From Deroplatys truncata (lineage: Eukaryota > Arthropoda > Insecta > Mantodea > Mantidae): DNA of 64,000 bases. The stretch spans positions 260,037,816 to 260,101,815 of the forward strand of contig CM060975.1 in assembly GCA_030765065.1 (NCBI GenBank), given 5' to 3'. Below are positions 1 to 64,000 of this stretch, one piece after another. The notes beneath the pieces are model-generated. The model made no database searches. It saw only the letters and a program-made list of their open reading frames with translations, and was not told where the DNA came from. Position numbers and translations under genes: made by a program. The number at the start of each line of letters is the position of its first letter. Positions within the stretch are counted from its first letter, which is position 1.

Positions 1-30
1 AAGTCATGTGAATAAAACATATTAGATGTT
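1..30 (-). repeat. HINE-like repeat, 5' tip only (copy a)
   Basis: The first 30 bases match the end of the main repeat family of this window, in the orientation where the 5' tip reads rightwards (AAGTCATGTGA, then a degenerate form of CACATCAGA). The rest of the copy lies outside the window. Confidence 0.6.
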
Positions 31-89
31 TTCTTGTTCATGCAAGGAGAACGGGATTTCAAAGCTATCACATAGTGACCAGCTTTCGC

Positions 90-246
90 TTTAGCTTTCT
101 GTACTATTCTTATATCTATAACAAAATGTGTAACGAAGGTTTATTTGTATTAACAGGAAGCAGACAGAACAATAAGCTTTTGTAAGAATAGAGTGTAAAA
201 GAGTGAGTAGAGAAAGTCATATGAACCCAATACTTTTAGATTTTTT
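90..246 (-). repeat. HINE-like repeat, 5' terminal piece (copy b)
   Basis: This segment carries the family's 5' terminal part: the ACAAAATGTGTAACG block, then GTAGAGAAAGTCATATGA near 210-225. It belongs to the diverged subfamily also seen at 25.1 kb and 57.1 kb. It lies in the same orientation as copy a, so two truncated 5' ends sit in tandem. Confidence 0.65.
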
Positions 247-714
247 TATGTCTTCCTAGATTCTTATTTCTAATTTGTTCTGTTTTTAGCAATTTATTCC
301 TTATAAATTACTTTAAAATGTTATGCTTGGAGGGAATATTTTGTTGAGTGAAATAATTTAATAATATATTAAAATTAAAATACAGCTGTTAATAATATTT
401 TTTCATTTTCAGAAAAACTGATTGCTTGGAAATAAAATGGTAAGTGTATAATTAACAACATATTTTATAAAAATATTAACTTTAGAAATTAAAATACACA
501 AGTAACAGTCTACATCTCTGTCTCAGCCCTATGTTTACAATCATATATTTATGACTTCTTTGTTATATTCCATTTATATTCCGCCTTTAACGTCTACGGT
601 CATATCGGCGACTTTTTACCTTAACAATTGCTCATTAGGAATAATGTTCATTCTTTTACAGAGGTGTTGACCTTTGGCATGGCTTTTGGTTATTACATTA
701 AATTCACATACACA
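247..714. other. No gene seen; AT-rich spacer
   Basis: AT-rich sequence without a recognisable coding block, tRNA-like box or repeat shared with the rest of the window. Confidence 0.5.
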
Positions 715-955
715 TTCCCGAGGTCACGGGTTCAAACCCGGCGGAGGGTGATGGATTTTTTTTTCCGGCGTAAAAATCCTTAGCATGGCTTCCTTCGGAA
801 GGGAAGTAAAGCCGGTGGTTCCGTGTCGTAATTTTACAGCATGTAAAAGAACCTCAAGCCTGATAAAGAGCAAATAACTTGCTTAAACGTGCCATAGAAG
901 GCACGTACAGGTCAGTAATGGACCTTGCGGTTTTTAAGATAGGTTTGGGTTATGT
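715..955 (+). repeat. tRNA-derived SINE, family S1, copy 1
   Basis: There is a Pol III B-box-like GGTTCAAACCC at about 729, followed by the family body (GTAAAAATCCTTAGCATGG, then CTTCCTTCGGAAGGGAAG, then a CCGGTGGT block and AACCTCAAGCCTGATAAAGAG). The same body recurs at 5.7 kb (minus), 10.8 kb and 45.5 kb. Here the tail after about 895 differs from the other copies, so it is 3' truncated or fused to another repeat. The A-box half of the tRNA head is not clear. tRNA-derived SINEs move using LINE machinery and encode no protein. Confidence 0.8.
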
Positions 956-1167
956 ATATATGAATCAATATTGATGTAATTTGCTTTTATTTACTGCACT
1001 AAGCTTCCAATGTACTATATGCTATGGTTTTGCATTCAAACGTTTATCTTTTCATCTTCTTTCATTGACAGAAACAGTTATCTAAACCAAATTATATGGT
1101 ATTCTTTAATCTACGGTCTTAGGTATAAAGCTGAACAATCCATTGCAAATTATGCTCATAAAGTTTG

Positions 1168-2507
1168 TACAGGGTGATTTATGAAGAACTGGCACATTTA
1201 TTTCTTTAATTATTCTGTTCGAAATTCACTCAATGCCCCAATTTTAGCACCAAATTAAGTAGAATGTTCTGTAGTTTCGTTTGCGTGACAATAGATACGT
1301 AGATGTTCATATTTTATTCGTAATTATTAGTTTTATTGTCGGCAACTGTTTTTGAGATTGTGTTCTAGTCAACTGAAAATGGAGTGCACATTAAATGAAC
1401 GGCTTTTCCTTGTAAAACGATACCGGATTACGAATTCAATTACAGCAACTCAAATGGCATAACAGAGAAAATTTGGTGTTTGGAATCCTCCCCAAAGAAA
1501 CATAATACTGCGACTGGTAAAAAAAATTGGAAACAACTGGATCTCTGGTGAGTTAAAAAGACAAAACTCGCTCATCTAAGTTGTTGACGTAAGAGCACGA
1601 CTGGATCAGTCACCCAGAAAATCATTAAGATGTTTGTCGCAGGAGAGGGTACAGCTACTCAATGTGTCAGAGAGCTGTGAAAAGCGTAGGTCTAAGCCAT
1701 ATAGGATTATGGTTGTCCATCAGTTACAGGGTCCAGTTGAGGATAGACGACTCAATTATTTTCGTTATTTTCAGACGTTCATTGTGCAAAATCCTGCCAT
1801 ATTATCCATCTCATGGTTCACAGATGAAGCATGGTTCCATTTATCCGACTATGTGAACTCAAATAACTAACGCTATTGGGCAGTGAAAAACCATGTTATT
1901 CATGAAGCACCTATGCACCAGGTTAAAATCGGAGTTTGGTGCGCAATATCCGCACAGAGAATAGTGAGGCCAAATTTTTTTAAAACAATGTGAACACTGC
2001 AGAGTACCGACGGATTTTCATGGAATTTGCTGAGCAACTAGACTATGTAGACCTGAGTCAAGGATATTTTCATCAGGACGGCACTACATGCCATACATCA
2101 AATGAATCCATGGTACTAATTGCAAGTTTCTTTGACGAACGGATAATTTCCAGAAACCTGTGGCCACCGAGATCTCCGGATTTGAATCGCTGGACTTCTT
2201 TTTATGGGGTTACTTAAAATACAGGGTTTATGCCACACGTCCCCAGACGTTGGACAATCTGAAGCACAACATTACACAGGAGATTCAAGCTATTGACAAC
2301 AGAGTCCTCCAAAGAATGGCCAGTGACATGGAACGAAGTGTTGAGTTGTACCTTATGCAGAGGGATAACATTTTCAACATTTGCTATAGAGGTAAATAAT
2401 CTCCCAAAATTTCTCTGTATTTCAAGTATAATAAGTTGTCGCTAGCATAACTCGTTTTGAAACAATTAAAGAAATAAATGTGGCAGTTCTTCTTATATCA
2501 CCCTGTA
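1168..2507 (+). mobile_element. Tc1/mariner-superfamily DNA transposon, complete but dead
   Basis: A 1.34-kb element bounded by imperfect TIRs of about 50 bp. The left end begins TACAGGGTGATTTATGAAG and the right end, reverse-complemented, begins TACAGGGTGATATAAGAAG; both continue into an AACTG.CACATTTATTTCTTTAATT block. The TA at each end fits the TA target duplication of this superfamily. Inside lies one plus-strand transposase pseudogene. Both ends are present, so this is the best preserved autonomous-type element in the window. Confidence 0.9.
1379..2399 (+). pseudogene. mariner-like transposase pseudogene
   Basis: The frame can be followed from an ATG at 1379 to a TAA at 2397, broken by several stops and shifts (stops near 1460, 1868 and 1990, plus a frame change near 2200). 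The order of recognisable blocks is: an N-terminal helix-turn-helix-type region (ERLFLVKRYR); the first catalytic block WFTDEAWFHLSDYVNS near 1815; GVWCAIS near 1930; a second block GYFHQDGTTCHT near 2062; then RSPDL near 2170; and a C-terminal LWGYLKYRVYATRP block. These are the DDE positions of insect mariner-like transposases, which cut and paste DNA at TA sites. About 340 codons is normal length. The stops show it is no longer functional. Confidence 0.88.
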
Positions 2508-3039
2508 CTATTATAGCAGCTCATATTACATAATGCCCCTTATTGGGAAAGGATAGTTCTCCCTAGTAGCTACTTAAATATACTCTGGTTTATGGTATTA
2601 CTTATAAATTTACATCCTAGGTACCTATGTTCCTTTATGTATGGTGTGATTGTATGATAGTGATGTATAGGTATGCATGGTTCCTTCATACCGATTCCTC
2701 ATTCATTACTTAACACTCATTCTGCCTATAATGACTGACAGGGATCATTTTTATACCTGTGTTAAAACATAATTGATGCATTATTTTGGCATTCTTTAGC
2801 TATTGTGATTACGTTGAATGAGATAACCAAAAATGTTCTTAATTAATCTGTTTCATCTTTATGCTTTAAAGTAAAGTCAGAGCAAAAAAGATACAAATCA
2901 CACAAATTTATGCATTTTTTCAACGAAATTGTTGCTCACAGAATACAGATTCAGATATTAATGTAATTGGTGTAATCAGTTCCATTTGTGGCAATAGTCT
3001 GGAACATTAAACCACCACAATGAAGATTCATTTCTTCTG
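2508..3039. other. No gene seen
   Basis: AT-rich spacer between the mariner element and the piggyBac remnant. No open frame or repeat recognised. Confidence 0.45.
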
Positions 3040-3600
3040 GCCCTTTTGGTAACAAACTGCACATTATATTTTCTCCTTCACACTTACCACACACAGGCTT
3101 GTTGCATTGTGCAAACAAGTTTGCAGTTCGATTTCCTTTGCAAGAGATTCTGACCCTGCTTGTTTTCGCTTATTGCCTGCATTCCGGTCAACATCAATCT
3201 GAGGGACCTTCACGATTGTTGTCCAATCCTCTTTGGGAATGAATGGTGCACACAGTTTAAATATAAATTTTCTTCGGCTCAAGTTTTTCTGCCCAGTTAC
3301 CTCTTTATACAGGACCCAAGTATTTACAGCTGATATATAAAGTACATTGAAAAACACGCGCATTGGCCAACGAAGAGATCTGGACTTGGTGGTGTAAAGG
3401 CGCAACCTTCGGTCCACCACGTTGACGCCAAACTTGGTCTGATTGTTGAACTGGACTGTCTCTGGAGTTTCCTTCAAGTTATCGCTGATCTGCACTGTTG
3501 TGTTTAATGTGCTCAACGACAAAGAATTGTTGTTCTTTTTTCCTTGGTACACAGTCAGGGTTGTATCATCTTCAACTTTTCTGAACAGAGAAGTCGAACA
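3040..3600 (-). pseudogene. piggyBac-type transposase, C-terminal remnant
   Basis: A 162-codon open frame (3552 down to 3064) matches the end of the piggyBac (DDE_Tnp_1_7) catalytic domain. The block TKFGVNVVDRRLRLYTT holds the conserved aspartate of the 'GVD..D' motif. It is followed by SLRWPMRVFFNVLYISAVN and WVLYKEVTG, the helix region after the last catalytic residue in this family. In-frame similarity extends upstream to about 3600 (LFRKVEDDTTLTVYQGKK). The usual cysteine-rich tail should come next, but only degraded traces lie below 3100. The N-terminal two thirds is missing and a HINE-like fragment lies close upstream. Full piggyBac transposases are near 550-600 residues, so this is a non-functional fragment. 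Confidence 0.85.
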
Positions 3601-3759
3601 GAACTATTGATTTTCTATCTTTGCTATAGGTGGCATCTCTCTTATATTTTTTCTTACAAGTTTTGCCTACAAGTTTGAAACAACAACCACTATACTCAGG
3701 TCGAGTACTTCGGGGACTGTCCTCGTATGCCAGAGAAGGCTCTGGAAGAGAGGTATTTT

Positions 3760-3924
3760 GGAAGGGGGTAATTGCTAGTTATTTTTTCGCATCCCTGCAA
3801 GATACTGAACTTAAATACCAAGTTTGGTACTTAATCCACTTTTCGTTTTTGTGTTGTACTATTCAAATAGAATTTTAGGGTGAAATACAATACTTCCTCT
3901 TACGTACCATGGGCAGAGAAAGTA
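3760..3924 (+). repeat. HINE-like repeat, 3' part (copy c)
   Basis: Family 3' blocks are present in order: TCGCATCC.TGCAAGATACTGAAC, AAATACCAAGTTTGGT, a CGTTTTTG.GTT block, AATACAATACTTCC and a terminal GAGAAAGTAA. The (CA)n tract and the 5' half are missing. Confidence 0.75.
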
Positions 3925-5508
3925 AAAAGCGACGGATCTTATGAGCTATTTGAGAGTTTCTCTTTAAGCTCCTACTGCTTCTCGCTTCTTATCACTAGCT
4001 CATCCTCTCCTTCTAAACCCTGCGCAACCAGTACATATCCCGATAGGGAGTATTTCCTTCTCTTGTTCTAGATTTTCAGGTTGGGGTTTTGCGAGTCATT
4101 GGGGTGCCAAATGTGGTCAATTGTACAGCCTATGTGCAGTTCCATAGACAGGATCATTCGTGGTAACTTTCTTGCTTGCAGAATCTCTTCTTTCTTCCAT
4201 CTGTTAACAAATTTCCCTATGACAGAGTTACGCAAGGCTGGCTTTCTAATTGGAAGCTGATGTAAAATGTCTATGTTCATAAGAAATTGGAACATCCTGC
4301 ACTCTCGCCAAATTGAACACTCGTCGTACAGGTCTTCACCGGGAGATACAACTTATACTGAGATTGCAAATTCTTGAATGTTATTTTAGATTCTCGACAT
4401 CTCCTTTGTTCATTTCCCTGGTAGTTTTGTTCCTCGCGAAACTCCTTTTTATCACTTATAGTCAAAGGGTTTCTTACTAATCAATTTGTAAAAGTATAAA
4501 AGAACAAAGTATTAAATCTTTAGAGATTGTAGCTCTTTCACAAGTTTTATTCCACAAAAATGTCCTAACTCTTTTTTGTTTATTATTCAGAAGCTCTACA
4601 CTTCGGATACCTCATTAATAAACATAATATTTCCCACTTTGTTTAGAACGACAAAGGAGAAATAGAGCCACGTTTTTAATGTTCGCTGAGAATCCGGCAA
4701 TATAAAACAACTAATGCATACAAACCAACAAAGAGGCAACTTTTTTTCTCTCCGCCTGGAAATTGCCAGAGCTAACATGAAATGTTTGCACGAAAAACCA
4801 CAGCATAGTCGATAGTTAATTAAACGCCGCAGCTTAATATTCCCTTTTAATCCTTCACTGACAGAAAAATATGAGAACGAATTAATTTGATCGAGCTCAC
4901 CACAGCGGTTAAATATTCTCAGCAGGTGGTAATTACTCAATTGTTTGAGTTGATACGTTTGCAACATTTCTATTTGATGCTATCGCGTCATTGTCCATTG
5001 GTTCCCACATTTTACGCCTGGAAAACGAACCTAAAAACTCATTAAAATGTTTAATTGCAGAGTGCATTGTCTGGTGAATACCACTCCGTCCAATTAGCGA
5101 CCTCTGTACTCATGTCGTCATATCTTTCCCGTTGCATTAGCCTGTCACTGTTTATCGTTTTCATTATATGTTGCTATTCGGATTATGCATACAAGATTTG
5201 CATGAAGATTCTAAATCAGAGGATTAGCTCAAATTATAATTATATTTCCCGTGTTCCTTTAGCACCACCATAAACAATCGTTCATTCCTGTTTAAACTCT
5301 AAATCAACTAACTTCAAAACCCCAAAACTAAAAAAAAAAAAAACATATTCGATTTATAAACGTTATTAACACTTTTAATAACACAATTAAAGATGAAATA
5401 TGGGAGATTTTAAATAAAAAGGTAATAGCATTACATCAACTAATACAAACAATTAGAGTTAGGAAGAAACTAAAATAAAATTGTCACACAACTATTCTTA
5501 AATACAAT
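3925..5508. other. Unassigned; minus-strand open frames without recognised homology
   Basis: Three moderately long minus-strand frames exist: 4295-4068 (75 codons, basic, containing ARKLPRMILSMELHIGC), 4465-4277 (62 codons) and 4967-4596 (123 codons). I recognise none. The first has protein-like composition and could be a transposon scrap. The 123-codon frame begins with an ordinary ATG but shows no domain. A run of A residues lies at about 5330. Confidence 0.35.
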
Positions 5509-5655
5509 GTCTCTGTAGCCCGGTGGTTAGCATGCTAATCTGCAAGTGCATAGGTCCCGGATTCGTTTCTCGGCCGGAGGATGGACATGTTTGTTTATCC
5601 AATATTATTCCCTACCTTCCCTAGAGTCTGGAAATACAAATGTGTATGTTTTGTT
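5509..5655 (+). repeat. tRNA-derived SINE, family S2
   Basis: The head resembles a tRNA: A-box-like TAGCCCGGTGGTTAGCAT at about 5517 and B-box-like GGTCCCGGATTCGTTTC near 5551. The flanks cannot pair as an acceptor stem, so it is a SINE head and not a tRNA gene. The body runs into an AT-rich tail, and S1 copy 2 follows in the opposite orientation. Confidence 0.65.
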
Positions 5656-5659
5656 TTTT

Positions 5660-5895
5660 ATTTATTTATGGACTCTCTTTGACTGCTATGGTTCTTAGCG
5701 TCCCATTCCACATTGGACGTGAAAGATCGGATATTTTACTCAGCGCCTCTTTATCAGGCTTGAGGTTCTTTTACGTGCCGTAAATCTACGACATGGGACC
5801 ACCGGCTGTATTTCCCTTCCGAAGGAAGCCATGCTAAGGATTTATACGCCCGAAAAATGTCATTGCCCTCCGCCGGGTTTGGACCTTTATGCCTT
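5660..5895 (-). repeat. tRNA-derived SINE, family S1, copy 2
   Basis: Reverse-complement copy of the S1 body: B-box relic AAACCCGGCGGAGGGC at about 5877-5862, then the GCCATGCTAAGGATT..ACG block, TTCCTTCCGAAGG, and the 3' part ending in TCCATAAATAAA. It retains the full 3' end that copy 1 lacks. Confidence 0.85.
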
Positions 5896-6129
5896 ACGGT
5901 ATTCAAATTTGGGAAATGAAAAATTTGTGGGAAATTGTGGATAGTGTGTAGTTCATTCTGCAAAGAAATTCTCGGCTTACCAATTGCAGCTGTAAACGAA
6001 GTTGCTCAAATAGAAATGGGGAGAGTTATAGACAAGGTTTGATTATGGAGAGACTTTTAAAACAATGGCACAGGATTTTAAACCTAAATAATGACAGCCT
6101 AGTTAAGTAATGTTTAATATTTCAGGAAC

Positions 6130-6770
6130 CATTTCTAGCAAAGTGCGGCTGAGTGGTCTGGAAATATTTTAGAGTATTGAATTACGATATATATGGAGGA
6201 AAAAAGAAACCAAATTTTTGGAAAAATACAATAAGATGTTTTGAAAACATAGAAATACAAACATTATTTAGTAATTTATCGGGAAGACCACTGAAATTTT
6301 GTCAGGTTGAAATGGGTATGGGAAAGGGAAAATTATATTGTCAAAACTAATAAGGAAAAAAGAGAGTATGAGCGAGAACGGGTGTGTCGAAGTTAAAAAG
6401 TGAAAGAGAAGGCTTTATTCAAGGGAAATGTCCATTATGTGGGGGGAAAGAAGACTCAGATGATACAGTATTTGATTGTAAGGAAACTGAAAACTGGAGA
6501 AATGATTTCATTAAGTTTAAAAGGGACAAAAGAGCAATGTTGAGGAAAATATTCATGAAGAGGGCCGGAGTGTGGGACAGTATTTATTTACAGCTAAAAA
6601 GAAGTGGAAACGGAGAGTGAAGAGACAAGAAGAAAATTAATAGGTATGTAACAGTATAACGTATGTGAAGTGATATCTACTAAATGAGTGGCCAGGGCCA
6701 AATTTTCAGTACGCAACCCTATATATTGTAAATTTCTTAGCACTAAATAAATAAATATGTTAAATACACT
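6130..6770 (+). pseudogene. non-LTR retrotransposon (LINE), 3' end of ORF2
   Basis: A plus-strand frame (6384-6620) carries a cysteine block CPLCGGKEDSDDTVFDCKET followed by ENWRNDF. This is the zinc-knuckle-like C-terminus seen after the RNase H or reverse transcriptase region of many insect LINE ORF2 proteins. A second frame (6153-6350) upstream looks like the preceding linker but is offset by stops. The sequence ends in an AAATAAATAAATA tail near 6745, as expected for a LINE 3' end. It is 5' truncated and dead. Confidence 0.65.
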
Positions 6771-6849
6771 GTATTTAATTTCATTTTATATGTTTAAAAC
6801 ATCTAAATAATAAATTTCAAACTTTTGGAGATAGTTTACTTAACGAAGG

Positions 6850-7757
6850 TTGCATTCTTCTGGGATTTCAAAATTGTTTGAAATTAATTCAGAATAGAGC
6901 TAAATTTTCTCGTAAGGCCAGTAAAAAAAAACAAATGATCTACTGAATCCTACTCTCCACAACCACAGTAGGAAACATCTTTAATTTGTCTTCTGTGTAA
7001 GTGTTCAGGTATAGATATTTGTCCTGATCTGATTCTAAGACAATAGCTGTTACATTTCAAGGATATAACCAGGAATATTTGGCACAATTTTTTGAATATT
7101 GTAACATTAGTTTATCCGATTTTCTTACCATTATCGACTACTAATTTTTTCATGTCTTAAAATATATGTATATGGCAAACTAGTCAATGAATTCTCGTTT
7201 TTATCTGCCTAAATTTGCTAATGTATCTAACATTTCGTTGTCTTTAATGTTCCCATGTCCAGAAATCCAAAAAAAAAAAAAATGACAGATGTATTGTTTG
7301 TTTTTAGATATTACATTCTTTAAATTCAGTAAGTGACAGCTACAATTGGAATAGTATTAAACTGATTTTGGTGATTCTAAATGTGAAAGACAACCTGTTA
7401 AAATTACTAAATTCTTTAGAAAATTCTGAGTTGCATAAATAATAAGTTGCTTAATAGCAAACATTTTAGCATTAAATACAGGTCTACAAGACATTGGCTT
7501 AAATTCTTTTGAAATGAGATTTTAAATATAGAAGGTAGCACCTATCATTTTGAACCATCACTATATACCACTGTGGCCAAATTACACATCATGTTAACAC
7601 GAAGTACATTTAATAATTTCTTGTTTATATCAGTATTACACATATTGTACTGGACAAGATCTACTTCATGTATGGGTGTCTCATAAGAATGTGAGAAATA
7701 AGGATAGATATAAAACGGATAGACGGTTTCTTTATATTCATTAACTAACTGAAAAGC
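6850..7757 (-). pseudogene. I-clade-like LINE ORF2 relic with RNase H domain
   Basis: Reading the minus strand from 7757 downwards, RNase H landmarks appear in order: VVYSDGSK (first catalytic aspartate) near 7565; PVFNAKMFAIKQLIIYATQ near 7465; VILTGCLSHLESP, where the usual TDS is changed, near 7390; then WISGHGNIKDNEMLDTLAN near 7260. A C-terminal block follows (VLRIRSGQ..IPEHLHRRQIKDVSYCGCGE) near 7040-6960. This is the order of the RNase H and C-terminal cysteine region of I-type LINEs, which degrade the RNA strand after target-primed reverse transcription. Many stops and the missing reverse transcriptase mark it as a fossil. Its 5' side stops exactly where the direct repeat at 7760 begins. 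Confidence 0.72.
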
Positions 7758-7759
7758 CT

Positions 7760-8170
7760 TGTGGCGGAATTATTAAAGGGGTCTCTGCTTCGACAGAAGA
7801 TGACGACTAATCTTTTAGTTGTAAGATTTCGTCATAAATTAATGTAGGTTCGTAGAAAATAATAACGTTAAGTAATGAGCGATGAGATCTGCAATATCCT
7901 CAAGACGTGATACGAGGAAGGTTTATCTTGTTTGATATATTATCAAAGATGAAATGAATTTAATTTCCAAATACAAATATAGGTCAACATAAAACATATC
8001 TACAGTCCCTCAATAAATATAAAATACAATTATGATAATGACATTAAGAGCATGCAAATAGCACAATACGTAAATTTAACATCAAATGAAATCAATTATG
8101 TATTTTCCATATGTTAACTTAAACAGGTAAGTTAAATGTGTTTTATGTTTGATTTTATTGATCCTTTCTG
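7760..8170. repeat. Direct repeat DR, left copy (possible LTR)
   Basis: About 410 bp, starting TGTGGCGGAATTATTAAA, that recurs in the same orientation at 15639-16322. Shared blocks include GAGCGATGAGATCT, CGTGATACGAGGAAG, TTTGATATATTATCAAA, TAAATATAAAATA and TTGATTTTATTGATCCTTT. Two diverged copies in direct orientation 7.9 kb apart are compatible with LTRs. The right copy has about 265 extra bases. Confidence 0.7.
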
Positions 8171-8740
8171 TTTCAAATACCTCTTATAGTGTTATTCAAA
8201 TTTTAGTGAATATAATTTTAATAAAACTACAACCCCTGTGAATTTGTGTATTGCTTGTTTGAGTCTTACTTTATATGTATTAAATTGAAGAAATCGAGTA
8301 TTTTTCCTAATAATGAAGTCAGCTGTTGTATGTAGAGATGAAATCCAATTATTGTGTAACAATGATGAAAGCAAGCGTTGCGTTAAAATGTTTATGCGTC
8401 ATTGCCCGTTTCTTAATACATAAAACACTAGTCTGCATTTTCAAACTTTTTGTCACATGATTTCTTAAAAGTAGGTGTTCTTGAATCAAGTTTTTATGCT
8501 GATTCCAGAAATAACTTCAGTTTTTTTTCTATCACTTCAGGTTTTTGCACAAAATAAGAAGTAATGTTTTGACAAGTTTACTAATGAGCGTAGAAAAGTA
8601 TTTAAATACCATTTCACACAAGGTAAGTTTTTATTCAAGAAATATTTTAAGAATACTCTCAAGAACTCTCCTAATTTAATTCACGACTACATTTTAACAA
8701 AACAAGAAGCCAAAGTGTTTCATTTAATTTTTTTCAAACT
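8171..8740. other. No gene seen
   Basis: AT-rich sequence between the left direct repeat and the pseudogene. If the flanking repeats are LTRs, this would be the end of the element's interior next to its 3' LTR. No polymerase or integrase motif was found. Confidence 0.4.
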
Positions 8741-8744
8741 TTCT

Positions 8745-10370
8745 CTTCTTTGACTTCCTTGCAGATCTTTGAAGATGACTGTCCCTCCTCAACATCCAAC
8801 AGTAGTCGGCCATCATAGTTTCATTCCATCTCCCCTGGACCTCCTCTCTATTTCCTTAATATCTTGGTGAAAACGTTCACCCTGCTCCTCACTATAATCT
8901 CCCAGATTTTCTGGAAAGTATAGTCGATACGTGAATGCAGAAAATGCACCTTTACACTCATATTACAACCCATCTTCTTGAAATCTTCCAACATTGTTTC
9001 GACAACGGCCTTGTAATTAGGATCTTTGTTATTGCCCAAGAAGTTTTCAGTAACTGATTGGAAGGCGGTCCATGCTTCTATTTCTCTCTCATTCATTGAC
9101 TTCTCAAAATCTTCATCCTTCACCAATTTCTTTATTTGAGGACCAACAAAAATTCCAGTCTTTAATTTGTCTTGCGTAATGAAGGGAAATTTATCGGAAA
9201 GGTACTTGAAGCAGGGTCCATCCTGTGGTAGATCCCTTACAAATTGCTTCATCAAGCCCAATTTTATGTGTACTGGCGGAAGCAATATCTTTTGTCTCTC
9301 TACAAGCGGTTCGTGTAGGATGTTTTTAATTCCAGGCAACTAGCTTCTCCGCTGTGGCCATACTTTCACACTCCAATGTCTTTGCTTTGCCCTACTGTCC
9401 CATTCGCACAGAAAACAAGGCATTTTTGTGAACCCAGCGTTTTGTCTTAATAGTATTCCAATAACTTTGAAATCACCGCAGATACGCCATGTGTTCCTGG
9501 TATTGGATACTTGTTAAAAGTATCTTCATGTTTTCAACTGCCTCTTTCATTTGAACTGAATGTGCGACAGGAATGGACTCATACACGTTCCCATTATGCA
9601 GTAACACGCCTTTCAGGCTCCCCTTTGATGAATCTATAAAAACTCTCCACTGAGTAGGATCATCTTCAATGTCATAAAAGTGCATTAACTCGTTTATGTT
9701 ATTGCAGTAAACCAAGGACTCGATCTGTGAGAAAAAAGAAACTAGCTCTTATTCTCTGTGTCTGTACCATGATTCTTATTTTTAAGACGGGAGCCTAGTA
9801 ACTCTGCAGATTCCTTAGACAAATTTAAATCACGTACTAGATCATTTAGCTCACTCTGAGAGAACAGTTGTGAGTCGCGTAGTATTCAGGGCGGTAGACA
9901 TCATCAGAATCGTCTTCGATGATTGCATGAGGTTCACTTTCAACACCACCTTCTTCCAAGTTCTCTAAAACAACTGGAGGAAGAGGAGCAGGCGGATCTT
10001 CTCCATGTGGAACTGGTTGATTGAATACTTGGATACACAATGTGTTTCTTATTTTTCGAATTGCTCCCCTGAACATTAACTAAATAGAAATAACAGTTTT
10101 TAAGGTGGTCTTTAGGCTCCCTCCACACCATAGGAATTGCAAATGGCATGCATGATTTCATTCCTTTATCCACAATCTTAACCCCTCAACACAATAGCGG
10201 CAAACTGTCTTTGGAGCCCAAGCCTTGTCTTGGTCACCAAGTTTCATTTTAAAATAAGCATGGTACACTTTTTTCACAAAGTCTATTATATCAGTTTTTT
10301 GCTGAAGCACTGTATAATTTCCACAAATGTAGCAGAAAACATTGGATTGTTCACACACTTGCGTGTAGAC
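8745..10370 (-). pseudogene. Degraded copy of a multi-copy arthropod CxxC protein family of unknown function
   Basis: A single protein can be followed on the minus strand across several frames. N-terminal zinc-binding-like pairs come first: FCYICGNYT near 10330 and CRYC near 10195. Next is CMPFAIPMVWREPKDH near 10150, then a proline and acid-rich linker (10000-9880). After that come DPTQWRVFIDSSKGSLKGVL near 9650, CGDFKVIGILLRQ and CFLCEWDSR near 9400, then the long open frame 9339-8848 (KILLPPVHIKLGLMKQFV, GIFVGPQIKKL, a GCNMSVKVHFLHS block). A C-terminal EQGERFHQDI / MMADYCW block lies near 8850-8780. I know this block order from an uncharacterised family repeated many times in aphid, Hydra and other arthropod genomes. 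Its repetition suggests a mobile origin, but its reaction is unknown to me. At least two internal stops and three frame changes make this copy a pseudogene, although most of its length survives. Confidence 0.75.
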
Positions 10371-10811
10371 ATAATGTATTTATAACTTCAATCACGATAT
10401 AGCACTGGTAATGCAATCCTCTGATATTAACAAGAATGCCTAAATTACAAATAGCAACCAGCAGCTACAGGTGTAACAACCTAAAGACTTACAAGTCTGT
10501 ATTGAGAAATTTCCCTCCAAGAAGTGATAAATTTCCCTTCAACAATACTCATCATCTACTGGCTCAACTCTATATTTTTGAAATTAAATTGTGAAAAAAA
10601 CTAAAAGCAGTTCTGAAATCAGCATAAAAAGTGAGTCAGAATAAGTTATTAGTTTTCAGTCATTCGATATCATGCAGACTATTGTAATCATTGAAAAAAA
10701 TTATGGCGGATACATTTGAATATATACATTACAATGTATTTACTTTATCCTAAGTATTTTTAATTAATACTGGTCTTTAATATTTCACTTTATTTAAATA
10801 TCATTATCATC
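10371..10811. other. No gene seen
   Basis: AT-rich sequence upstream of the CxxC-family pseudogene. If the pseudogene belonged to a transposon, its 5' end would be here, but I see no inverted repeat matching the other side. Confidence 0.4.
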
Positions 10812-11085
10812 AACGCTTCATGCTAGCCTCTAGTTCCCGAGGTCGCAGGTTTAAACGCGGCGGAGTGTGATGGATTTTTTTCGGGCGTAAAAATCCTTAG
10901 TATGGCTTGCTTCGGAAGGGAAGTAAAGCCGGTGGTCCCGTGTCGTACGTGGATTAACGGCACGTAAAGGAACCTCAAGCCTGATAAAGAGGCCTCTGAG
11001 CAAAATTATCGGCTTTTCACGACCAACATAGAATGGGACGCTAAGGGCCACAGCAGTTAAAGAGCGTCCATAAATAAAACTCTAT
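10812..11085 (+). repeat. tRNA-derived SINE, family S1, copy 3
   Basis: The head has a degraded B box (CAGGTTTAAACGCGG near 10845), then the full S1 body (GTAAAAATCCTTAGTATGG, TTCGGAAGGGAAGTAAAGCC, CTCAAGCCTGATAAAGAGG) and the 3' part ending GAGCGTCCATAAATAAAA. This is the most complete S1 copy in the window and defines its 3' end. Confidence 0.88.
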
Positions 11086-11124
11086 TTAATTTAATTTATC
11101 ATCGACACTTCACGGTTTAGGAGA

Positions 11125-11480
11125 TGTCTCCCGTTCCGGCCTCATACTTCCCTCCATCGTTTCAACGGCCTTTCTATATTTCTATAACCTGGTGGTTTGT
11201 ACATATATGTGTGACATGGAATGCGGGTGTTATTTATTGTTTGTACATGATTTTTCCATTTTTCTCTGTTATTATTTTCTCATTTTGGAAAAATATGTCC
11301 TCATTTATAACTCGGTATAATCTTGTACACCCTTTTACTGTTTGGAGAGGTTTCATTTTTGAAGATTGAATTTTATTCCAATCTCTCTTTTCTATAGTCC
11401 ATGTCTCCGAACCATACAGTAAAACAGGAACTTGCATTGTCAGTAAAATTTTAAATTTGTTTTCTTCGAGTTTTTCTTTT
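11125..11480 (-). pseudogene. LINE reverse transcriptase C-terminal scrap
   Basis: The minus-strand frame 11437-11234 contains VPVLLYGSETWTIEKRDWNK and MKPLQTVKGCTRLYRVINED. This is the well-known segment just after the reverse transcriptase palm in RTE/Jockey-like insect LINEs. Further down, in another frame, RPLKRWRE near 11170 matches the usual C-terminal motif. Short, broken and without the catalytic aspartates. Confidence 0.8.
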
Positions 11481-12268
11481 CAAAGTGTTTGCTATTATTT
11501 CGTAAATATATTGGAACCCACTCACTTTATTGTTTATTTATTTGTTATTTGTTTGATATGTTATATTTCCAGTTTGATCAATCCGGCTATTAGTTTGTGG
11601 CTTTTCAGTATGTAACATTTCACTCTGGCTGGGATACGAACGCTGTGCAGAACTAGTTCAGTGGTGCGGGTGGCACCTATCTGATATTTAAATATCAATT
11701 ATATTATATAATAATTTCTATTATCCCAATTATGAGGTCAAAATTCTTATGCGAGAATACCAAACGTTTCCATTTTTCTAATTATTCACGCCACGTCGAA
11801 GTAATTTCATTTAACAATAACACATATTTTATTGTTGCATTTTTCAGTATATCTCATCGTAGAATTTTTCAGTGTACCTCATCCTAGCATTACTTTAATA
11901 TACTTATTTTTAACGACGTCGTTACTATACTTAACTAACTGAAAAATTCGTATATCGTTTTTCACATAATTCACAGGTTCCTATTTCCTTTTCTCCTTTT
12001 AAGAAAAAATGAATTCATATTTCTTTCTACCCTCACGTGATGTTATTATGCTACCTATTTATGCGATAACAGTAATAATTTCCTTATTAACATGTAAAGC
12101 GAAATCGAAATGCATTTTTCAAGAATCGGCTTTCGAGTATTTTATTTATGTGCATCACCATGTTAATATATATTTACCTGGGATAATATTTATGCATATT
12201 ATAGGTATCATTTGCATTATTTCATATTAATAGACTTACGTTACACATATTTTCCTTTGGATATATTT
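11481..12268. other. No gene seen
   Basis: AT-rich spacer. A 73-codon plus-strand frame at 12009 is hydrophobic and unconvincing. Confidence 0.4.
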
Positions 12269-12405
12269 TTACTTTCTCTACTACGTATATTAAGTAGGAG
12301 AAATATTGTATTCCACCCAAAAACTCGATACCGAGATTTCACCGGAAATATATGTTTTGAGACCCCCTGAATACAAAAAAAGCATTTTTGGAAACATGTC
12401 CGTCT

Positions 12406-12444
<39 letters not shown>

Positions 12445-13244
12445 TGTGAACAGCATAACTCAGAAACGAACAGTCGGATAAACACTAAATTTGGTATTTA
12501 GGTTCAGTATTTTCCAGAGATGCGACACGAAGGTTTTCAAGAAAATCCCCCCACCTCAGATTACCCTTTACATGCAACATTTTTCGAAAATTTTAATTTT
12601 CTCAAAAATGGCTGTAACAATTTTGATTAAAACATCATATGTTTAAGATATTTTCATGACAAATAAAATGTATATATTAAATTTTCTGGGAATGTCTCCA
12701 AAAGTATTCTTCATTGTGAACGACTTTTGCATAACTGATAAACCATAAGAAATAGACAAAATTTTACTACACAAAAAATATAGATCGCGTTAAAATACAC
12801 AATTTACGTCATATACATTTTTTGTTGAGTGACAATTTTCGAGATATTGCTTGTTATTCCCTTAAACTTTTCAATACTTATTTTCTCAAATGGGAATTCG
12901 CTATTCATTTTTTTGTCTTGGATATGCAAAGAGTATTAATCTGTGGCAAAGAGAATGGTGCTGCACCTAGCAACCAGATATTGAGATATATGTCTATGCT
13001 TAAAGGCTACTGTATTTCTATTTTGCTCTTGCAAATACAAAACAAGGGGAACATAGTACGCCTTAAGGGATAGTCAAATATTTTTAGAACTGGTCGCTAT
13101 GCGTAAAATGTAATTCTCTTTGCATGGCAAACGATCGTTTATGCAAACGTTTATCTCGATTAATATGAAATAGATGGAGAATAAGAGTTTGTAAAAATAG
13201 TTTGTACAAGAGTGGAGAAAGTCATGTGAGTGTAACATATCAGA
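12269..13244 (-). mobile_element. HINE-like element, near full length (copy d)
   Basis: Full-length minus-oriented copy. The terminal TTACTTTCTCTACTACGTATA is at 12269, a (GT)n tract lies near 12410-12443, the conserved core follows, and the 5' end closes with GGAGAAAGTCATGTGAGTG and the CAGA tip at 13244. Sequence identity to copies e, h, j and l looks high by eye, so this is the younger subfamily. Short open frames inside are products of the dinucleotide run and are not genes. Confidence 0.85.
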
Positions 13245-13699
13245 TATTTTTTTAAGTTGAAGGTCCCTTCCTTGTATTTGGTCACCATGGTTACATCTGA
13301 AAAATGGTCAAACATTTATGTTTAGTTGCTATGAAGTCTAACTTCATAATGCTCTACGTTATAGTTTTAGTTAAAATATATATATTTAACTTTTTTATGC
13401 CTCTTTAAAAGGTTTTAGTTTACTTTTGTGATATCCTCCGACTGTTTTACTACAAAAATTCTGTAACTTGAAAGCATGATCTCCAAATTTTATCAAATTT
13501 TATTATAATTAATAACGGTCCTGTATACAACACTTCCATTTTAGAATTTCACTGTTCAGAGGCTTTTTAAATACAATGTTTTCTGAGAAGGACTTCATCT
13601 GCCACTATAGGTAACCACTGATTTTTTAATTTCTTAACTTTTCTCGTCTTTTATTTGCTTTATCTTGTAAATTTTTTAATGCAAGCTGACATTTTTTTC
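13245..13699. other. No gene seen
   Basis: AT-rich spacer between the HINE-like element and the gag-like relic. Confidence 0.4.
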
Positions 13700-15600
13700 C
13701 ATTAAGTGCCTTTGTGTTGTCATGGTTGTAGGAAAATCAATAGTTAAACGTTTTGTAGTAATGTTTATAGAATTATTAACTATTTCTTCATTATATGCTT
13801 TTTGGTTTACCCAGGAAGTACGATCTCTGTGTTGCGGCTATTTGAGGATTCTATGCCACATATTTAACCTTGACCTCACTTTCCTGTGTCCTGCGTATGT
13901 AAGCGTCATTTGAATTCACCGTGTCTGTGTTTGTTCTGCATGTTTTTCTATCTGCATTTTTCTTTCCCATCTTGTTTTGATTCTTGTGCATTCCAATGTT
14001 TATTATTTTTGTTTATTTCTGGCATTGTGTATCTATATTTCTCTCGGTGGTGTTTTACTCTACTTTTACGATTAAGTATCTTGGTTTGTGTGCCTCTTTG
14101 CCCTCTCGATTTTTCTTGAGTTTCTCTTGGTATTACTATCACGTAAACTGTGTGTTGTGTTCCATGTAGTATTTTGTCTGCGCAATAAGTGTAACGTGTG
14201 TGCGAGTGGGTTTTCGTCTTTATGTAGCAAATGTGTTGCCTTTTATACATTTCTAACTTCTGACATTTGTATTTGTTTCACATTTTCTTTACTTGATACC
14301 TTTCCTTTTGCTATTCCTACTTATTTACATAGTAGTTCCTTTATCTTCCCCACTTGCTTCATTTCAGAATTATTTTGGCATGTTTTCATTACTGGTAACC
14401 CTACTCCTATATTATTTGTATATTCTACCATTTATTCTTTGTATTTAGGCACATCTTTCTCTAACATTCTATTATTTTATTTTACCTCAATTTCTAAGCT
14501 ATTCGTTTTATTACTGACTGCTTTTATCTGATTTTCTAAGCTATTCTTTAATTCCCTCAGGTTATTATTTATGATTTTCCTATTAGCCTTGCATTCTGTT
14601 TTCTTCCCTTATCTATCACACGTTTTAAATCTACTATTTACATTTTCTTACTTTCTAAATCTTCCTTTATACCTCTTTCTATCTCTTGTCTTAATGCTAT
14701 CAACTCAACTTTCCTACTTTATAAATCTTCCTTTATACCTCTTTCTATCTCTTGTCTTAATTCTATCAATTCAACTTTCCGACTTTATAAATCTTCCTTT
14801 ACACCTCTTTCTATCTCTTGTCTTAATTCTATCAATTCAACTTTCCTACTTCATAAATCTACCTTTATACCTCTTTCTATCTCTTGTCTTAATTCTATCA
14901 ATTCAACTTTCCTACTTTATAAATCTTCCTTTCTGTCTCTTTCTGTCTCTTGTCTTAATTCTATCAATTCAACTTTCCTACTTTATAAATCTTCCTTTAT
15001 ACCTCTTTCTATCTCTTGTCTTAGTTCTATCAACTCAATTTTCCTACTTTCTAAATCTCCCTTTATACCTCTTTCTATCTCTTGTCTTAATTCTATCAAC
15101 TCAACTTTCCTACTTTCTGACTAAACTTTCCTATATTCTCAGATTCTTTCATGAATTTAAATAAGTCTTCTAATGTTAATACAATTCCTTTTCCTGGTCT
15201 GCGTCTTTTTGCTTTTCCCCTACTATCTCTACACTTCCTACTTCTTCCCTAGCTGATTCTGTTGTATGCTGAAGTTCATCTTAGATACTACGATACTACT
15301 CGTATTACTTTTTTATTTCTTACCATGAAACTTTAAGATATTTTTTCCCTACTATTCGTCGTCTTCTACACTTGCAATCATCTCCTTGTCGCCGATGTCC
15401 GCGGTCTTCTCCACGCCGTCGTCACCCCGTTGCTGTCGCCGCCGTCGTTTTCCTTTTCCCTGATCGATGTGCCCCGTCATTTCGTTGCCTTGTTGTTGCC
15501 AGTCATCCTTCCATCTTCTCACGTTGTCGAGATGATGTAATGCCTTCCTGTTCCTCTTCTTTATTGATGGTTATATTTAATTATTTTTTTTAAAAACTCT
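13700..15600 (-). pseudogene. gag/ORF1-like coiled-coil protein relic of a retroelement
   Basis: The minus strand, read from 15600 downwards, begins with an unusually GC-rich, basic, low-complexity stretch (15600-15370). Next comes an amphipathic block (TLEDLFKFMKESENIGK near 15165), then seven 22-residue repeats of the type DLESRKVELIELRQEIERG (15125-14650). Another coiled-coil-like block follows (NNLRELKNSLENQIKAVSNK, TNSLEIEVK, NNRMLEKDVPKYKE near 14560-14420) and then a basic region down to about 13900. Charged, helix-prone order with no catalytic domain fits the coiled-coil part of a retroelement gag or LINE ORF1 protein. I did not find a nucleocapsid zinc knuckle. Stops are frequent. 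The plus-strand frames over the same DNA are hydrophobic shadows. Confidence 0.5.
14650..15125. repeat. 66-bp tandem repeat, about seven units
   Basis: Seven tandem units of 66 bp; on the plus strand a unit starts TTTATACCTCTTTCTATCTC. On the minus strand each encodes a 22-residue unit with regularly spaced leucine/isoleucine/valine, equal to two 11-residue turns of coiled coil. Five inner unit junctions read TTTATAAATC or TTCATAAATC, which puts a TAA in the minus-strand frame. The outer junctions (near 14657 and 15049) read TTTCTAAATC and stay open. Confidence 0.9.
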
Positions 15601-15638
15601 TTCTCTCAATTCACGTTTTCCATGTTGCAGAAGCCATA

Positions 15639-16322
15639 TGTGGCGGAATTATTAAAGAAGTCTCTGCTTTGACGGACCATAATAAACCTTATAATTGTAA
15701 GATTTGGTCAGAAATTAATGTAGGTTCGTGTAAAATAATTAATAATGTTAAGCAATGAGCGATGAGATCTCCAATATCCTCAGGGCGTGATACGAGGAAG
15801 ATTTATCCTCTTTGATATATTATCAAAACTGGAACGAATTCAAATTTCCATAAGCTAACTTTTTGTTATTTAGTTTCCTGTAATTTTACATGTCACATAT
15901 GTCTTTACTATTTGAAACCTCTCTTAGCGTTTTACAATTTAATATTAAGACCAAGAACATTATTTGTAGTTGCATTGCAACATTCATTAATCTAAGCCTT
16001 CATAAATTTGTTTATTCCATTTGTACAATGTATACTTACCTTGCAAACATTTTTTAAATATAAATATTTAACCAAAGTTTGCCATGGTTGCTACCAAAAT
16101 AAATAAATTCGGTTTCCAAATACAAACATAGGTCAACGTAAAACAAATCCACAATTCCTCAATAAATATAAAATAACAGTCATGATAATGACATAAAAAA
16201 CATGCAAATTGCACAATACATGCATAAATGTAACATCGAATAAAACTAATTATGTATTTTCCATATATTATCTTAAGCAGGTAGGTTCAGTATTTTTTAT
16301 GTTTGATTTTATTGATCCTTTT
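15639..16322. repeat. Direct repeat DR, right copy (possible LTR)
   Basis: Same orientation as the copy at 7760, beginning TGTGGCGGAATTATTAAAG and ending TTGATTTTATTGATCCTTT. About 265 bp (15845-16110) is extra relative to the left copy and partly resembles sequence found after the left copy, suggesting rearrangement. Read on the minus strand it would end in CA. The adjacent TGGCTTCTGCAACATGG (15639-15623, minus) sits where a tRNA primer-binding site would be, directly before the gag-like relic. Confidence 0.65.
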
Positions 16323-16660
16323 GAAGCTGGTCGCGTCCTCGATGCGTAACAATTCAGTCTCTTCTTTCTCCAGTGAGCGTTGAGCAGTGTCGACTCTGTA
16401 AAGTCTACAGGGGGTGGTAAAATTATATGTAGATTGTGATAATAAAAACATCGGCTCTGGTGAATATTGGCTTTATTTTACTGTTATGTTACACATTCAG
16501 GAACGCGGACCACCACTGGGCCAATTATCCGCGACTGACATAGAGATGATTTGTTAGTCGGCAGTATTAAGATGTATTGTAATGTTTTCCCTGCGTTCAT
16601 AGCCGCGGCCTAACTTGAACGGTGCGAAGTTCAGCTAAGTCTGACGTTAGTTGTATTACG
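16323..16660. other. Unassigned, higher GC than surroundings
   Basis: Non-coding lead-in to the minisatellite. A block near 16628 (CGAAGTTCAGCTAAG) already resembles the repeat core. Confidence 0.4.
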
Positions 16661-17256
16661 GCGCAGAGTTCAATTAAGAGTGCTTACATGTCACAGGGTT
16701 CCGCGAAGAGTGTAGTTACATGGCGCAGAGTTCAGCGAAGGGTATAGTTACATGACACAGGATTCAGCGAAGAGTGTAGTTACATGGCGCAGGGTCAGCG
16801 AAGAGTATAGTTACATGACACAGGATTCAGCGAAGAGTGTAGTTACATGGCGCAGGGTTCAGCGAAGAGTGTAGTTACATGTCACAGGGTTCCGTGAAGA
16901 GTGTAGTTGCATGGCGCAGGGTTCAGCGAAGAGTGTAGTTACATGGCGCAGAGTTCAGCGAAGGGTATAGTTACATAACACAGGATTCAGCGAAGAGTGT
17001 AGTTACATGGCGCAGGGTCAGCGAAGAGTGTAGTTACATGTCACAGGTTTCGCGAAGAGTGTAGTTACATGGCGCAGGGTTCAGCGAAGAGTGTAGTTAC
17101 ATGTCACAGGTTTCGCGAAGAGTGTAGTTACATGGCGCAGGGTTCAGCGAAGAGTGTAGTTACATGGCGCAGGGTTCAGCGAAGAGTGTAGCTACATGTC
17201 ACAGGTTTCGCGATGTATAGTTACATGGCGCAGGGTTCTGCAATGAGTGTAGTTAC
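16661..17256. repeat. 32-bp minisatellite, about 19 units
   Basis: Nineteen units of 29-32 bp, with consensus GCGCAGGGTTCAGCGAAG followed by AGTGTAGTTACATG. Units fall into two classes by their first bases, GCGCAG and TCACAG/ACACAG. These alternate for much of the array, so amplification sometimes copied two units together. Every unit ends in TACATG or a one-base variant. Confidence 0.95.
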
Positions 17257-17507
17257 TAGTATTTTGTGAATTTCGCCATGTCCGATATTATCCAACTCAC
17301 AGGGCGCAGAGTTCGGTTAAGGGTGAAGTTATGTGAATTTCGCCATGTCCGATATTATCCAACTTACAGGGCGCAGAGTTCGGCTAAGAGTGAAGTTACT
17401 GGTATTTTGTGAATTTCGCCATGTCCGATATTATCCAACTTACAGGTCGCAGAGTTCGGCTAAGAGTGAAGTTATTTGTATTTTGTGAATTTCGCCATGT
17501 CTGATTT
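17257..17507. repeat. 76-bp tandem repeat, 3-4 units, containing the 32-bp core
   Basis: Units carry GTGAATTTCGCCATGTCCGA, TATTATCCAACTTACAGG and then GCGCAGAGTTCGGCTAAGAG with a GTGAAGTTA end. The last part is the same core as the 32-bp array next to it. The first unit is shorter and the last decays into unique sequence. Confidence 0.9.
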
Positions 17508-20500
17508 CATCCCTACTCCGCATATGTCACGTGATTATTTTGTTCGATTTTAAATCATGTGACGATCTCCTATTTTCGTATTCGTCCGTATACAAACTTT
17601 GTATACTTGACATTCCATTTACTGGCTAAAATTTCAGTTCTGTTCAGCTTACTCTTCCCACGGTACTATTTACAATTAGTTTAATTTATACTGTAGCACG
17701 TACGTACGTTTATGGCTTTAATCCTTTTCTCGGCACAAATATCATGTTTCTTCCGCTTTGAAAAGAAATAGCACTTTCCGAGACTTATTTTCCACAGACC
17801 CTTATTTAATGGCTCAGTGCACTTGTATACGTACCGACAGACCTTTCCTGTCCCAAGAAAAGGGAGGGCTGGTGACTCGAACCTTACTTCCTCAAACAAT
17901 TGCGATATTTTGTATGAAGGTTTTTCCTCGAGTTATAATATGAATACAACATTTTATATATTTTTTTGATGTATATACAATAAAATCAAATACGGAGTCG
18001 AGTTAACATTTTACATCTTTATTTAATCTATATACAATCAAATCAAATACGGGACCTAGTTGAACCGTATCATTTTCTGCTTTTCTTAAGAGTAATTGCG
18101 TATTTTTCTCCTTTGTATTTCTTATAAGTAAATCAAGTTTCCGAAGTAAGAACAAAAATATCAGTAGCAAGCCTATTTTTGGAATCCTGAGGAATAATTG
18201 CAAATATATCTGTTTGTAAAATGGAAGGAAATATAAAATGTTAAAAGTATTCAAGATGCAATTACAAGGAACATTGTAATATGTATAATGTTAGATGTAA
18301 TCATATGTGTGGTGTAAACAGTATATAACAAGTATTATCGTTTGGAAATCAGTTTATTTTTAAAAATGACACTCTTTTTACTGCTATAAATGTTATTATT
18401 GTTGCAATTATTGTTACTTGTTTTTCTCAGGGCTTAATTTTTCTGTTATAATTTATGGTATTTTTTGGAATATTCACTTATACCTTTTTTAAATCACTAA
18501 ATTTATATGTTTATTTTGTGTCATTAGGCAAGATAATTTATTAATCAGACTAATAAATAAATAAACAAATAATGTTTAGTATTTGCAACCGTTGAGATAA
18601 AAATTATACATTCAACCATTCTCTTTTAAATCTAAAACAAGTTCTTTTAAATTTAAATTGTTATACCATGCAGAGTTTTCTTTCTCATATGATTTTAATA
18701 TGTTTACAACATTTCTTAGTTTGTTTAGAAACAAAAATAAACTATGGAGTGTTGTACTTCATCCACCATGTACATAGTTGAATTTTTTTTCAAATAAACA
18801 AATAAAATGTCACCGCTGTAATTTAAATACGCTTAATTTTATAATTACACTTTAATAACAACTTCTTTCCTCTTATTACCTTTTCTATTTACTTAACTCT
18901 GGAGAATTCATGTCTAGCTGCAATAGTTGCAATATGCGAGTATTTATATCTGGGGAAAAGGAGCAAAATTAATCCGTGAGAGTTGCCAATAGGAGTTATA
19001 CTGGAACCAAAATTTTGCTGCTGATTTCAGGTAAATAAAACTATATATTTAGCACATAATAATATGAAATAATATGTTGGTGGGAGAAAAAATATCCAAA
19101 CTATTAAAACAAACAAAGCAGCAGCGAACATAATCTTCAAACATACAAGGTGTGTATGCATTTTGTTTCCAAACAAGTCCAAATTGAAAAACATTAAAGA
19201 CATGTGACAAAGTTACCTAAAACGTGGGCGTAGCTGGCTCTCACTGACACTATCTAAACATGGTGCAGCATCTTGCCTTTTAAATCATTACTCTGAAATT
19301 AGTGCACATATTTAAATAATTGTTTATGCAAAATAACCTAAATATTTGCTGCATACAATTGCATATATTTTTAAAAATAAATTTGTTGAAAATATTAAGC
19401 TGTACCTACCCCCTTAATGAACTGCATTTTTTGTGTGTTAAATTTTTTTATATAACTTGTACGCTTTTCAGTTATAGGAAATTCAATAGGAGCGAAGAAA
19501 ACTTCACAGACTACATAAAGAACATTAAATACATCCATTTTAAATTTTATGGTGCAGTTATCTTGGATGTACGAGTATAATATTTTAGCAAAACGCAGTA
19601 GACTAGAGGAAATTAAAACAAAAGTGACAAAATTTTCCATTTAAATATTGTTTGAAAGGGAGTAACTTCTTAAAAATATTTACCTTCATGCCTGATTTAA
19701 ATATGAAGTTTGGTATTCATGGAATTTTCCATTTATGAGTATTGTCCTGTTTACATACAAACACACGCGCGCGCATTCTCTTCACCCCCTCTCTTGTTTA
19801 AATGCAACTTTTTCCTATTGTGCACGCTTACGCCGCTATTCATCTTAAGTCGATAACTAGGAGAAATATTTCGGTTACTATCTTATGATATGTATAGTAT
19901 AATTACATCCATAAAGAAGAAGCGAGCTCGGAATTCCTAAGCCGCACGATAATGATGAAGGCATCTCTCAAGTAGTTCGCTAAGACGCTAAGATCCTGTC
20001 TATTACTGCATCCTGGATGTTCCGAGGGTTTATCCTTTAAATCCTCTTCTCACGCTCGGTGCACGGTTTTCCACATGACGTCTCCAAGTAATTCTGTGAA
20101 ACTTCCCCTGTGTTGTGTTATTAGAACCATCGTCAAGTTCCTTGCACTCTCCTGTTTCAATTGTTAAAATAACTAAGTCGCCTCACGTGTAGCTACCAGC
20201 AGACACGTGGCATGTGTCCTGAATACCATGGTTTTCTTTTGCTTTCTATACCATCCAGTTAATAGATAGTTAATGGAAAACGTAATATTCCGCAGAAATT
20301 TGGAATACTTACAGACAGCAGCTACTACTTTGTTCATTGCTATTAGCTAGAGTCTAACTTCCTCTTATTTACCTGTTATTTTTCCGCATTTAAATCTAAA
20401 CTTATAGTTTTCTGAGAAAATACTATACGGCTACAAACAAATACTTTTTTCGGATATATTATTGCGGCATTATCTATCACCTTTGTCTATACGTAACAGA

Positions 20501-20552
20501 GCAACGTGCTTGGATTGGCGCTCTAGAAAACAGAAGCAATCAATTGCATGCG
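17508..20552. other. No gene seen; long unassigned stretch
   Basis: AT-rich DNA without recognisable coding blocks. There is a small local duplication at about 17970-18055 (two versions of TATATACAAT.AAATCAAATACGG). A (CA)/(CG) run lies near 19760. Overlapping opposite-strand frames near 19400-19640 and 17700-17940 are typical of random AT-rich sequence. Confidence 0.45.
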
Positions 20553-21251
20553 TTTAAGGGGACTCACCGGTAACATTTCTCGAAAATTCTGCAAAACACA
20601 AACTTTGTGCATTAATAAAGTTTACTGCTTTTAAGAGAGATTGGCATACTAAGGTCAGTCATTAAAATCATTAAATGTGTCAAACAACGTAGGGGTGCAG
20701 TTTCGAAGTCTAAAGTCACCTCTAGCCCATAAAAGTAAGTTTGCTCATTCGTTTTTCAGTTTTCATTGTCACTAAAATCGCTTCTAGCTGTGAAAACTTT
20801 AGCCAATTACTTTGAAAATTTAACCAGGGAGGCTTAAGATGATGATAAATAAAAGGTTTTACTAGAAATGTTAAGGAAAGTGAAACTGACAGAGTACATG
20901 TCTTTAGAAGCAATGTTTATGAATTAAAAAGCATAAAAACCACAGGTTATAAATTTTAATTTTGTTTTCTAAAGTTATTATATTTTATTTGCAAATTGTA
21001 TCACAATTAATTTGTAAAGAAAATTCTGCTTGGAACACAAAAATGAAATTTGATTACAAATTTTTGAAAATTGCAAAGCAGAGTTTGCTGTAGATAGTTA
21101 AAATAGCGTAAAATATTTTTTCTCAGAAATTATTCAAGAAACGTATCTAGAAAATTTGAAGTTTTTTGCATAGAATATATCACAGATATCATGTATAACA
21201 GTCGAACTAATTAATTAAGAAATATACAATTCACAGGTTGGTCTTCTAAAT
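20553..21251. mobile_element. TTTAAGG-TIR element, family R3, complete copy
   Basis: A 0.7-kb non-coding element homologous to the split copy at 50938-52821. The left end reads TTTAAGGGGACTCACCGGT; the right end, reverse-complemented, reads ATTTAGAAGACCAACCTGT. Shared internal blocks include AAAATCATTAA near 20665, GCCAATTACTTTGAAAAT near 20801 and TTGAAAATTGCAAAG near 21064. No transposase is present, so it is non-autonomous. The TTAAGG start resembles the MULE-like element at 54071. Confidence 0.72.
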
Positions 21252-22626
21252 CCAATGCTGAAAATTAATAACTCTTAAAAAAGCGATTAAGATCTATTAT
21301 TGTTCTTCAGGAACAGGCTGTGAGCAGGTCACATGCAGACTTTAAACTGCCCTACACATATCAAGTAAACCAGCAGCTAAATTGCATAAAACATTGTTAC
21401 ATTGTTTCAGAGGCCAGACACTAGTTTCCAATTATCGGTCTTTCTCATCCCTATTTCCATTAATAGGGTAGACGAAGTATTACATTCCCCCCAAATATTC
21501 GACACAGTATACAGCAGATTCACATATCAAGGTACCTGAAACAAAGGAAAAATGTAGTTTTAGGGGTGGAGAGAGATAAAGAGGAAGACAGAGGATTAAA
21601 CCGATTATCATGAAACTGTTGATACTCTCTGTTCAGTGATGTTAAAACTGTTGTGATGGGGTGGCTTATCTCTCAAGTAAAGCTTTAGCTGGTGGGAGGG
21701 GTACACAGTATGCTGAACTGCTGCCGCGCTGGAGCGAGCAGTTGAAAAGAGCCAACAGTCTTTCACTATCGCGCGTCTTCATCTTTAAAATCACTTTCTT
21801 CAAGCTCCTAAAATATTTGGCCTCTTGTTCCCAAAGAAAAATACCCAATTTTGGTCCAGATTGTTCTCAAAGTAAGGTAATGTTTAGCTCTACATATCTA
21901 TGTGAGATTTCTTTTTCCAGTATGAAATTTATAAAAAAAAATACAGAAACAGACTAACCGATGAACTCTTGGACAACTGTATTCGAATGGCAGTCACTAC
22001 TACTCTCCCAACATTAAGAAATTAGTTGATAACATAAAACAGTGTCACCCTTCTCATTAAGGATAATAAGTTTGAAAAAAATTTGTTTTTACATTTGTAA
22101 TTTATTACTAACTACACTTCAATTTCTTTCTTATGTACAAATTCCAATTCAATTTCTTTTTCTTATATACAGTTTAATTAAAATTCATTTCATATTTACT
22201 AGAAATCTAAGTTTATAGACAATAAACAATTGTAAGATTTTTTTAAAAGTTCTTATTTCTGTCCTAGTTTCTTTTGGTAGCGCAAAGTAGAATTTAAAAA
22301 CGGCACGGTAGCTCAAAAGCTTCATAAGTTTGGCGGCCACTGATGTAATAGGTATCACACTTCTGACGAAGGGTTTATTACACTCTCAATAAAACAATAC
22401 TTCGAGGTGTCTGTTTCTGCTGACGGTGGTAAAACCCATCTCGGTCCCATCTTCCAAAATGTAAACAACCTAACTCGGTCCCATTTTACAAAGTATAAAC
22501 AGCCTGTAGGAAATTAACTCAATCTAATTCATTTTAGAAGATTTACGATAGTGATTGAAAAACGATATTGCAGTTTTATGTTTCACTAAAACCTATTTTA
22601 ACGGGAAATCAGATGTTATATAAAAA
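21252..22626. other. No gene seen
   Basis: Unassigned. A 98-codon plus-strand frame at 21661 and its opposite-strand partner are not recognised. Confidence 0.4.
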
Positions 22627-23365
22627 TCTGATGTGTTACACTCACATGACTTTCTCTACTCTTGTACAAACTATTTTTACAAACGCTTATTATCCATATG
22701 CTTCATGTTAATCGAGATAAACATTTGCAGAGTCTATCTTATGGCTAATTTTCTTGTAGATGTAAGGGGAATATATATTTACAAGGGCAATATAGAAAAA
22801 CAGTAGCCTTTAAGCACATACATATCTCTTAATAACTGGTTGCTAGGTGCAGCACCATTCCCTTTCCCACAGATTAATACTCTTTGCATATCCAAGACAA
22901 AAAATGAATAACGAATTCCCATTTGAGAAAATTATGAAAAATTTAAGGGAATAACAAGTAATATCTCGAAAATAGTTCACTCAACAAAAAAAATGTATAT
23001 GACATAAATTGTGTATTTTAACGCGATCTACATTTTTTGTGTAGTAAAATTTTGTCTATCCCTTATGGTTTACCAGTTATGCAAAAGTCGTTCACAATAA
23101 AGAATACTTTTGGAGACATTCCCAGGAAATTCAAGATATACATTTTATTTGTCATAAAATATCTTAAACATATGATATTTTAATCAAAATCGTTAGAGCC
23201 ATTTTTGAGAAAATTAAAATTTTCGAAAAATCTTCCATGTAAAGGGTACTCTGGGGTGGGGGAATTTTCTTGAAAACCTTCGTGTCGCATCCTTGGAAGA
23301 TACTGAACCCAAATACCAAGTTTGGTGTTTATCCGACTGTTCGTTTCTGAGTTATGCTGTTCACA

Positions 23366-23406
<41 letters not shown>

Positions 23407-23553
23407 ACAGACACACACACGGACATGTTTCCAAAAATGCTTTTTTTGGATTAAGGGGGTCTCAAAACATGTATTTCCGTTGAAATCTCGGTATCGAATT
23501 TTTGGGTGGAATACAATACTTCCCCTACTTACTATACGTAGTAGAGAAAGTAA
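22627..23553 (+). mobile_element. HINE-like element, full length (copy e)
   Basis: Full-length copy of about 927 bp. The 5' end is TCTGATGTGTTACACTCACA. The 12-bp ACTTTCTCTACT at 22649-22660 is inverted relative to AGTAGAGAAAGT at 23540-23551. A (CA)n tract spans about 23366-23402. The 3' end contains CTACTTACTATACGTAGTAG, which can fold as a short hairpin, just before the GAGAAAGTAA terminus. Non-coding. Confidence 0.88.
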
Positions 23554-24239
23554 AAATTGCTCTACTCAAATGTATATGATATTTTTGTAAAGTCCGCATA
23601 CAAAATATTGGAGAATCGGTGTGTTATTTGAAAAATTATAATTCTAATTAAATGAAATATTTTTAAAAACGTCAAAATATGTAATCTGTAATTTTGTTCT
23701 TTTCTGAAGAGCTACCAGCAATGTCGCGGTCACAACCAAATACTTATGCTCAATGCCACTATCCATTGCCACACCACTTTACAATTCACTATGCTCAGAG
23801 TATTATTACGGTTTCGCACCGTATGCTACTGGACTGAGTTGTCTTGTTAACAGTCTCTTATGGACGGGAATGAGTTGGGTTATTGACATTTTACTTACGA
23901 AGATAACGGGATAGAGTTAGGATGCGTTTGTTGTCAGCGCTCTGACTTCCCAGAGAATTATTCAACATCCCCCATACAGTCTGGAAGTATGTGAGTGTGT
24001 TTAATTTTATATATATATATATAAAATGATAAAACCAGCGTAGAGGAAATATGTAGTTCATCGAGTAATCATTACTTCTTTCAATTCAAAGTCCGGTATG
24101 ACCACAGAGGTGACCACAAATAAAACACTTGAAAAATATATTTAAAGACATTTTGTCTTTAAATTAAAATTATTATTTAAGAAAGTTTTAATATCTATTC
24201 TGTAAAAGTAGTGCATTTTACTTGTGACCCTTTCATATG
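23554..24239. other. No gene seen
   Basis: Unassigned AT-rich spacer with a short (TA)n run near 24010. Confidence 0.4.
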
Positions 24240-24765
24240 AGCTATGTAGTTAAGACTAAAGTTCTAATAACTTCAAAAAGGTGATGGTTAACAGGAAGCG
24301 GATGAGGATCTCGGCTCTCAAGCGCATACTCTGGAAACCTCCAGAGGGAAAGGGTGAAGCGAAGTACACACAGGGCGACTAGATGCAGGGCTTTAGGCTC
24401 TGACATAGGGAGGGTCCCTAACGTTTCAAGATATCGCATCCTGACGCTGGTAGGACTACTTTCCCCCACAGGCCAAAGTGATGTCTCTTTGAAGACCCGA
24501 CACACACCGAATGCCAAGGCAATCAGTTCCATAGAGCAAGTCCCACTGAAATACGCCTCTCCCGGCGTTCACTCGCCTGATCCTTCCACCCTGAAACAAG
24601 ATAAGGAAATAGGAGATAGAAAAATTCATCTCAGCATTCGCCTACCATTCGGTACAAACCGCGAAACAAACCATAGTTAGAATGGGCGCCCCAAAGGGAA
24701 TCTAACCTAGGACCTCCCAAATGTGAGCCTAAGATATTACCGTGGAGCCATCTGGCTCATTTAAA
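24240..24765 (-). repeat. Long tRNA-derived SINE-like element, family S3
   Basis: Reverse-complement reading starts with an A-box-like GATGGCTCCACGG near 24755 and a B-box-like GGTCCTAGGTTAGATTCCC near 24715-24697. A 450-bp GC-richer body without recognisable protein follows, reaching the right flank of the preceding AT-rich spacer. It is long for a SINE, so the body may be a second fused repeat. The plus and minus open frames over it (108 and 96 codons) are shadows. Confidence 0.55.
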
Positions 24766-24880
24766 AAAGGACAAACTCTGAATTTCGCCAAGGGCAGTGG
24801 CTCGCAATAAATACTAGCTCTGCATATGAAGTTTTGAAGGAACGTAATCATTAGATCGCATTCTTGATGTTGGTATTATT

Positions 24881-25130
24881 GGATCATTTAAGTTGAGACT
24901 GCACAACATCTCCAAAACTAAGCGTTATAGAAAGAAATGTCTTTAATAAAAGTTGTTTGATATTATGGGGAAAAGTAAATGCCATTAGTTATGTTCTGCT
25001 TGGAGAACGTTATGATGGTCGTTTTAGTGTCAGTTTAATTTTTTTAAATAGGAACCTACAATTAGGGTGAATCATATACATCCTTTGGAAGGCTTATAAA
25101 TAAAAAGAAACAAATTGTCAGAAATAAAAT
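24881..25130 (+). repeat. Foldback family FB, single-arm copy
   Basis: Matches one arm of the 646-bp foldback element at 42945-43590: ATCATTTAAGTTGAGACTGC, AAAACTAAGCGTT.TAGAAAG, ATGCCATTAGT and a GATGGTCGTTTTAG block. It ends after a TTATAAATAAAAAG stretch. The opposite arm is missing. Confidence 0.7.
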
Positions 25131-25148
25131 GCTTAAAGCTATAAAAAA

Positions 25149-25996
25149 CCCGTTGATACTTTCACATGACTTTCTCTTACCCTATATCTTTATTAGTGGG
25201 TATACAAATCCTTCTTACTAAAGATTATTTCTTATCTGTTTAATTTTAATCCAAATAAACCTTTGCAGAAATAACTATATTACACATTTCGTTATAGATA
25301 CAAAGGGAACAACGATAGTCAAATGTTTAAGAACTGCACGCTGCCTAAAAGTTCCATAGTGTTTCCATCCAATCGCAAGAAACAACCGAATGTTGAAAGG
25401 ACTTAAATGACCAAGAAATGAACAGTTCGGACCATTAATAACGGTTATCTCGAAAATGGCTGATGCCAAATAAAAAGTTATTTGGAATACATTGTGTGTT
25501 TTAGGGAGATCTTCATTTTTTGTGAAGTACGTTTTCGACTATCGCTTAACGTTTACTAGTTATACAAGATTATACAAAATTCCTTCCGAATGAAGAGGAC
25601 TTCAAAGTCTATCCCAGAACATTCAAGATACACATTTTATTTGTCATGTAACTATCTTTAGTATATGTTATTTTAATCAAAATCGTTAAAGCTATTTTTC
25701 AGAAAATAAAATATTACGAAAAATGTTCCATGTAAAGGGTAATTTGTGTTGAGAGGATTTTCTTGAAAATCTTTGTGTCTTATCTTCAGAAGGTACTGAA
25801 CCTACACACCTACATACCTAGTTTTAGTTTTTAGGTATGCTGTTCACAGACAGACAGACACATGGACCTTTTTCTAAAATTGGTTTTTTTTTATTAAGAG
25901 GCCTCAAAAATATATTTCCGGTGAAATCTTTGTATCGAGACTTTGAATGGAATGCAATACCTTCTCTACATACTATGGATGTGGTAGAAAAAGTAA
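25149..25996 (+). mobile_element. HINE-like element, diverged subfamily (copy f)
   Basis: Same order of blocks as copy e, but with a degenerate 5' tip and subfamily-specific blocks (ATTACACATTTCGTTATAG, CTATCGCTTAACGTTTACTAG). The dinucleotide tract is reduced to ACAGACAGACAGACACA. The 3' end reads GTAGAAAAAGTAA. Confidence 0.8.
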
Positions 25997-26182
25997 TAAT
26001 ACAAAACAAAACCAAAGAACTGATAAATAGGGGAAATGCTTCAATGTGTTAATTTTGCGCTGCATTAAGTCCCACTCCCATGGGGAACGTAATTTAGATA
26101 CCAATATGCCAATTTTTAAGAAAGATCTAAGGCATAAGTTTACAGTATACAGTACATATATAGAAAAAAAAAACGTTGAAAA

Positions 26183-27983
26183 TCTGTGTGTTACATTCAC
26201 ATGCCTATCTTTACCCGATTTTAGTTTACTTTTATGCAACTATTTCACCCTATTCTTACGAAAGCTTATTTATCTATCTACTTCATTTTGTAAGGGAACG
26301 TTTACCCAATATAATAGAGTATTAAAAATAACAGGGATAACTAATATTGAGAAATAGCTTTTCTGTAAAATAACTTGTACCGCAAAATACAATTAACGAG
26401 AAAGCAAGCATGGGAACACTGTTATTAACAATCAGTGGTCTAGCAACAGGCGTCAGGGCCTGTACAGGAGTGAAAGTCTATCGGCACACACACGCTAATG
26501 TACACAGGGTTTAGACAAAGTTACAGAAAATAGAGAGAGAGAGAGAGATCCGAGGTTAGAGTGAGACAGAGATAGAGATCCATTGCTGGAAGCCAAGGGA
26601 GTTGGAAAAATAGAAAGAGAAATGAGCATTGTAAAGTGAGTCGGGGATAGTGGGTTTTACCAGAGAAATCAAACGGAAGCGTGACTCAAATTTGGAAGAT
26701 TTTATTTTCATAGCACGCTAAGTAGATAACCAATGAGAATAGTTGTGCATATAAAAGCGCGAATTCTATCATCATAGTAGGATATATAAAAGAGGAAAGA
26801 GACCCCAAGTTCCTATTCTCTTATACACTCTCTACACACCATTCTTCGTGATTGACCGCTATTTAATATATGTGAAATCAGGCGGAAGATTCTGTGCATG
26901 TATGCGGATGAGAAATATCGTGACGCAGTTAGATATGTCCACATAATAATTCACAGACTTTTATATCACTTTACTTTTAAGCAGAGGAAATTTGCTAGCC
27001 GCTTCAATGGGCATTATATTTGAATAAATTAAGCTGTTTAAGGGAAAGTCAGTTTGTTATTTTCCTTCGCCTAATCAATTCTGAGAAATATCAAGTTAGC
27101 TACTAGAATAGGAATTTTTCTTCAGATCTACGAAAAACAGCCCGGCAGGGAATTCAAGGTAACTTCGGAGATCCGAGACAGCACTTATGTGAGATAACCA
27201 TGGTACTCACGTGCGAGCCCTTCCATCCCCGCTGTAATTTCAATCGAGATAAATCTTCGCAGAAATACTTACATTACACATTTCGTTATAGGAACAAGTA
27301 GGACAAATTAAACAAAATCGATAGTTAGATTTTTAAAATCCGGACGCTATAAGCTGGCCTTGAAATGCCATACTATTTCTGTGATATGGCGAGACACAAC
27401 CGAGTATCGACAACACAAAGATGACAAAGTATTGAAAAATTCAACCATTAATAATGGATATACCGGAATTCCCGATTCTCTTAAAAAGCTTTAAAATTAA
27501 ATTGTGTCATTAAAGCAATACATTTGTGTGTTGTCTTATCTTAAAATTTAACAGTTAAACAAAGTTATACAGAATTCCTTCTGAATTAAGAAAGCTTCAT
27601 AGGCTATTCCTAGAAAATTCAAATTATACTTTATAGTTCTCATGTAAACCATTAAATGCATATTGTATATTATTCAAAATCATTCGGGCCTTTATTGAAA
27701 AAAAAATAAAAGTCGAAAATGATTTCATATAAAGGGTAGTTTGGGGTGGGGATATTTTCTTGAAAATCTTCGTTTTAAATCTTTGTAAGATACGTTGTGG
27801 ACTTTTAAATGTTTCGCTTTTGAGTTATGCTATTTATACACATACACACGAATGTGTTTTCTAAAAATAATTTTTCCTGGATTTAGGGGCTTAGAAACAT
27901 ATATTCCATTGAAATCTCTGCATCCGATTATTGGATGGGATGCTATTTTTCCTCTACCTACAGGTATGTGGTGGAGAAAGTAA
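26183..27983 (+). mobile_element. HINE-like element, diverged subfamily, interrupted (copy g)
   Basis: The 5' end (TCTGTGTGTTACATTCACATG) is at 26183-26340. The rest, from AATCGAGATAAATCTTCGCAG, resumes near 27243 and runs to GGAGAAAGTAA at 27983. The roughly 0.9 kb between (about 26340-27235) is foreign: unknown sequence with a (GA)n tract near 26531 and GC-richer patches. I saw no clear target duplication, so the exact joints are approximate. Confidence 0.65.
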
Positions 27984-28899
27984 AAATGTAACATTTGCCT
28001 TCAAAGTAGCCAATTACATACATTGGTATCAATTATTCATTCAGTTAAAAAAGTGTTTCATACTGGAACAATTCGAGATAAAGGAACATACTGCATGTTT
28101 CATCATGCCTTACCTCCTCTATTAAGACCAGAAAAATAAAGTTGTTTCCCATTTTAGCCCAGTATGCATGAACTGAGCTCCATTAACCTATTCTTGCTAT
28201 AGTGGTAAAAGCTTTTACGAGCCATCATGTAAGTAATTGCTAATTGCAAAGCTACTCCATTATCGTCACTAATGCAAACTATTGTTTGTTTCACACAAAC
28301 GTCTAAACCTTTCGAGACTGGATGGCAGTAAAACAAGGAACAGAGATAGATATTCATGTTTCTCCCAAAGTTGTTGTCACTGAGAATGAATAGCAGGCAC
28401 TGTTTCTCGTTATAAAAACAGCATTAAGCAAAATTTCCATTTAGTATTCAGGAGCAGTTACAGATGTATCCAGTAATGAAGCAGAGCTTAACTCAATTTT
28501 GCTCAGTTACAGAACACGATGATGTTGCATGTACTATCACACAAAGCCCGATTCTGACGCAAACCATTTTGTTTCGAGCTGTCACAAGAACTGTTTACCA
28601 TTAAATTGACGTCGTACGTATTGTCTGTCATACAAAGCTTTCCCTTTCCCCACCTGAATACCATGTCACTAGCGTGACGTCAGAGCTAAGCTGACAGAAG
28701 GGGCCCCCGCGACAACCAAAACTTAATAATGCTATGTGTTCTTTAATTGTTTTCGCCACCAGAAAAGGGCAGGTTGCCATAGTAACACAGCTTTCTCAAA
28801 TAGTTTTACCTTTTTTACCATTTACCTGTGCTAGTTAGAAGAAGCAGTAGATATAGTGCATCTAAAAATTCCTTAACGAGATTTCACAAGAAATAAAAT
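27984..28899 (-). other. Unassigned; contains a minus-strand protein-like fragment
   Basis: The minus-strand frame 28357-28154 (67 codons) includes GLDVCV, ISDDNG and YMMARKSF. A similar series (KGIEVHI, VKDNGYTLN, LMMARKPF) lies at 29378-29100, on the other side of a HINE-like scrap. I do not recognise the protein. The pair may be two remnants of one duplicated or interrupted element. Confidence 0.35.
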
Positions 28900-29075
28900 A
28901 CTTGAATCCTTGGAATTAAAAAAAGATTTACAAAATGTCTGTGTGTGTTTGTTTTTTCAGAAATATCTTCGCATTCAAAACTATCCTTTACAAACATAAT
29001 TTTTAATTTTCTTAAAAACATCTCTTACGAATTTGATTAAAATATCATATGTTTTATATATTGGCACGAATATAT
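28900..29075 (-). repeat. HINE-like repeat fragment (copy n)
   Basis: Carries the mid-element blocks in minus orientation: a short GT run, CTATCCTTTACA, TTTTTAATTTTCTTAAAAAC and GATTAAAATATCATATGTTT. Both ends are missing. Confidence 0.65.
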
Positions 29076-29099
29076 TGTATGCTTTTTAATTTTTCATGA

Positions 29100-29378
29100 C
29101 TAGCTTGTAAACACCTCTTCATTCTTATTTAACTTTTTATGACTATCAAACCATCGGAATGGTTTACGAGCCATCATGAGAGATGATTTATACAGCTGGT
29201 AATTTAACAAACAAAATACTCTGAGCGTTAGCTCAATAGGAGGTAGCATTAAGAAAATCATATTTTGTAATCTCTTAACATTTAATGTATACCCATTATC
29301 TTTAACAATGAGTTCGTACGATAACCGCAATAAAATGTGTACTTCTATACCTTTCCCACCCAATATTTCATGATACAA
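29100..29378 (-). other. Open frame related to the 28.2-kb fragment, unknown
   Basis: A 92-codon minus-strand frame shares the DNG and MMARK.F landmarks, in the same order, with the 67-codon frame at 28357-28154. Between them it has about 30 more residues than its partner. No function can be assigned; it is probably a transposon relic. Confidence 0.3.
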
Positions 29379-30366
29379 TACATTTATTAAGGAACGATTT
29401 ACATTGACATAAGATTGTGTGCTTAGATTCTGACAAACAGAAACACCTGCTTTTGTTTACATCAGAGGGAACTCTGGTATAGAATGGGCAGTAGTTGTCA
29501 TTACCTCCAGACTTCTCACTATCCAAGTTTAAATGCCTGAGCTATGTGTTTTTAGGTAGCGTATCACGAATGACTTAAGCTACATTTGTTTTGTTTTGTT
29601 TTTTGTTTACGTTAGCCGTTTTTGAAATAATACACTTTGTATATTTACATTTTGCGAAGTATAAGTAGATCATGAGACGGAAAGTATTCGAAATTCTGCG
29701 ATTCCTGCAACATTTGTATATTGTTCCTGCTTGTTGTATGTAATTAAGCTCTTACTGCATAATATGAAATTATTTCTGGGCAGAAATGTATCGCCTAAAG
29801 CGTAACATAGCATTTTTGTTCAATGAAAAGTCTTTGCTCATAATGTGAAATATTCATATTTTGAGACAGATTCAGTTTAGAGAGTTCGGTTGCTTCGTAT
29901 ATACAATTTACGTAAGCGTGTATTCTGAGCAGAAAATATCAAATGTTCTGGGTATCTCGTGGCATTTTACTTTCTCAGATTATCTCAGGAAAAGTTTTAT
30001 TAATTGATTGGAAACGTTACGGAGGGAAGTGGAGGAGAAGGCAGATGGGATGACACGAGTTACTTATTGAAATAGATTCATATGTCTGGTATCGTACATA
30101 AGAACCACTAACTCCATTACTTAAGCCATTTAGATATTTTTTGTGCTCTCTTCTGAGATTTAAAGCATTGGCTTTTAAGACGTTTCATTGCTCCTGTTCG
30201 AAAAGAAAGCATACCAGCAATTATTAGCTACAACACAAAATAAATACGCAATCTTAGGATCCACGTTGTGTATCTCAATCGAAAACAAAGGGTCATGTTG
30301 TAAACGGCAACAGCGGATAAACAAATGCGCGCGCGCCACATGAATTTCTCTCTCTACTGCCGTTTA
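29379..30366. other. No gene seen
   Basis: AT-rich spacer. A short CGCGCGCG run lies near 30327. Confidence 0.4.
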
Positions 30367-31178
30367 TTACTTTCTCTACTACATATAGTAAGTAGGGGAA
30401 GTATTGTATTCGACTCAAAAATTTGATACAGAGATTTCACCGGAAATACATGTTTTGAGACCCCCTGAATCCAAAAAACGCATTTTTGGAAACATGTCCG
30501 TGTGTGTCTGTCTGTGAACAGCATAACTCAGAAACGAACAGTCGGATAAACACCATTATGTTCAGTATCTTCCAGAGATGCGACACGGTTTTCAAGAAAA
30601 TACCCCCAACCCAGATTACCCTTTACATGGAACATTTTTCGAAAATTTTAATTTTCTCAAAAATGGCTCTAACGATTTTGATTAAAATATCATATGTTTA
30701 AGATATTTTCATGACAAATGAAATGTATATCTCGAATTTTCCGGGAACGTCTCCAAAAGTCTTGGGAACGACTTTTGCATAACTGGTAAACCATAAGAGA
30801 TAGACAAAAGTTTACTACACAAAAAATGTATATCGCGTTAAAATACATAATTTATGTTATATACATTTTTTTTTTGTTGAGTGAACATTTTAGAGATATT
30901 GCTTGTTATTCCCTTAAATTTTCCAATACTTATACTTTTTCTCAAGTGAAAATTCGTTATTCATTTTTTTGTCCTGGTAATGCAAAGAGAATGGAATACA
31001 TAGCAACCAGCTCTTAAAATATTTGACTATAACTTAAAGCCTACCAATTCCCCTTGCATCTACAAGAAAATTAGCAATAAGATTAACATCTCGATTAACA
31101 TGAGACATATGGAGAATAAGCGTTTGTAAAAATATTTGTACAAGAGTAGAGAAAGTCATATGAGTGTAACACATCAGA
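30367..31178 (-). mobile_element. HINE-like element, full length (copy h)
   Basis: Minus-oriented copy of 812 bp from TTACTTTCTCTACTACATATA to CACATCAGA. The dinucleotide tract is very short (GTGTGTGTCTGTCTGTG at about 30500), which shows how variable this tract is among otherwise similar copies. It lies head to head with copy i. Confidence 0.85.
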
Positions 31179-31189
31179 ATTTTTTTATA

Positions 31190-32915
31190 TATCTTCTGAA
31201 AACTATTATTATTAAGGCTTATTTTTGTGCAAACGTTTTGTTAATGGAGATAAAATTTGCAAATGGTATCATTACCCATGTCGTTGTAGGTAAAAGAGAA
31301 ATAGAGGTGCCAGAAGCGTTAGTCGTAACTTTAAAAAAACGGTTGCTATTGGCTTTTAAATTACATACTCCTTGTACGAGCACGAAAACAAACGAATGAC
31401 AACTTAGCGTTTCAAAAAGTATAAAGTGTTTGAAAATTTAAACTAATAACAACTAATATCTTGGAAATTGTTAATACCGCAACACAAGTATTCGACATAA
31501 ATTGTGGATTTTAAAGAGACCTACATTTTTTGTGTGGTAGGCTTTTATCTATCCCTTAAGGTTTACCAACAACATAACATTTTACAAAATTCATTCAAAA
31601 TGTGTACCATTTTCTCTTCTCATCGTCTAATGTAGAATGCAAGATCTGGCGTCTTTTGCAAGATAAATCTTGGAACATCTTCGAATTCACACTGAGAGGC
31701 GGGACTTGCCCCAATGGATTGTGCGCATTGTGCATATGTCGCTTGGTTCAGCCAACAGCATCAAGCGAGGCACGATGGCTAAGAGAAGTATCTCCCAAAC
31801 CGGCCAAATTTTGGGACACACAACGATCCACAGCGGATGAGATAGGCAGCCTTACTTTGAGAAGCACATTTGGCGGGATGTAATGAGGGTAGAAGAAGTC
31901 ACATAGCTTCAAGAGTATTATAAATTATACGAATATTCTTTTGGTGAGTAATATTTCAAAATTATTTTGGGTTCCGGTTTCACGTAATGCATTAAACGAG
32001 TAGAAGCGATACAAAAGAAAGTAGTACGAGTAGTTAACTTAATCAATGTGATATAAGTTCTTCAGTTACACAGAAAGCAATAATTGTTAAACTTGTTATG
32101 TTATTTAAAGTGTATTATGTTTAAAGAGATTTAAAACGAAAACTATAGAAAGTCAAATCAACTACAAAGTGAATCGTAAAATAAGGGTAAGACAGGAAAG
32201 GAAATACAATTTGTAAAAAATACTTAACTTGAATTTATAATAAATTACGTAACAACAGTTTGATGCTAGTATTTAACTTAATCTCCCTTTAATTTACACC
32301 TTTAGTAAGTATATAATTATGTGTATTATGTTCCACCCCTCATGGACAGGCATCATAATTGCTGAGGTTCAGCACTATTATTTAACTTGGCTTCCACAGT
32401 TATTAGTAGCTGCACTAAATTTAATGTATTAAGGTAAAAGAGCAGTTAAAATAAGAATAGTACAAATAATACCAGCGCAAACGAAGAGGTCTTAAAATGA
32501 TATTCGTAGTACATTCAAGGCACATATCTTATCATAGAAATGTCTTAAACACCTATTATTTTAATAAAAATCGTTATACTCATTTTTGATTAAATAAACA
32601 ATAACACAAAATTTTCATGTAAAGGGTAGTTTCGTCTAGATGGATATACTGAAAATCTTTTGAAGATGTTGAACGTAAATATCAAGTTTGGTATTCATCC
32701 GATCTTTCGTTTTTGTTTAATGCTGTTCACACACACAACCGCGCACGCACACACTGACACGCGTGTGCAAACATATACAGGGCGTACATCAACAAGCTAC
32801 TTATTTATTCAGCGGACCTAAAAACTTGTATTTTTGATGAAATCATGAAATCGATTTATTTTAAAATGCAATACTTCCTTTACCTGCTATACGTGGGTGT
32901 TAGAGAAAGCAGTAA
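31190..32915 (+). mobile_element. HINE-like element, diverged subfamily, with internal insertion (copy i)
   Basis: Subfamily blocks start about 12 bp after the 5' tip of copy h, in the opposite orientation. The left part runs to about 31601. The right part (AACGAAGAGGTCTTAAAATG onwards) resumes near 32479 and ends AGAGAAAGCAGTAA at 32915. The variable tract is mixed CA/CG (32730-32765). The 5' tip is missing. Confidence 0.7.
31602..32478. mobile_element. Unknown insertion inside HINE-like copy i
   Basis: About 877 bp interrupts the conserved block that reads TTCCGAATGAAGAGGACTT in copy f. Its ends are TGTACC... and ...CAGCGCA. A 93-codon plus-strand frame (31602-31883) lies at its left edge: GC-richer, cysteine-containing (TCPNGLCALCICRL), not recognised. 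The TG...CA ends would suit a solo LTR, but no convincing target duplication was found. Confidence 0.45.
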
Positions 32916-33064
32916 ACGTGGTATTCATTAAGAGTTGTTCACCAATGATACTTAATTAGTTCTTATGTGACGCACAGCAGTGCTTCACCACACCTAAGCC
33001 AACAATAATGTTCACGGCATTATTCTGTTTAGTAGTTTAATATTTCAGAGTATTAATTTGCGTG

Positions 33065-33275
33065 GCTGTGGTCAAATAGGAATGAACAGTAGTGACTTTA
33101 TACTCAAGTAGAGACTACTCAGAGGCATTTATCATCCACAGGGAATCCAGAAGGAATGCAAGAGAGGCTTGCCGGCTCTCTCAACAACGTTACCACAACA
33201 GGTGTCACCCAGCCCACATAAGTTTTCCATTATTGGAGAGGCGTTTTAGTGCAACAGGCAGCTTACGTTCCTAAA
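33065..33275 (+). pseudogene. DUF4817-type helix-turn-helix fragment of a mariner-like transposase
   Basis: A 60-codon frame from 33092 reads YSEAFIIHRESRRNAREAC, then RLSQQRYHNRCHP and LLERRFSATGSL. This matches the DUF4817 N-terminal DNA-binding domain of arthropod mariner-like transposases (asparagine-alanine-arginine, YP..RHP and RETGS positions). The catalytic part is absent. An orphan fragment just before the split LINE. Confidence 0.72.
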
Positions 33276-33549
33276 CGAAAAGCATATGGACATCCGTGGA
33301 TCTGCCATTTAAATTCTTGAAAAGTGTTGCCCCTCAAAATTCGACTTCAGGGTCCACGTCCCAAGGGGTGGGCAACGGTGAGTAGGGGATTGCCTGGTCG
33401 AGCGAAGTGTAGCAATCGCTACGGCAGCTAGGTAGGGAAATTAGAAACTCTGAAAATCGGCAGAAGAGGCAATGTTTGTCTTCCATGTTGGTGTTTGACA
33501 GGGGACAAGCAACCCACTCCAATAAAACAAAGTGTGCTACGTTTCCCGA

Positions 33550-33707
33550 GAGAATGATAGTCGGGTGCCTTGAGACAGGATTGTAGCATGTCTCCTACTC
33601 TATTTAAATTATACATCCAACGAATACTATATCAATGCAATCGGTCTTGTGGAGGCATAGGAATACAGGAATACCAGTCCATTATGACACAATACATTCA
33701 TTATTAG
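33550..33707 (+). pseudogene. LINE reverse transcriptase, first part of a split copy
   Basis: The frame reads ALRQDCSMSPTLFKLYIQRIL, corresponding to the RQG..SPTLFN.YI motif of non-LTR reverse transcriptases. It is cut at 33707 by the TIR element. The second part at 35458 continues the palm domain directly, so both belong to one LINE copy. Confidence 0.82.
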
Positions 33708-35457
33708 GTTTGTTCCAACACACGATTCTGAACGGGTTCGGAACTAATCCCAACGCATGCTAATGCACATGCGCCAGTCCGGTACGCTCACAGAACTAAT
33801 TCGGAATTTTGTGTGGTTGGAACACTACTTGAACCGTTCGCGTTCTGTCACGGCCTTCTTCGTTGCACGGTCAATCAGAAGACATCAAATATCTACGTTT
33901 ACATTGTTGATGAATGAAATCAAACTCAGCGTTTCTTTCATACTGATTCCAGTCCTAATATTCGAGCAAAAATAAATCGCATTAGTTTATCCTCTTAAAG
34001 CCATTGATACTGAGTTATTGCAAATAACAATTGTAATTTATAGATATTATATTTAAACCAGAACCCGGAAAAAGTAATTTAACACAATTCCAATTTAACA
34101 TTAGGTTTCCTGCTACAGAAGCTTCTAAACACAATGTTTAATTTAAAACTCCAATACTCTGAGACAATGACACCCCACATAAATTCTATTCCGAACGTAA
34201 TGCAAATAATACAAAACTACATGGTACCAATGTATGCTTATGATCAGGGTTAGGATTTTTAGTTGCAAATTTCAGATGAAAAAAGGAAGGGAAAAGGTGT
34301 TCAAATGAGGTGAAAAAGGCACAATAAGCTGCTGGTTTATTTAAGGGGATGCACAACTGAAATTGCTATTTTCTAAACTATCCATTCAATTGGGCTGAAA
34401 TTTTTATTTCTTTATATATAATTGTTTTGTGAATTATAGCCCAGTCTTAATAATTCTCGGAACTGCGCGGTTGAGGTTATTGTCGTCTCTGCCTGCCCAG
34501 GCTTCGTCTCCACGTAAACAGATGACGTCTCTCACAGCAACAAACTCACATTCACGAACAGCAGGCTACTGATTCTGGTGGGATAGAATCACTCATTGTC
34601 AATTGCATTATTGCGGGCTACTTTATAGCAGTAAAGTGAGAGAAAGAGGTTTTCGTCGAACACACAATTATTTTCCATTGTTGCGGGTGTGCTTTCAATT
34701 CCCGCGCGGCGTTTACTGAAAGAGGTAGACTTACTATTCGCACGTACACAGCAAGCTGAGGAGACGTTAATTGAAAGTTAAAGAATAAATTGAAATGAAA
34801 CTTAAAAGAAAAAAGGGGATTATGGGCATGGTTGGGGGGAAATGGTATAAAGGTGCCAAAAAGGGGTAAAGGTCCCAAATTAACGGAATAATGTTTAAAT
34901 GGAAATAATCCTCTTCTTCGGAAGTCGATGCATCATTAAAAAGATCACTGTCACCTTCTAAATCACTCATTCTTGTTATCTTTGAACGCTGTTTTGCTCC
35001 CTGGCTTTGTTAGACGTTTGTTCTTTTCCTCAAGTATGTCGCCATACTACTCAACAGCGAGCAACTGCTTACCAAACACCTTTGCTATTCCGTATTGAGA
35101 AATAAACACGAATGGAGGAATGAATTACATATTCAGATTTATTTTCTACTGAATACAAAGAGTATGTCGCTTTTTCAATACTCTCTGTCAGGTTTGTTCC
35201 AAGCGATTAGAATCGATTCTGAATTGACTGAGTATGCGCTGTAGACCATACAATTTGCGCATGTCTGGAATTTTCAGTTCCTACTCTTAATCCCGAACCG
35301 AATTCACTCGTTCCGAACTAGTTCCCAAATACGTTGGAACAGCAAACTGGAAATTCAGAATTGGTTCTGAACTGGTTCTCTGTCGTGTTGGAACGCCAAT
35401 TAGCTACTGCGCACACTCAGATAATTCGGAATCGATTCTGAATCGTGTTGGAACAAA
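33708..35457. mobile_element. TIR DNA transposon, PIF/Harbinger-like, internally decayed
   Basis: A 1.75-kb insertion with termini GGTTTGTTCCAACACACGATTC on the left and, reverse-complemented, GGTTTGTTCCAACACGATTC on the right, flanked on both sides by TATTA. Removing it and one TATTA rejoins a reading frame of the LINE (TTA TTA TCT GCA GAC), which supports the boundaries. An internal copy of the terminal motif lies near 35191. Subterminal sequence is rich in GAATCGATTC / GAACCGGTTC-like palindromes. The duplication contains TTA, the usual PIF/Harbinger target, but no transposase domain remains, so the superfamily is tentative. Confidence 0.72.
34767..34970 (-). pseudogene. Possible 5' remnant of the TIR element's own protein
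   Basis: A 67-codon minus-strand frame starts MSDLEGDSDLFNDASTSEEE, an acidic start of the kind found in transposon-encoded proteins, then turns into hydrophobic low-complexity sequence that looks non-coding. It may be the first exon or first codons of the element's transposase or accessory protein after an internal deletion. No domain supports this beyond composition. Confidence 0.3.
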
Positions 35458-36200
35458 CCTATTATCTGCAGACCATCAGGTGGTGATGGCTCAGAGATGT
35501 GCGATGAAGTATATGTTGAGAAAGCTTCTGGATACCTTTGAAACAGGATTGCGAGTAAACACGAAGAAGAAAAAACTGAATATCTTGTAGTAGGAAGAAG
35601 TGGACGAAACATCTACCTATCCCAAGGAACTATTATAGCTGTTAAAATTTCAAATGTTTAGGATCACTTGTTCATGAATCAGGGAGTTATGAAGTCAAAA
35701 TAGATAGTAGGTTGGTGCAAGCATGAAGAGCTATAAGAGTGTTGAATGGAGTACTATGGAGAAGGACCATATTGAATCATACGAAGAAGAGGATTTTGAA
35801 AGCAGTTGTAGAAAGTATAGTGACCTATGTTGCTGAGGGGCAAATTTTGGTTGATAGTCAAAATTCTAAGAATTTGGCACTGGAAATGGACGGAATAAGA
35901 CGCAGTGCCAGAGTATCCAGATTAGAAAGAAGGAGAAATGAAGAGATGACCCAGATGATGGACATGGGGGAGCCAGTGATAGAAAGAATTGAAAGGGAGT
36001 TCTTCAGTGGTATAAACATATTAGAAGAATGGAGGATAATAAGTAGCCTAAGACTTTTTCGGAATGGTCACCCCATGGTAGAAGGAAGTGGAGCAGGTCA
36101 AGAACAATCTGGAGAGGAGAGATCCATAGATTGATGAGTAATCAATGTCTGGAGAAGAATGACTGACTTGATCGGTAAGAATGGCGAATGGGAATAGAGG
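35458..36200 (+). pseudogene. LINE reverse transcriptase, second part of a split copy
   Basis: Starts LSADHQVVMAQRCAMKYMLRK, the palm motif A/C region where the catalytic YADD appears as SADH. It is followed by a frame change and EKTEYLVVGRSGR. A 131-codon open frame at 35739-36134 contains VLNGVLWRRTILNHTKKRIL, ESIVTYVAE and SARVSRLERRRNEEM, then a diverged C-terminus that can be followed in another frame to about 36190. This order matches RTE-like insect LINEs that reverse-transcribe their own RNA at the target. The altered catalytic residue, stops and 5' truncation mean it is inactive. Confidence 0.85.
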
Positions 36201-38160
36201 TGAAGCAGAATGAACATGTTGCGATGATAGTACGACAATTTGGTACAGGAATGTAGCTGCCGCGTTTTCTTGTTGTCTCCAACACCTGTTGGTGATTCTG
36301 CTGCCGACTGCTCCAGTAGTAAAACTATGAGTATTTTCCCTCATGTTATGTGGATGTATTGTGAAGGACAACACCAGTTTAAATTGACTGAGAAATTTAT
36401 TCTGAACCACTATTTGAATTATTAAAGTGAGGTGCCGACCGTTTGAGACGAAGAAATAGACCGATTCTGGACTGTAGCACTCGGAATTATAACAATTGAA
36501 TTATTGTGGCTGCTAACTTCTGCAGTATCAAAGTTACGATTGAACCAATTTCTTTCCGCAATAAAAGAAACTAGAAGCGTAACCCGCTGTGAGTCACTAA
36601 AATGCTTAGCATGGAGACCACTCGCAATAGCCGCGAAATCTTACTCACACAAGCGCGTCACTATGCGTTTAAAATGTCACACGAGCAAGTACCGCTGACG
36701 ATATCGGAGAGAGAGAGTAACTGCCTGATTTAGATGCCCGCTTTCTTATTACTTAAGCCACGTCTACATTAGAATTACTTCCATCAACATTTTTTACGCG
36801 CAACCAATACTTAAATTCTACATGTGCCTCTTACCTTTCTAACCATACTGGCCTAGCTAAACTCTCGGAAATACCATTCACTTCTCTTTTTCAGAATTTT
36901 GGCCTACGTGAATGCTCAAGCGTATTGCATTTACTTTAAATTGCGTTCCCAGAACTTTTATGTCTAACGTGTTCGCTTCTTCGGTGTTGCTAATGGCTTT
37001 CTTATATGGCTCACTAATGACTTTCGTTAAGCTGATCCCTATTTCCTAATAAACGTTTCAAGTTAAACATGTTACATTAAACATTGATTTAATATACGGA
37101 AATTATATATTGCAGTTATTTCTCTATCTTACTATTATTTTTTAATTTGTCAATAATTACGGTATCACAGGATAACTGCTGAAAAGTGTAGAAGCCCTCA
37201 GAAGGAAAAACGTAAAGAAAAGAGTTCGATGTCACAGTACCAGGCAGTGCACAAAGTGCGTCGGAGTTGGCGCCAGCCACTATGAGCACCTTCAATAATT
37301 GATTAAAATGTTATTTATTTATCTACAATGTTTTAATTTTCTTTTTTACTTGTTTACTAGTTTTTGTGGTCCTTTTTCCTAGGTTCTGCTCCATATTAAG
37401 ACCCTAGCACATAAACAAAGCTTTTCTGTACATGGGTTTGTTAAAACATTATGATCAAATTGTAATCATCTCTCTAGCTACCATTCAGCCTTGCGACTTA
37501 TACTTATTTGCAGCTTCCATTTAAAAGGGGCGAGACACGCTACCGGAGAAATTCGGAGAGGAGTAGTGAAGAAAAGAATTAAGCCGCAACGTTGGAAGGA
37601 AACAGAAAGGAAGTAGTAAAGCTGACATCTTCTGCAGGCACTGAAACAAGAAGACATCACAGACAGAAAGCTCTACATATCACTTTAGCGAACTAACGGA
37701 AATAAATGGAAGCCGTTTATAGCGTTTCTGTCAGAAGTGAACTAGGAATGTTAAAAAGATGGATCGGTTTCCACAGAGAAGAGAGAAATACGCGGAAAGC
37801 GGAAATTAGAACGCTAGGAAACCGATGAACTTGGGTAAGGAGTAACAAAAATTGCGGGGGGAAGTAAATGCTGTGTTGAATTGCAATCTGTAACACAGAC
37901 TTAAGTCGGCGATGATACAAATTTTATGTGACACAGTTAACCCTTACACTCTTTATGCTTTCTCCCCTTTTCCAGCAGTCACTAAAACAAACGTATGTTG
38001 TAAACAGAGGTGACTGTTATTGCGAAACTGATTATCTCAAACAACTTATTTTATAGTATTCAAGCTATTTTAAGGTTATTAATTAATTTCAGTTTCTATA
38101 TTACCTTATCTTACCCTATATTTAAAGTGAAAGCACTGTGTTCCATGTAGGTATACATAA
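36201..38160. other. No gene seen
   Basis: Two kilobases without recognisable coding sequence or shared repeat. Short opposing frames (36048-36425, 37478-37920) look random. Confidence 0.4.
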
Positions 38161-38649
38161 ATTATTTAGTAATATGTGTGGGTCTTTCAATAATTGTGGC
38201 AGCATTTAAATTAACAAGAAAGAAAACATTTTCGGAACAGTCACACTGTTGTTTTGCTCGGAAGTAATGCCATCCATCATGAATAACCCGCCTCCACACT
38301 TCAGGGAGACGACATATGCCATCCACAGCTTCTTCTTTTATAATCTTCAAACACACAGCTCTGCTGCTGCTATAATTGCCTGTCTGGTTCTAAAGCGAAC
38401 TCCTCTAAGTGGTTATTTAATTGTCGCGAAAAGGTCATATCTGGCGAGTATGGGGGATGCTTCACAATTTCTCACGTCCATCTGCGAAATAAATTAACCA
38501 CAGGAGCAGCTATGTAAGAGCAAGGACCATCATGTGACACAATAGGACGATAATTCAGGAGATTTGGACGTTTACGACGCACAGCTGGTCGTAAATGGTA
38601 TTCCAGAAAGTAACTGTAATATGCAGCAGAATTTCCTACAGGAACTGAA

Positions 38650-39496
38650 GACTGACTAGGGAGGCTGGTCCCCCATGTGACTCTGAGAGAAGATCGTCAT
38701 CCGAGTGACTCTCCCTCCCCCCGAGAGCTTTTCCAGTAGGCCGGGACCTAAAATTAAATCCGCTCCCCCCATTACAGGGTAAAAAATCTGATGTGTTACA
38801 CTCACATGACTTTCTCTACTCTTGTACAAACTATTTTTACAAACGTTTATTCTCCATATGCTTCATGTTAATCGAGATGTCAATCTTATTGCTAATTTTC
38901 TTGTAGATGCAAGGGGAACATGGTAGGTTATAAGCGATAGTCAAATCTTTTAAGCGCTGGTTGCTATGTGGCGCATTCTATTCTGTTTGCATATCCAGGA
39001 CATAAAAATTGAATAACGAATTTGAGAAAAAGTATAAGTATTGGAAAATTTAAGGAAATAACAAGCAATATCTCGAAAATGGTTCACTCAACTAAAAAAA
39101 TGTAGATGACATAAATTGTGTATTTTAACGCGATGTACATTTTTTGTGTAGTAAAAGTTTGTCTATCTCTTATGGTTTACCAGTTATGCAAAAGTCGTTC
39201 ACAATAAAGAATACTTTTGGAGACATTCCCAGGAAATCCAAGATATACATTTTATTTGTCATAAAAATATCTTAAACATATGATATTTTAATCAAAATCG
39301 TTAGAGCCATTTTTGAGAAAATTAAAATTTTCGATAAATCTTCCATGTAAAGGGTAGTCTGGGGTGGGGGGATTTTCTTGAAAATCTTCTTGTCGCATCT
39401 CTGGAAGGTACTGAACGTAAATACCAAGTTTGGTGTTTATCCGACTGTTAGTTTTTGAGTTATGCTGTTCACAGACACACACACACAGACACACAG

Positions 39497-39530
<34 letters not shown>

Positions 39531-39998
39531 ACACACGGACATGTTTCCAAAAATGCTTTTTTTGGATTCAGGAGGTCTCAAAACATGTATTTCCGGTGAA
39601 ATCTCGGTATCGAATTTTTGGGTAGAATGCAATACTTCCCCTACTTACTATACGTAGTAGAGAAAGTAAAAATGGATACGCCACTTACACGCGTCAACCT
39701 CAAAAGAGGGGAAGACTACTGAGACCTCAGTGGGGAAGACAACAACCTAGCAGACTCTTCAGAGCAGTACCGGAAGACCTTGAAGCGTCTCACAACCCCG
39801 CTTGGACGGAAAACCACACAGACCTACCAAATCGCCCATGGGTATTGGGAGGTCAACCCAATCCAAACAACACCCTTGCGGGTGGCCCAGCGTACTTCTA
39901 GTAACGTCAGAAGTACCACGAGTGCTCAGGGTCCGCACCAGGGCAGCTGAAGGGGTCGGAACCCCCCTTACGGGGAGTGTGACAAGGTCACCGTAAAA
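38650..39998. mobile_element. GC-rich insertion carrying a HINE-like element inside
   Basis: It interrupts the mariner between the KVM.VF block and the second catalytic block. The outer parts (38650-38786 and 39670-39998) are clearly GC-richer than the neighbourhood. They look like one element of about 465 bp into which HINE-like copy j inserted. The outer element is unrecognised; it could be the 5' region of a LINE or a SINE-like composite. Confidence 0.6.
38787..39669 (+). mobile_element. HINE-like element, full length (copy j)
   Basis: Very similar to copy e: TCTGATGTGTTACACTCACA at the 5' end, ACTTTCTCTACT at 38809-38820, a compound (CA)n/ACAGACAC tract at 39474-39537, and AGTAGAGAAAGT at 39656-39667. 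It is the innermost layer of a three-layer nest: mariner, then the GC-rich element, then HINE. Confidence 0.88.
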
Positions 39999-40560
39999 AA
40001 ACTATGAACATGACTTTAAGTGGTTCCTGTTCTTGCCGATACTCTTTTGGGCGTGGGGAATCATTGTGCCACCGCTCTTTGATTGTCTCTTCAACTTTGG
40101 TTGGTAGCATCTAACTCAGGCTTCATCTAAAGTTATGATACGTCGAAAGACTTCACGTCCAAAGCGTCCTAAGTGCAATCTCACTGTTTCCATACTTTGC
40201 TACATGTTTTGCTTTTCAAGATTGTGTGGAACCCACCGAGCGCAGATTTTCCTCATCCTTAACTCCTTAAGTAGCAATTCCAGGAGCAATTCCAACTTCT
40301 CTTGCTAGTTCAATACAAGTCCAATAACGGTGTTCTTCCAGCAGTGCTCTAACAGCGTTCCCATACATATCATCACTTGCTGATTGAGGTCTGCTAGCTC
40401 CACATTTTTGACGATTACCTCTGCGAAATGCACGCGCCCAACTAGCCATGGTATGTTAAGTTAAAGTCTCTCTACCATAAGCTTCCAGTAATTCTGCATG
40501 ACATTGTCGAGCATTCTTGTCTCTTGCAATAAAGCATCTTTGTTCCTGTTTACTAAACAT

Positions 40561-42411
40561 TTTAGAGCAGTATAGATAACAGCCGGCAAATTAAACTCAT
40601 TGCAAATATCTTATAAATATGATTGCTGTCTTCAAACCCACAGATGACACACATCAGATGCTCTTCTTTCTCAGTGTTATCAGCTTGCATCATTTATCGC
40701 ACACAAACATTGCTACCACTAATTCTTGAATAACCCATGTATTATCTTTTTATACCTCTAGGATTTCAACCAGTGTGTGCATTTTTTAACACAAATAGAT
40801 CGAAAACGAAAAATTCTATAATTGACAACTTGGGCATCTTCAAAAGATACAATACTCGCAGGATTTTTCCCTCAGAATATTACTTAGAAAACGCTATAAA
40901 AAGTTATGAGTTTGAAGTGCTGATACGAAAAAATAAATGTATATTTTTAAATTTTTTGTAGATTTTTATAACACAGTATGCAATTCTGTTGGATTTTTCA
41001 ATTTCCAACATAAGAAGGCAGATAGTCTTACTACAGGAACAGTATGGTCATACATTCTCAGGGACTGTAACGTGTCTATCCACCATAGTTTATTCAGATA
41101 ATTGTTTGCAGTAATTTACTGCATTTCAAAGTGGACACAAGGCTGAAGAAAGCTGAAGCGATAGTGAAGTTTTTAAAATGCGGGTCGCCAGCATCGTGAT
41201 GATCGAATGCAAAATTGGAAGAATTAGGAACTGATTGAGGCTTATTCGTGGAAAGCAATGTCTCATCAGTTGAGTGTACTACTATAACCAGTTGAGAATG
41301 GGAGAGAATTCGAAATGACCATCAATATTAAAGGCATGTTTGAAATCCATGGAATGGGCTACATTTGGTTGCCGGGTCAGGGAAGTAGACGGAGTGTGAT
41401 ATTGATAGGCAACAAATAGTTATGCAAGGCATGGAAAAGATTCCGTTGGAAGTGCAGTCGGGTCTAAAATCAGAGTGAGGTTAAGAGTAACATATCAAAG
41501 TCAGTTTTGCCAGCTTGCATGGCTTAGAACTGGTAAATAGCGGTTGAAGGGAATACAGATGGAAATTGCAATAAAATCTACATTATGTGCGAGAAAGAAT
41601 ATCGATGGGTTGCATATCTTGATGATCTGTAGAGTTACGGAAGAATGGAGGCCAAAATGTCCACCGAGATTCTTCACTGCATCGAATAAGGATTATAAGT
41701 TTGTTGGGCGCTACTGGCAAGCGAAGAAGACGAAATAGGGCAGGTAAATAATTTGATTATGCAGTAGATAATTTTATTAATATTAGGTTAATTAAGATTT
41801 GGTAAATGTTATACAAGTTTGGTTAAGGTTGCGCCAGCTTCTGCTTAAGGCGATATAGCTGAGGTCTGAGAAGCTGATCTGAGGGGGAGGTGAAGGGCAA
41901 ATTATATCCTGCTGTATAGATTCTAGTATTGGCCTCATGGGAAAACCCCACGGTTGGAAAGCCACTCGGATGGCACCAGCCCTGGTAGACCTTCGCTTAA
42001 CTCTCTCTGCTTTGTTTTTATACTACTTAAACTATTTATTCAAGTATCGTTTTTGTGTTGTATTTACTTATCTTTCCTTAATGTTAGTTAATTCAATAGG
42101 ACCATTAATGTACCTAATAAGGTTTACTATTGTTACACATTTTGCAACTTGCCCATATTTCACTGCTACACCTATTTGACTATCTTTATTTTACTTAGTT
42201 TAGTGGTGCTTTTACTGCAGGGAGTACTTTTGCTCGCTTTCTTTGTTATCCTATGTGTTATAAAATGCATACTGTTAGACCTTGCGATTGTTAAAAATCA
42301 GTACAGTCATTCAGTCACTTAAAAACAGCAACAATAATAATAACAATAATAATAACAATGTCTCAAATTTTCATGAGGCTTAACTGAAGATTTTTTGAAA
42401 ATCAGATGTGG
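40561..42411. other. No gene seen
   Basis: Unassigned. The 41150-41740 part is purine-rich and somewhat less AT-rich, with short plus-strand frames but no recognised motif. A GC-richer patch lies at 41930-41990. Confidence 0.4.
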
Positions 42412-43743
42412 ATCATTCGCATAACTTTCTCTACCAATTAAAATTCACATATTCATCTTATGCATTATAATACTCACGCAAAAAGTGATTGCTGTATTCA
42501 TTTTAGATTATTCGTGATATATGGTGGCCCAGAAATGATTCTAATTAAACAAGTGCTAGTTATATTTAAAATGCATAAAATATGTTCAGATATATAAATA
42601 ACCATTTGCATGGAGGAGTAAATACTGAAGTCGTAGTAATAAATTCTTGCGAAAGAAAAGAAAAGTAAGAATTGCAAGTAATGAAATATGTTCCACAGGA
42701 TAGCCCAGTTACATGTAGTAAAATGTGAAGACTCAATAGGGACTTCAAAAAAACAGCTAACATAAATTATGTGTTTTAATGAGCAATATTTGTTCTGGTA
42801 ACTTGTTGGTTGCCTCTGTTATGGTTGCACAGTAATACGAGTACCGTACAAATTATACAAAATTGAATCAGAAGGACTTGAGGACTTATTGACAGGAAAT
42901 TCAAGATACATGTTCTATTCTCCTGTCAATATCTCAAATATACACGGTGAAACATTTAAGATGAGACGTAAAACATTTCCAAAACTAAGCGTTGTTGAAA
43001 GAAATGTCTGTAATCAAAGTTGCTTCGTATTATAGGGGAATGTAAGTGCCATTAACCGTGTTTTTTTTGGAGGACGTTAGGTGGTCATTTTAGGGCCAAT
43101 TTAACTTTTTTAAATGAGAACCTACATTTTGTATATTGGTTTCTCTTTAGAAAATCGTTTATAAAAGCTGTTTATTTTGTGAAGAAGAATAAGGGAACAA
43201 AATAAAAAATGTTGGTTCCCAATTACTAAACGTAACTTGACCCTCAAATGGTCATCCATGGATGGTCCAACCATTCATTGCGCCCTTCGTATACAGCCAT
43301 TCAGAATTTTCGTTGTTATTTACTTCGGTGTAAGAACAATTGTAAAGTGCTTTACAAAATATGGTTTAGTGTTTTTTATGAGGAGTGAGAAAACAACGTA
43401 CAAAATGTAGGTTCCCGTTTAAAAAAATTAAATTGACCCTAAAATGACCATCACAGCGTCCTCAAAATAAAACACGACTAATGGCATTTACGTTCCTCCA
43501 TAATATCAAGCCACTTTTATTCAAGAAATTTCTTTCTACAACGCTTTGTTTTGGAAATATTGTGCAGTCTGAACTTAAATGGTTCACCCTCTATGTTAGA
43601 GTCGATATCGTTAGAACTATTTTTGAGAAAATAATAGACAAAAACTACCTTCTATATAAGGGTCAATTTGGTGTTGTTGGACTGGAAAATATTGGATTTG
43701 CATGCAAAGTTTAATATTCATCCGACTTTCCATTTTTGTTTTA

Positions 43744-43790
<47 letters not shown>

Positions 43791-43850
43791 TGCGCACGCG
43801 TACTGTGTTCTGTAATACTTCCTCTACCTTGTCTACGCTGTATTGGATAA
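42412..43850 (+). mobile_element. HINE-like element, diverged, with nested foldback element (copy k)
   Basis: The 5' end TCAGATGTGGATCATTCGCA is followed by ACTTTCTCTACC. The middle is interrupted at 42945-43590. It resumes with GTTAGAACTATTTTTGAGAA and the TCTATATAAGGGTCAATTTGG block. The variable tract is (TC)n followed by (CA)n (43745-43790). The 3' end is badly degraded. Confidence 0.72.
42945..43590. mobile_element. Foldback element FB, both arms
   Basis: Two inverted arms of about 195 bp (42945-43140 and 43395-43590) flank a 250-bp loop. The left arm begins GGTGAAACATTTAAG; the right arm, reverse-complemented, begins GGTGAACCATTTAAG. Both continue with TTTCCAAAAC.AAGCGTTGT and ATGCCATTA. 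It lies inside HINE-like copy k, so it is younger. Non-coding, hence non-autonomous. Confidence 0.85.
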
Positions 43851-44040
43851 TATTTAACATTTCTATAATTTTTGCTCCTTTTTGTCAGATTGTTAAAAGC
43901 AAACTACTTCTTTTTTCAGTGCGAGTATGTTCTCTTAGTAAATACAAGTAAAATGGAAAACTTAATCCTTTAAGGATTATAAAATTCATGTAATATCCAG
44001 TGATAATGTATTATCACAAATGTGTTTTTCCTTGAAGTGT

Positions 44041-44268
44041 AACGCCCTTTGACCTGGTAGATCTTATAGACGATAAGTGAACGAAAGGGTGAAATTATGC
44101 TGAAATGAGCCCGATGTCCTTAGAGCTTATAATTACACGACATCCGTCTTCTCAGGATAAGGGAACACCCGGAAAAACCTTTATCCGTGCAATTCACATA
44201 ACCGAAATTCGAACTCGATACCTCTTGAATGTTAGGTAGACACGCTACCCCCACACCACGGAGGTGGG
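44041..44268 (-). repeat. tRNA-derived SINE, family S4
   Basis: The reverse complement has an A-box-like GTGGTGTGGGGGTAGCGTG near 44262, then a B box GAGTTCGAATTTC near 44215-44203, then a body that includes TTTTTCCGGGTGTTCCCTTA. A typical insect SINE layout, without a usable tRNA acceptor stem. Confidence 0.72.
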
Positions 44269-45497
44269 GCAGAAAATGTTGGTAGGCAATACGCATAGTG
44301 AAGTGCTTTCATTCTTAATAATAAATGGGATTCGTTCTTAAGGGATGTAAAACATTTTCTCAGTTTTTCAAAGCTTTAGTTTTGGTAATCTGCGACTTGC
44401 ATTCAAGTCTTCAATAAGGTCAGAAATGGAGTAACAATTTTTCTCATTCGTACTTGAAATGTTGGAGTAAACAACTTTATAAGTACCGTAGGGAGTAAGT
44501 CATACAGAAAAGGCACAACATTAATTCTTACCACTAGACTCTAACTCAAGTTAAAGCGAGGGGCTCTACGGCATTTAAAGGAATTAATATCTTCTCCCCG
44601 CAAAGCCGTCCATTTTAAATGAAGCGCAAAAACGTAGGCGAGCTCTAAGATAATGTAGTATTATGAGGTCGTATCTGGGGAGAAAAGTAAAATACGAGAA
44701 GGGCGGCTTCCCCTAATAGTGGGGAAGGGGGATTCATATTTCCATAGTTCATGTACCGTGCACCGAGAACATTAACTTTACTAAAGTAGTTGCTCTGCCA
44801 CTAATATGTGTAATTCATAACCGGTTTATTACCAACATCCCAGCAATTAACTGAGCGTACCTGGCGAGGTAACAGAGGAATCCGATGTTCGCTTTACCGT
44901 GAAATGGCAATGTCATTATCGCCGACCGCACTGCGAATCCTGGATGTGGGATTGTTATAGGCATAAAGCTTTTACTAAATACGTATCAAATATTAACCAG
45001 CGTGTTGACAATTGCTGATGAAAAATCAAGCCTGTATGCTTAGTTTGTATCATTAATGTTACTCTATTCTAGCGTTAATAGCTACCTCAACCATTGTGTT
45101 GGAATTTTGTCCTGAGAAAATTCTTTTATACTTATGCTTTGTTTGATTTATATTTCAGTACGGTATTATAGAATTGGGTAGCTCGTTTATCACTAGGATT
45201 ACACTCCTAATGTTAGGAAAAAGAAGATTAATTAACCGAAAGAAATGGCTCAGACGTTAGCAATTGTCACTCGTATTCCGTTTCATATCCGGTATACTAT
45301 TGTCCAAAATTCCACCTATAGAACAAAAATAAATGGTACAAGAAGAGAACTACGCCACTAGAGTTAGCTATCCAGTGTCACAATGATTATGTTCACATTC
45401 AAAAGAACAGCCAGCAGTTCCACGCTCCCAAAGTCCACATTTCGCCAAAATATCAATAGCATCATCATCATCGTCACCATTAGCGTCAGTCACTCGT
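44269..45497. other. No gene seen
   Basis: Unassigned; somewhat GC-richer near 44540-44900, with no open frame of note. A short (CAT)n run precedes the SINE near 45460. Confidence 0.4.
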
Positions 45498-45935
45498 CCG
45501 TGGTCTGAGAGCACCATGCTAACCTCTAGTTTCCAAGGTCACGGTTTCAAACCCGGCGGAGGGCGATGGATTTTTTCGGACGTAAAAATCCTTAGCATGG
45601 CTTCCTTCGGAAGTGAAGTAAAGCCGGTGGTCCCGTGTACAGGCAAAAATGTTATGGAATAAGGAACCATTTAATCTAAATACTAAAATAAAATAATATT
45701 GCGCCGTTTTTCTCCAACACTTGAAAATATTTTAACGGACAGTTTTCTTGGTACATTCGTGATTCTTTTTTTTTTTTTTAGCCTAGTACCTACTTTACCT
45801 GTTTCGAGCTAGTGAAAGAATCTCAAGACTGATAAAGAGCCTCTGAGTAAAATTTCGGGTTTTCACCCACAATATACGTAGAATGGGACGTTAAGGACCA
45901 CAGTAGTTATAGAGCGTCCATAAATAAAACTAAAT
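45498..45935 (+). repeat. tRNA-derived SINE, family S1, copy 4, interrupted
   Basis: The head has both boxes: GTGGTCTGAGAGCACCATGC near 45500 and GGTTTCAAACCCGG near 45543. The body runs to CCGGTGGTCCCGTGT at 45638, is interrupted by repeat R4, and resumes with GAAAGAATCTCAAGACTG near 45814. It ends GAGCGTCCATAAATAAA. About 15-20 bases of S1 are missing at the joint. Confidence 0.88.
45639..45812 (-). repeat. Repeat R4, copy 1, inside the SINE
   Basis: A 174-bp segment matching 47770-47944 in the opposite orientation. Read on the minus strand it starts AGCTCGAAACAGGTAAAGTA and contains an A-tract near 45780-45769. It ends with CATTTTTGCCTGT. Both ends carry ACAGG..AAA in inverted form. Confidence 0.8.
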
Positions 45936-46237
45936 TTAACTTACATTAACGTCAGACTTTCGAAATTTCGACCTTCACTGCAGCTCAGACATCTCTTCCT
46001 TTGAGTTTGTATTCTAGGCATCTGTCGCACGTGAGCATAACATTTTTATTCCCATTGATGCACCTTTCTTGCGCTAAGTTATTGCTGGTAACTATCACTC
46101 TCTAGGAAAACCCTATCTTAATCTCATGTGAAAACAGAGGCCCAGGTTCGGGATCGGCAATTACTGAAATGATTCATTGACTGTATACAACTCGAAACAT
46201 TGCAGTCGTGAGCTGAATGTGACCAATAAATACCATA
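45936..46237. other. No gene seen
   Basis: Short unassigned spacer between the SINE and the long inverted repeat. Confidence 0.4.
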
Positions 46238-47295
46238 TATTGAGGCAGTATTTTTAACACTTAAATGATTTTAGTCAAATTATATAATAATAAAATATAA
46301 TAACAGCCCGCCTTAAAGCAATATGTATATGTAAAAATATATAAAAAGTGTATATTACAATCATAGTATATGTTTACATTATTGTATACATGTAATAATG
46401 TTATGTGAATGTATTACGTAATTTAATAATGTAGGAACTGTGAGAATAATAGGTTAAAAGTTGCTAACAATGAGGTAACCTTGAGGCAATAATGAGCAAG
46501 AAAGTGTAATAATACTACTAGTCATTTTTGGAGCAACAATAATGCAATTTTTATGACAGTTTATAAAATAGCCAATCAAAAATCAGAAAAAGGTTTAGTT
46601 AAATAAAAGTATTCTATTGGATTAGGAATAGCCAATCAGAGACTTGAAATACAGAAATTTACAAATTTAGGCGGAAGAAATCAAGTCAGTGGCTTGTAGA
46701 CAGCGCTCATATCTGTACGCGTTGCTTGAAGACAGCGTTCCTAACCGGACACGAGATGTGTCCTCGAGAAGTATAATACGTATTCACTGTGAGATAAAAA
46801 TAGTTTACGTGTTAAAAAGTGCAAGTAATTAATTAAAAATAATCTCACAGCTCTCTCTATATCAGTGAAGTGTTATTTAAATCGTGTCAAGCATTAATAA
46901 AAGGAGTGAAATAAAATTTATAATTTGTGTAAGCCTACATTCTTAGCCGCACTAAACCTTGCAAAGAAATCCATGTCTCTAACAATAATACTGACCAGCC
47001 GAGGCAAACATAAATACATAATATTTAAAGAAACAGTCAAATTACAAAGTTAATAGTTTTAAACATTTTGGGGGGGGGGGCAAAGGCCACCGGAAAGTAC
47101 ATTTGAGGTGAAGGCTACCGGAAAGCGGGTACTACACGTGCGGTTGCAACAAACTTCAAGTTCGGCTCCCAACAGTTGAACTACAATACAACTCCTACTT
47201 CGAATTGGCTTTTCATACGTGAAGCAACAAAACTTCTTCAAATTGGCTCCCAAAACGTGGGGCAAACAAAACTACAACAAAACAACTTCTTCAAT
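46238..47295 (+). repeat. Left arm of the long inverted repeat
   Basis: The blocks, in order, are a GGCAGTATTTTTAACACTT end, CAGCCCGCCTT, GCTAACAATGAGGTAACC, AATAGCCAATCA, GTGTAAGCCTACATTCTTAG, GAGGCAAACATAAATA and a final CAACTTCTTCAAT. The inner 200 bp has two internal versions of a CGGCTCCCAAC / TGGCTCCCAAA block. A run of ten G lies near 47071. Confidence 0.88.
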
Positions 47296-47769
47296 ATATA
47301 TATATTATACACGTGTGTGTGTGTTGAAATATGACACAGGAAAACCTAAAAACACATGAGCATGAGTAATATACTCCGAAAAGATTTATAAATTCGACTA
47401 CACGTAGCGCAAATGCATTGACCGAAATAAGAGATAATATCCATTTAAAACTGATAATTTACAAGTGCTGCATTTAGCAACAAAGTATGGCGACACTACA
47501 TAGCTACAACTTCTGGATCGGTAAATTAAACTTTGCTCAAATTTAAAAAACGATAGCAGTATGCTTAACAAATACGATCAGCTTTGGCCATAAGGATAGA
47601 ATCAAAAAAAATGTAAAGGTGTAGTCTAGAAACTTGCCAATATTGTTTACTTAACGGAGCCAAATACGTACTAATTTCTCTGGTCTGGAGTGGCCAGTCA
47701 GGAAGAGAAGCCCAGAGACCCCAGCGTCCAAAAGCTGGGCAGCGGAGAATGGAACCCACGCCCGAAACT
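47296..47769. other. Loop of the inverted repeat, left part; SINE-like head on minus strand
   Basis: Mostly unassigned AT-rich sequence. Near 47765-47740, on the minus strand, CGTGGGTTCCATTCTCCGC resembles a B box. It follows directly from repeat R4, so R4 may be the front part of a longer tRNA-related repeat. Confidence 0.4.
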
Positions 47770-47944
47770 AGCTCGAAACAGGTAAAGTAGGTACTAGGCT
47801 AAAAAAAAAAAAAAAAGAATCACGAAGGTACCAAGAAAACTGCCCGTTAAAATATTTTCAAGTGTTGGAGAAAAACGGCGCAATATTATTTATTTTAGTA
47901 TTTAGATTAAATGGTTCCTTATTCCATAACATTTTTGCCTGTAC
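47770..47944 (+). repeat. Repeat R4, copy 2
   Basis: AGCTCGAAACAGGTAAAGTA, an A-tract of 16 at about 47801, ACCAAGAAAACTGCCCGTT, and an end at CATTTTTGCCTGT. It abuts the LINE fragment at 47945, which stops in mid-frame there. Confidence 0.8.
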
Positions 47945-48297
47945 TTCTACATCCAGCCACCTGTCTCAAGAATCTCATTTCTGAAATTTTTACTTTTGAT
48001 TTTTTTTGTGATAGTCTGGCATTCCGAGCCATAAAGATGTACTCCTGCCATAACTTCATACAATTTCAAAACGATATATTTCCGTGTTTTGTTTATAGCG
48101 TTCTTCCAAATGCCCCACATATTAGGTAAACATTGCGTAAGTTGCTTTGTGGTGTAATTCTGTTCTATTGCTAATTTCACAACGCAAATAGTTGTTGTAT
48201 TACTTATTAACACAGTAATACGTCCATATTTGAACACTTTATTACGTTGGGCATATTTTCTTGGAACTGGAGAAATTACTACGTTTTTACATTCCAA
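47945..48297 (-). pseudogene. LINE reverse transcriptase C-terminal fragment
   Basis: The minus-strand frame 48297-47947 contains NKTRKYIVLKLYEVMAGV, then HLYGSECQTITKK. In a neighbouring frame EMRFLRQVAGCRS follows. This is the segment after the palm domain of RTE/Jockey-like LINEs (Y.VMAVP.L.YGSE.W, EM.FLR.V.GC). The frame breaks off exactly at the edge of repeat R4, which therefore inserted into, or deleted part of, this copy. Confidence 0.75.
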
Positions 48298-49332
48298 TTG
48301 AAGAAGTTATTGTCTTTACGTTGGAGTTGTTTATTTATTTAGCTCCACATATGGACACCAATTTGAAGTAGAATTGTTCTTTACGTTGTTAGCTGCTACG
48401 TATGAAAAGCCGATTTGGAAGTAGTTTGTATTGAAGGAGTTGTATCGTATTTCAACTGTTGGGGAGCCGAACTTGTACTAGCTGCAACCGCACGTATTGT
48501 AAACAGTTTCCGGTAGCCTTCGCCCCAAATGTATTTTTAGGTGGCCTTTGCCCCAAATTTAAAAAAAATTAACTTTGTTATTAAACTGCTACTTTAAATA
48601 TTTATGTTTGCCTCGGGTGCGTCAGTATTATTGTTAGAGACCGTTTCTCTTAGGCAGGGTTTTGGTACGACTAAGAATGTAGGCTTACACAAATTTTTAA
48701 TTTGTTAATTCACACCTTTTTGTTAATACTTGACACAAATTAAATGGCACTTCACTAATATCGAGAGCTGTGAGATTCTTTTATTTAATTACTTGTACTT
48801 TTTAACACGTAAACTTATTTTTCGTCTCACACGAATACGTATTATATTTCTCTAGAGGACACATCTTGCAGCCGGTTGCTAGCACACCTGAATAGATTTC
48901 AACCGTCTAAACTTGTAAATTTCTGTATTTCAAGTCTCTGATTGGGTAATCCTAGTCCAATAGAATACCTGCATTTAACTAAATCTTTTTCTGGCTGTTG
49001 ATTGGCTATTTTTAAACTGTCTCAAAATTTACATTATTGCTGCTCTAATAATGACTAGTAGCATTTAAACTCTCAAAATCATTATTGCCTCAAGGTTACC
49101 TCATTGTTAGCAACGTTTAACTTATTATTCTCACAGCTCCTACATTATTAAATTACGTAATGCATTCACATAACATTATTGAACATGTTTACAATAATAT
49201 AAGCATATGCAATGACTGTTACATACATTTTACAAATTATTACATACACATTGCTTCAAGGCGGGCTGTTGTTGAATTTACATATTATATAATTTAATTG
49301 AAATTATTCAAGTGTTAAAAATACTGCCTCAC
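48297..49332 (-). repeat. Right arm of the long inverted repeat
   Basis: Mirrors the left arm block by block: GAAGAAGTTATTGTC, GGTAGCCTTCGCCCCAAAT, TATGTTTGCCTCGG, AGAATGTAGGCTTACAC, GATTGGCTATTT, GGTTACCTCATTGTTAGC, AAGGCGGGCTGTTG and AAGTGTTAAAAATACTGCCTC. Confidence 0.88.
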
Positions 49333-49449
49333 AATAGACAATGTAAGTTGGACACCCATGAATACTGGAAACTGGACACCTCCTGTGGTTCTATCTTGGA
49401 CAATTCTTTAGTTGAATTGTGCAGTTCTACTATGAAGGTACCTGCTAGG

Positions 49450-49990
49450 GTTAAGTGGTACTCAACTTAATGTTGCAGACAATTGCAATAATGCAACAGC
49501 ATTTGCAAGAACAGTAAGTATTCTGGAAGTAATAATATGGATTCATGGGGCATGGAAAGATGTATCGCAAGATACAACAATGAAATGTTTTAGGCAAGCA
49601 TGATTTCTACAAGAAGCAACTGCACAGACGGAAGTAGAAAATATCATTGAGAATGTTGCTGCAACAGAAGTACACTCCACTGAGAACATCTTACTAAGTG
49701 ATGAAATAGAGCGCCTTCCCGAAGTTCATCGTAGACAACTTCTTGCCATTAAAGCTATAGGGAGTTTTGATGGCATATTAGAGTCCCATGAAAATTTTCC
49801 TGCTACCAGAATGGAAATGCTGGAGAAGTTTTATCAACCGATGACAAGAATGAAGAGATATGTTCAAATGTAGATGCTGCATTCCTATTCTTGAAAACCA
49901 CCCACTCATCAACGAGCTCTTAAGTGCAATAAGAAATTGGAGAATTATGCAGATGGTTAGCCACAAATGATTGAACTTTTATTTGGACTT
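49450..49990 (+). pseudogene. Tigger/pogo-like (jerky-type) transposase fragment
   Basis: A plus-strand frame with one internal stop reads IWIHGAWKDVSQDTTMKCF, then a stop two residues later, then FLQEATAQTEVENIIENVAA. This resembles the C-terminal part of pogo-group (DDE_1/CENP-B-related) transposases, where A....AW..V...TI..CF..AGF is typical. LLSDEIERLPEVHRRQLLAI follows. The catalytic aspartates lie upstream in the family and are missing here. It sits about 120 bp outside the long inverted repeat. TTGGACACCC occurs at both 49348 and 50275, but as direct copies, so I do not treat them as TIRs. Confidence 0.5.
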
Positions 49991-50279
49991 GAACAGATAT
50001 TGAGAAAATTATAATATCAAAGATTAAAAACAACAAGCAGTGTTTTTAACAGACTTTTTCAAAAAGCAGTGACAACTGGTCAATACATATGTACTATATT
50101 TCAACCGATTGTGATTTAACATGTATATAAGTGTAAGAAAATACATACTATAGTTTTTGTACAATGTTTTTAACCTTTTTTGTTTGATACAATAGTTCCT
50201 GGCAGTATGTAGCCTACACTCCTTTCTTTTCCATCGATTGCAAAGAAAGAAAAAAAAATCTACCCCGTCTTTGTTGGAC

Positions 50280-50900
50280 ACCCCGTTAGGTTAGAAATTT
50301 TTTGATTGAACCATAAGTGTCCAGCCAAGAGAGAGTTTTATGTAATTTACACAGCGCTTTTGTTTTCTCATACAAAACTAGAATTTTTATTTTTGTTGTA
50401 GATGTAGTGAGATTATAGCTCGAAGCTGTGTTTTGTAACTCGTATATTAATTTCTGGAGACCATTTTCTAAAGCAGCTAATGCTAGCTGGTTGTTAACAA
50501 ACAGAAGGGTTGTCAAGTCAGTTTTATAGAATTTCTTTGTAGAAACTATACATCCCTAAGTGACATGGTCAATATAAATTAGACAGCATAAGTGAAAATG
50601 GGAACCTTTGTTGAATCCCTATATTTATTCAGATATTTTCTTCTTCTACCACAACTTTATATTTGTATTTTTGTTTCTGTATAAAGGTTCTGAATAACTG
50701 TTATAAGATGTGGAAATTTTTTCCCTTTAGTATTTCGGATAATAGATTCATTTTTACATCATCAAATGCTTCTATACAATCTATAAAAGCAGTACACTCA
50801 ATATCAAATAATAAAATGACACAGAAAGACAGAAAGACGTCTACGCAACTAAGAACAACTGTCAGTCATACGCTGTCTCAGATGAGGAAACGAACCTAAG
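50280..50900 (-). pseudogene. LINE reverse transcriptase fragment
   Basis: The minus strand has, in order, AFIDCIEAFDDV near 50785 (palm motif A, FID..KAFD), an internal QQRFPFSLMLSNLY near 50600 matching the RQG..SP.LFN.Y motif, then TLLFVNNQLALAALENGLQK near 50510 where the catalytic YADD has become FVNN, and TSTTKIKILV near 50400. Stops break it repeatedly and the catalytic aspartates of motif C are lost. It abuts the R3 element on its upstream side. Confidence 0.78.
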
Positions 50901-50937
50901 AAAACTGTCGCGATATGACCAAGAAGTTAAAAGGGAC

Positions 50938-52818
50938 TTTAAGGCGACCAACCTGTGAAAATTCTGAAAAGTTCAAATTTTGCGTAGTGATAAACTTTAG
51001 TGATTTTAGGAAGGATAGGCGTACACTGGTTCAGACAATAAAATCATTAATGTGCGAGCCAAAAAAAAATGCAGTATAAAGTCTAAATCCACCTCTCTAC
51101 CCTTAAGAGTAATTTATTTCCTACGTTTCTTTTCTTGGTTCTGCTTGCTGCAGAATTTAAATGAGATGAGAACAATATATGACTTTAAAATGAGTTAAAA
51201 TGAAATTAGAATTGAAACCTAAAAGAGAAAGACAAGAACTGACAAGTTTACTATTATTATGTATACATTGTATTAAAGATTGTAAATTAAGTATAGCTGG
51301 AAAATACTGTATATATGTAAGGTTTAGTATTTGCAAAACTGTGTATATTATATAAAAAGGAAAATTTACCTATCAAGGATATGTTTAATGTAAAAAGAAC
51401 GAATGAAAAAAAATTGAATAAGCAGTTAGGGAAAATACATTAACAGAAATGAACGAAAATATTGCATTCGTAATATTTATACATAGCAGGAAATAGAATA
51501 TGTAAATAAAAGTGAAAGCTATAGTAGAAACAGAAGAAACTCGTTACTCCAATGTACTCCAATTTATAAAATAAATTCAGTTGTACAATGGTTTGTTATA
51601 TTTGTCAATTATTGTATGAAAATGTAATTCGTTTAGCGCAAATAATTTGTATACATATTATAACTTTTCGTTACGCTTAGTAACCAAATAAAACGGTAAA
51701 CAGCATTCAATTATTTTAATGACATTCAAGAAATTTTCACAAGAAGCCAACATCTTGAGCAAGGCTCAAAGAAACGGTTTACGCTGCAAATCATATTATA
51801 TTATATGCTAAAAGGAATTATGAACAAAGATTTGTGATATACAAACAATTATAGAACGCAAGTAATAAAATAGAGTAAGTAAAGCTGAATCATAAAAGGT
51901 AAATATTGTTCTACTGTATAATTCTCAATTGCCTGAAAGGAAATAAATAACTTTTCTATGAATTTCATTGTTATTGAATTTAATGATTTAAAGTACCATA
52001 CCTTTCCTAAGCAGGTTAGAAAAACCCTTATGACAGAAGGATACCCATACTCAGTACTGAGCTAAAATTATTTTAAAATAATTTAAAATACAACGGACAT
52101 ACATAACAAATCAAATTAAAGCTTCCACAAAATTGTAATAGCCTAACGTTCGCTAGCACGGGTCAAGAATCACTAAATGGAGCTCGTACACTGCCCAGAA
52201 GCACTCCTGTCCACCAGGCGGATACAACAATACCAGCTAGTTATTCGAGCGATAAATATACATCAGACAGAGTTACAGTAAACGGGACAACGGGACGACC
52301 AGATTAAACTTCCAGCGTCCAGGATCAGAACCCCGACCCACAATCACTGTTCCATCCTTATCACTCAAACTCCTCCCTAAGAGCAAACTTTGGCCAATTA
52401 CTTTGAAAATAATAAATAAAGGTTAACTTTCGGGAAATAAAAACAACTAAGTACATGCCTTTGAAAATCACTTCTTTTTAAATTAAAAAGCGCAAAAAGA
52501 AAGACATATACCCTTTTAAATTTGTTTTCCATTTTAATTACGGTTTTATTTGCAAGTGGTATAATACATTTGTAAGGCAGACATTGTTGGAACATGAAAT
52601 TGAAGTCTGGTTCCAAATTTTGAAAATGGTACTGCAAGGGGACTTTACTCTAGATCACTAAACGGAAGAAAATGCTTATTTTTCCCTCAGGAAATATTCA
52701 AGGAATTGATCTGAAAATTTGGAAGTTTGCTATGAATATAGTATTACAGATGTCTGATAAAAATACAGTGGATTGCTTAGAATACAAAACTTACAATGTT
52801 CGCAGGTTAGTCCTCTTA

Positions 52819-52821
<3 letters not shown>
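50938..52821. mobile_element. TTTAAGG-TIR element, family R3, copy split by insertion
   Basis: The left end TTTAAGGCGACCAACCTGTG is at 50938; the right end, reverse-complemented, is ATTTAAGAGGACTAACCTGC at 52821. The left part runs to about 51115 and the right part resumes near 52385 (GGCCAATTACTTTGAAAAT). Both correspond in order to the uninterrupted copy at 20553-21251. About 1.27 kb of foreign DNA lies between. Confidence 0.72.
51116..52384. other. Foreign segment inside the R3 copy, origin unclear
   Basis: Mostly AT-rich without recognisable protein. Its right end (about 52140-52380) is GC-richer. On the minus strand it has a weak B-box-like GGTCGGGGTTCTGATCC near 52340, so part may be a tRNA-derived SINE. 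Confidence 0.4.

Positions 52822-52860
<39 letters not shown>
52819..52860 (+). repeat. (AAT)n microsatellite
   Basis: Fourteen AAT units directly at the right terminus of the R3 copy. The overlapping 72-codon frame with a run of asparagines is just this repeat translated. Confidence 0.95.
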
Positions 52861-52862
<2 letters not shown>

Positions 52863-52942
52863 ATTAATTGAAATAAATCTGAAAACTTAGTTTCAAATTC
52901 CCCAGATATATTATGATGTTCTAGTAAATTAGATAAAAAAGA

Positions 52943-53625
52943 TCTGATGTGTTACACTCACATGACTTTCTCTACTCTTGTACAAACTATTTTTACAAAC
53001 GCTTATTCTCCATATGCTTCATGTTAATCGAAAATCGAGATGTTTAATCTTATTGCTAATTTTCTTGTAGTTGCAAGGGAATTGGTAGGCTTTAAGCTAT
53101 AGTCAAATATTTTAAGAGCTGGTTCCTATGTGGAGTATTCCATTCTCTTTGCATTACCAGGACAAAAAATGAATAACGAATTTGAGAAAAAGTATAAGTA
53201 TTGGAAAATTTAAGGGAATAACAAGCAATATGTCGAAAATGGTTCACTCAAAAAAAAATGTGTATGACATACATTGTGTATTTTAACGCGATCTACATTT
53301 TTTGTGAAGTAAAATTTTGTCTATCTCTTGTAGTTTACCAGTTATGCAAAAGTCGTTCACAATGAAGCATACTTTTGGAGACATTCCCAGAAAATTCGAG
53401 ATATACATTTCATTTGTCATGAAAATATCTTAAACATATGATATTTTAATCAAAATCGTTAAAGCCATTTTTGAGAAAATTAAAAGTTTCGATAAATGTT
53501 CCATGTAAAGGGTAGTCTGGGGTGAGGGAATTTTCTTGAAAACCTTCGTGTCGCATCCTTGGAAGATACTGAACCTAAATACCAAGTTTGGTGTTTATCC
53601 GACTGTTCGTTTCTGAGTTATGCTG

Positions 53626-53663
<38 letters not shown>

Positions 53664-53792
53664 CTTGTTTCCAAAAATGCTTTTCTTGGATTCAGGGGTC
53701 TCAAAACATGTATTTCCGGTGAAATCTCGGTATCGAATTTTTGGGTGGAATGCAATACTCCCCCTACTTATTATACGTAGTAGAGAAAGTAA
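52943..53792 (+). mobile_element. HINE-like element, full length (copy l)
   Basis: TCTGATGTGTTACACTCACA at the 5' end, 12-bp ACTTTCTCTACT near 52966, (CA)n at 53628-53660, and a CTACTTATTATACGTAGTAG hairpin region before GAGAAAGTAA. About 850 bp, very similar to copies e and j. Confidence 0.88.
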
Positions 53793-54070
53793 CAATATAT
53801 TACCGTTGTATCACATAGTTACATAACTAAACCATTTGAGTTTGTGTGCTTCTCTGCACATAAACATCAACTACCACAATCTGAAAATTATTCCGGGATT
53901 ATAAAATGCAATGATTAAAATAGTCATTTCTGAAATTAAAGCAATTAAAATCTATATGGGTATCTCAATTTGCATTCAAAGAATTATTTGTTATACCTTA
54001 TATTAATTGAATTAGTATCATTTGTTTATTTGTTAATAGCAGTACCCGCAAGTTTGCTTGCATTATTGCG

Positions 54071-55018
54071 TTAAGGGGGCAAAGTACTCTGAATTGGTAA
54101 AAAAATCCCATTTTTTGTTTTGTTTTAGGCACTAATAAAACCTCTGTTATTTCTATTTTCAGAAAATATGTACTTTTGGGGGGTAAGAGTTTTTAAGAGA
54201 TTTAAATACAATTTAAATGCTAGTCTGCATTCCTTTAAAGCTGTCATGCAACGCTCCTTTTTATAACATTTTTGTATCTTTCAACAACGAACGACTATAT
54301 CATGCCCAGCGAGCAGTTCAGCAATTAAAAAAAGAGGCCAGGACCAAGAGAAGGCAATCAGAAAAGCGGAAGCAATCCAGGAATGAAGGTGCAGATGGTT
54401 ATGACCCTGGAATGTACTGAAGCGCGTCAGAATTTTAATGTTGAAACTTTAAATTCAGTTTTCTTAAAACAACATTTCTATACTTATATACCTTCTTCTC
54501 AGAAAGTATGAGAGTTAGAGAGATGAAATTTTCAGTACTTGTATACAACACATAGTTAAACTTTCTGAACCACAATAATAATTTTATAATGTACATTACT
54601 GATATTAACAAAGCGACAACGTTGCAAAATTGCCACATTTTTAATTTTTTGACTTTACAAATAATTTTTTTTCAGTTTCTAGTGAATTGATATACATAGC
54701 TAAATAATTGAGGTTCAGAAGATAGCTGATTATACTAAGAACAAGCATATAAAAGTGTGATTCTGTATTGCAAGTAGTATTAGAGAAAAATGTACATGAA
54801 TTCACATGTTTTAAGAGTAAATTTTATTATTTTTATGCGGAATGAAATAATTTACTGCTAATGAACTACTTAAGCTATTAATACAAACAACCACTTTGAA
54901 TAATTGTCATAGAATAATTAATACAAATTTCAGAAAATACCATTCAGAACTTTAAGAGCAGTGGTAATTTATCACTTAAGTGTAATTTACATGTGTTCAG
55001 ACTACCTTGTCCTCTTAA
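54071..55018 (+). mobile_element. MULE-like TIR element, internally deleted
   Basis: The left end is TTAAGGGGGCAAAGTACTC; the right end, reverse-complemented, is TTAAGAGGACAAGGTAGTC, and both go on with TGAA. The 0.95-kb interior includes a short basic open frame next to the left end, then AT-rich non-coding sequence. The TIR similarity is direct. Assignment to the Mutator-like superfamily rests only on the short C-terminal frame. A 9-bp target duplication was not evident. Confidence 0.6.
54217..54420 (+). pseudogene. Probable C-terminal tail of a Mutator-like transposase
   Basis: A 67-codon frame; the second half is strongly basic (AVQQLKKEARTKRRQSEKRK) and ends GYDPGMY before the stop. Arthropod Mutator-like transposases often end in a lysine/arginine-rich helix followed by a glycine-aromatic tail such as YG.GMF, which this resembles. 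No catalytic residues are present, and the first 25 residues look non-coding. Its position inside matched TIRs supports a transposon origin. The family name is an inference. Confidence 0.4.
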
Positions 55019-55269
55019 ATGCGAAAATCTTCTCTAAATCTCTCATTTTCTCATAGTCTCTCCCTTTCTGTTTCCTTCCCCTCTCACCTCGCTCACTCTT
55101 ATTCTTCCATTCTGTTTCTCTTATGTCGTTTTGCACTTCCTCACACTCTTCTCTTCCCTCCATCGTCCACATCTCCTCTCTTATTTGGGCATACAATTAC
55201 AGCATTCAGTATTGCAAACATAGATATGATGTTATATGAAGTGAATGATAACTGAGAAAGAAAATTTGG

Positions 55270-55425
55270 GAAGAAAACGCTTCAATCCTAAGTTTAGGGT
55301 ACCTCCCCGGCATTTGCTAGCTATGAGGATGACGGTACTGCCGGGATTTGAGCCGTAAGCCTTCCGTTCACGAGCTACCCCTGTTGGTCCCCTCACCAAC
55401 TGTGGGATGGTAATAGATGCCATGT
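55270..55425 (-). repeat. tRNA-derived SINE-like fragment, family S5
   Basis: The reverse complement has an A-box-like GGGGTAGCTCGTGAACGG near 55378 and a B box GGCTCAAATCCCGGC near 55354-55340, followed by a short GC-richer body. A frame across it (93 codons) is a shadow. Confidence 0.55.
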
Positions 55426-56062
55426 GATATTTTGTAAACTGGTAACAAAATTGGTTGTTTTCTGTGATATTAATAAATATTAACCGGTTTACTTTCATTA
55501 AGATAATGACCAAAAATTATTGTAACTTTTTAAAAATTGATGCTCCTCACATTTTGTAAAAATAAAATCTTGTTAGGAATAAGTTTTGGTATGAAGAGTT
55601 TTTCAAAGAACTGAATAATCAAATATTTTGCACTCCTTTAGAAAAAAGCACAAATAGTTGGTTTTGGGCAAATTAATTAAGATGGAATATGGCCTATTTT
55701 ATAAGTGCCTTCTAAGTATGTTTTATATATCAATTTTCATGACAATGTGTTAGTTTGTCTTAGCTGAAAATATAATACACGAGGACATACGTACAGAGGA
55801 CTTCGAAAATAACAATGAAGTTTGAATTAGTGAGCTTGTGTAGTGAAGTGGTAAAGTGAATTGCAAGAAACGTACAAAGGTGTAATTACAAAATATTTCC
55901 TCCCAAAAATAAAGGATAAACTGAATATAACATTCAGAATAAAAAATCAGAGCTATGGCAACGGGTGACGAGAAAATAGGATCATATCTGTAGGTATAAA
56001 ATAATAAACAAATCTACGAGTCCGTACACCAGTGAAGAACAAACAGTAGACTATGTGATCTA
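55426..56062. other. No gene seen
   Basis: AT-rich spacer up to the outer end of the mariner element. Confidence 0.4.
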
Positions 56063-57094
56063 TAGGGTCTTTCAACAAGAGTGTTCTATCTTTGAACTTA
56101 AATAAAACGCGTTCTATAAATGATAGAGGTTTATTTATTTTTTTTATTTTGGAACATAATTAATGTCATTTCGTGTAGAAGAGAACATCAGTTAAGTGAC
56201 CGCCGCCACTTCGTTGGATTACGCGTATACGTTTGACCCAATTTTCAATGACAGAAGAACGTAAATTAGGTCCAACTTCACGAATAACACGCGTGATGTT
56301 ATTCATAAGATCATTTACTGTTTCTGGCTTGTTGACATAAACTCAAGATTTAACATAACCCTACAAGAAGTAATCCAACGGTGTTAAATCACATGACGTC
56401 GGGGGCTAGTTAACATCACCACCATGGGAAATGATGAAACCTCTGAACTTCTCCTTTAAAAGATCGATTGTTTCGAGAGCAGTATAACATGTGGCACCAT
56501 CTTGCTGGAACCAGATGTTTCCGAGATCCATACCATCCAATTGAGGCCAAAGATAGTACCTTATAAGAGCCCGGTATCTTTCTCCATTGACAGTTAGAGC
56601 TTCTCAATCTTCATCTTGCAAAAAACATGGACCAATAATTCCAACATTCCAAAATCCACACCACACAGTAACCTTTCGGGGATGAAGTAGTCGTTCTTGA
56701 ATCTGCATTGGATTGTGATAGCTCCAATAGCGGCAATTTTTGTTGGTTAACACATCCATCCATCCACTTCCAGTGGGCTTCGTCGCTGAAGATGATTTTT
56801 CGACAAAAATCCGGGTCAGCTTCCAATTGCTCCATAGCCCAGTCAGCGAATACACGGCGCAATCTATGGTCGTTGGGCTTTAGTTCTTGAGTTAACATCA
56901 TTTTGTAAGCGTGGAATTTCAAGTCCAGACTCAGAATTCGCCAAGTTGTGGTCGGCGAAAGCCCCAATTCTTGCGCTCGACGAGCAATTGGTTTGTTTCC
57001 GTTTTCGCGTACACTCTCACGAACGGCGCCTATGTTTCCGTTTGAGCGCTTACATCGATTACGTACAGGCGTTCTTTGCTCGCTGACAGAACCA
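56063..57094 (-). mobile_element. mariner-like transposon, 5'-truncated against a HINE-like repeat
   Basis: The 3' outer end starts TAGGGTCTTTCAACAAG at 56063. The other TIR is absent, because the coding sequence stops at about 57094, where a HINE-like copy begins without a gap. Confidence 0.75.
56168..57094 (-). pseudogene. mariner-like transposase pseudogene (DDE)
   Basis: Reading down from 57094: RTPVRNRCKRSNGNIGAVRE is the linker after the first DNA-binding helix. Then NKPIARRAQELGLSPTTTWR (second helix-turn-helix), AYKMMLTQELKPNDHRLRR, IIFSDEAHWKW near 56775 (first catalytic aspartate), KVTVWCGFWNVGIIGPC near 56675 in the next frame, WFQQDGATCYTA near 56510 (second) and SCDLTPLDYF near 56385 (third). 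It stops near 56168. All three catalytic aspartates remain, but a frame change near 56735 and stops, for example near 56400 and 56367, make it inactive. It belongs to the same broad insect group as the element at 1168, but is clearly a different lineage. Confidence 0.88.
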
Positions 57095-57570
57095 GGAAGT
57101 TCTCTTTATTCGGAAGAAATTGTGTATAATGTTGTATAACTTGCAAACGTTAAACGATAGACGGAAATGTACCACACATAAATGCAGATCTCTTTAATAC
57201 ACACGATTTACTTCCAATATTTTTTTTTGTAGATAAGCAGTTTACGGGATATCCGTCATTAAAGGTTCGAATTGTTTCAATACTTGTCATCCTTTTAAAG
57301 TCCCATCGACTTTCAGTTGTTTCTCGCGATTGCATGGAAACAGTATGAAGTTTTAAGGCCAGCATGTAGCGTTCAGTTCTTAAACATTTGACTATCGCTG
57401 TTCTCCTCGTGTTTATAACGAAATGTGTAACGTAACTATTTTTACAAAGGTTTATTGGATTAAATGTAGTATATAAAAATAAGCTTTAGTAAGAATAGTT
57501 TGTATACTTGCTAATAAAAGTAGAAGGTAGAGAAAGTCATGTGAATTATCACATCAGATTTATTTTTTAT
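57094..57570 (-). repeat. HINE-like repeat, diverged subfamily, 5' half (copy m)
   Basis: Starts AAGTTCTCTTTATTCGGAAG, matching the middle of copy f in reverse complement. It proceeds through ATTTGACTATCG, ATAACGAAATGTGTAACG and GAGAAAGTCATGTGA to the CAGA tip near 57565. The 3' half, which would lie towards the mariner, is missing. Confidence 0.8.
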
Positions 57571-60500
57571 TTAAGTTACCTACTTTGTAGCAACAAATTA
57601 ACTTAATAAATATGTCAATGAACTGACAGTCTGGTTTACAGCGTGCCTCTGTCAACTGTTTAAGGGGGTAAGTTTAACAACTTTTAATATTAAAAATATT
57701 GGATAACTAAAAATAAACAACCTTAAAACGTTTATCATCATCAACAAGAACAGCAACTTCCTTTCTTGAACCTGTTTAGGGCATGTTTCGACTCCTTCAA
57801 GTCTTGCCCCAACCATTTTTCATAGCTTTCAAAACTGCATTTTAAAATCTGTGTTCATATACATTGAATAAGTTTCCGTTCTACGACAGAGCAGCTATGA
57901 AATTTGCTATACCTCTACCTTAGAATCTCAATTGTAGTATTCTATACGCTGTAGAGGAATGGAAGTTATATTAGGCTACAGTGTAAAATATTCCAAATAT
58001 CTATATTTTCTAATTTTGTGAAAAATGACATGTAACAAAATTTTATAAACCTAATTTTTCGGACCAATTTTCTATTTACATGTATATGACGCATATTAAA
58101 GGAGTTATTTAAAATGCTATGTTATGTTGGGAATACGTAAACATGCTATTTATTGTTCTGCTGTTTTTTGTTACCATGGGAAACATTAAACTTCCAGTCA
58201 TCTAACAGGCGCTGCTGGCCCAGAGAAAGGTGAAGACGGAAGTGGAGAGTTGGGAGTATGAGAGAGATGGTTTAAACACAGAGAGATGCAGGGAGAGAGA
58301 GGGAGGGATAGACAGTGGATAGGGCTGAGAGGGGAAGAGGTTCCAAATTTGATACAGTGAGCAAGCTGTGGAGTTTGAAAACCGGAATTAAATTGTGAAC
58401 AAAATAAAGTTTAATTAGCTGTATATTTCAAAATGCAGAGTGTGCAGAGAAACGATGTGTAATAGCGTAAAGAAGGGAAAAAAGCAGTTACTACCATATT
58501 AAGGGGAAACTAAACACTGTTGATCGCTAACATTCGATGTCTATAATATATGTAAAACTTTTCTTAAAAAACATATAGGAGCATTAAGTTAAGGATTTTA
58601 CTACTAATAAAAATAATTATGAAAACGATCTTTAAAAAGAATCATTAATAATGTTTAATTTGTTTAATGGATAACAAGTTGTAAGTTGTACCTTCCAGTT
58701 TTCTGGAATGACTGAAAAGTACAAGGGAGCTGGAAGAAGAACCCCTCCCCCAAAAAGAAGAGGAGATGACTGTAGTCCAGACAGTTTCTAGTTTATTGTT
58801 TGAACTTTCTATTACTGGCTTAATGCACCTCCGCATTTATTTTGATGTAGAGGAGTCCATTGTTTGAGAGAGCCAAATAATACGCGTGGCTTTAATCTCT
58901 CTTAGGTTTAGCCAGCAATTTTACAAACACAGGGGAGAATGGGATATTTGACTAATCTTATTAAGTGATGGAATTCGACATTTTCAGTGATAGCTTGGAG
59001 AGTTTTGCTGCCCTAGTAACTGAAGAGATTTGCATATTTTGATTCTAAAGTCAGCAGGAAGGAAATTGCAGTGATTATGTTCTTAAGCCCCTCTGCTTCC
59101 ATGCAAAGGCGAGTCTTTTAAAAAATGTCTTTAAACTTCTGTTCAGGGAAGAATATTAAGTTGTCAACGTAACATTTTCACAAGGAAAATAGTATTAGAG
59201 CAGGAGAGTACAATGCTCTCATGATTAACATTTAACGTAAATAAAGAAGATTATGGACTGCTTATTTAGGTTTTATTTTATAGATAAACTCACCGAAAAT
59301 GAAATACGTTTTCTATAAACCGATACTAGATACTAGCTTCTCGCTAAATAATCAATCTGTCCGGTTGTTGCTTATGAATATATTAAGTAAGTCTGTCTTA
59401 AATATAACTATCGTATACTAATTTCGACAATGATGAAAATTGTTCTAATTACATTTTGTCTGTTTCTTCTATTTTTTTCTCAGGGAATGATTGATTTCCT
59501 TTAACGTAACGATTTGTGATCTTTTATAAGGATGTTACTTTTTATTTATTTTACTTCGCAATGAAAGGGCTGTCCTTGACAAATACACCAAATCAAATGT
59601 GGTTGAGTAGTATTAAATCTATAAAACAAAAGTATTAGAACAAAACGAAAAAAATTATAAGAACAACTAAAACTGCACTTGTTTGAATAATGTCAATTTA
59701 AGTTAGGTAAGTGCATGTTTTCTCAAAATATAAATTGAGGATTTGGGCTGCCAAAGCTATAGTGTTTAGCTGAGCGCTGTTGAGATGGAAATTATTCCAA
59801 AAAGTAAAGAGCCATTTGGTCACTATCCCTCTTGCACTGATGATCAATCCTGACATAAAGATACCAAAATTATATCCCTTAAATTATATTGTTTTTTTTA
59901 ATATATTTTTATCAAATATTTAATGACCATTTTTAGGAATATTGCTTTTTTACATAAGCATAGTATTATTTTTACAAACTTTTATATTATTTAAATGCCT
60001 CTAAATGGTTTACTCGTACATATTACCCCTAGGCTTATTAGTTTCTGATAAATGTGTATCAAATTTGCAAATGTTTAAACAGAAATCAAATCACTTATTA
60101 GAATTAGTATCATGCTGGCGAAAGTAAAGTTCAGCTTATATCTGTAACATCAATAAATTCAGTAAATTTTACTGAATTGACTGATTTACTTTGTTTAAAT
60201 TTAGGCATTCACAAACCCTCTCGACCCAGTTCCTTCAAAAATCGTTTCTAGGTCAATGTCACTTTCGTCATTTTGAGAAATGACTTTAAAGTTAATGGAT
60301 TTCTCTTGTATATTGTTTTAATTTTTATTTTAATATATAATATATATGTATATGCTTTATTTAGTTCAGTTCACATTTCTACAAATATTTTATTTACTTT
60401 CTGTTAGACTGCATGATAGACATAGGTCTTGTTAAACCTAAGAGGTCCATAGCAGACTTTTTGACATAAGTTAAATCAGGCTTACCACTCTTGTTTAATT

Positions 60501-63500
60501 ACTTTTCAGTTTGGTGTATTAGCTAAAAATTCTCAAATGAGGTGTCGATTCAATTAATAAAAATATTGGAATAGACAGTACCTGACACTGATGTTCTTTG
60601 CATTGAGGTTTAGGTAAGATGGAAGATGCCTAAGAGATTCAAAGTGATAACTTTACCCTGGCGTGTTCATTGAGGCATGCTCGGATCGATCAGGGCCACA
60701 GATCCCCCATAATGCACCGCGACGGGTGGCAGCACTGAGCTTTTACACACCGTCGCTCCCAATCCGAAAAATAAGGGGCGAAAAAAAAATAATAAAAAGG
60801 AACACATGCACACGAAACGAAAGGTTTACTTGAAGACAAGAGATTGATCTGCCTGTGGCATTTCGCTTCCTTTTTCCGCAAATTTTTCGCTTTCACGAAC
60901 GTCTTCCATGCCAGATTGATGTTCACACCGTTGCAAATTCATAGATGTAGGTTTTGTTTACATCTCGATATAACATCTGGTTTATGGAATAGGCTTTTCA
61001 AATGACTACTGGAACTTGGCTACATTAGAATCTCAAAAGCCATGTCTGTATATAATTTCATTCCTAAGTGGAATTGTAAAAAACTACGCCATAAAGGTCA
61101 CTGCGATGTCTCGTTGGACCTGATATTCAGCAAAACCTTATTAAAATACTGCATTACTATTTTTCTAGTTTTAAGGTAAAAATTATGTTTAAAAATCTAA
61201 AATCTATCATATATTGTATATTATATAAATTTGAATTTAAAAATCTAAATGAGACGTGATAATACATTGTTTCTTATTGAGTGTTTGTTCACTGATTAAT
61301 CTGTATTTAGTGAGCTTTACTTCAACAGTTAAAGAAGAAATAAAATGGGAGCGACAGATTTCAGACAATTGTGACAATTTCAGGGAGTAAATATATTTGT
61401 GTTCTGCTGAAATCGGCGATGTTTTTTGTTTGTTTTGCTTTGCTAATGCGTACTGAGATGCATAAAAGGAGCCCCATAATGGAAATAATCTGTTTATGTT
61501 GGCACTGACAAATATAGTCCCACACTAGGCCAGCGTGACCTCCTCTGTTTCAGCATAATTCGAGTCAGTGCAATAGCACGATGCTTTACTCCCTCAAATA
61601 TAGCCGAACTGTCGAAGGGTAACAAAATAAGCTACTTGTCGCTATGGGAGCACCTTTAAGGCAATGCTTCGTTGAATTTTGGCGAAAAAATATAATAAAA
61701 AACGTAGCAATAAAGACGAAAGTTCAGAGATTATCTCTTTTGTTCTTTTAGGTTTAGATTGGATTGCGTTCTGTGAGTTGACTTGGTGGCCATAGAGACC
61801 CGTAAATATAGAACATGCCGAGGAAAGCACAATTTGGTTACATATATAGATAAGCATTAAATATCCCTATAGAACATAATATTAACACACATAAGTTAAG
61901 ATAAACAGACTGAAAGCAAAATGTGCGATATATACGGTTAAAGTAACAACTAAACTTCCAGATACTTTTCTGTAGTTACAGAGTTTATACTGTCGCTACA
62001 TATACATGAAATACTGCGCTTTATTTCACATTTATCAGTGGGCTTTTATAGCCAGTTTCATCACTATTTTATAATAGACTTGCAATGCAGAACATTATTG
62101 TCTGTTTAATTTTCAATATCTGCAATACATAATGCTTTTAAACCTATGCTACGCTATCCTTTTCTTAATGTCGCTTTTCTTGTTACCGTTCAATGGCGGT
62201 AATGGCTTTAACCCTCGTCTCCATGTCGCTCATGAAAGCTCACATATAAAAGCAGTAATTGCTGAGTAATTTAAGGATCCACCCATTCCTCTAGAAGAAA
62301 GTCGAATTATGTTGTATTGGTTTAGCCTTTTCTTGTGTTTCAAACATACTGAAGTTCTTTCTTAGAGGCGGTATCCTAACCACCCCTTCTTTTCGCATCA
62401 ATTATCATATCGTCCATTGGTTCCTTTTTGTGCTCCGGAATTATTTTTCAGGTCAGGCACATAGATAATCAATATCGGCTGGGTGGAGTCCAAGGTTGAT
62501 TAGCTGCAGATGGAAGCCTTAAGGAGGGATAACCCCATAGCGATCTAGGGGAATGGGCCACATTTTATGCACGTCAGTGTACATAATCCAACCATTATTA
62601 TTACTCACTTAAGGGGAGCCGGCCCCGAAACATCCAAAAAATTATTCTTCTTAGCTGCTTAAAAATAGTACAGATTTTCTTGATTACTTTGACGGATAAT
62701 TTACAAGAAATGCTTTATGAAAACTGTAAGATATTGAAAAATAACGTGTTCTGCAACTCATTATGTGGACGTGGCCACTCTGCTTGGAAATTACTTAACA
62801 GATAAACTAAAATATGGCTGGTTTTGAATTTGCCTCTTGAAGAAGAAACCCAAGTGTCTCGGAACATACCGTAAGGAATCTTGATGGGTTGTAGAGGATG
62901 CAGATAATCCATCATAATGGACCAGGGATACCCTAGAAAAGTAATGTTCTCTTTAGTTTTCCGAAAGTTTAATTTTTGCTATTCAAATGCAACTATTGAA
63001 TATACAAGGATGTAACGTTTAATAATTATTGTTACCATAGTCACAAACATATGCATTTTTGCAATTTTTACTTTTTTAGAAAATTATTGCTAAAATATTT
63101 CATTTTCTTAAAAATTATGTTTAGTAAAAGTTATAGTTCTGTAAAGAAAGTTAAACATTTGCAAACCGCAGTGTTAGAGTTCCAAAATGTATATACTGTG
63201 AAATTGAGTCCTAGAAATAATAGCTATTTAAAAAACTACATAATTGTTTTAAATTTAATGGTGCAAGATAGGCAGAGCCGATTCTTCTCAAAATATTTCA
63301 AGAGTGCTGATAATCTGTATTTATTTCAAAATCTTATCTAATAATTTATGAGAATTTCTTTAGTTGCGGGCACAAAGTTGAAAGAATAAATGAACCAAAT
63401 AGATGCTAATGAGTACTACGAGGGACAAACGCACCTAAAAGCAGGTACACATTTAAACAAGGTTGTAACAATGTTTTATAACGAGGTACATAAATAATCT

Positions 63501-64000
63501 GAGCCAACTCTGCAAGTATAAACGTTAGGGCTGAAGCAGCCTAATGGAAATATTTAAAAGCTGCTTCATATGGCCATGCATAGAGCCAGAAAAATGTCAG
63601 AACTGATACAAACATATAGAACAAAATGGTGAGCGATAAAGTATTAGTTAATTGCCCTTTTTAAGAAGAGATCAGAGTATTACATCTGTGGCAATTGTGT
63701 TGTAAAAACAATTGCGTTTTATCATCCCTTATTCTTAGGAGAGTACTGCAAGACTATCTTGGCACGTGTAATGATTTATTTCTGTAAGCAATCCTGAAAG
63801 CAATGCAGCAAAGAAAACCAATTCTTTGAAACAAGATCAAGAAAATAAGCATCCTTTCCATCTGCAAGGAATGTTCTATCTGCTTTAAGCTGAACGCTGT
63901 CCTGCTCTTTTAACGATAACAAAATGCAGCAAAAGAAACAAAAGCTAACACAATCTCAGCCTTTCCCAAAGTTTCCACCGCGAGAACTTAAACTTCCGCG
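57571..64000. other. No gene recognised; 6.4 kb of unassigned DNA
   Basis: AT-rich DNA with a purine-rich GA stretch at 58220-58350. Short frames (60926-60690, 61857-61642, 62915-62715, 63051-63341) are not recognised. A 37-codon minus-strand tail at about 60315-60205 (ISQNDESDIDLETIFEG and GSRGFVNA, then a stop) looks protein-like but has an upstream stop. TTAAGGGGAGCCGGCCCCG at about 62609 resembles the TTAAGG ends of other elements here, but I found no partner end. Confidence 0.35.

Follow-up and report, generated by a model that had tools for sequence, protein, structure and literature searches.

A DINE-1-like repeat family of Deroplatys truncata shares both ends with autonomous Helentrons

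INTRODUCTION

The closest described relatives of the repeat studied here are the HINEs of mites and DINE-1 of Drosophila, and we cite the sources below for the parts that concern these elements. Mite HINEs carry two subterminal inverted repeats (subTIRs), at 2-4 nt from the 5' terminus and at 38-60 bp from the 3' terminus, and their palindrome is found 8-35 bp before the 3' terminus (PMC4067079). In DINE-1, an inverted repeat is partly nested in the 5' subTIR (PMC4067079), and 334-6,297 copies are given per Drosophila species (PMC2374699). Section 8 of PMC4067079 describes a preference of Helentrons for T-runs with a variable number of Ts and mentions one Drosophila Helentron whose reading frame is reversed. 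According to the relevant part of PMC9741609, Helentrons that carry a DUB domain together with a C-terminal AP-type endonuclease have been described, insects included. For the FoHeli elements of Fusarium, transposition from an outer 5' end to the first 3' end has been proposed, which yields units that combine two 5' ends with a single 3' end (PMC5148889, in the part cited). A literature search that paired Helentron with some arthropod groups gave no Helentron paper among the matches listed.

Here we describe a repeat at positions 22627-23553 of the window, by which we mean the whole stretch of 64,000 nucleotides that was analyzed (C1:260037816-260101815 in a 4.29-Gb genome of 818 contigs). An element had been predicted at this place from the letters alone, and we found it present as described. 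It is almost certainly a member of a HINE family, that is, a non-autonomous Helentron of the DINE-1-like kind. The family is new in itself; the kind, HINE/DINE-1, is already known.

The repeat resembles HINE-Mo of a predatory mite and DINE-1 in its asymmetric subTIRs, 3' palindrome, and microsatellite (PMC4067079; PMC2374699, as far as the cited parts describe them). It shares with DINE-1 the inverted repeat nested in the 5' subTIR, and with HINE/DINE-1 elements in general the insertion into T-runs, the variable terminal Ts, the lack of a detected target duplication, and the same-ended autonomous partner (both in the cited parts of PMC4067079). However, its subTIR is ACTTTCTCTACT, whereas the one given for the melanogaster subgroup of Drosophila is ATACCCGTTACTC, and the overall sequence differs from that of DINE-1. 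The 3' subTIR is also nearer the end than in mite HINEs, at 22 nt rather than the 38-60 bp stated in PMC4067079.

RESULTS

Copies in the window

The 20-mer at the tip of the element had 5 matches in the window at up to 3 mismatches, against 0 expected, and the 12-bp arm ACTTTCTCTACT had 14 matches at up to 1 mismatch, against 0.6 expected. Because tip and arm both occur far above chance expectation, we conclude that the repeat is real. Both ends are present in five near-full copies, A to E, of which A, B, and C run in one direction and D and E in the opposite one (Table 1). Pairwise identity among these five is 88-93% over 799-893 aligned positions. About nine further pieces in the window are diverged or cut and are mostly 67-86% identical to copy A. 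Copy E was probably inserted into an older, diverged copy, F, whose outer 3' tip probably remains across E at about 30326-30365. The original prediction counted at least 14 copies with one architecture. The number 14 is reached only when the diverged and cut copies are included, and the single architecture does not hold, since five copies are near-full and the others differ. Family DNA that matches copy A makes up 6,307 of the 64,000 bases of the window.

A 164-aa open frame at 56611-57105 (minus strand) adjoins the truncated relative at 57.1-57.6 kb. We take this frame to resemble a fragment of a Tc1/mariner-type DDE transposase.

Table 1. Features of the HINE family in the window. Strands follow the Helentron orientation, in which the 5' end of copy A is at 23553 and its 3' end at 22627.
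Feature	Position	Strand	Basis or remark
Copy A, full HINE	22627..23553	-	
5' subTIR ACTTTCTCTACT of copy A, 2 nt from the 5' end	23540..23551	-	
5' hairpin, inverted repeat nested in the 5' subTIR	23519..23553	-	folding, -4.2 kcal/mol
Dinucleotide (CA/TG) tract of copy A	23362..23420	.	
Internal T/A run, main self-insertion site (reference position about 654)	22899..22904	.	
3' subTIR AGTAGAGAAAGT (plus strand reads ACTTTCTCTACT), 22 nt from the 3' end	22649..22660	-	
3' hairpin, stem ATGTG/CACAT, 7-nt loop	22631..22647	-	folding
3' flanking T-run (AAAAA on plus strand), typical of insertion sites	22622..22626	-	
Copy B, full HINE	38787..39669	-	both ends, alignment
Copy C, full HINE	52943..53792	-	both ends, alignment
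Copy D, full HINE	12269..13244	+	both ends, alignment
Copy E, full HINE	30367..31178	+	both ends, alignment
Diverged copy F, probably split by E	31192..32912	-	
Diverged relative; arm ends CC/GG, against CT/AG in copy A	25161..26000	-	
Diverged relative; 5' end kept, 3' end replaced	27235..27990	-	
Diverged relative, fragmentary	42424..43800	-	
Diverged relative, 3' part; adjoins the open frame resembling a DDE transposase fragment	57096..57561	+	
Further pieces	0.14-0.22, 3.79-3.93, 26.2, 29.0 kb; also 25.2-26.0 and 27.2-28.0 kb, listed above		comparison with copy A
Further pieces	31.2-32.9 (E interrupts), 42.4-43.8, 57.1-57.6 kb, all listed above		comparison with copy A
38-bp piece	21.5 kb		comparison with copy A

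Orientation and end structure

The 5' and 3' ends had originally been assigned the other way around. The subTIR distances, the nested inverted repeat, the side of the palindrome, and the direction of the partner's reading frame all point to the reverse assignment: the published HINE/DINE-1 plan fits the opposite strand, and thus the end first called 3' is the true 5' end. This end reads T(n)-ACTTTCTCTACT (as TT-ACTTTCTCTACT) and contains the nested inverted repeat, while the true 3' end consists of AGTAGAGAAAGT, followed by a hairpin, ATGTG-N7-CACAT, and then by CAGA-T(n). The subTIR distances of 2 nt (5') and 22 nt (3') are the same in the five window copies and in two autonomous Helentrons that we read. 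The frame of the partner Helentron runs in the same direction as the corrected HINE; frame direction alone is no proof of orientation, because one Drosophila Helentron is reversed. The correction also removes the argument that a GTAA 3' end sets the family apart, since the letters GTAA are the true 5' end read on the other strand.

A potential hairpin is present at each end, both where one had been proposed and at the opposite end. Folding of the 35 nt at the 5' end places the subTIR in a stem, paired with the AGTAGGGGAAG that follows, and 8 of 200 shuffled sequences were equally stable. The stability of the 3' hairpin was not above that of shuffled sequences (75 of 200 fold as well for the HINE and 45 of 200 for the Helentron). 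Its ATGTG/CACAT stem is common to the HINE and both Helentrons read and lies between the 3' subTIR and the terminus. The dinucleotide tract is present as predicted but is not central, lying about 134-192 bp from the true 5' end.

Target sites

Reading in the orientation of the original prediction, we found A in 50-53 of 54 heads at each of five upstream bases. Downstream of GTAA, each of the first three bases is A in 47-52 of 55 tails. In Helentron orientation, these flanks are therefore Ts. We then compared left and right flanks in the 42 copies for which both were available, and they were no more alike than shuffled pairs (permutation test with lengths 2-12 and offsets 0-3; lowest p 0.06 in 44 tests). 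Among informative flank pairs, adjoining ends were identical in 0/6 at 2 bp, 1/8 at 3 bp, 0/9 at 4 bp, 0/9 at 5 bp, 0/17 at 6 bp, and 1/28 at 7 bp. When we permitted offsets of up to 2, the values were 1/6 at 2 bp, 0/9 at 4 bp, 1/9 at 5 bp, and 1/17 at 6 bp. Copy E has a 3-bp match on both sides. A candidate 7-bp duplication at copy D (AAAAATA on both sides) was dropped, with 1 of 28 informative pairs identical at that length.

Joining the flanks of the 42 copies gave 11 junction-spanning alignments to other family members; for copies A to E, no paralogous empty site within the window matched across a junction. Three alignments were left out of the clean set (L010, at 69% identity; L011p1276, a reverse alignment; and L021m1506, shifted and gapped). 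In the other eight, all nested insertions, the empty site differs by 1-5 bases of an A/T run, besides point differences. Five of these eight lie at the same internal site and so are not independent. Inspection of empty sites, which had been suggested as a check, thus revealed insertion into T-runs with no duplication seen beyond the T-run in the eight clean cases. The change in run length fits the variable-T preference published in section 8 of PMC4067079. For the T-run alone, the flanking Ts could still be a T-only duplication of 4-5 bp.

Autonomous partner

As originally stated, the window holds no Rep/helicase partner: tblastn with the partner protein and blastn with the non-HINE part gave no match there at E 1e-3. 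However, a Rep/helicase element with the same termini exists elsewhere in the genome. A genome search with the PF14214 (Helitron_like_N) profile, in which 150 of 291 candidates were scored, gave 152 matches, and by eye we counted 18 open frames of at least 2,100 aa among those listed. The partner is described from two of these 18 long-frame copies (L043/L044 and L045/L046). The two Helentrons are 99.4% identical over 10,291 aligned bp and have unrelated flanks. Each contains a 2,324-aa open frame, with 31 aa differences between the two.

Pfam identified Herpes_teg_N (tegument-type DUB), DUF6570, Helitron_like_N, and PIF1 in the partner protein. Exo_endo_phos_2 exceeded its cut-off by only 0.5 bit (27.9 against 27.4 bits), and Exo_endo_phos, at 19.0 bits, was below its own cut-off. 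The protein also contains the motifs PHEH, Y..KY, GKST, MGDFNFD, and SDHKP, which we take to be HUH Rep, Walker A, and EEP motifs. The helicase, relaxase, and other ATPase models of NCBIfam were every one below cut-off on this protein, and a PDB sequence search with the endonuclease part gave one match, at E 0.47. The protein has charged tandem repeats of 21 aa between its DUB domain and DUF6570, a feature to set beside the VTD-bearing Helentrons in the cited part of PMC9741609. Of the 18 long frames, 11 are either exactly 2,324 aa long or depart from that length by a multiple of 21 aa, as would be expected if the number of repeats varied among Helentron frames.

The HINE itself is non-coding and retains the two ends of the autonomous Helentron from the same genome. 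The 5' 777 bp of the Helentron is 88% identical to the HINE, and the last 33 bp and 41 bp are 94% and 93% identical. HINE reference positions 778-894 were not found in the two Helentrons read; therefore, the HINE is not a plain internal deletion of these two. Both Helentron copies belong to a larger common unit, which starts with a HINE 5' end and about 650 bp, continues with the Helentron and its own 5' end, and ends in the Helentron 3' end. Because this chimera is found at two places, 99.4% identical and with unrelated flanks, it appears that the 5' end of a HINE has cooperated in transposition with the 3' end of a Helentron. This two-place chimera is the strongest sequence evidence suggesting that the Helentron moves the HINE.

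Abundance in the genome

An exact 30-mer of the 5' end occurs 137,949 times in the genome (68,883 + 69,066) and an exact 30-mer of the 3' end 125,509 times (62,558 + 62,951); reversed-pattern controls gave 0 in both cases. The window, with 2 exact 5' and 3 exact 3' 30-mers, is near the genome mean of about one 5' 30-mer per 31 kb. The 137,949 exact 5' 30-mers contrast with the 334-6,297 copies given for DINE-1 in the cited part of PMC2374699, with the two counted differently and the present genome much larger. Searching the genome with copy A gave 52 matched pieces from the best 40 of 2,833 first-look candidates. The first 40 rows were 86-100% identical, mostly over the first 730-760 query bases, and the scored copies were spread over 15 contigs. 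In twelve Helitron loci, copy A matched 711 of 42,045 bases, against 6,307 of 64,000 in the window, and the share of the genome taken up by the HINE is thus only roughly known.

Near the start of contig C1 (C1:20515-119394), we counted 26 occurrences of the 3' 30-mer, spaced about 3,409 bp or twice that far apart. The locus L069 (C1:20401-27500) contains two tandem units, 99.0% identical, with a near-full HINE in each. Rfam gave 0 matches at gathering scores in the window and in L069, an exact 26-mer of the 3' end had 0 matches in viral_contigs, and a tRNA scan (bacterial code) found 0.

Self-insertion and nested units

Many copies are nested in others at the internal T-run near position 654. 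The exact left junction (J5) of this arrangement occurs 18,190 times in the genome and the exact right junction (J3) 16,254 times, with 0 for the controls. A rule of stopping at the first 3' end would make J5 far commoner than J3, an expectation that these counts do not bear out. In the C1 stretch listed (100 J5 and 85 J3), 47 clusters had J5 only, 48 had J3 only, and 27 had both. The window and a set of loci chosen for near-full copies or PF14214 contained 10 J5 and 5 J3.

We sorted 40 of the 78 single-junction places by eye, taking the first 20 of 33 with J5 and the first 20 of 45 with J3. The J5 set comprised 7 full nests, 8 clean 5'5'3' chimeras, 3 places with an abutting opposite copy, and 2 unsorted; the J3 set comprised 4 full nests, 6 clean 5'3'3' chimeras, 1 place with an abutting opposite copy, and 9 unsorted. 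Both kinds of chimera are common, with no clear polarity, although this is a weak test because exact patterns miss mutated partners and the unsorted share is larger for J3. The nested units are most simply explained if transposition frequently runs past the first 3' end. The chimeras could also stem from recombination or deletion.

Two further loci, L047 (C1:26123300-26133200) and L048 (C1:22027900-22033400), are long palindromes whose outer parts consist of HINE arrays and whose inner parts are tandem repeats of about 76 bp. The arms of L047 are at least 4.3 kb long and 97.8% identical, and L047 and L048 are 99.7% identical over 4.8 kb. From their sequence, they look like a foldback-type mobile unit carrying HINE arrays. 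A third, similar pair of J5 doublets is near C1:13.83-13.84 Mb.

Other repeats in the window

A second dispersed repeat, with a CCTTAGCATGGCTTCCTTCGGAAGGGAAGTAAAGCCGG core, is found at 715-870, 5661-5886, 10819-11093, and 45515-45943, in copies about 80-90% identical. Tandem arrays occupy 14534-15181 and 16635-17512, with units of 66 bp and about 32-76 bp, and two overlapping frames stay open through the 66-bp array. An inverted pair of about 1 kb (46241-47230 and 48386-49331) is 78% identical over 1,018 aligned positions and has no HINE match within it.

DISCUSSION

Insertion into T-runs without a detectable target duplication, together with same-genome Helentrons that have the same ends and open Rep/helicase/endonuclease frames, supports the HINE/DINE-1-like class to which the original prediction had assigned the repeat. 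We encountered neither of the two outcomes that were named as speaking against this class, clear target duplications and a DDE-bearing autonomous relative.

We considered whether the repeat could instead be a MITE derived from a cut-and-paste DNA transposon that has short inverted ends and duplicates a T-rich target. The inverted 12-bp arms, the A/T runs on both flanks, the net gain of 1-5 A/T at nested sites, and the one 7-bp match at copy D are all in keeping with this. However, the arms are asymmetric, at 2 nt and 22 nt from the ends, and informative bases at the ends were duplicated in 0/9 pairs at 4 bp and 0/9 at 5 bp, with a flat permutation test. Moreover, the partner with the same ends encodes Rep, helicase, and EEP rather than DDE. 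We therefore regard a MITE as very improbable. We think just as little of a derivation from a canonical Helitron (Helitron1 type), although the protein family is of the rolling-circle type and the genome has other, stronger-scoring PF14214 matches. Canonical Helitrons start with TC, terminate in CTRR, and insert between A and T. The repeat lacks a CTRR 3' end and A^T insertion; its ends are T(n)ACTTTC and CAGA-T(n), its targets are T-runs, and the matching partner bears an EEP domain. The 11-bp subTIR core was absent from 11 of the 12 best-scoring PF14214 loci (about 3.5 kb of each was examined, and ends may lie beyond), and in the twelfth, L040, the core matches lie within or adjoin diverged HINE pieces.

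Tandem series of J5 and J3 and the 3.4-kb tandem array at the start of C1 would suit a satellite or recombination-driven repeat instead of a mobile element. Yet the scored copies are distributed over 15 contigs, their ends are sharp, and their flanks differ. In each of the eight clean nested insertions, a single host copy has been opened at a T-run and its remainder kept. We regard this reading as the least credible of all. Secondary formation of satellites from mobile copies is compatible with a HINE. Thus, the repeat is best read as a HINE.

Its rolling-circle chemistry and its mobilization in trans are deduced from sequence and would proceed as follows. The Helentron protein, with its putative HUH-type Rep, Pif1-type helicase, and C-terminal EEP endonuclease, would nick at the 5' end, T(n)^ACTTTCTC. 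One strand would then be unwound as far as the 3' hairpin, CAGA^T(n), and the copy would be joined into a T-run without duplication of the target. The shared ends, the open partner frames, the T-run targets, the lack of a duplication detectable beyond the T-run, and the HINE-5'/Helentron-3' chimera at two places were observed directly.

Fusarium FoHeli elements likewise form self-insertion chimeras with at least two 5' ends and one 3' end, as the cited part of PMC5148889 describes. In contrast to that description, the chimera with one 5' end and at least two 3' ends is similarly frequent here, and a single site accounts for about 16,000-18,000 junctions. The missing clear polarity among nested units is the most interesting point. 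We tentatively suggest, as something possible rather than probable, that this genome preserves tens of thousands of cases of Helentron self-insertion at a single preferred T-run, and that new units form about equally by passing as by stopping at the first 3' end. If this is true, then Helentron termination is leaky, any 3' end downstream can serve a given 5' end, and nesting keeps supplying the family with further 5' or 3' pieces.

The corrected orientation matters when the ends of such elements are annotated. With autonomous, open-frame Helentrons and a very large HINE population in one genome, this species is a useful test bed for start, stop, and insertion. Its nested insertions supply ready-made empty sites and a measure of how often transposition passes a 3' end.
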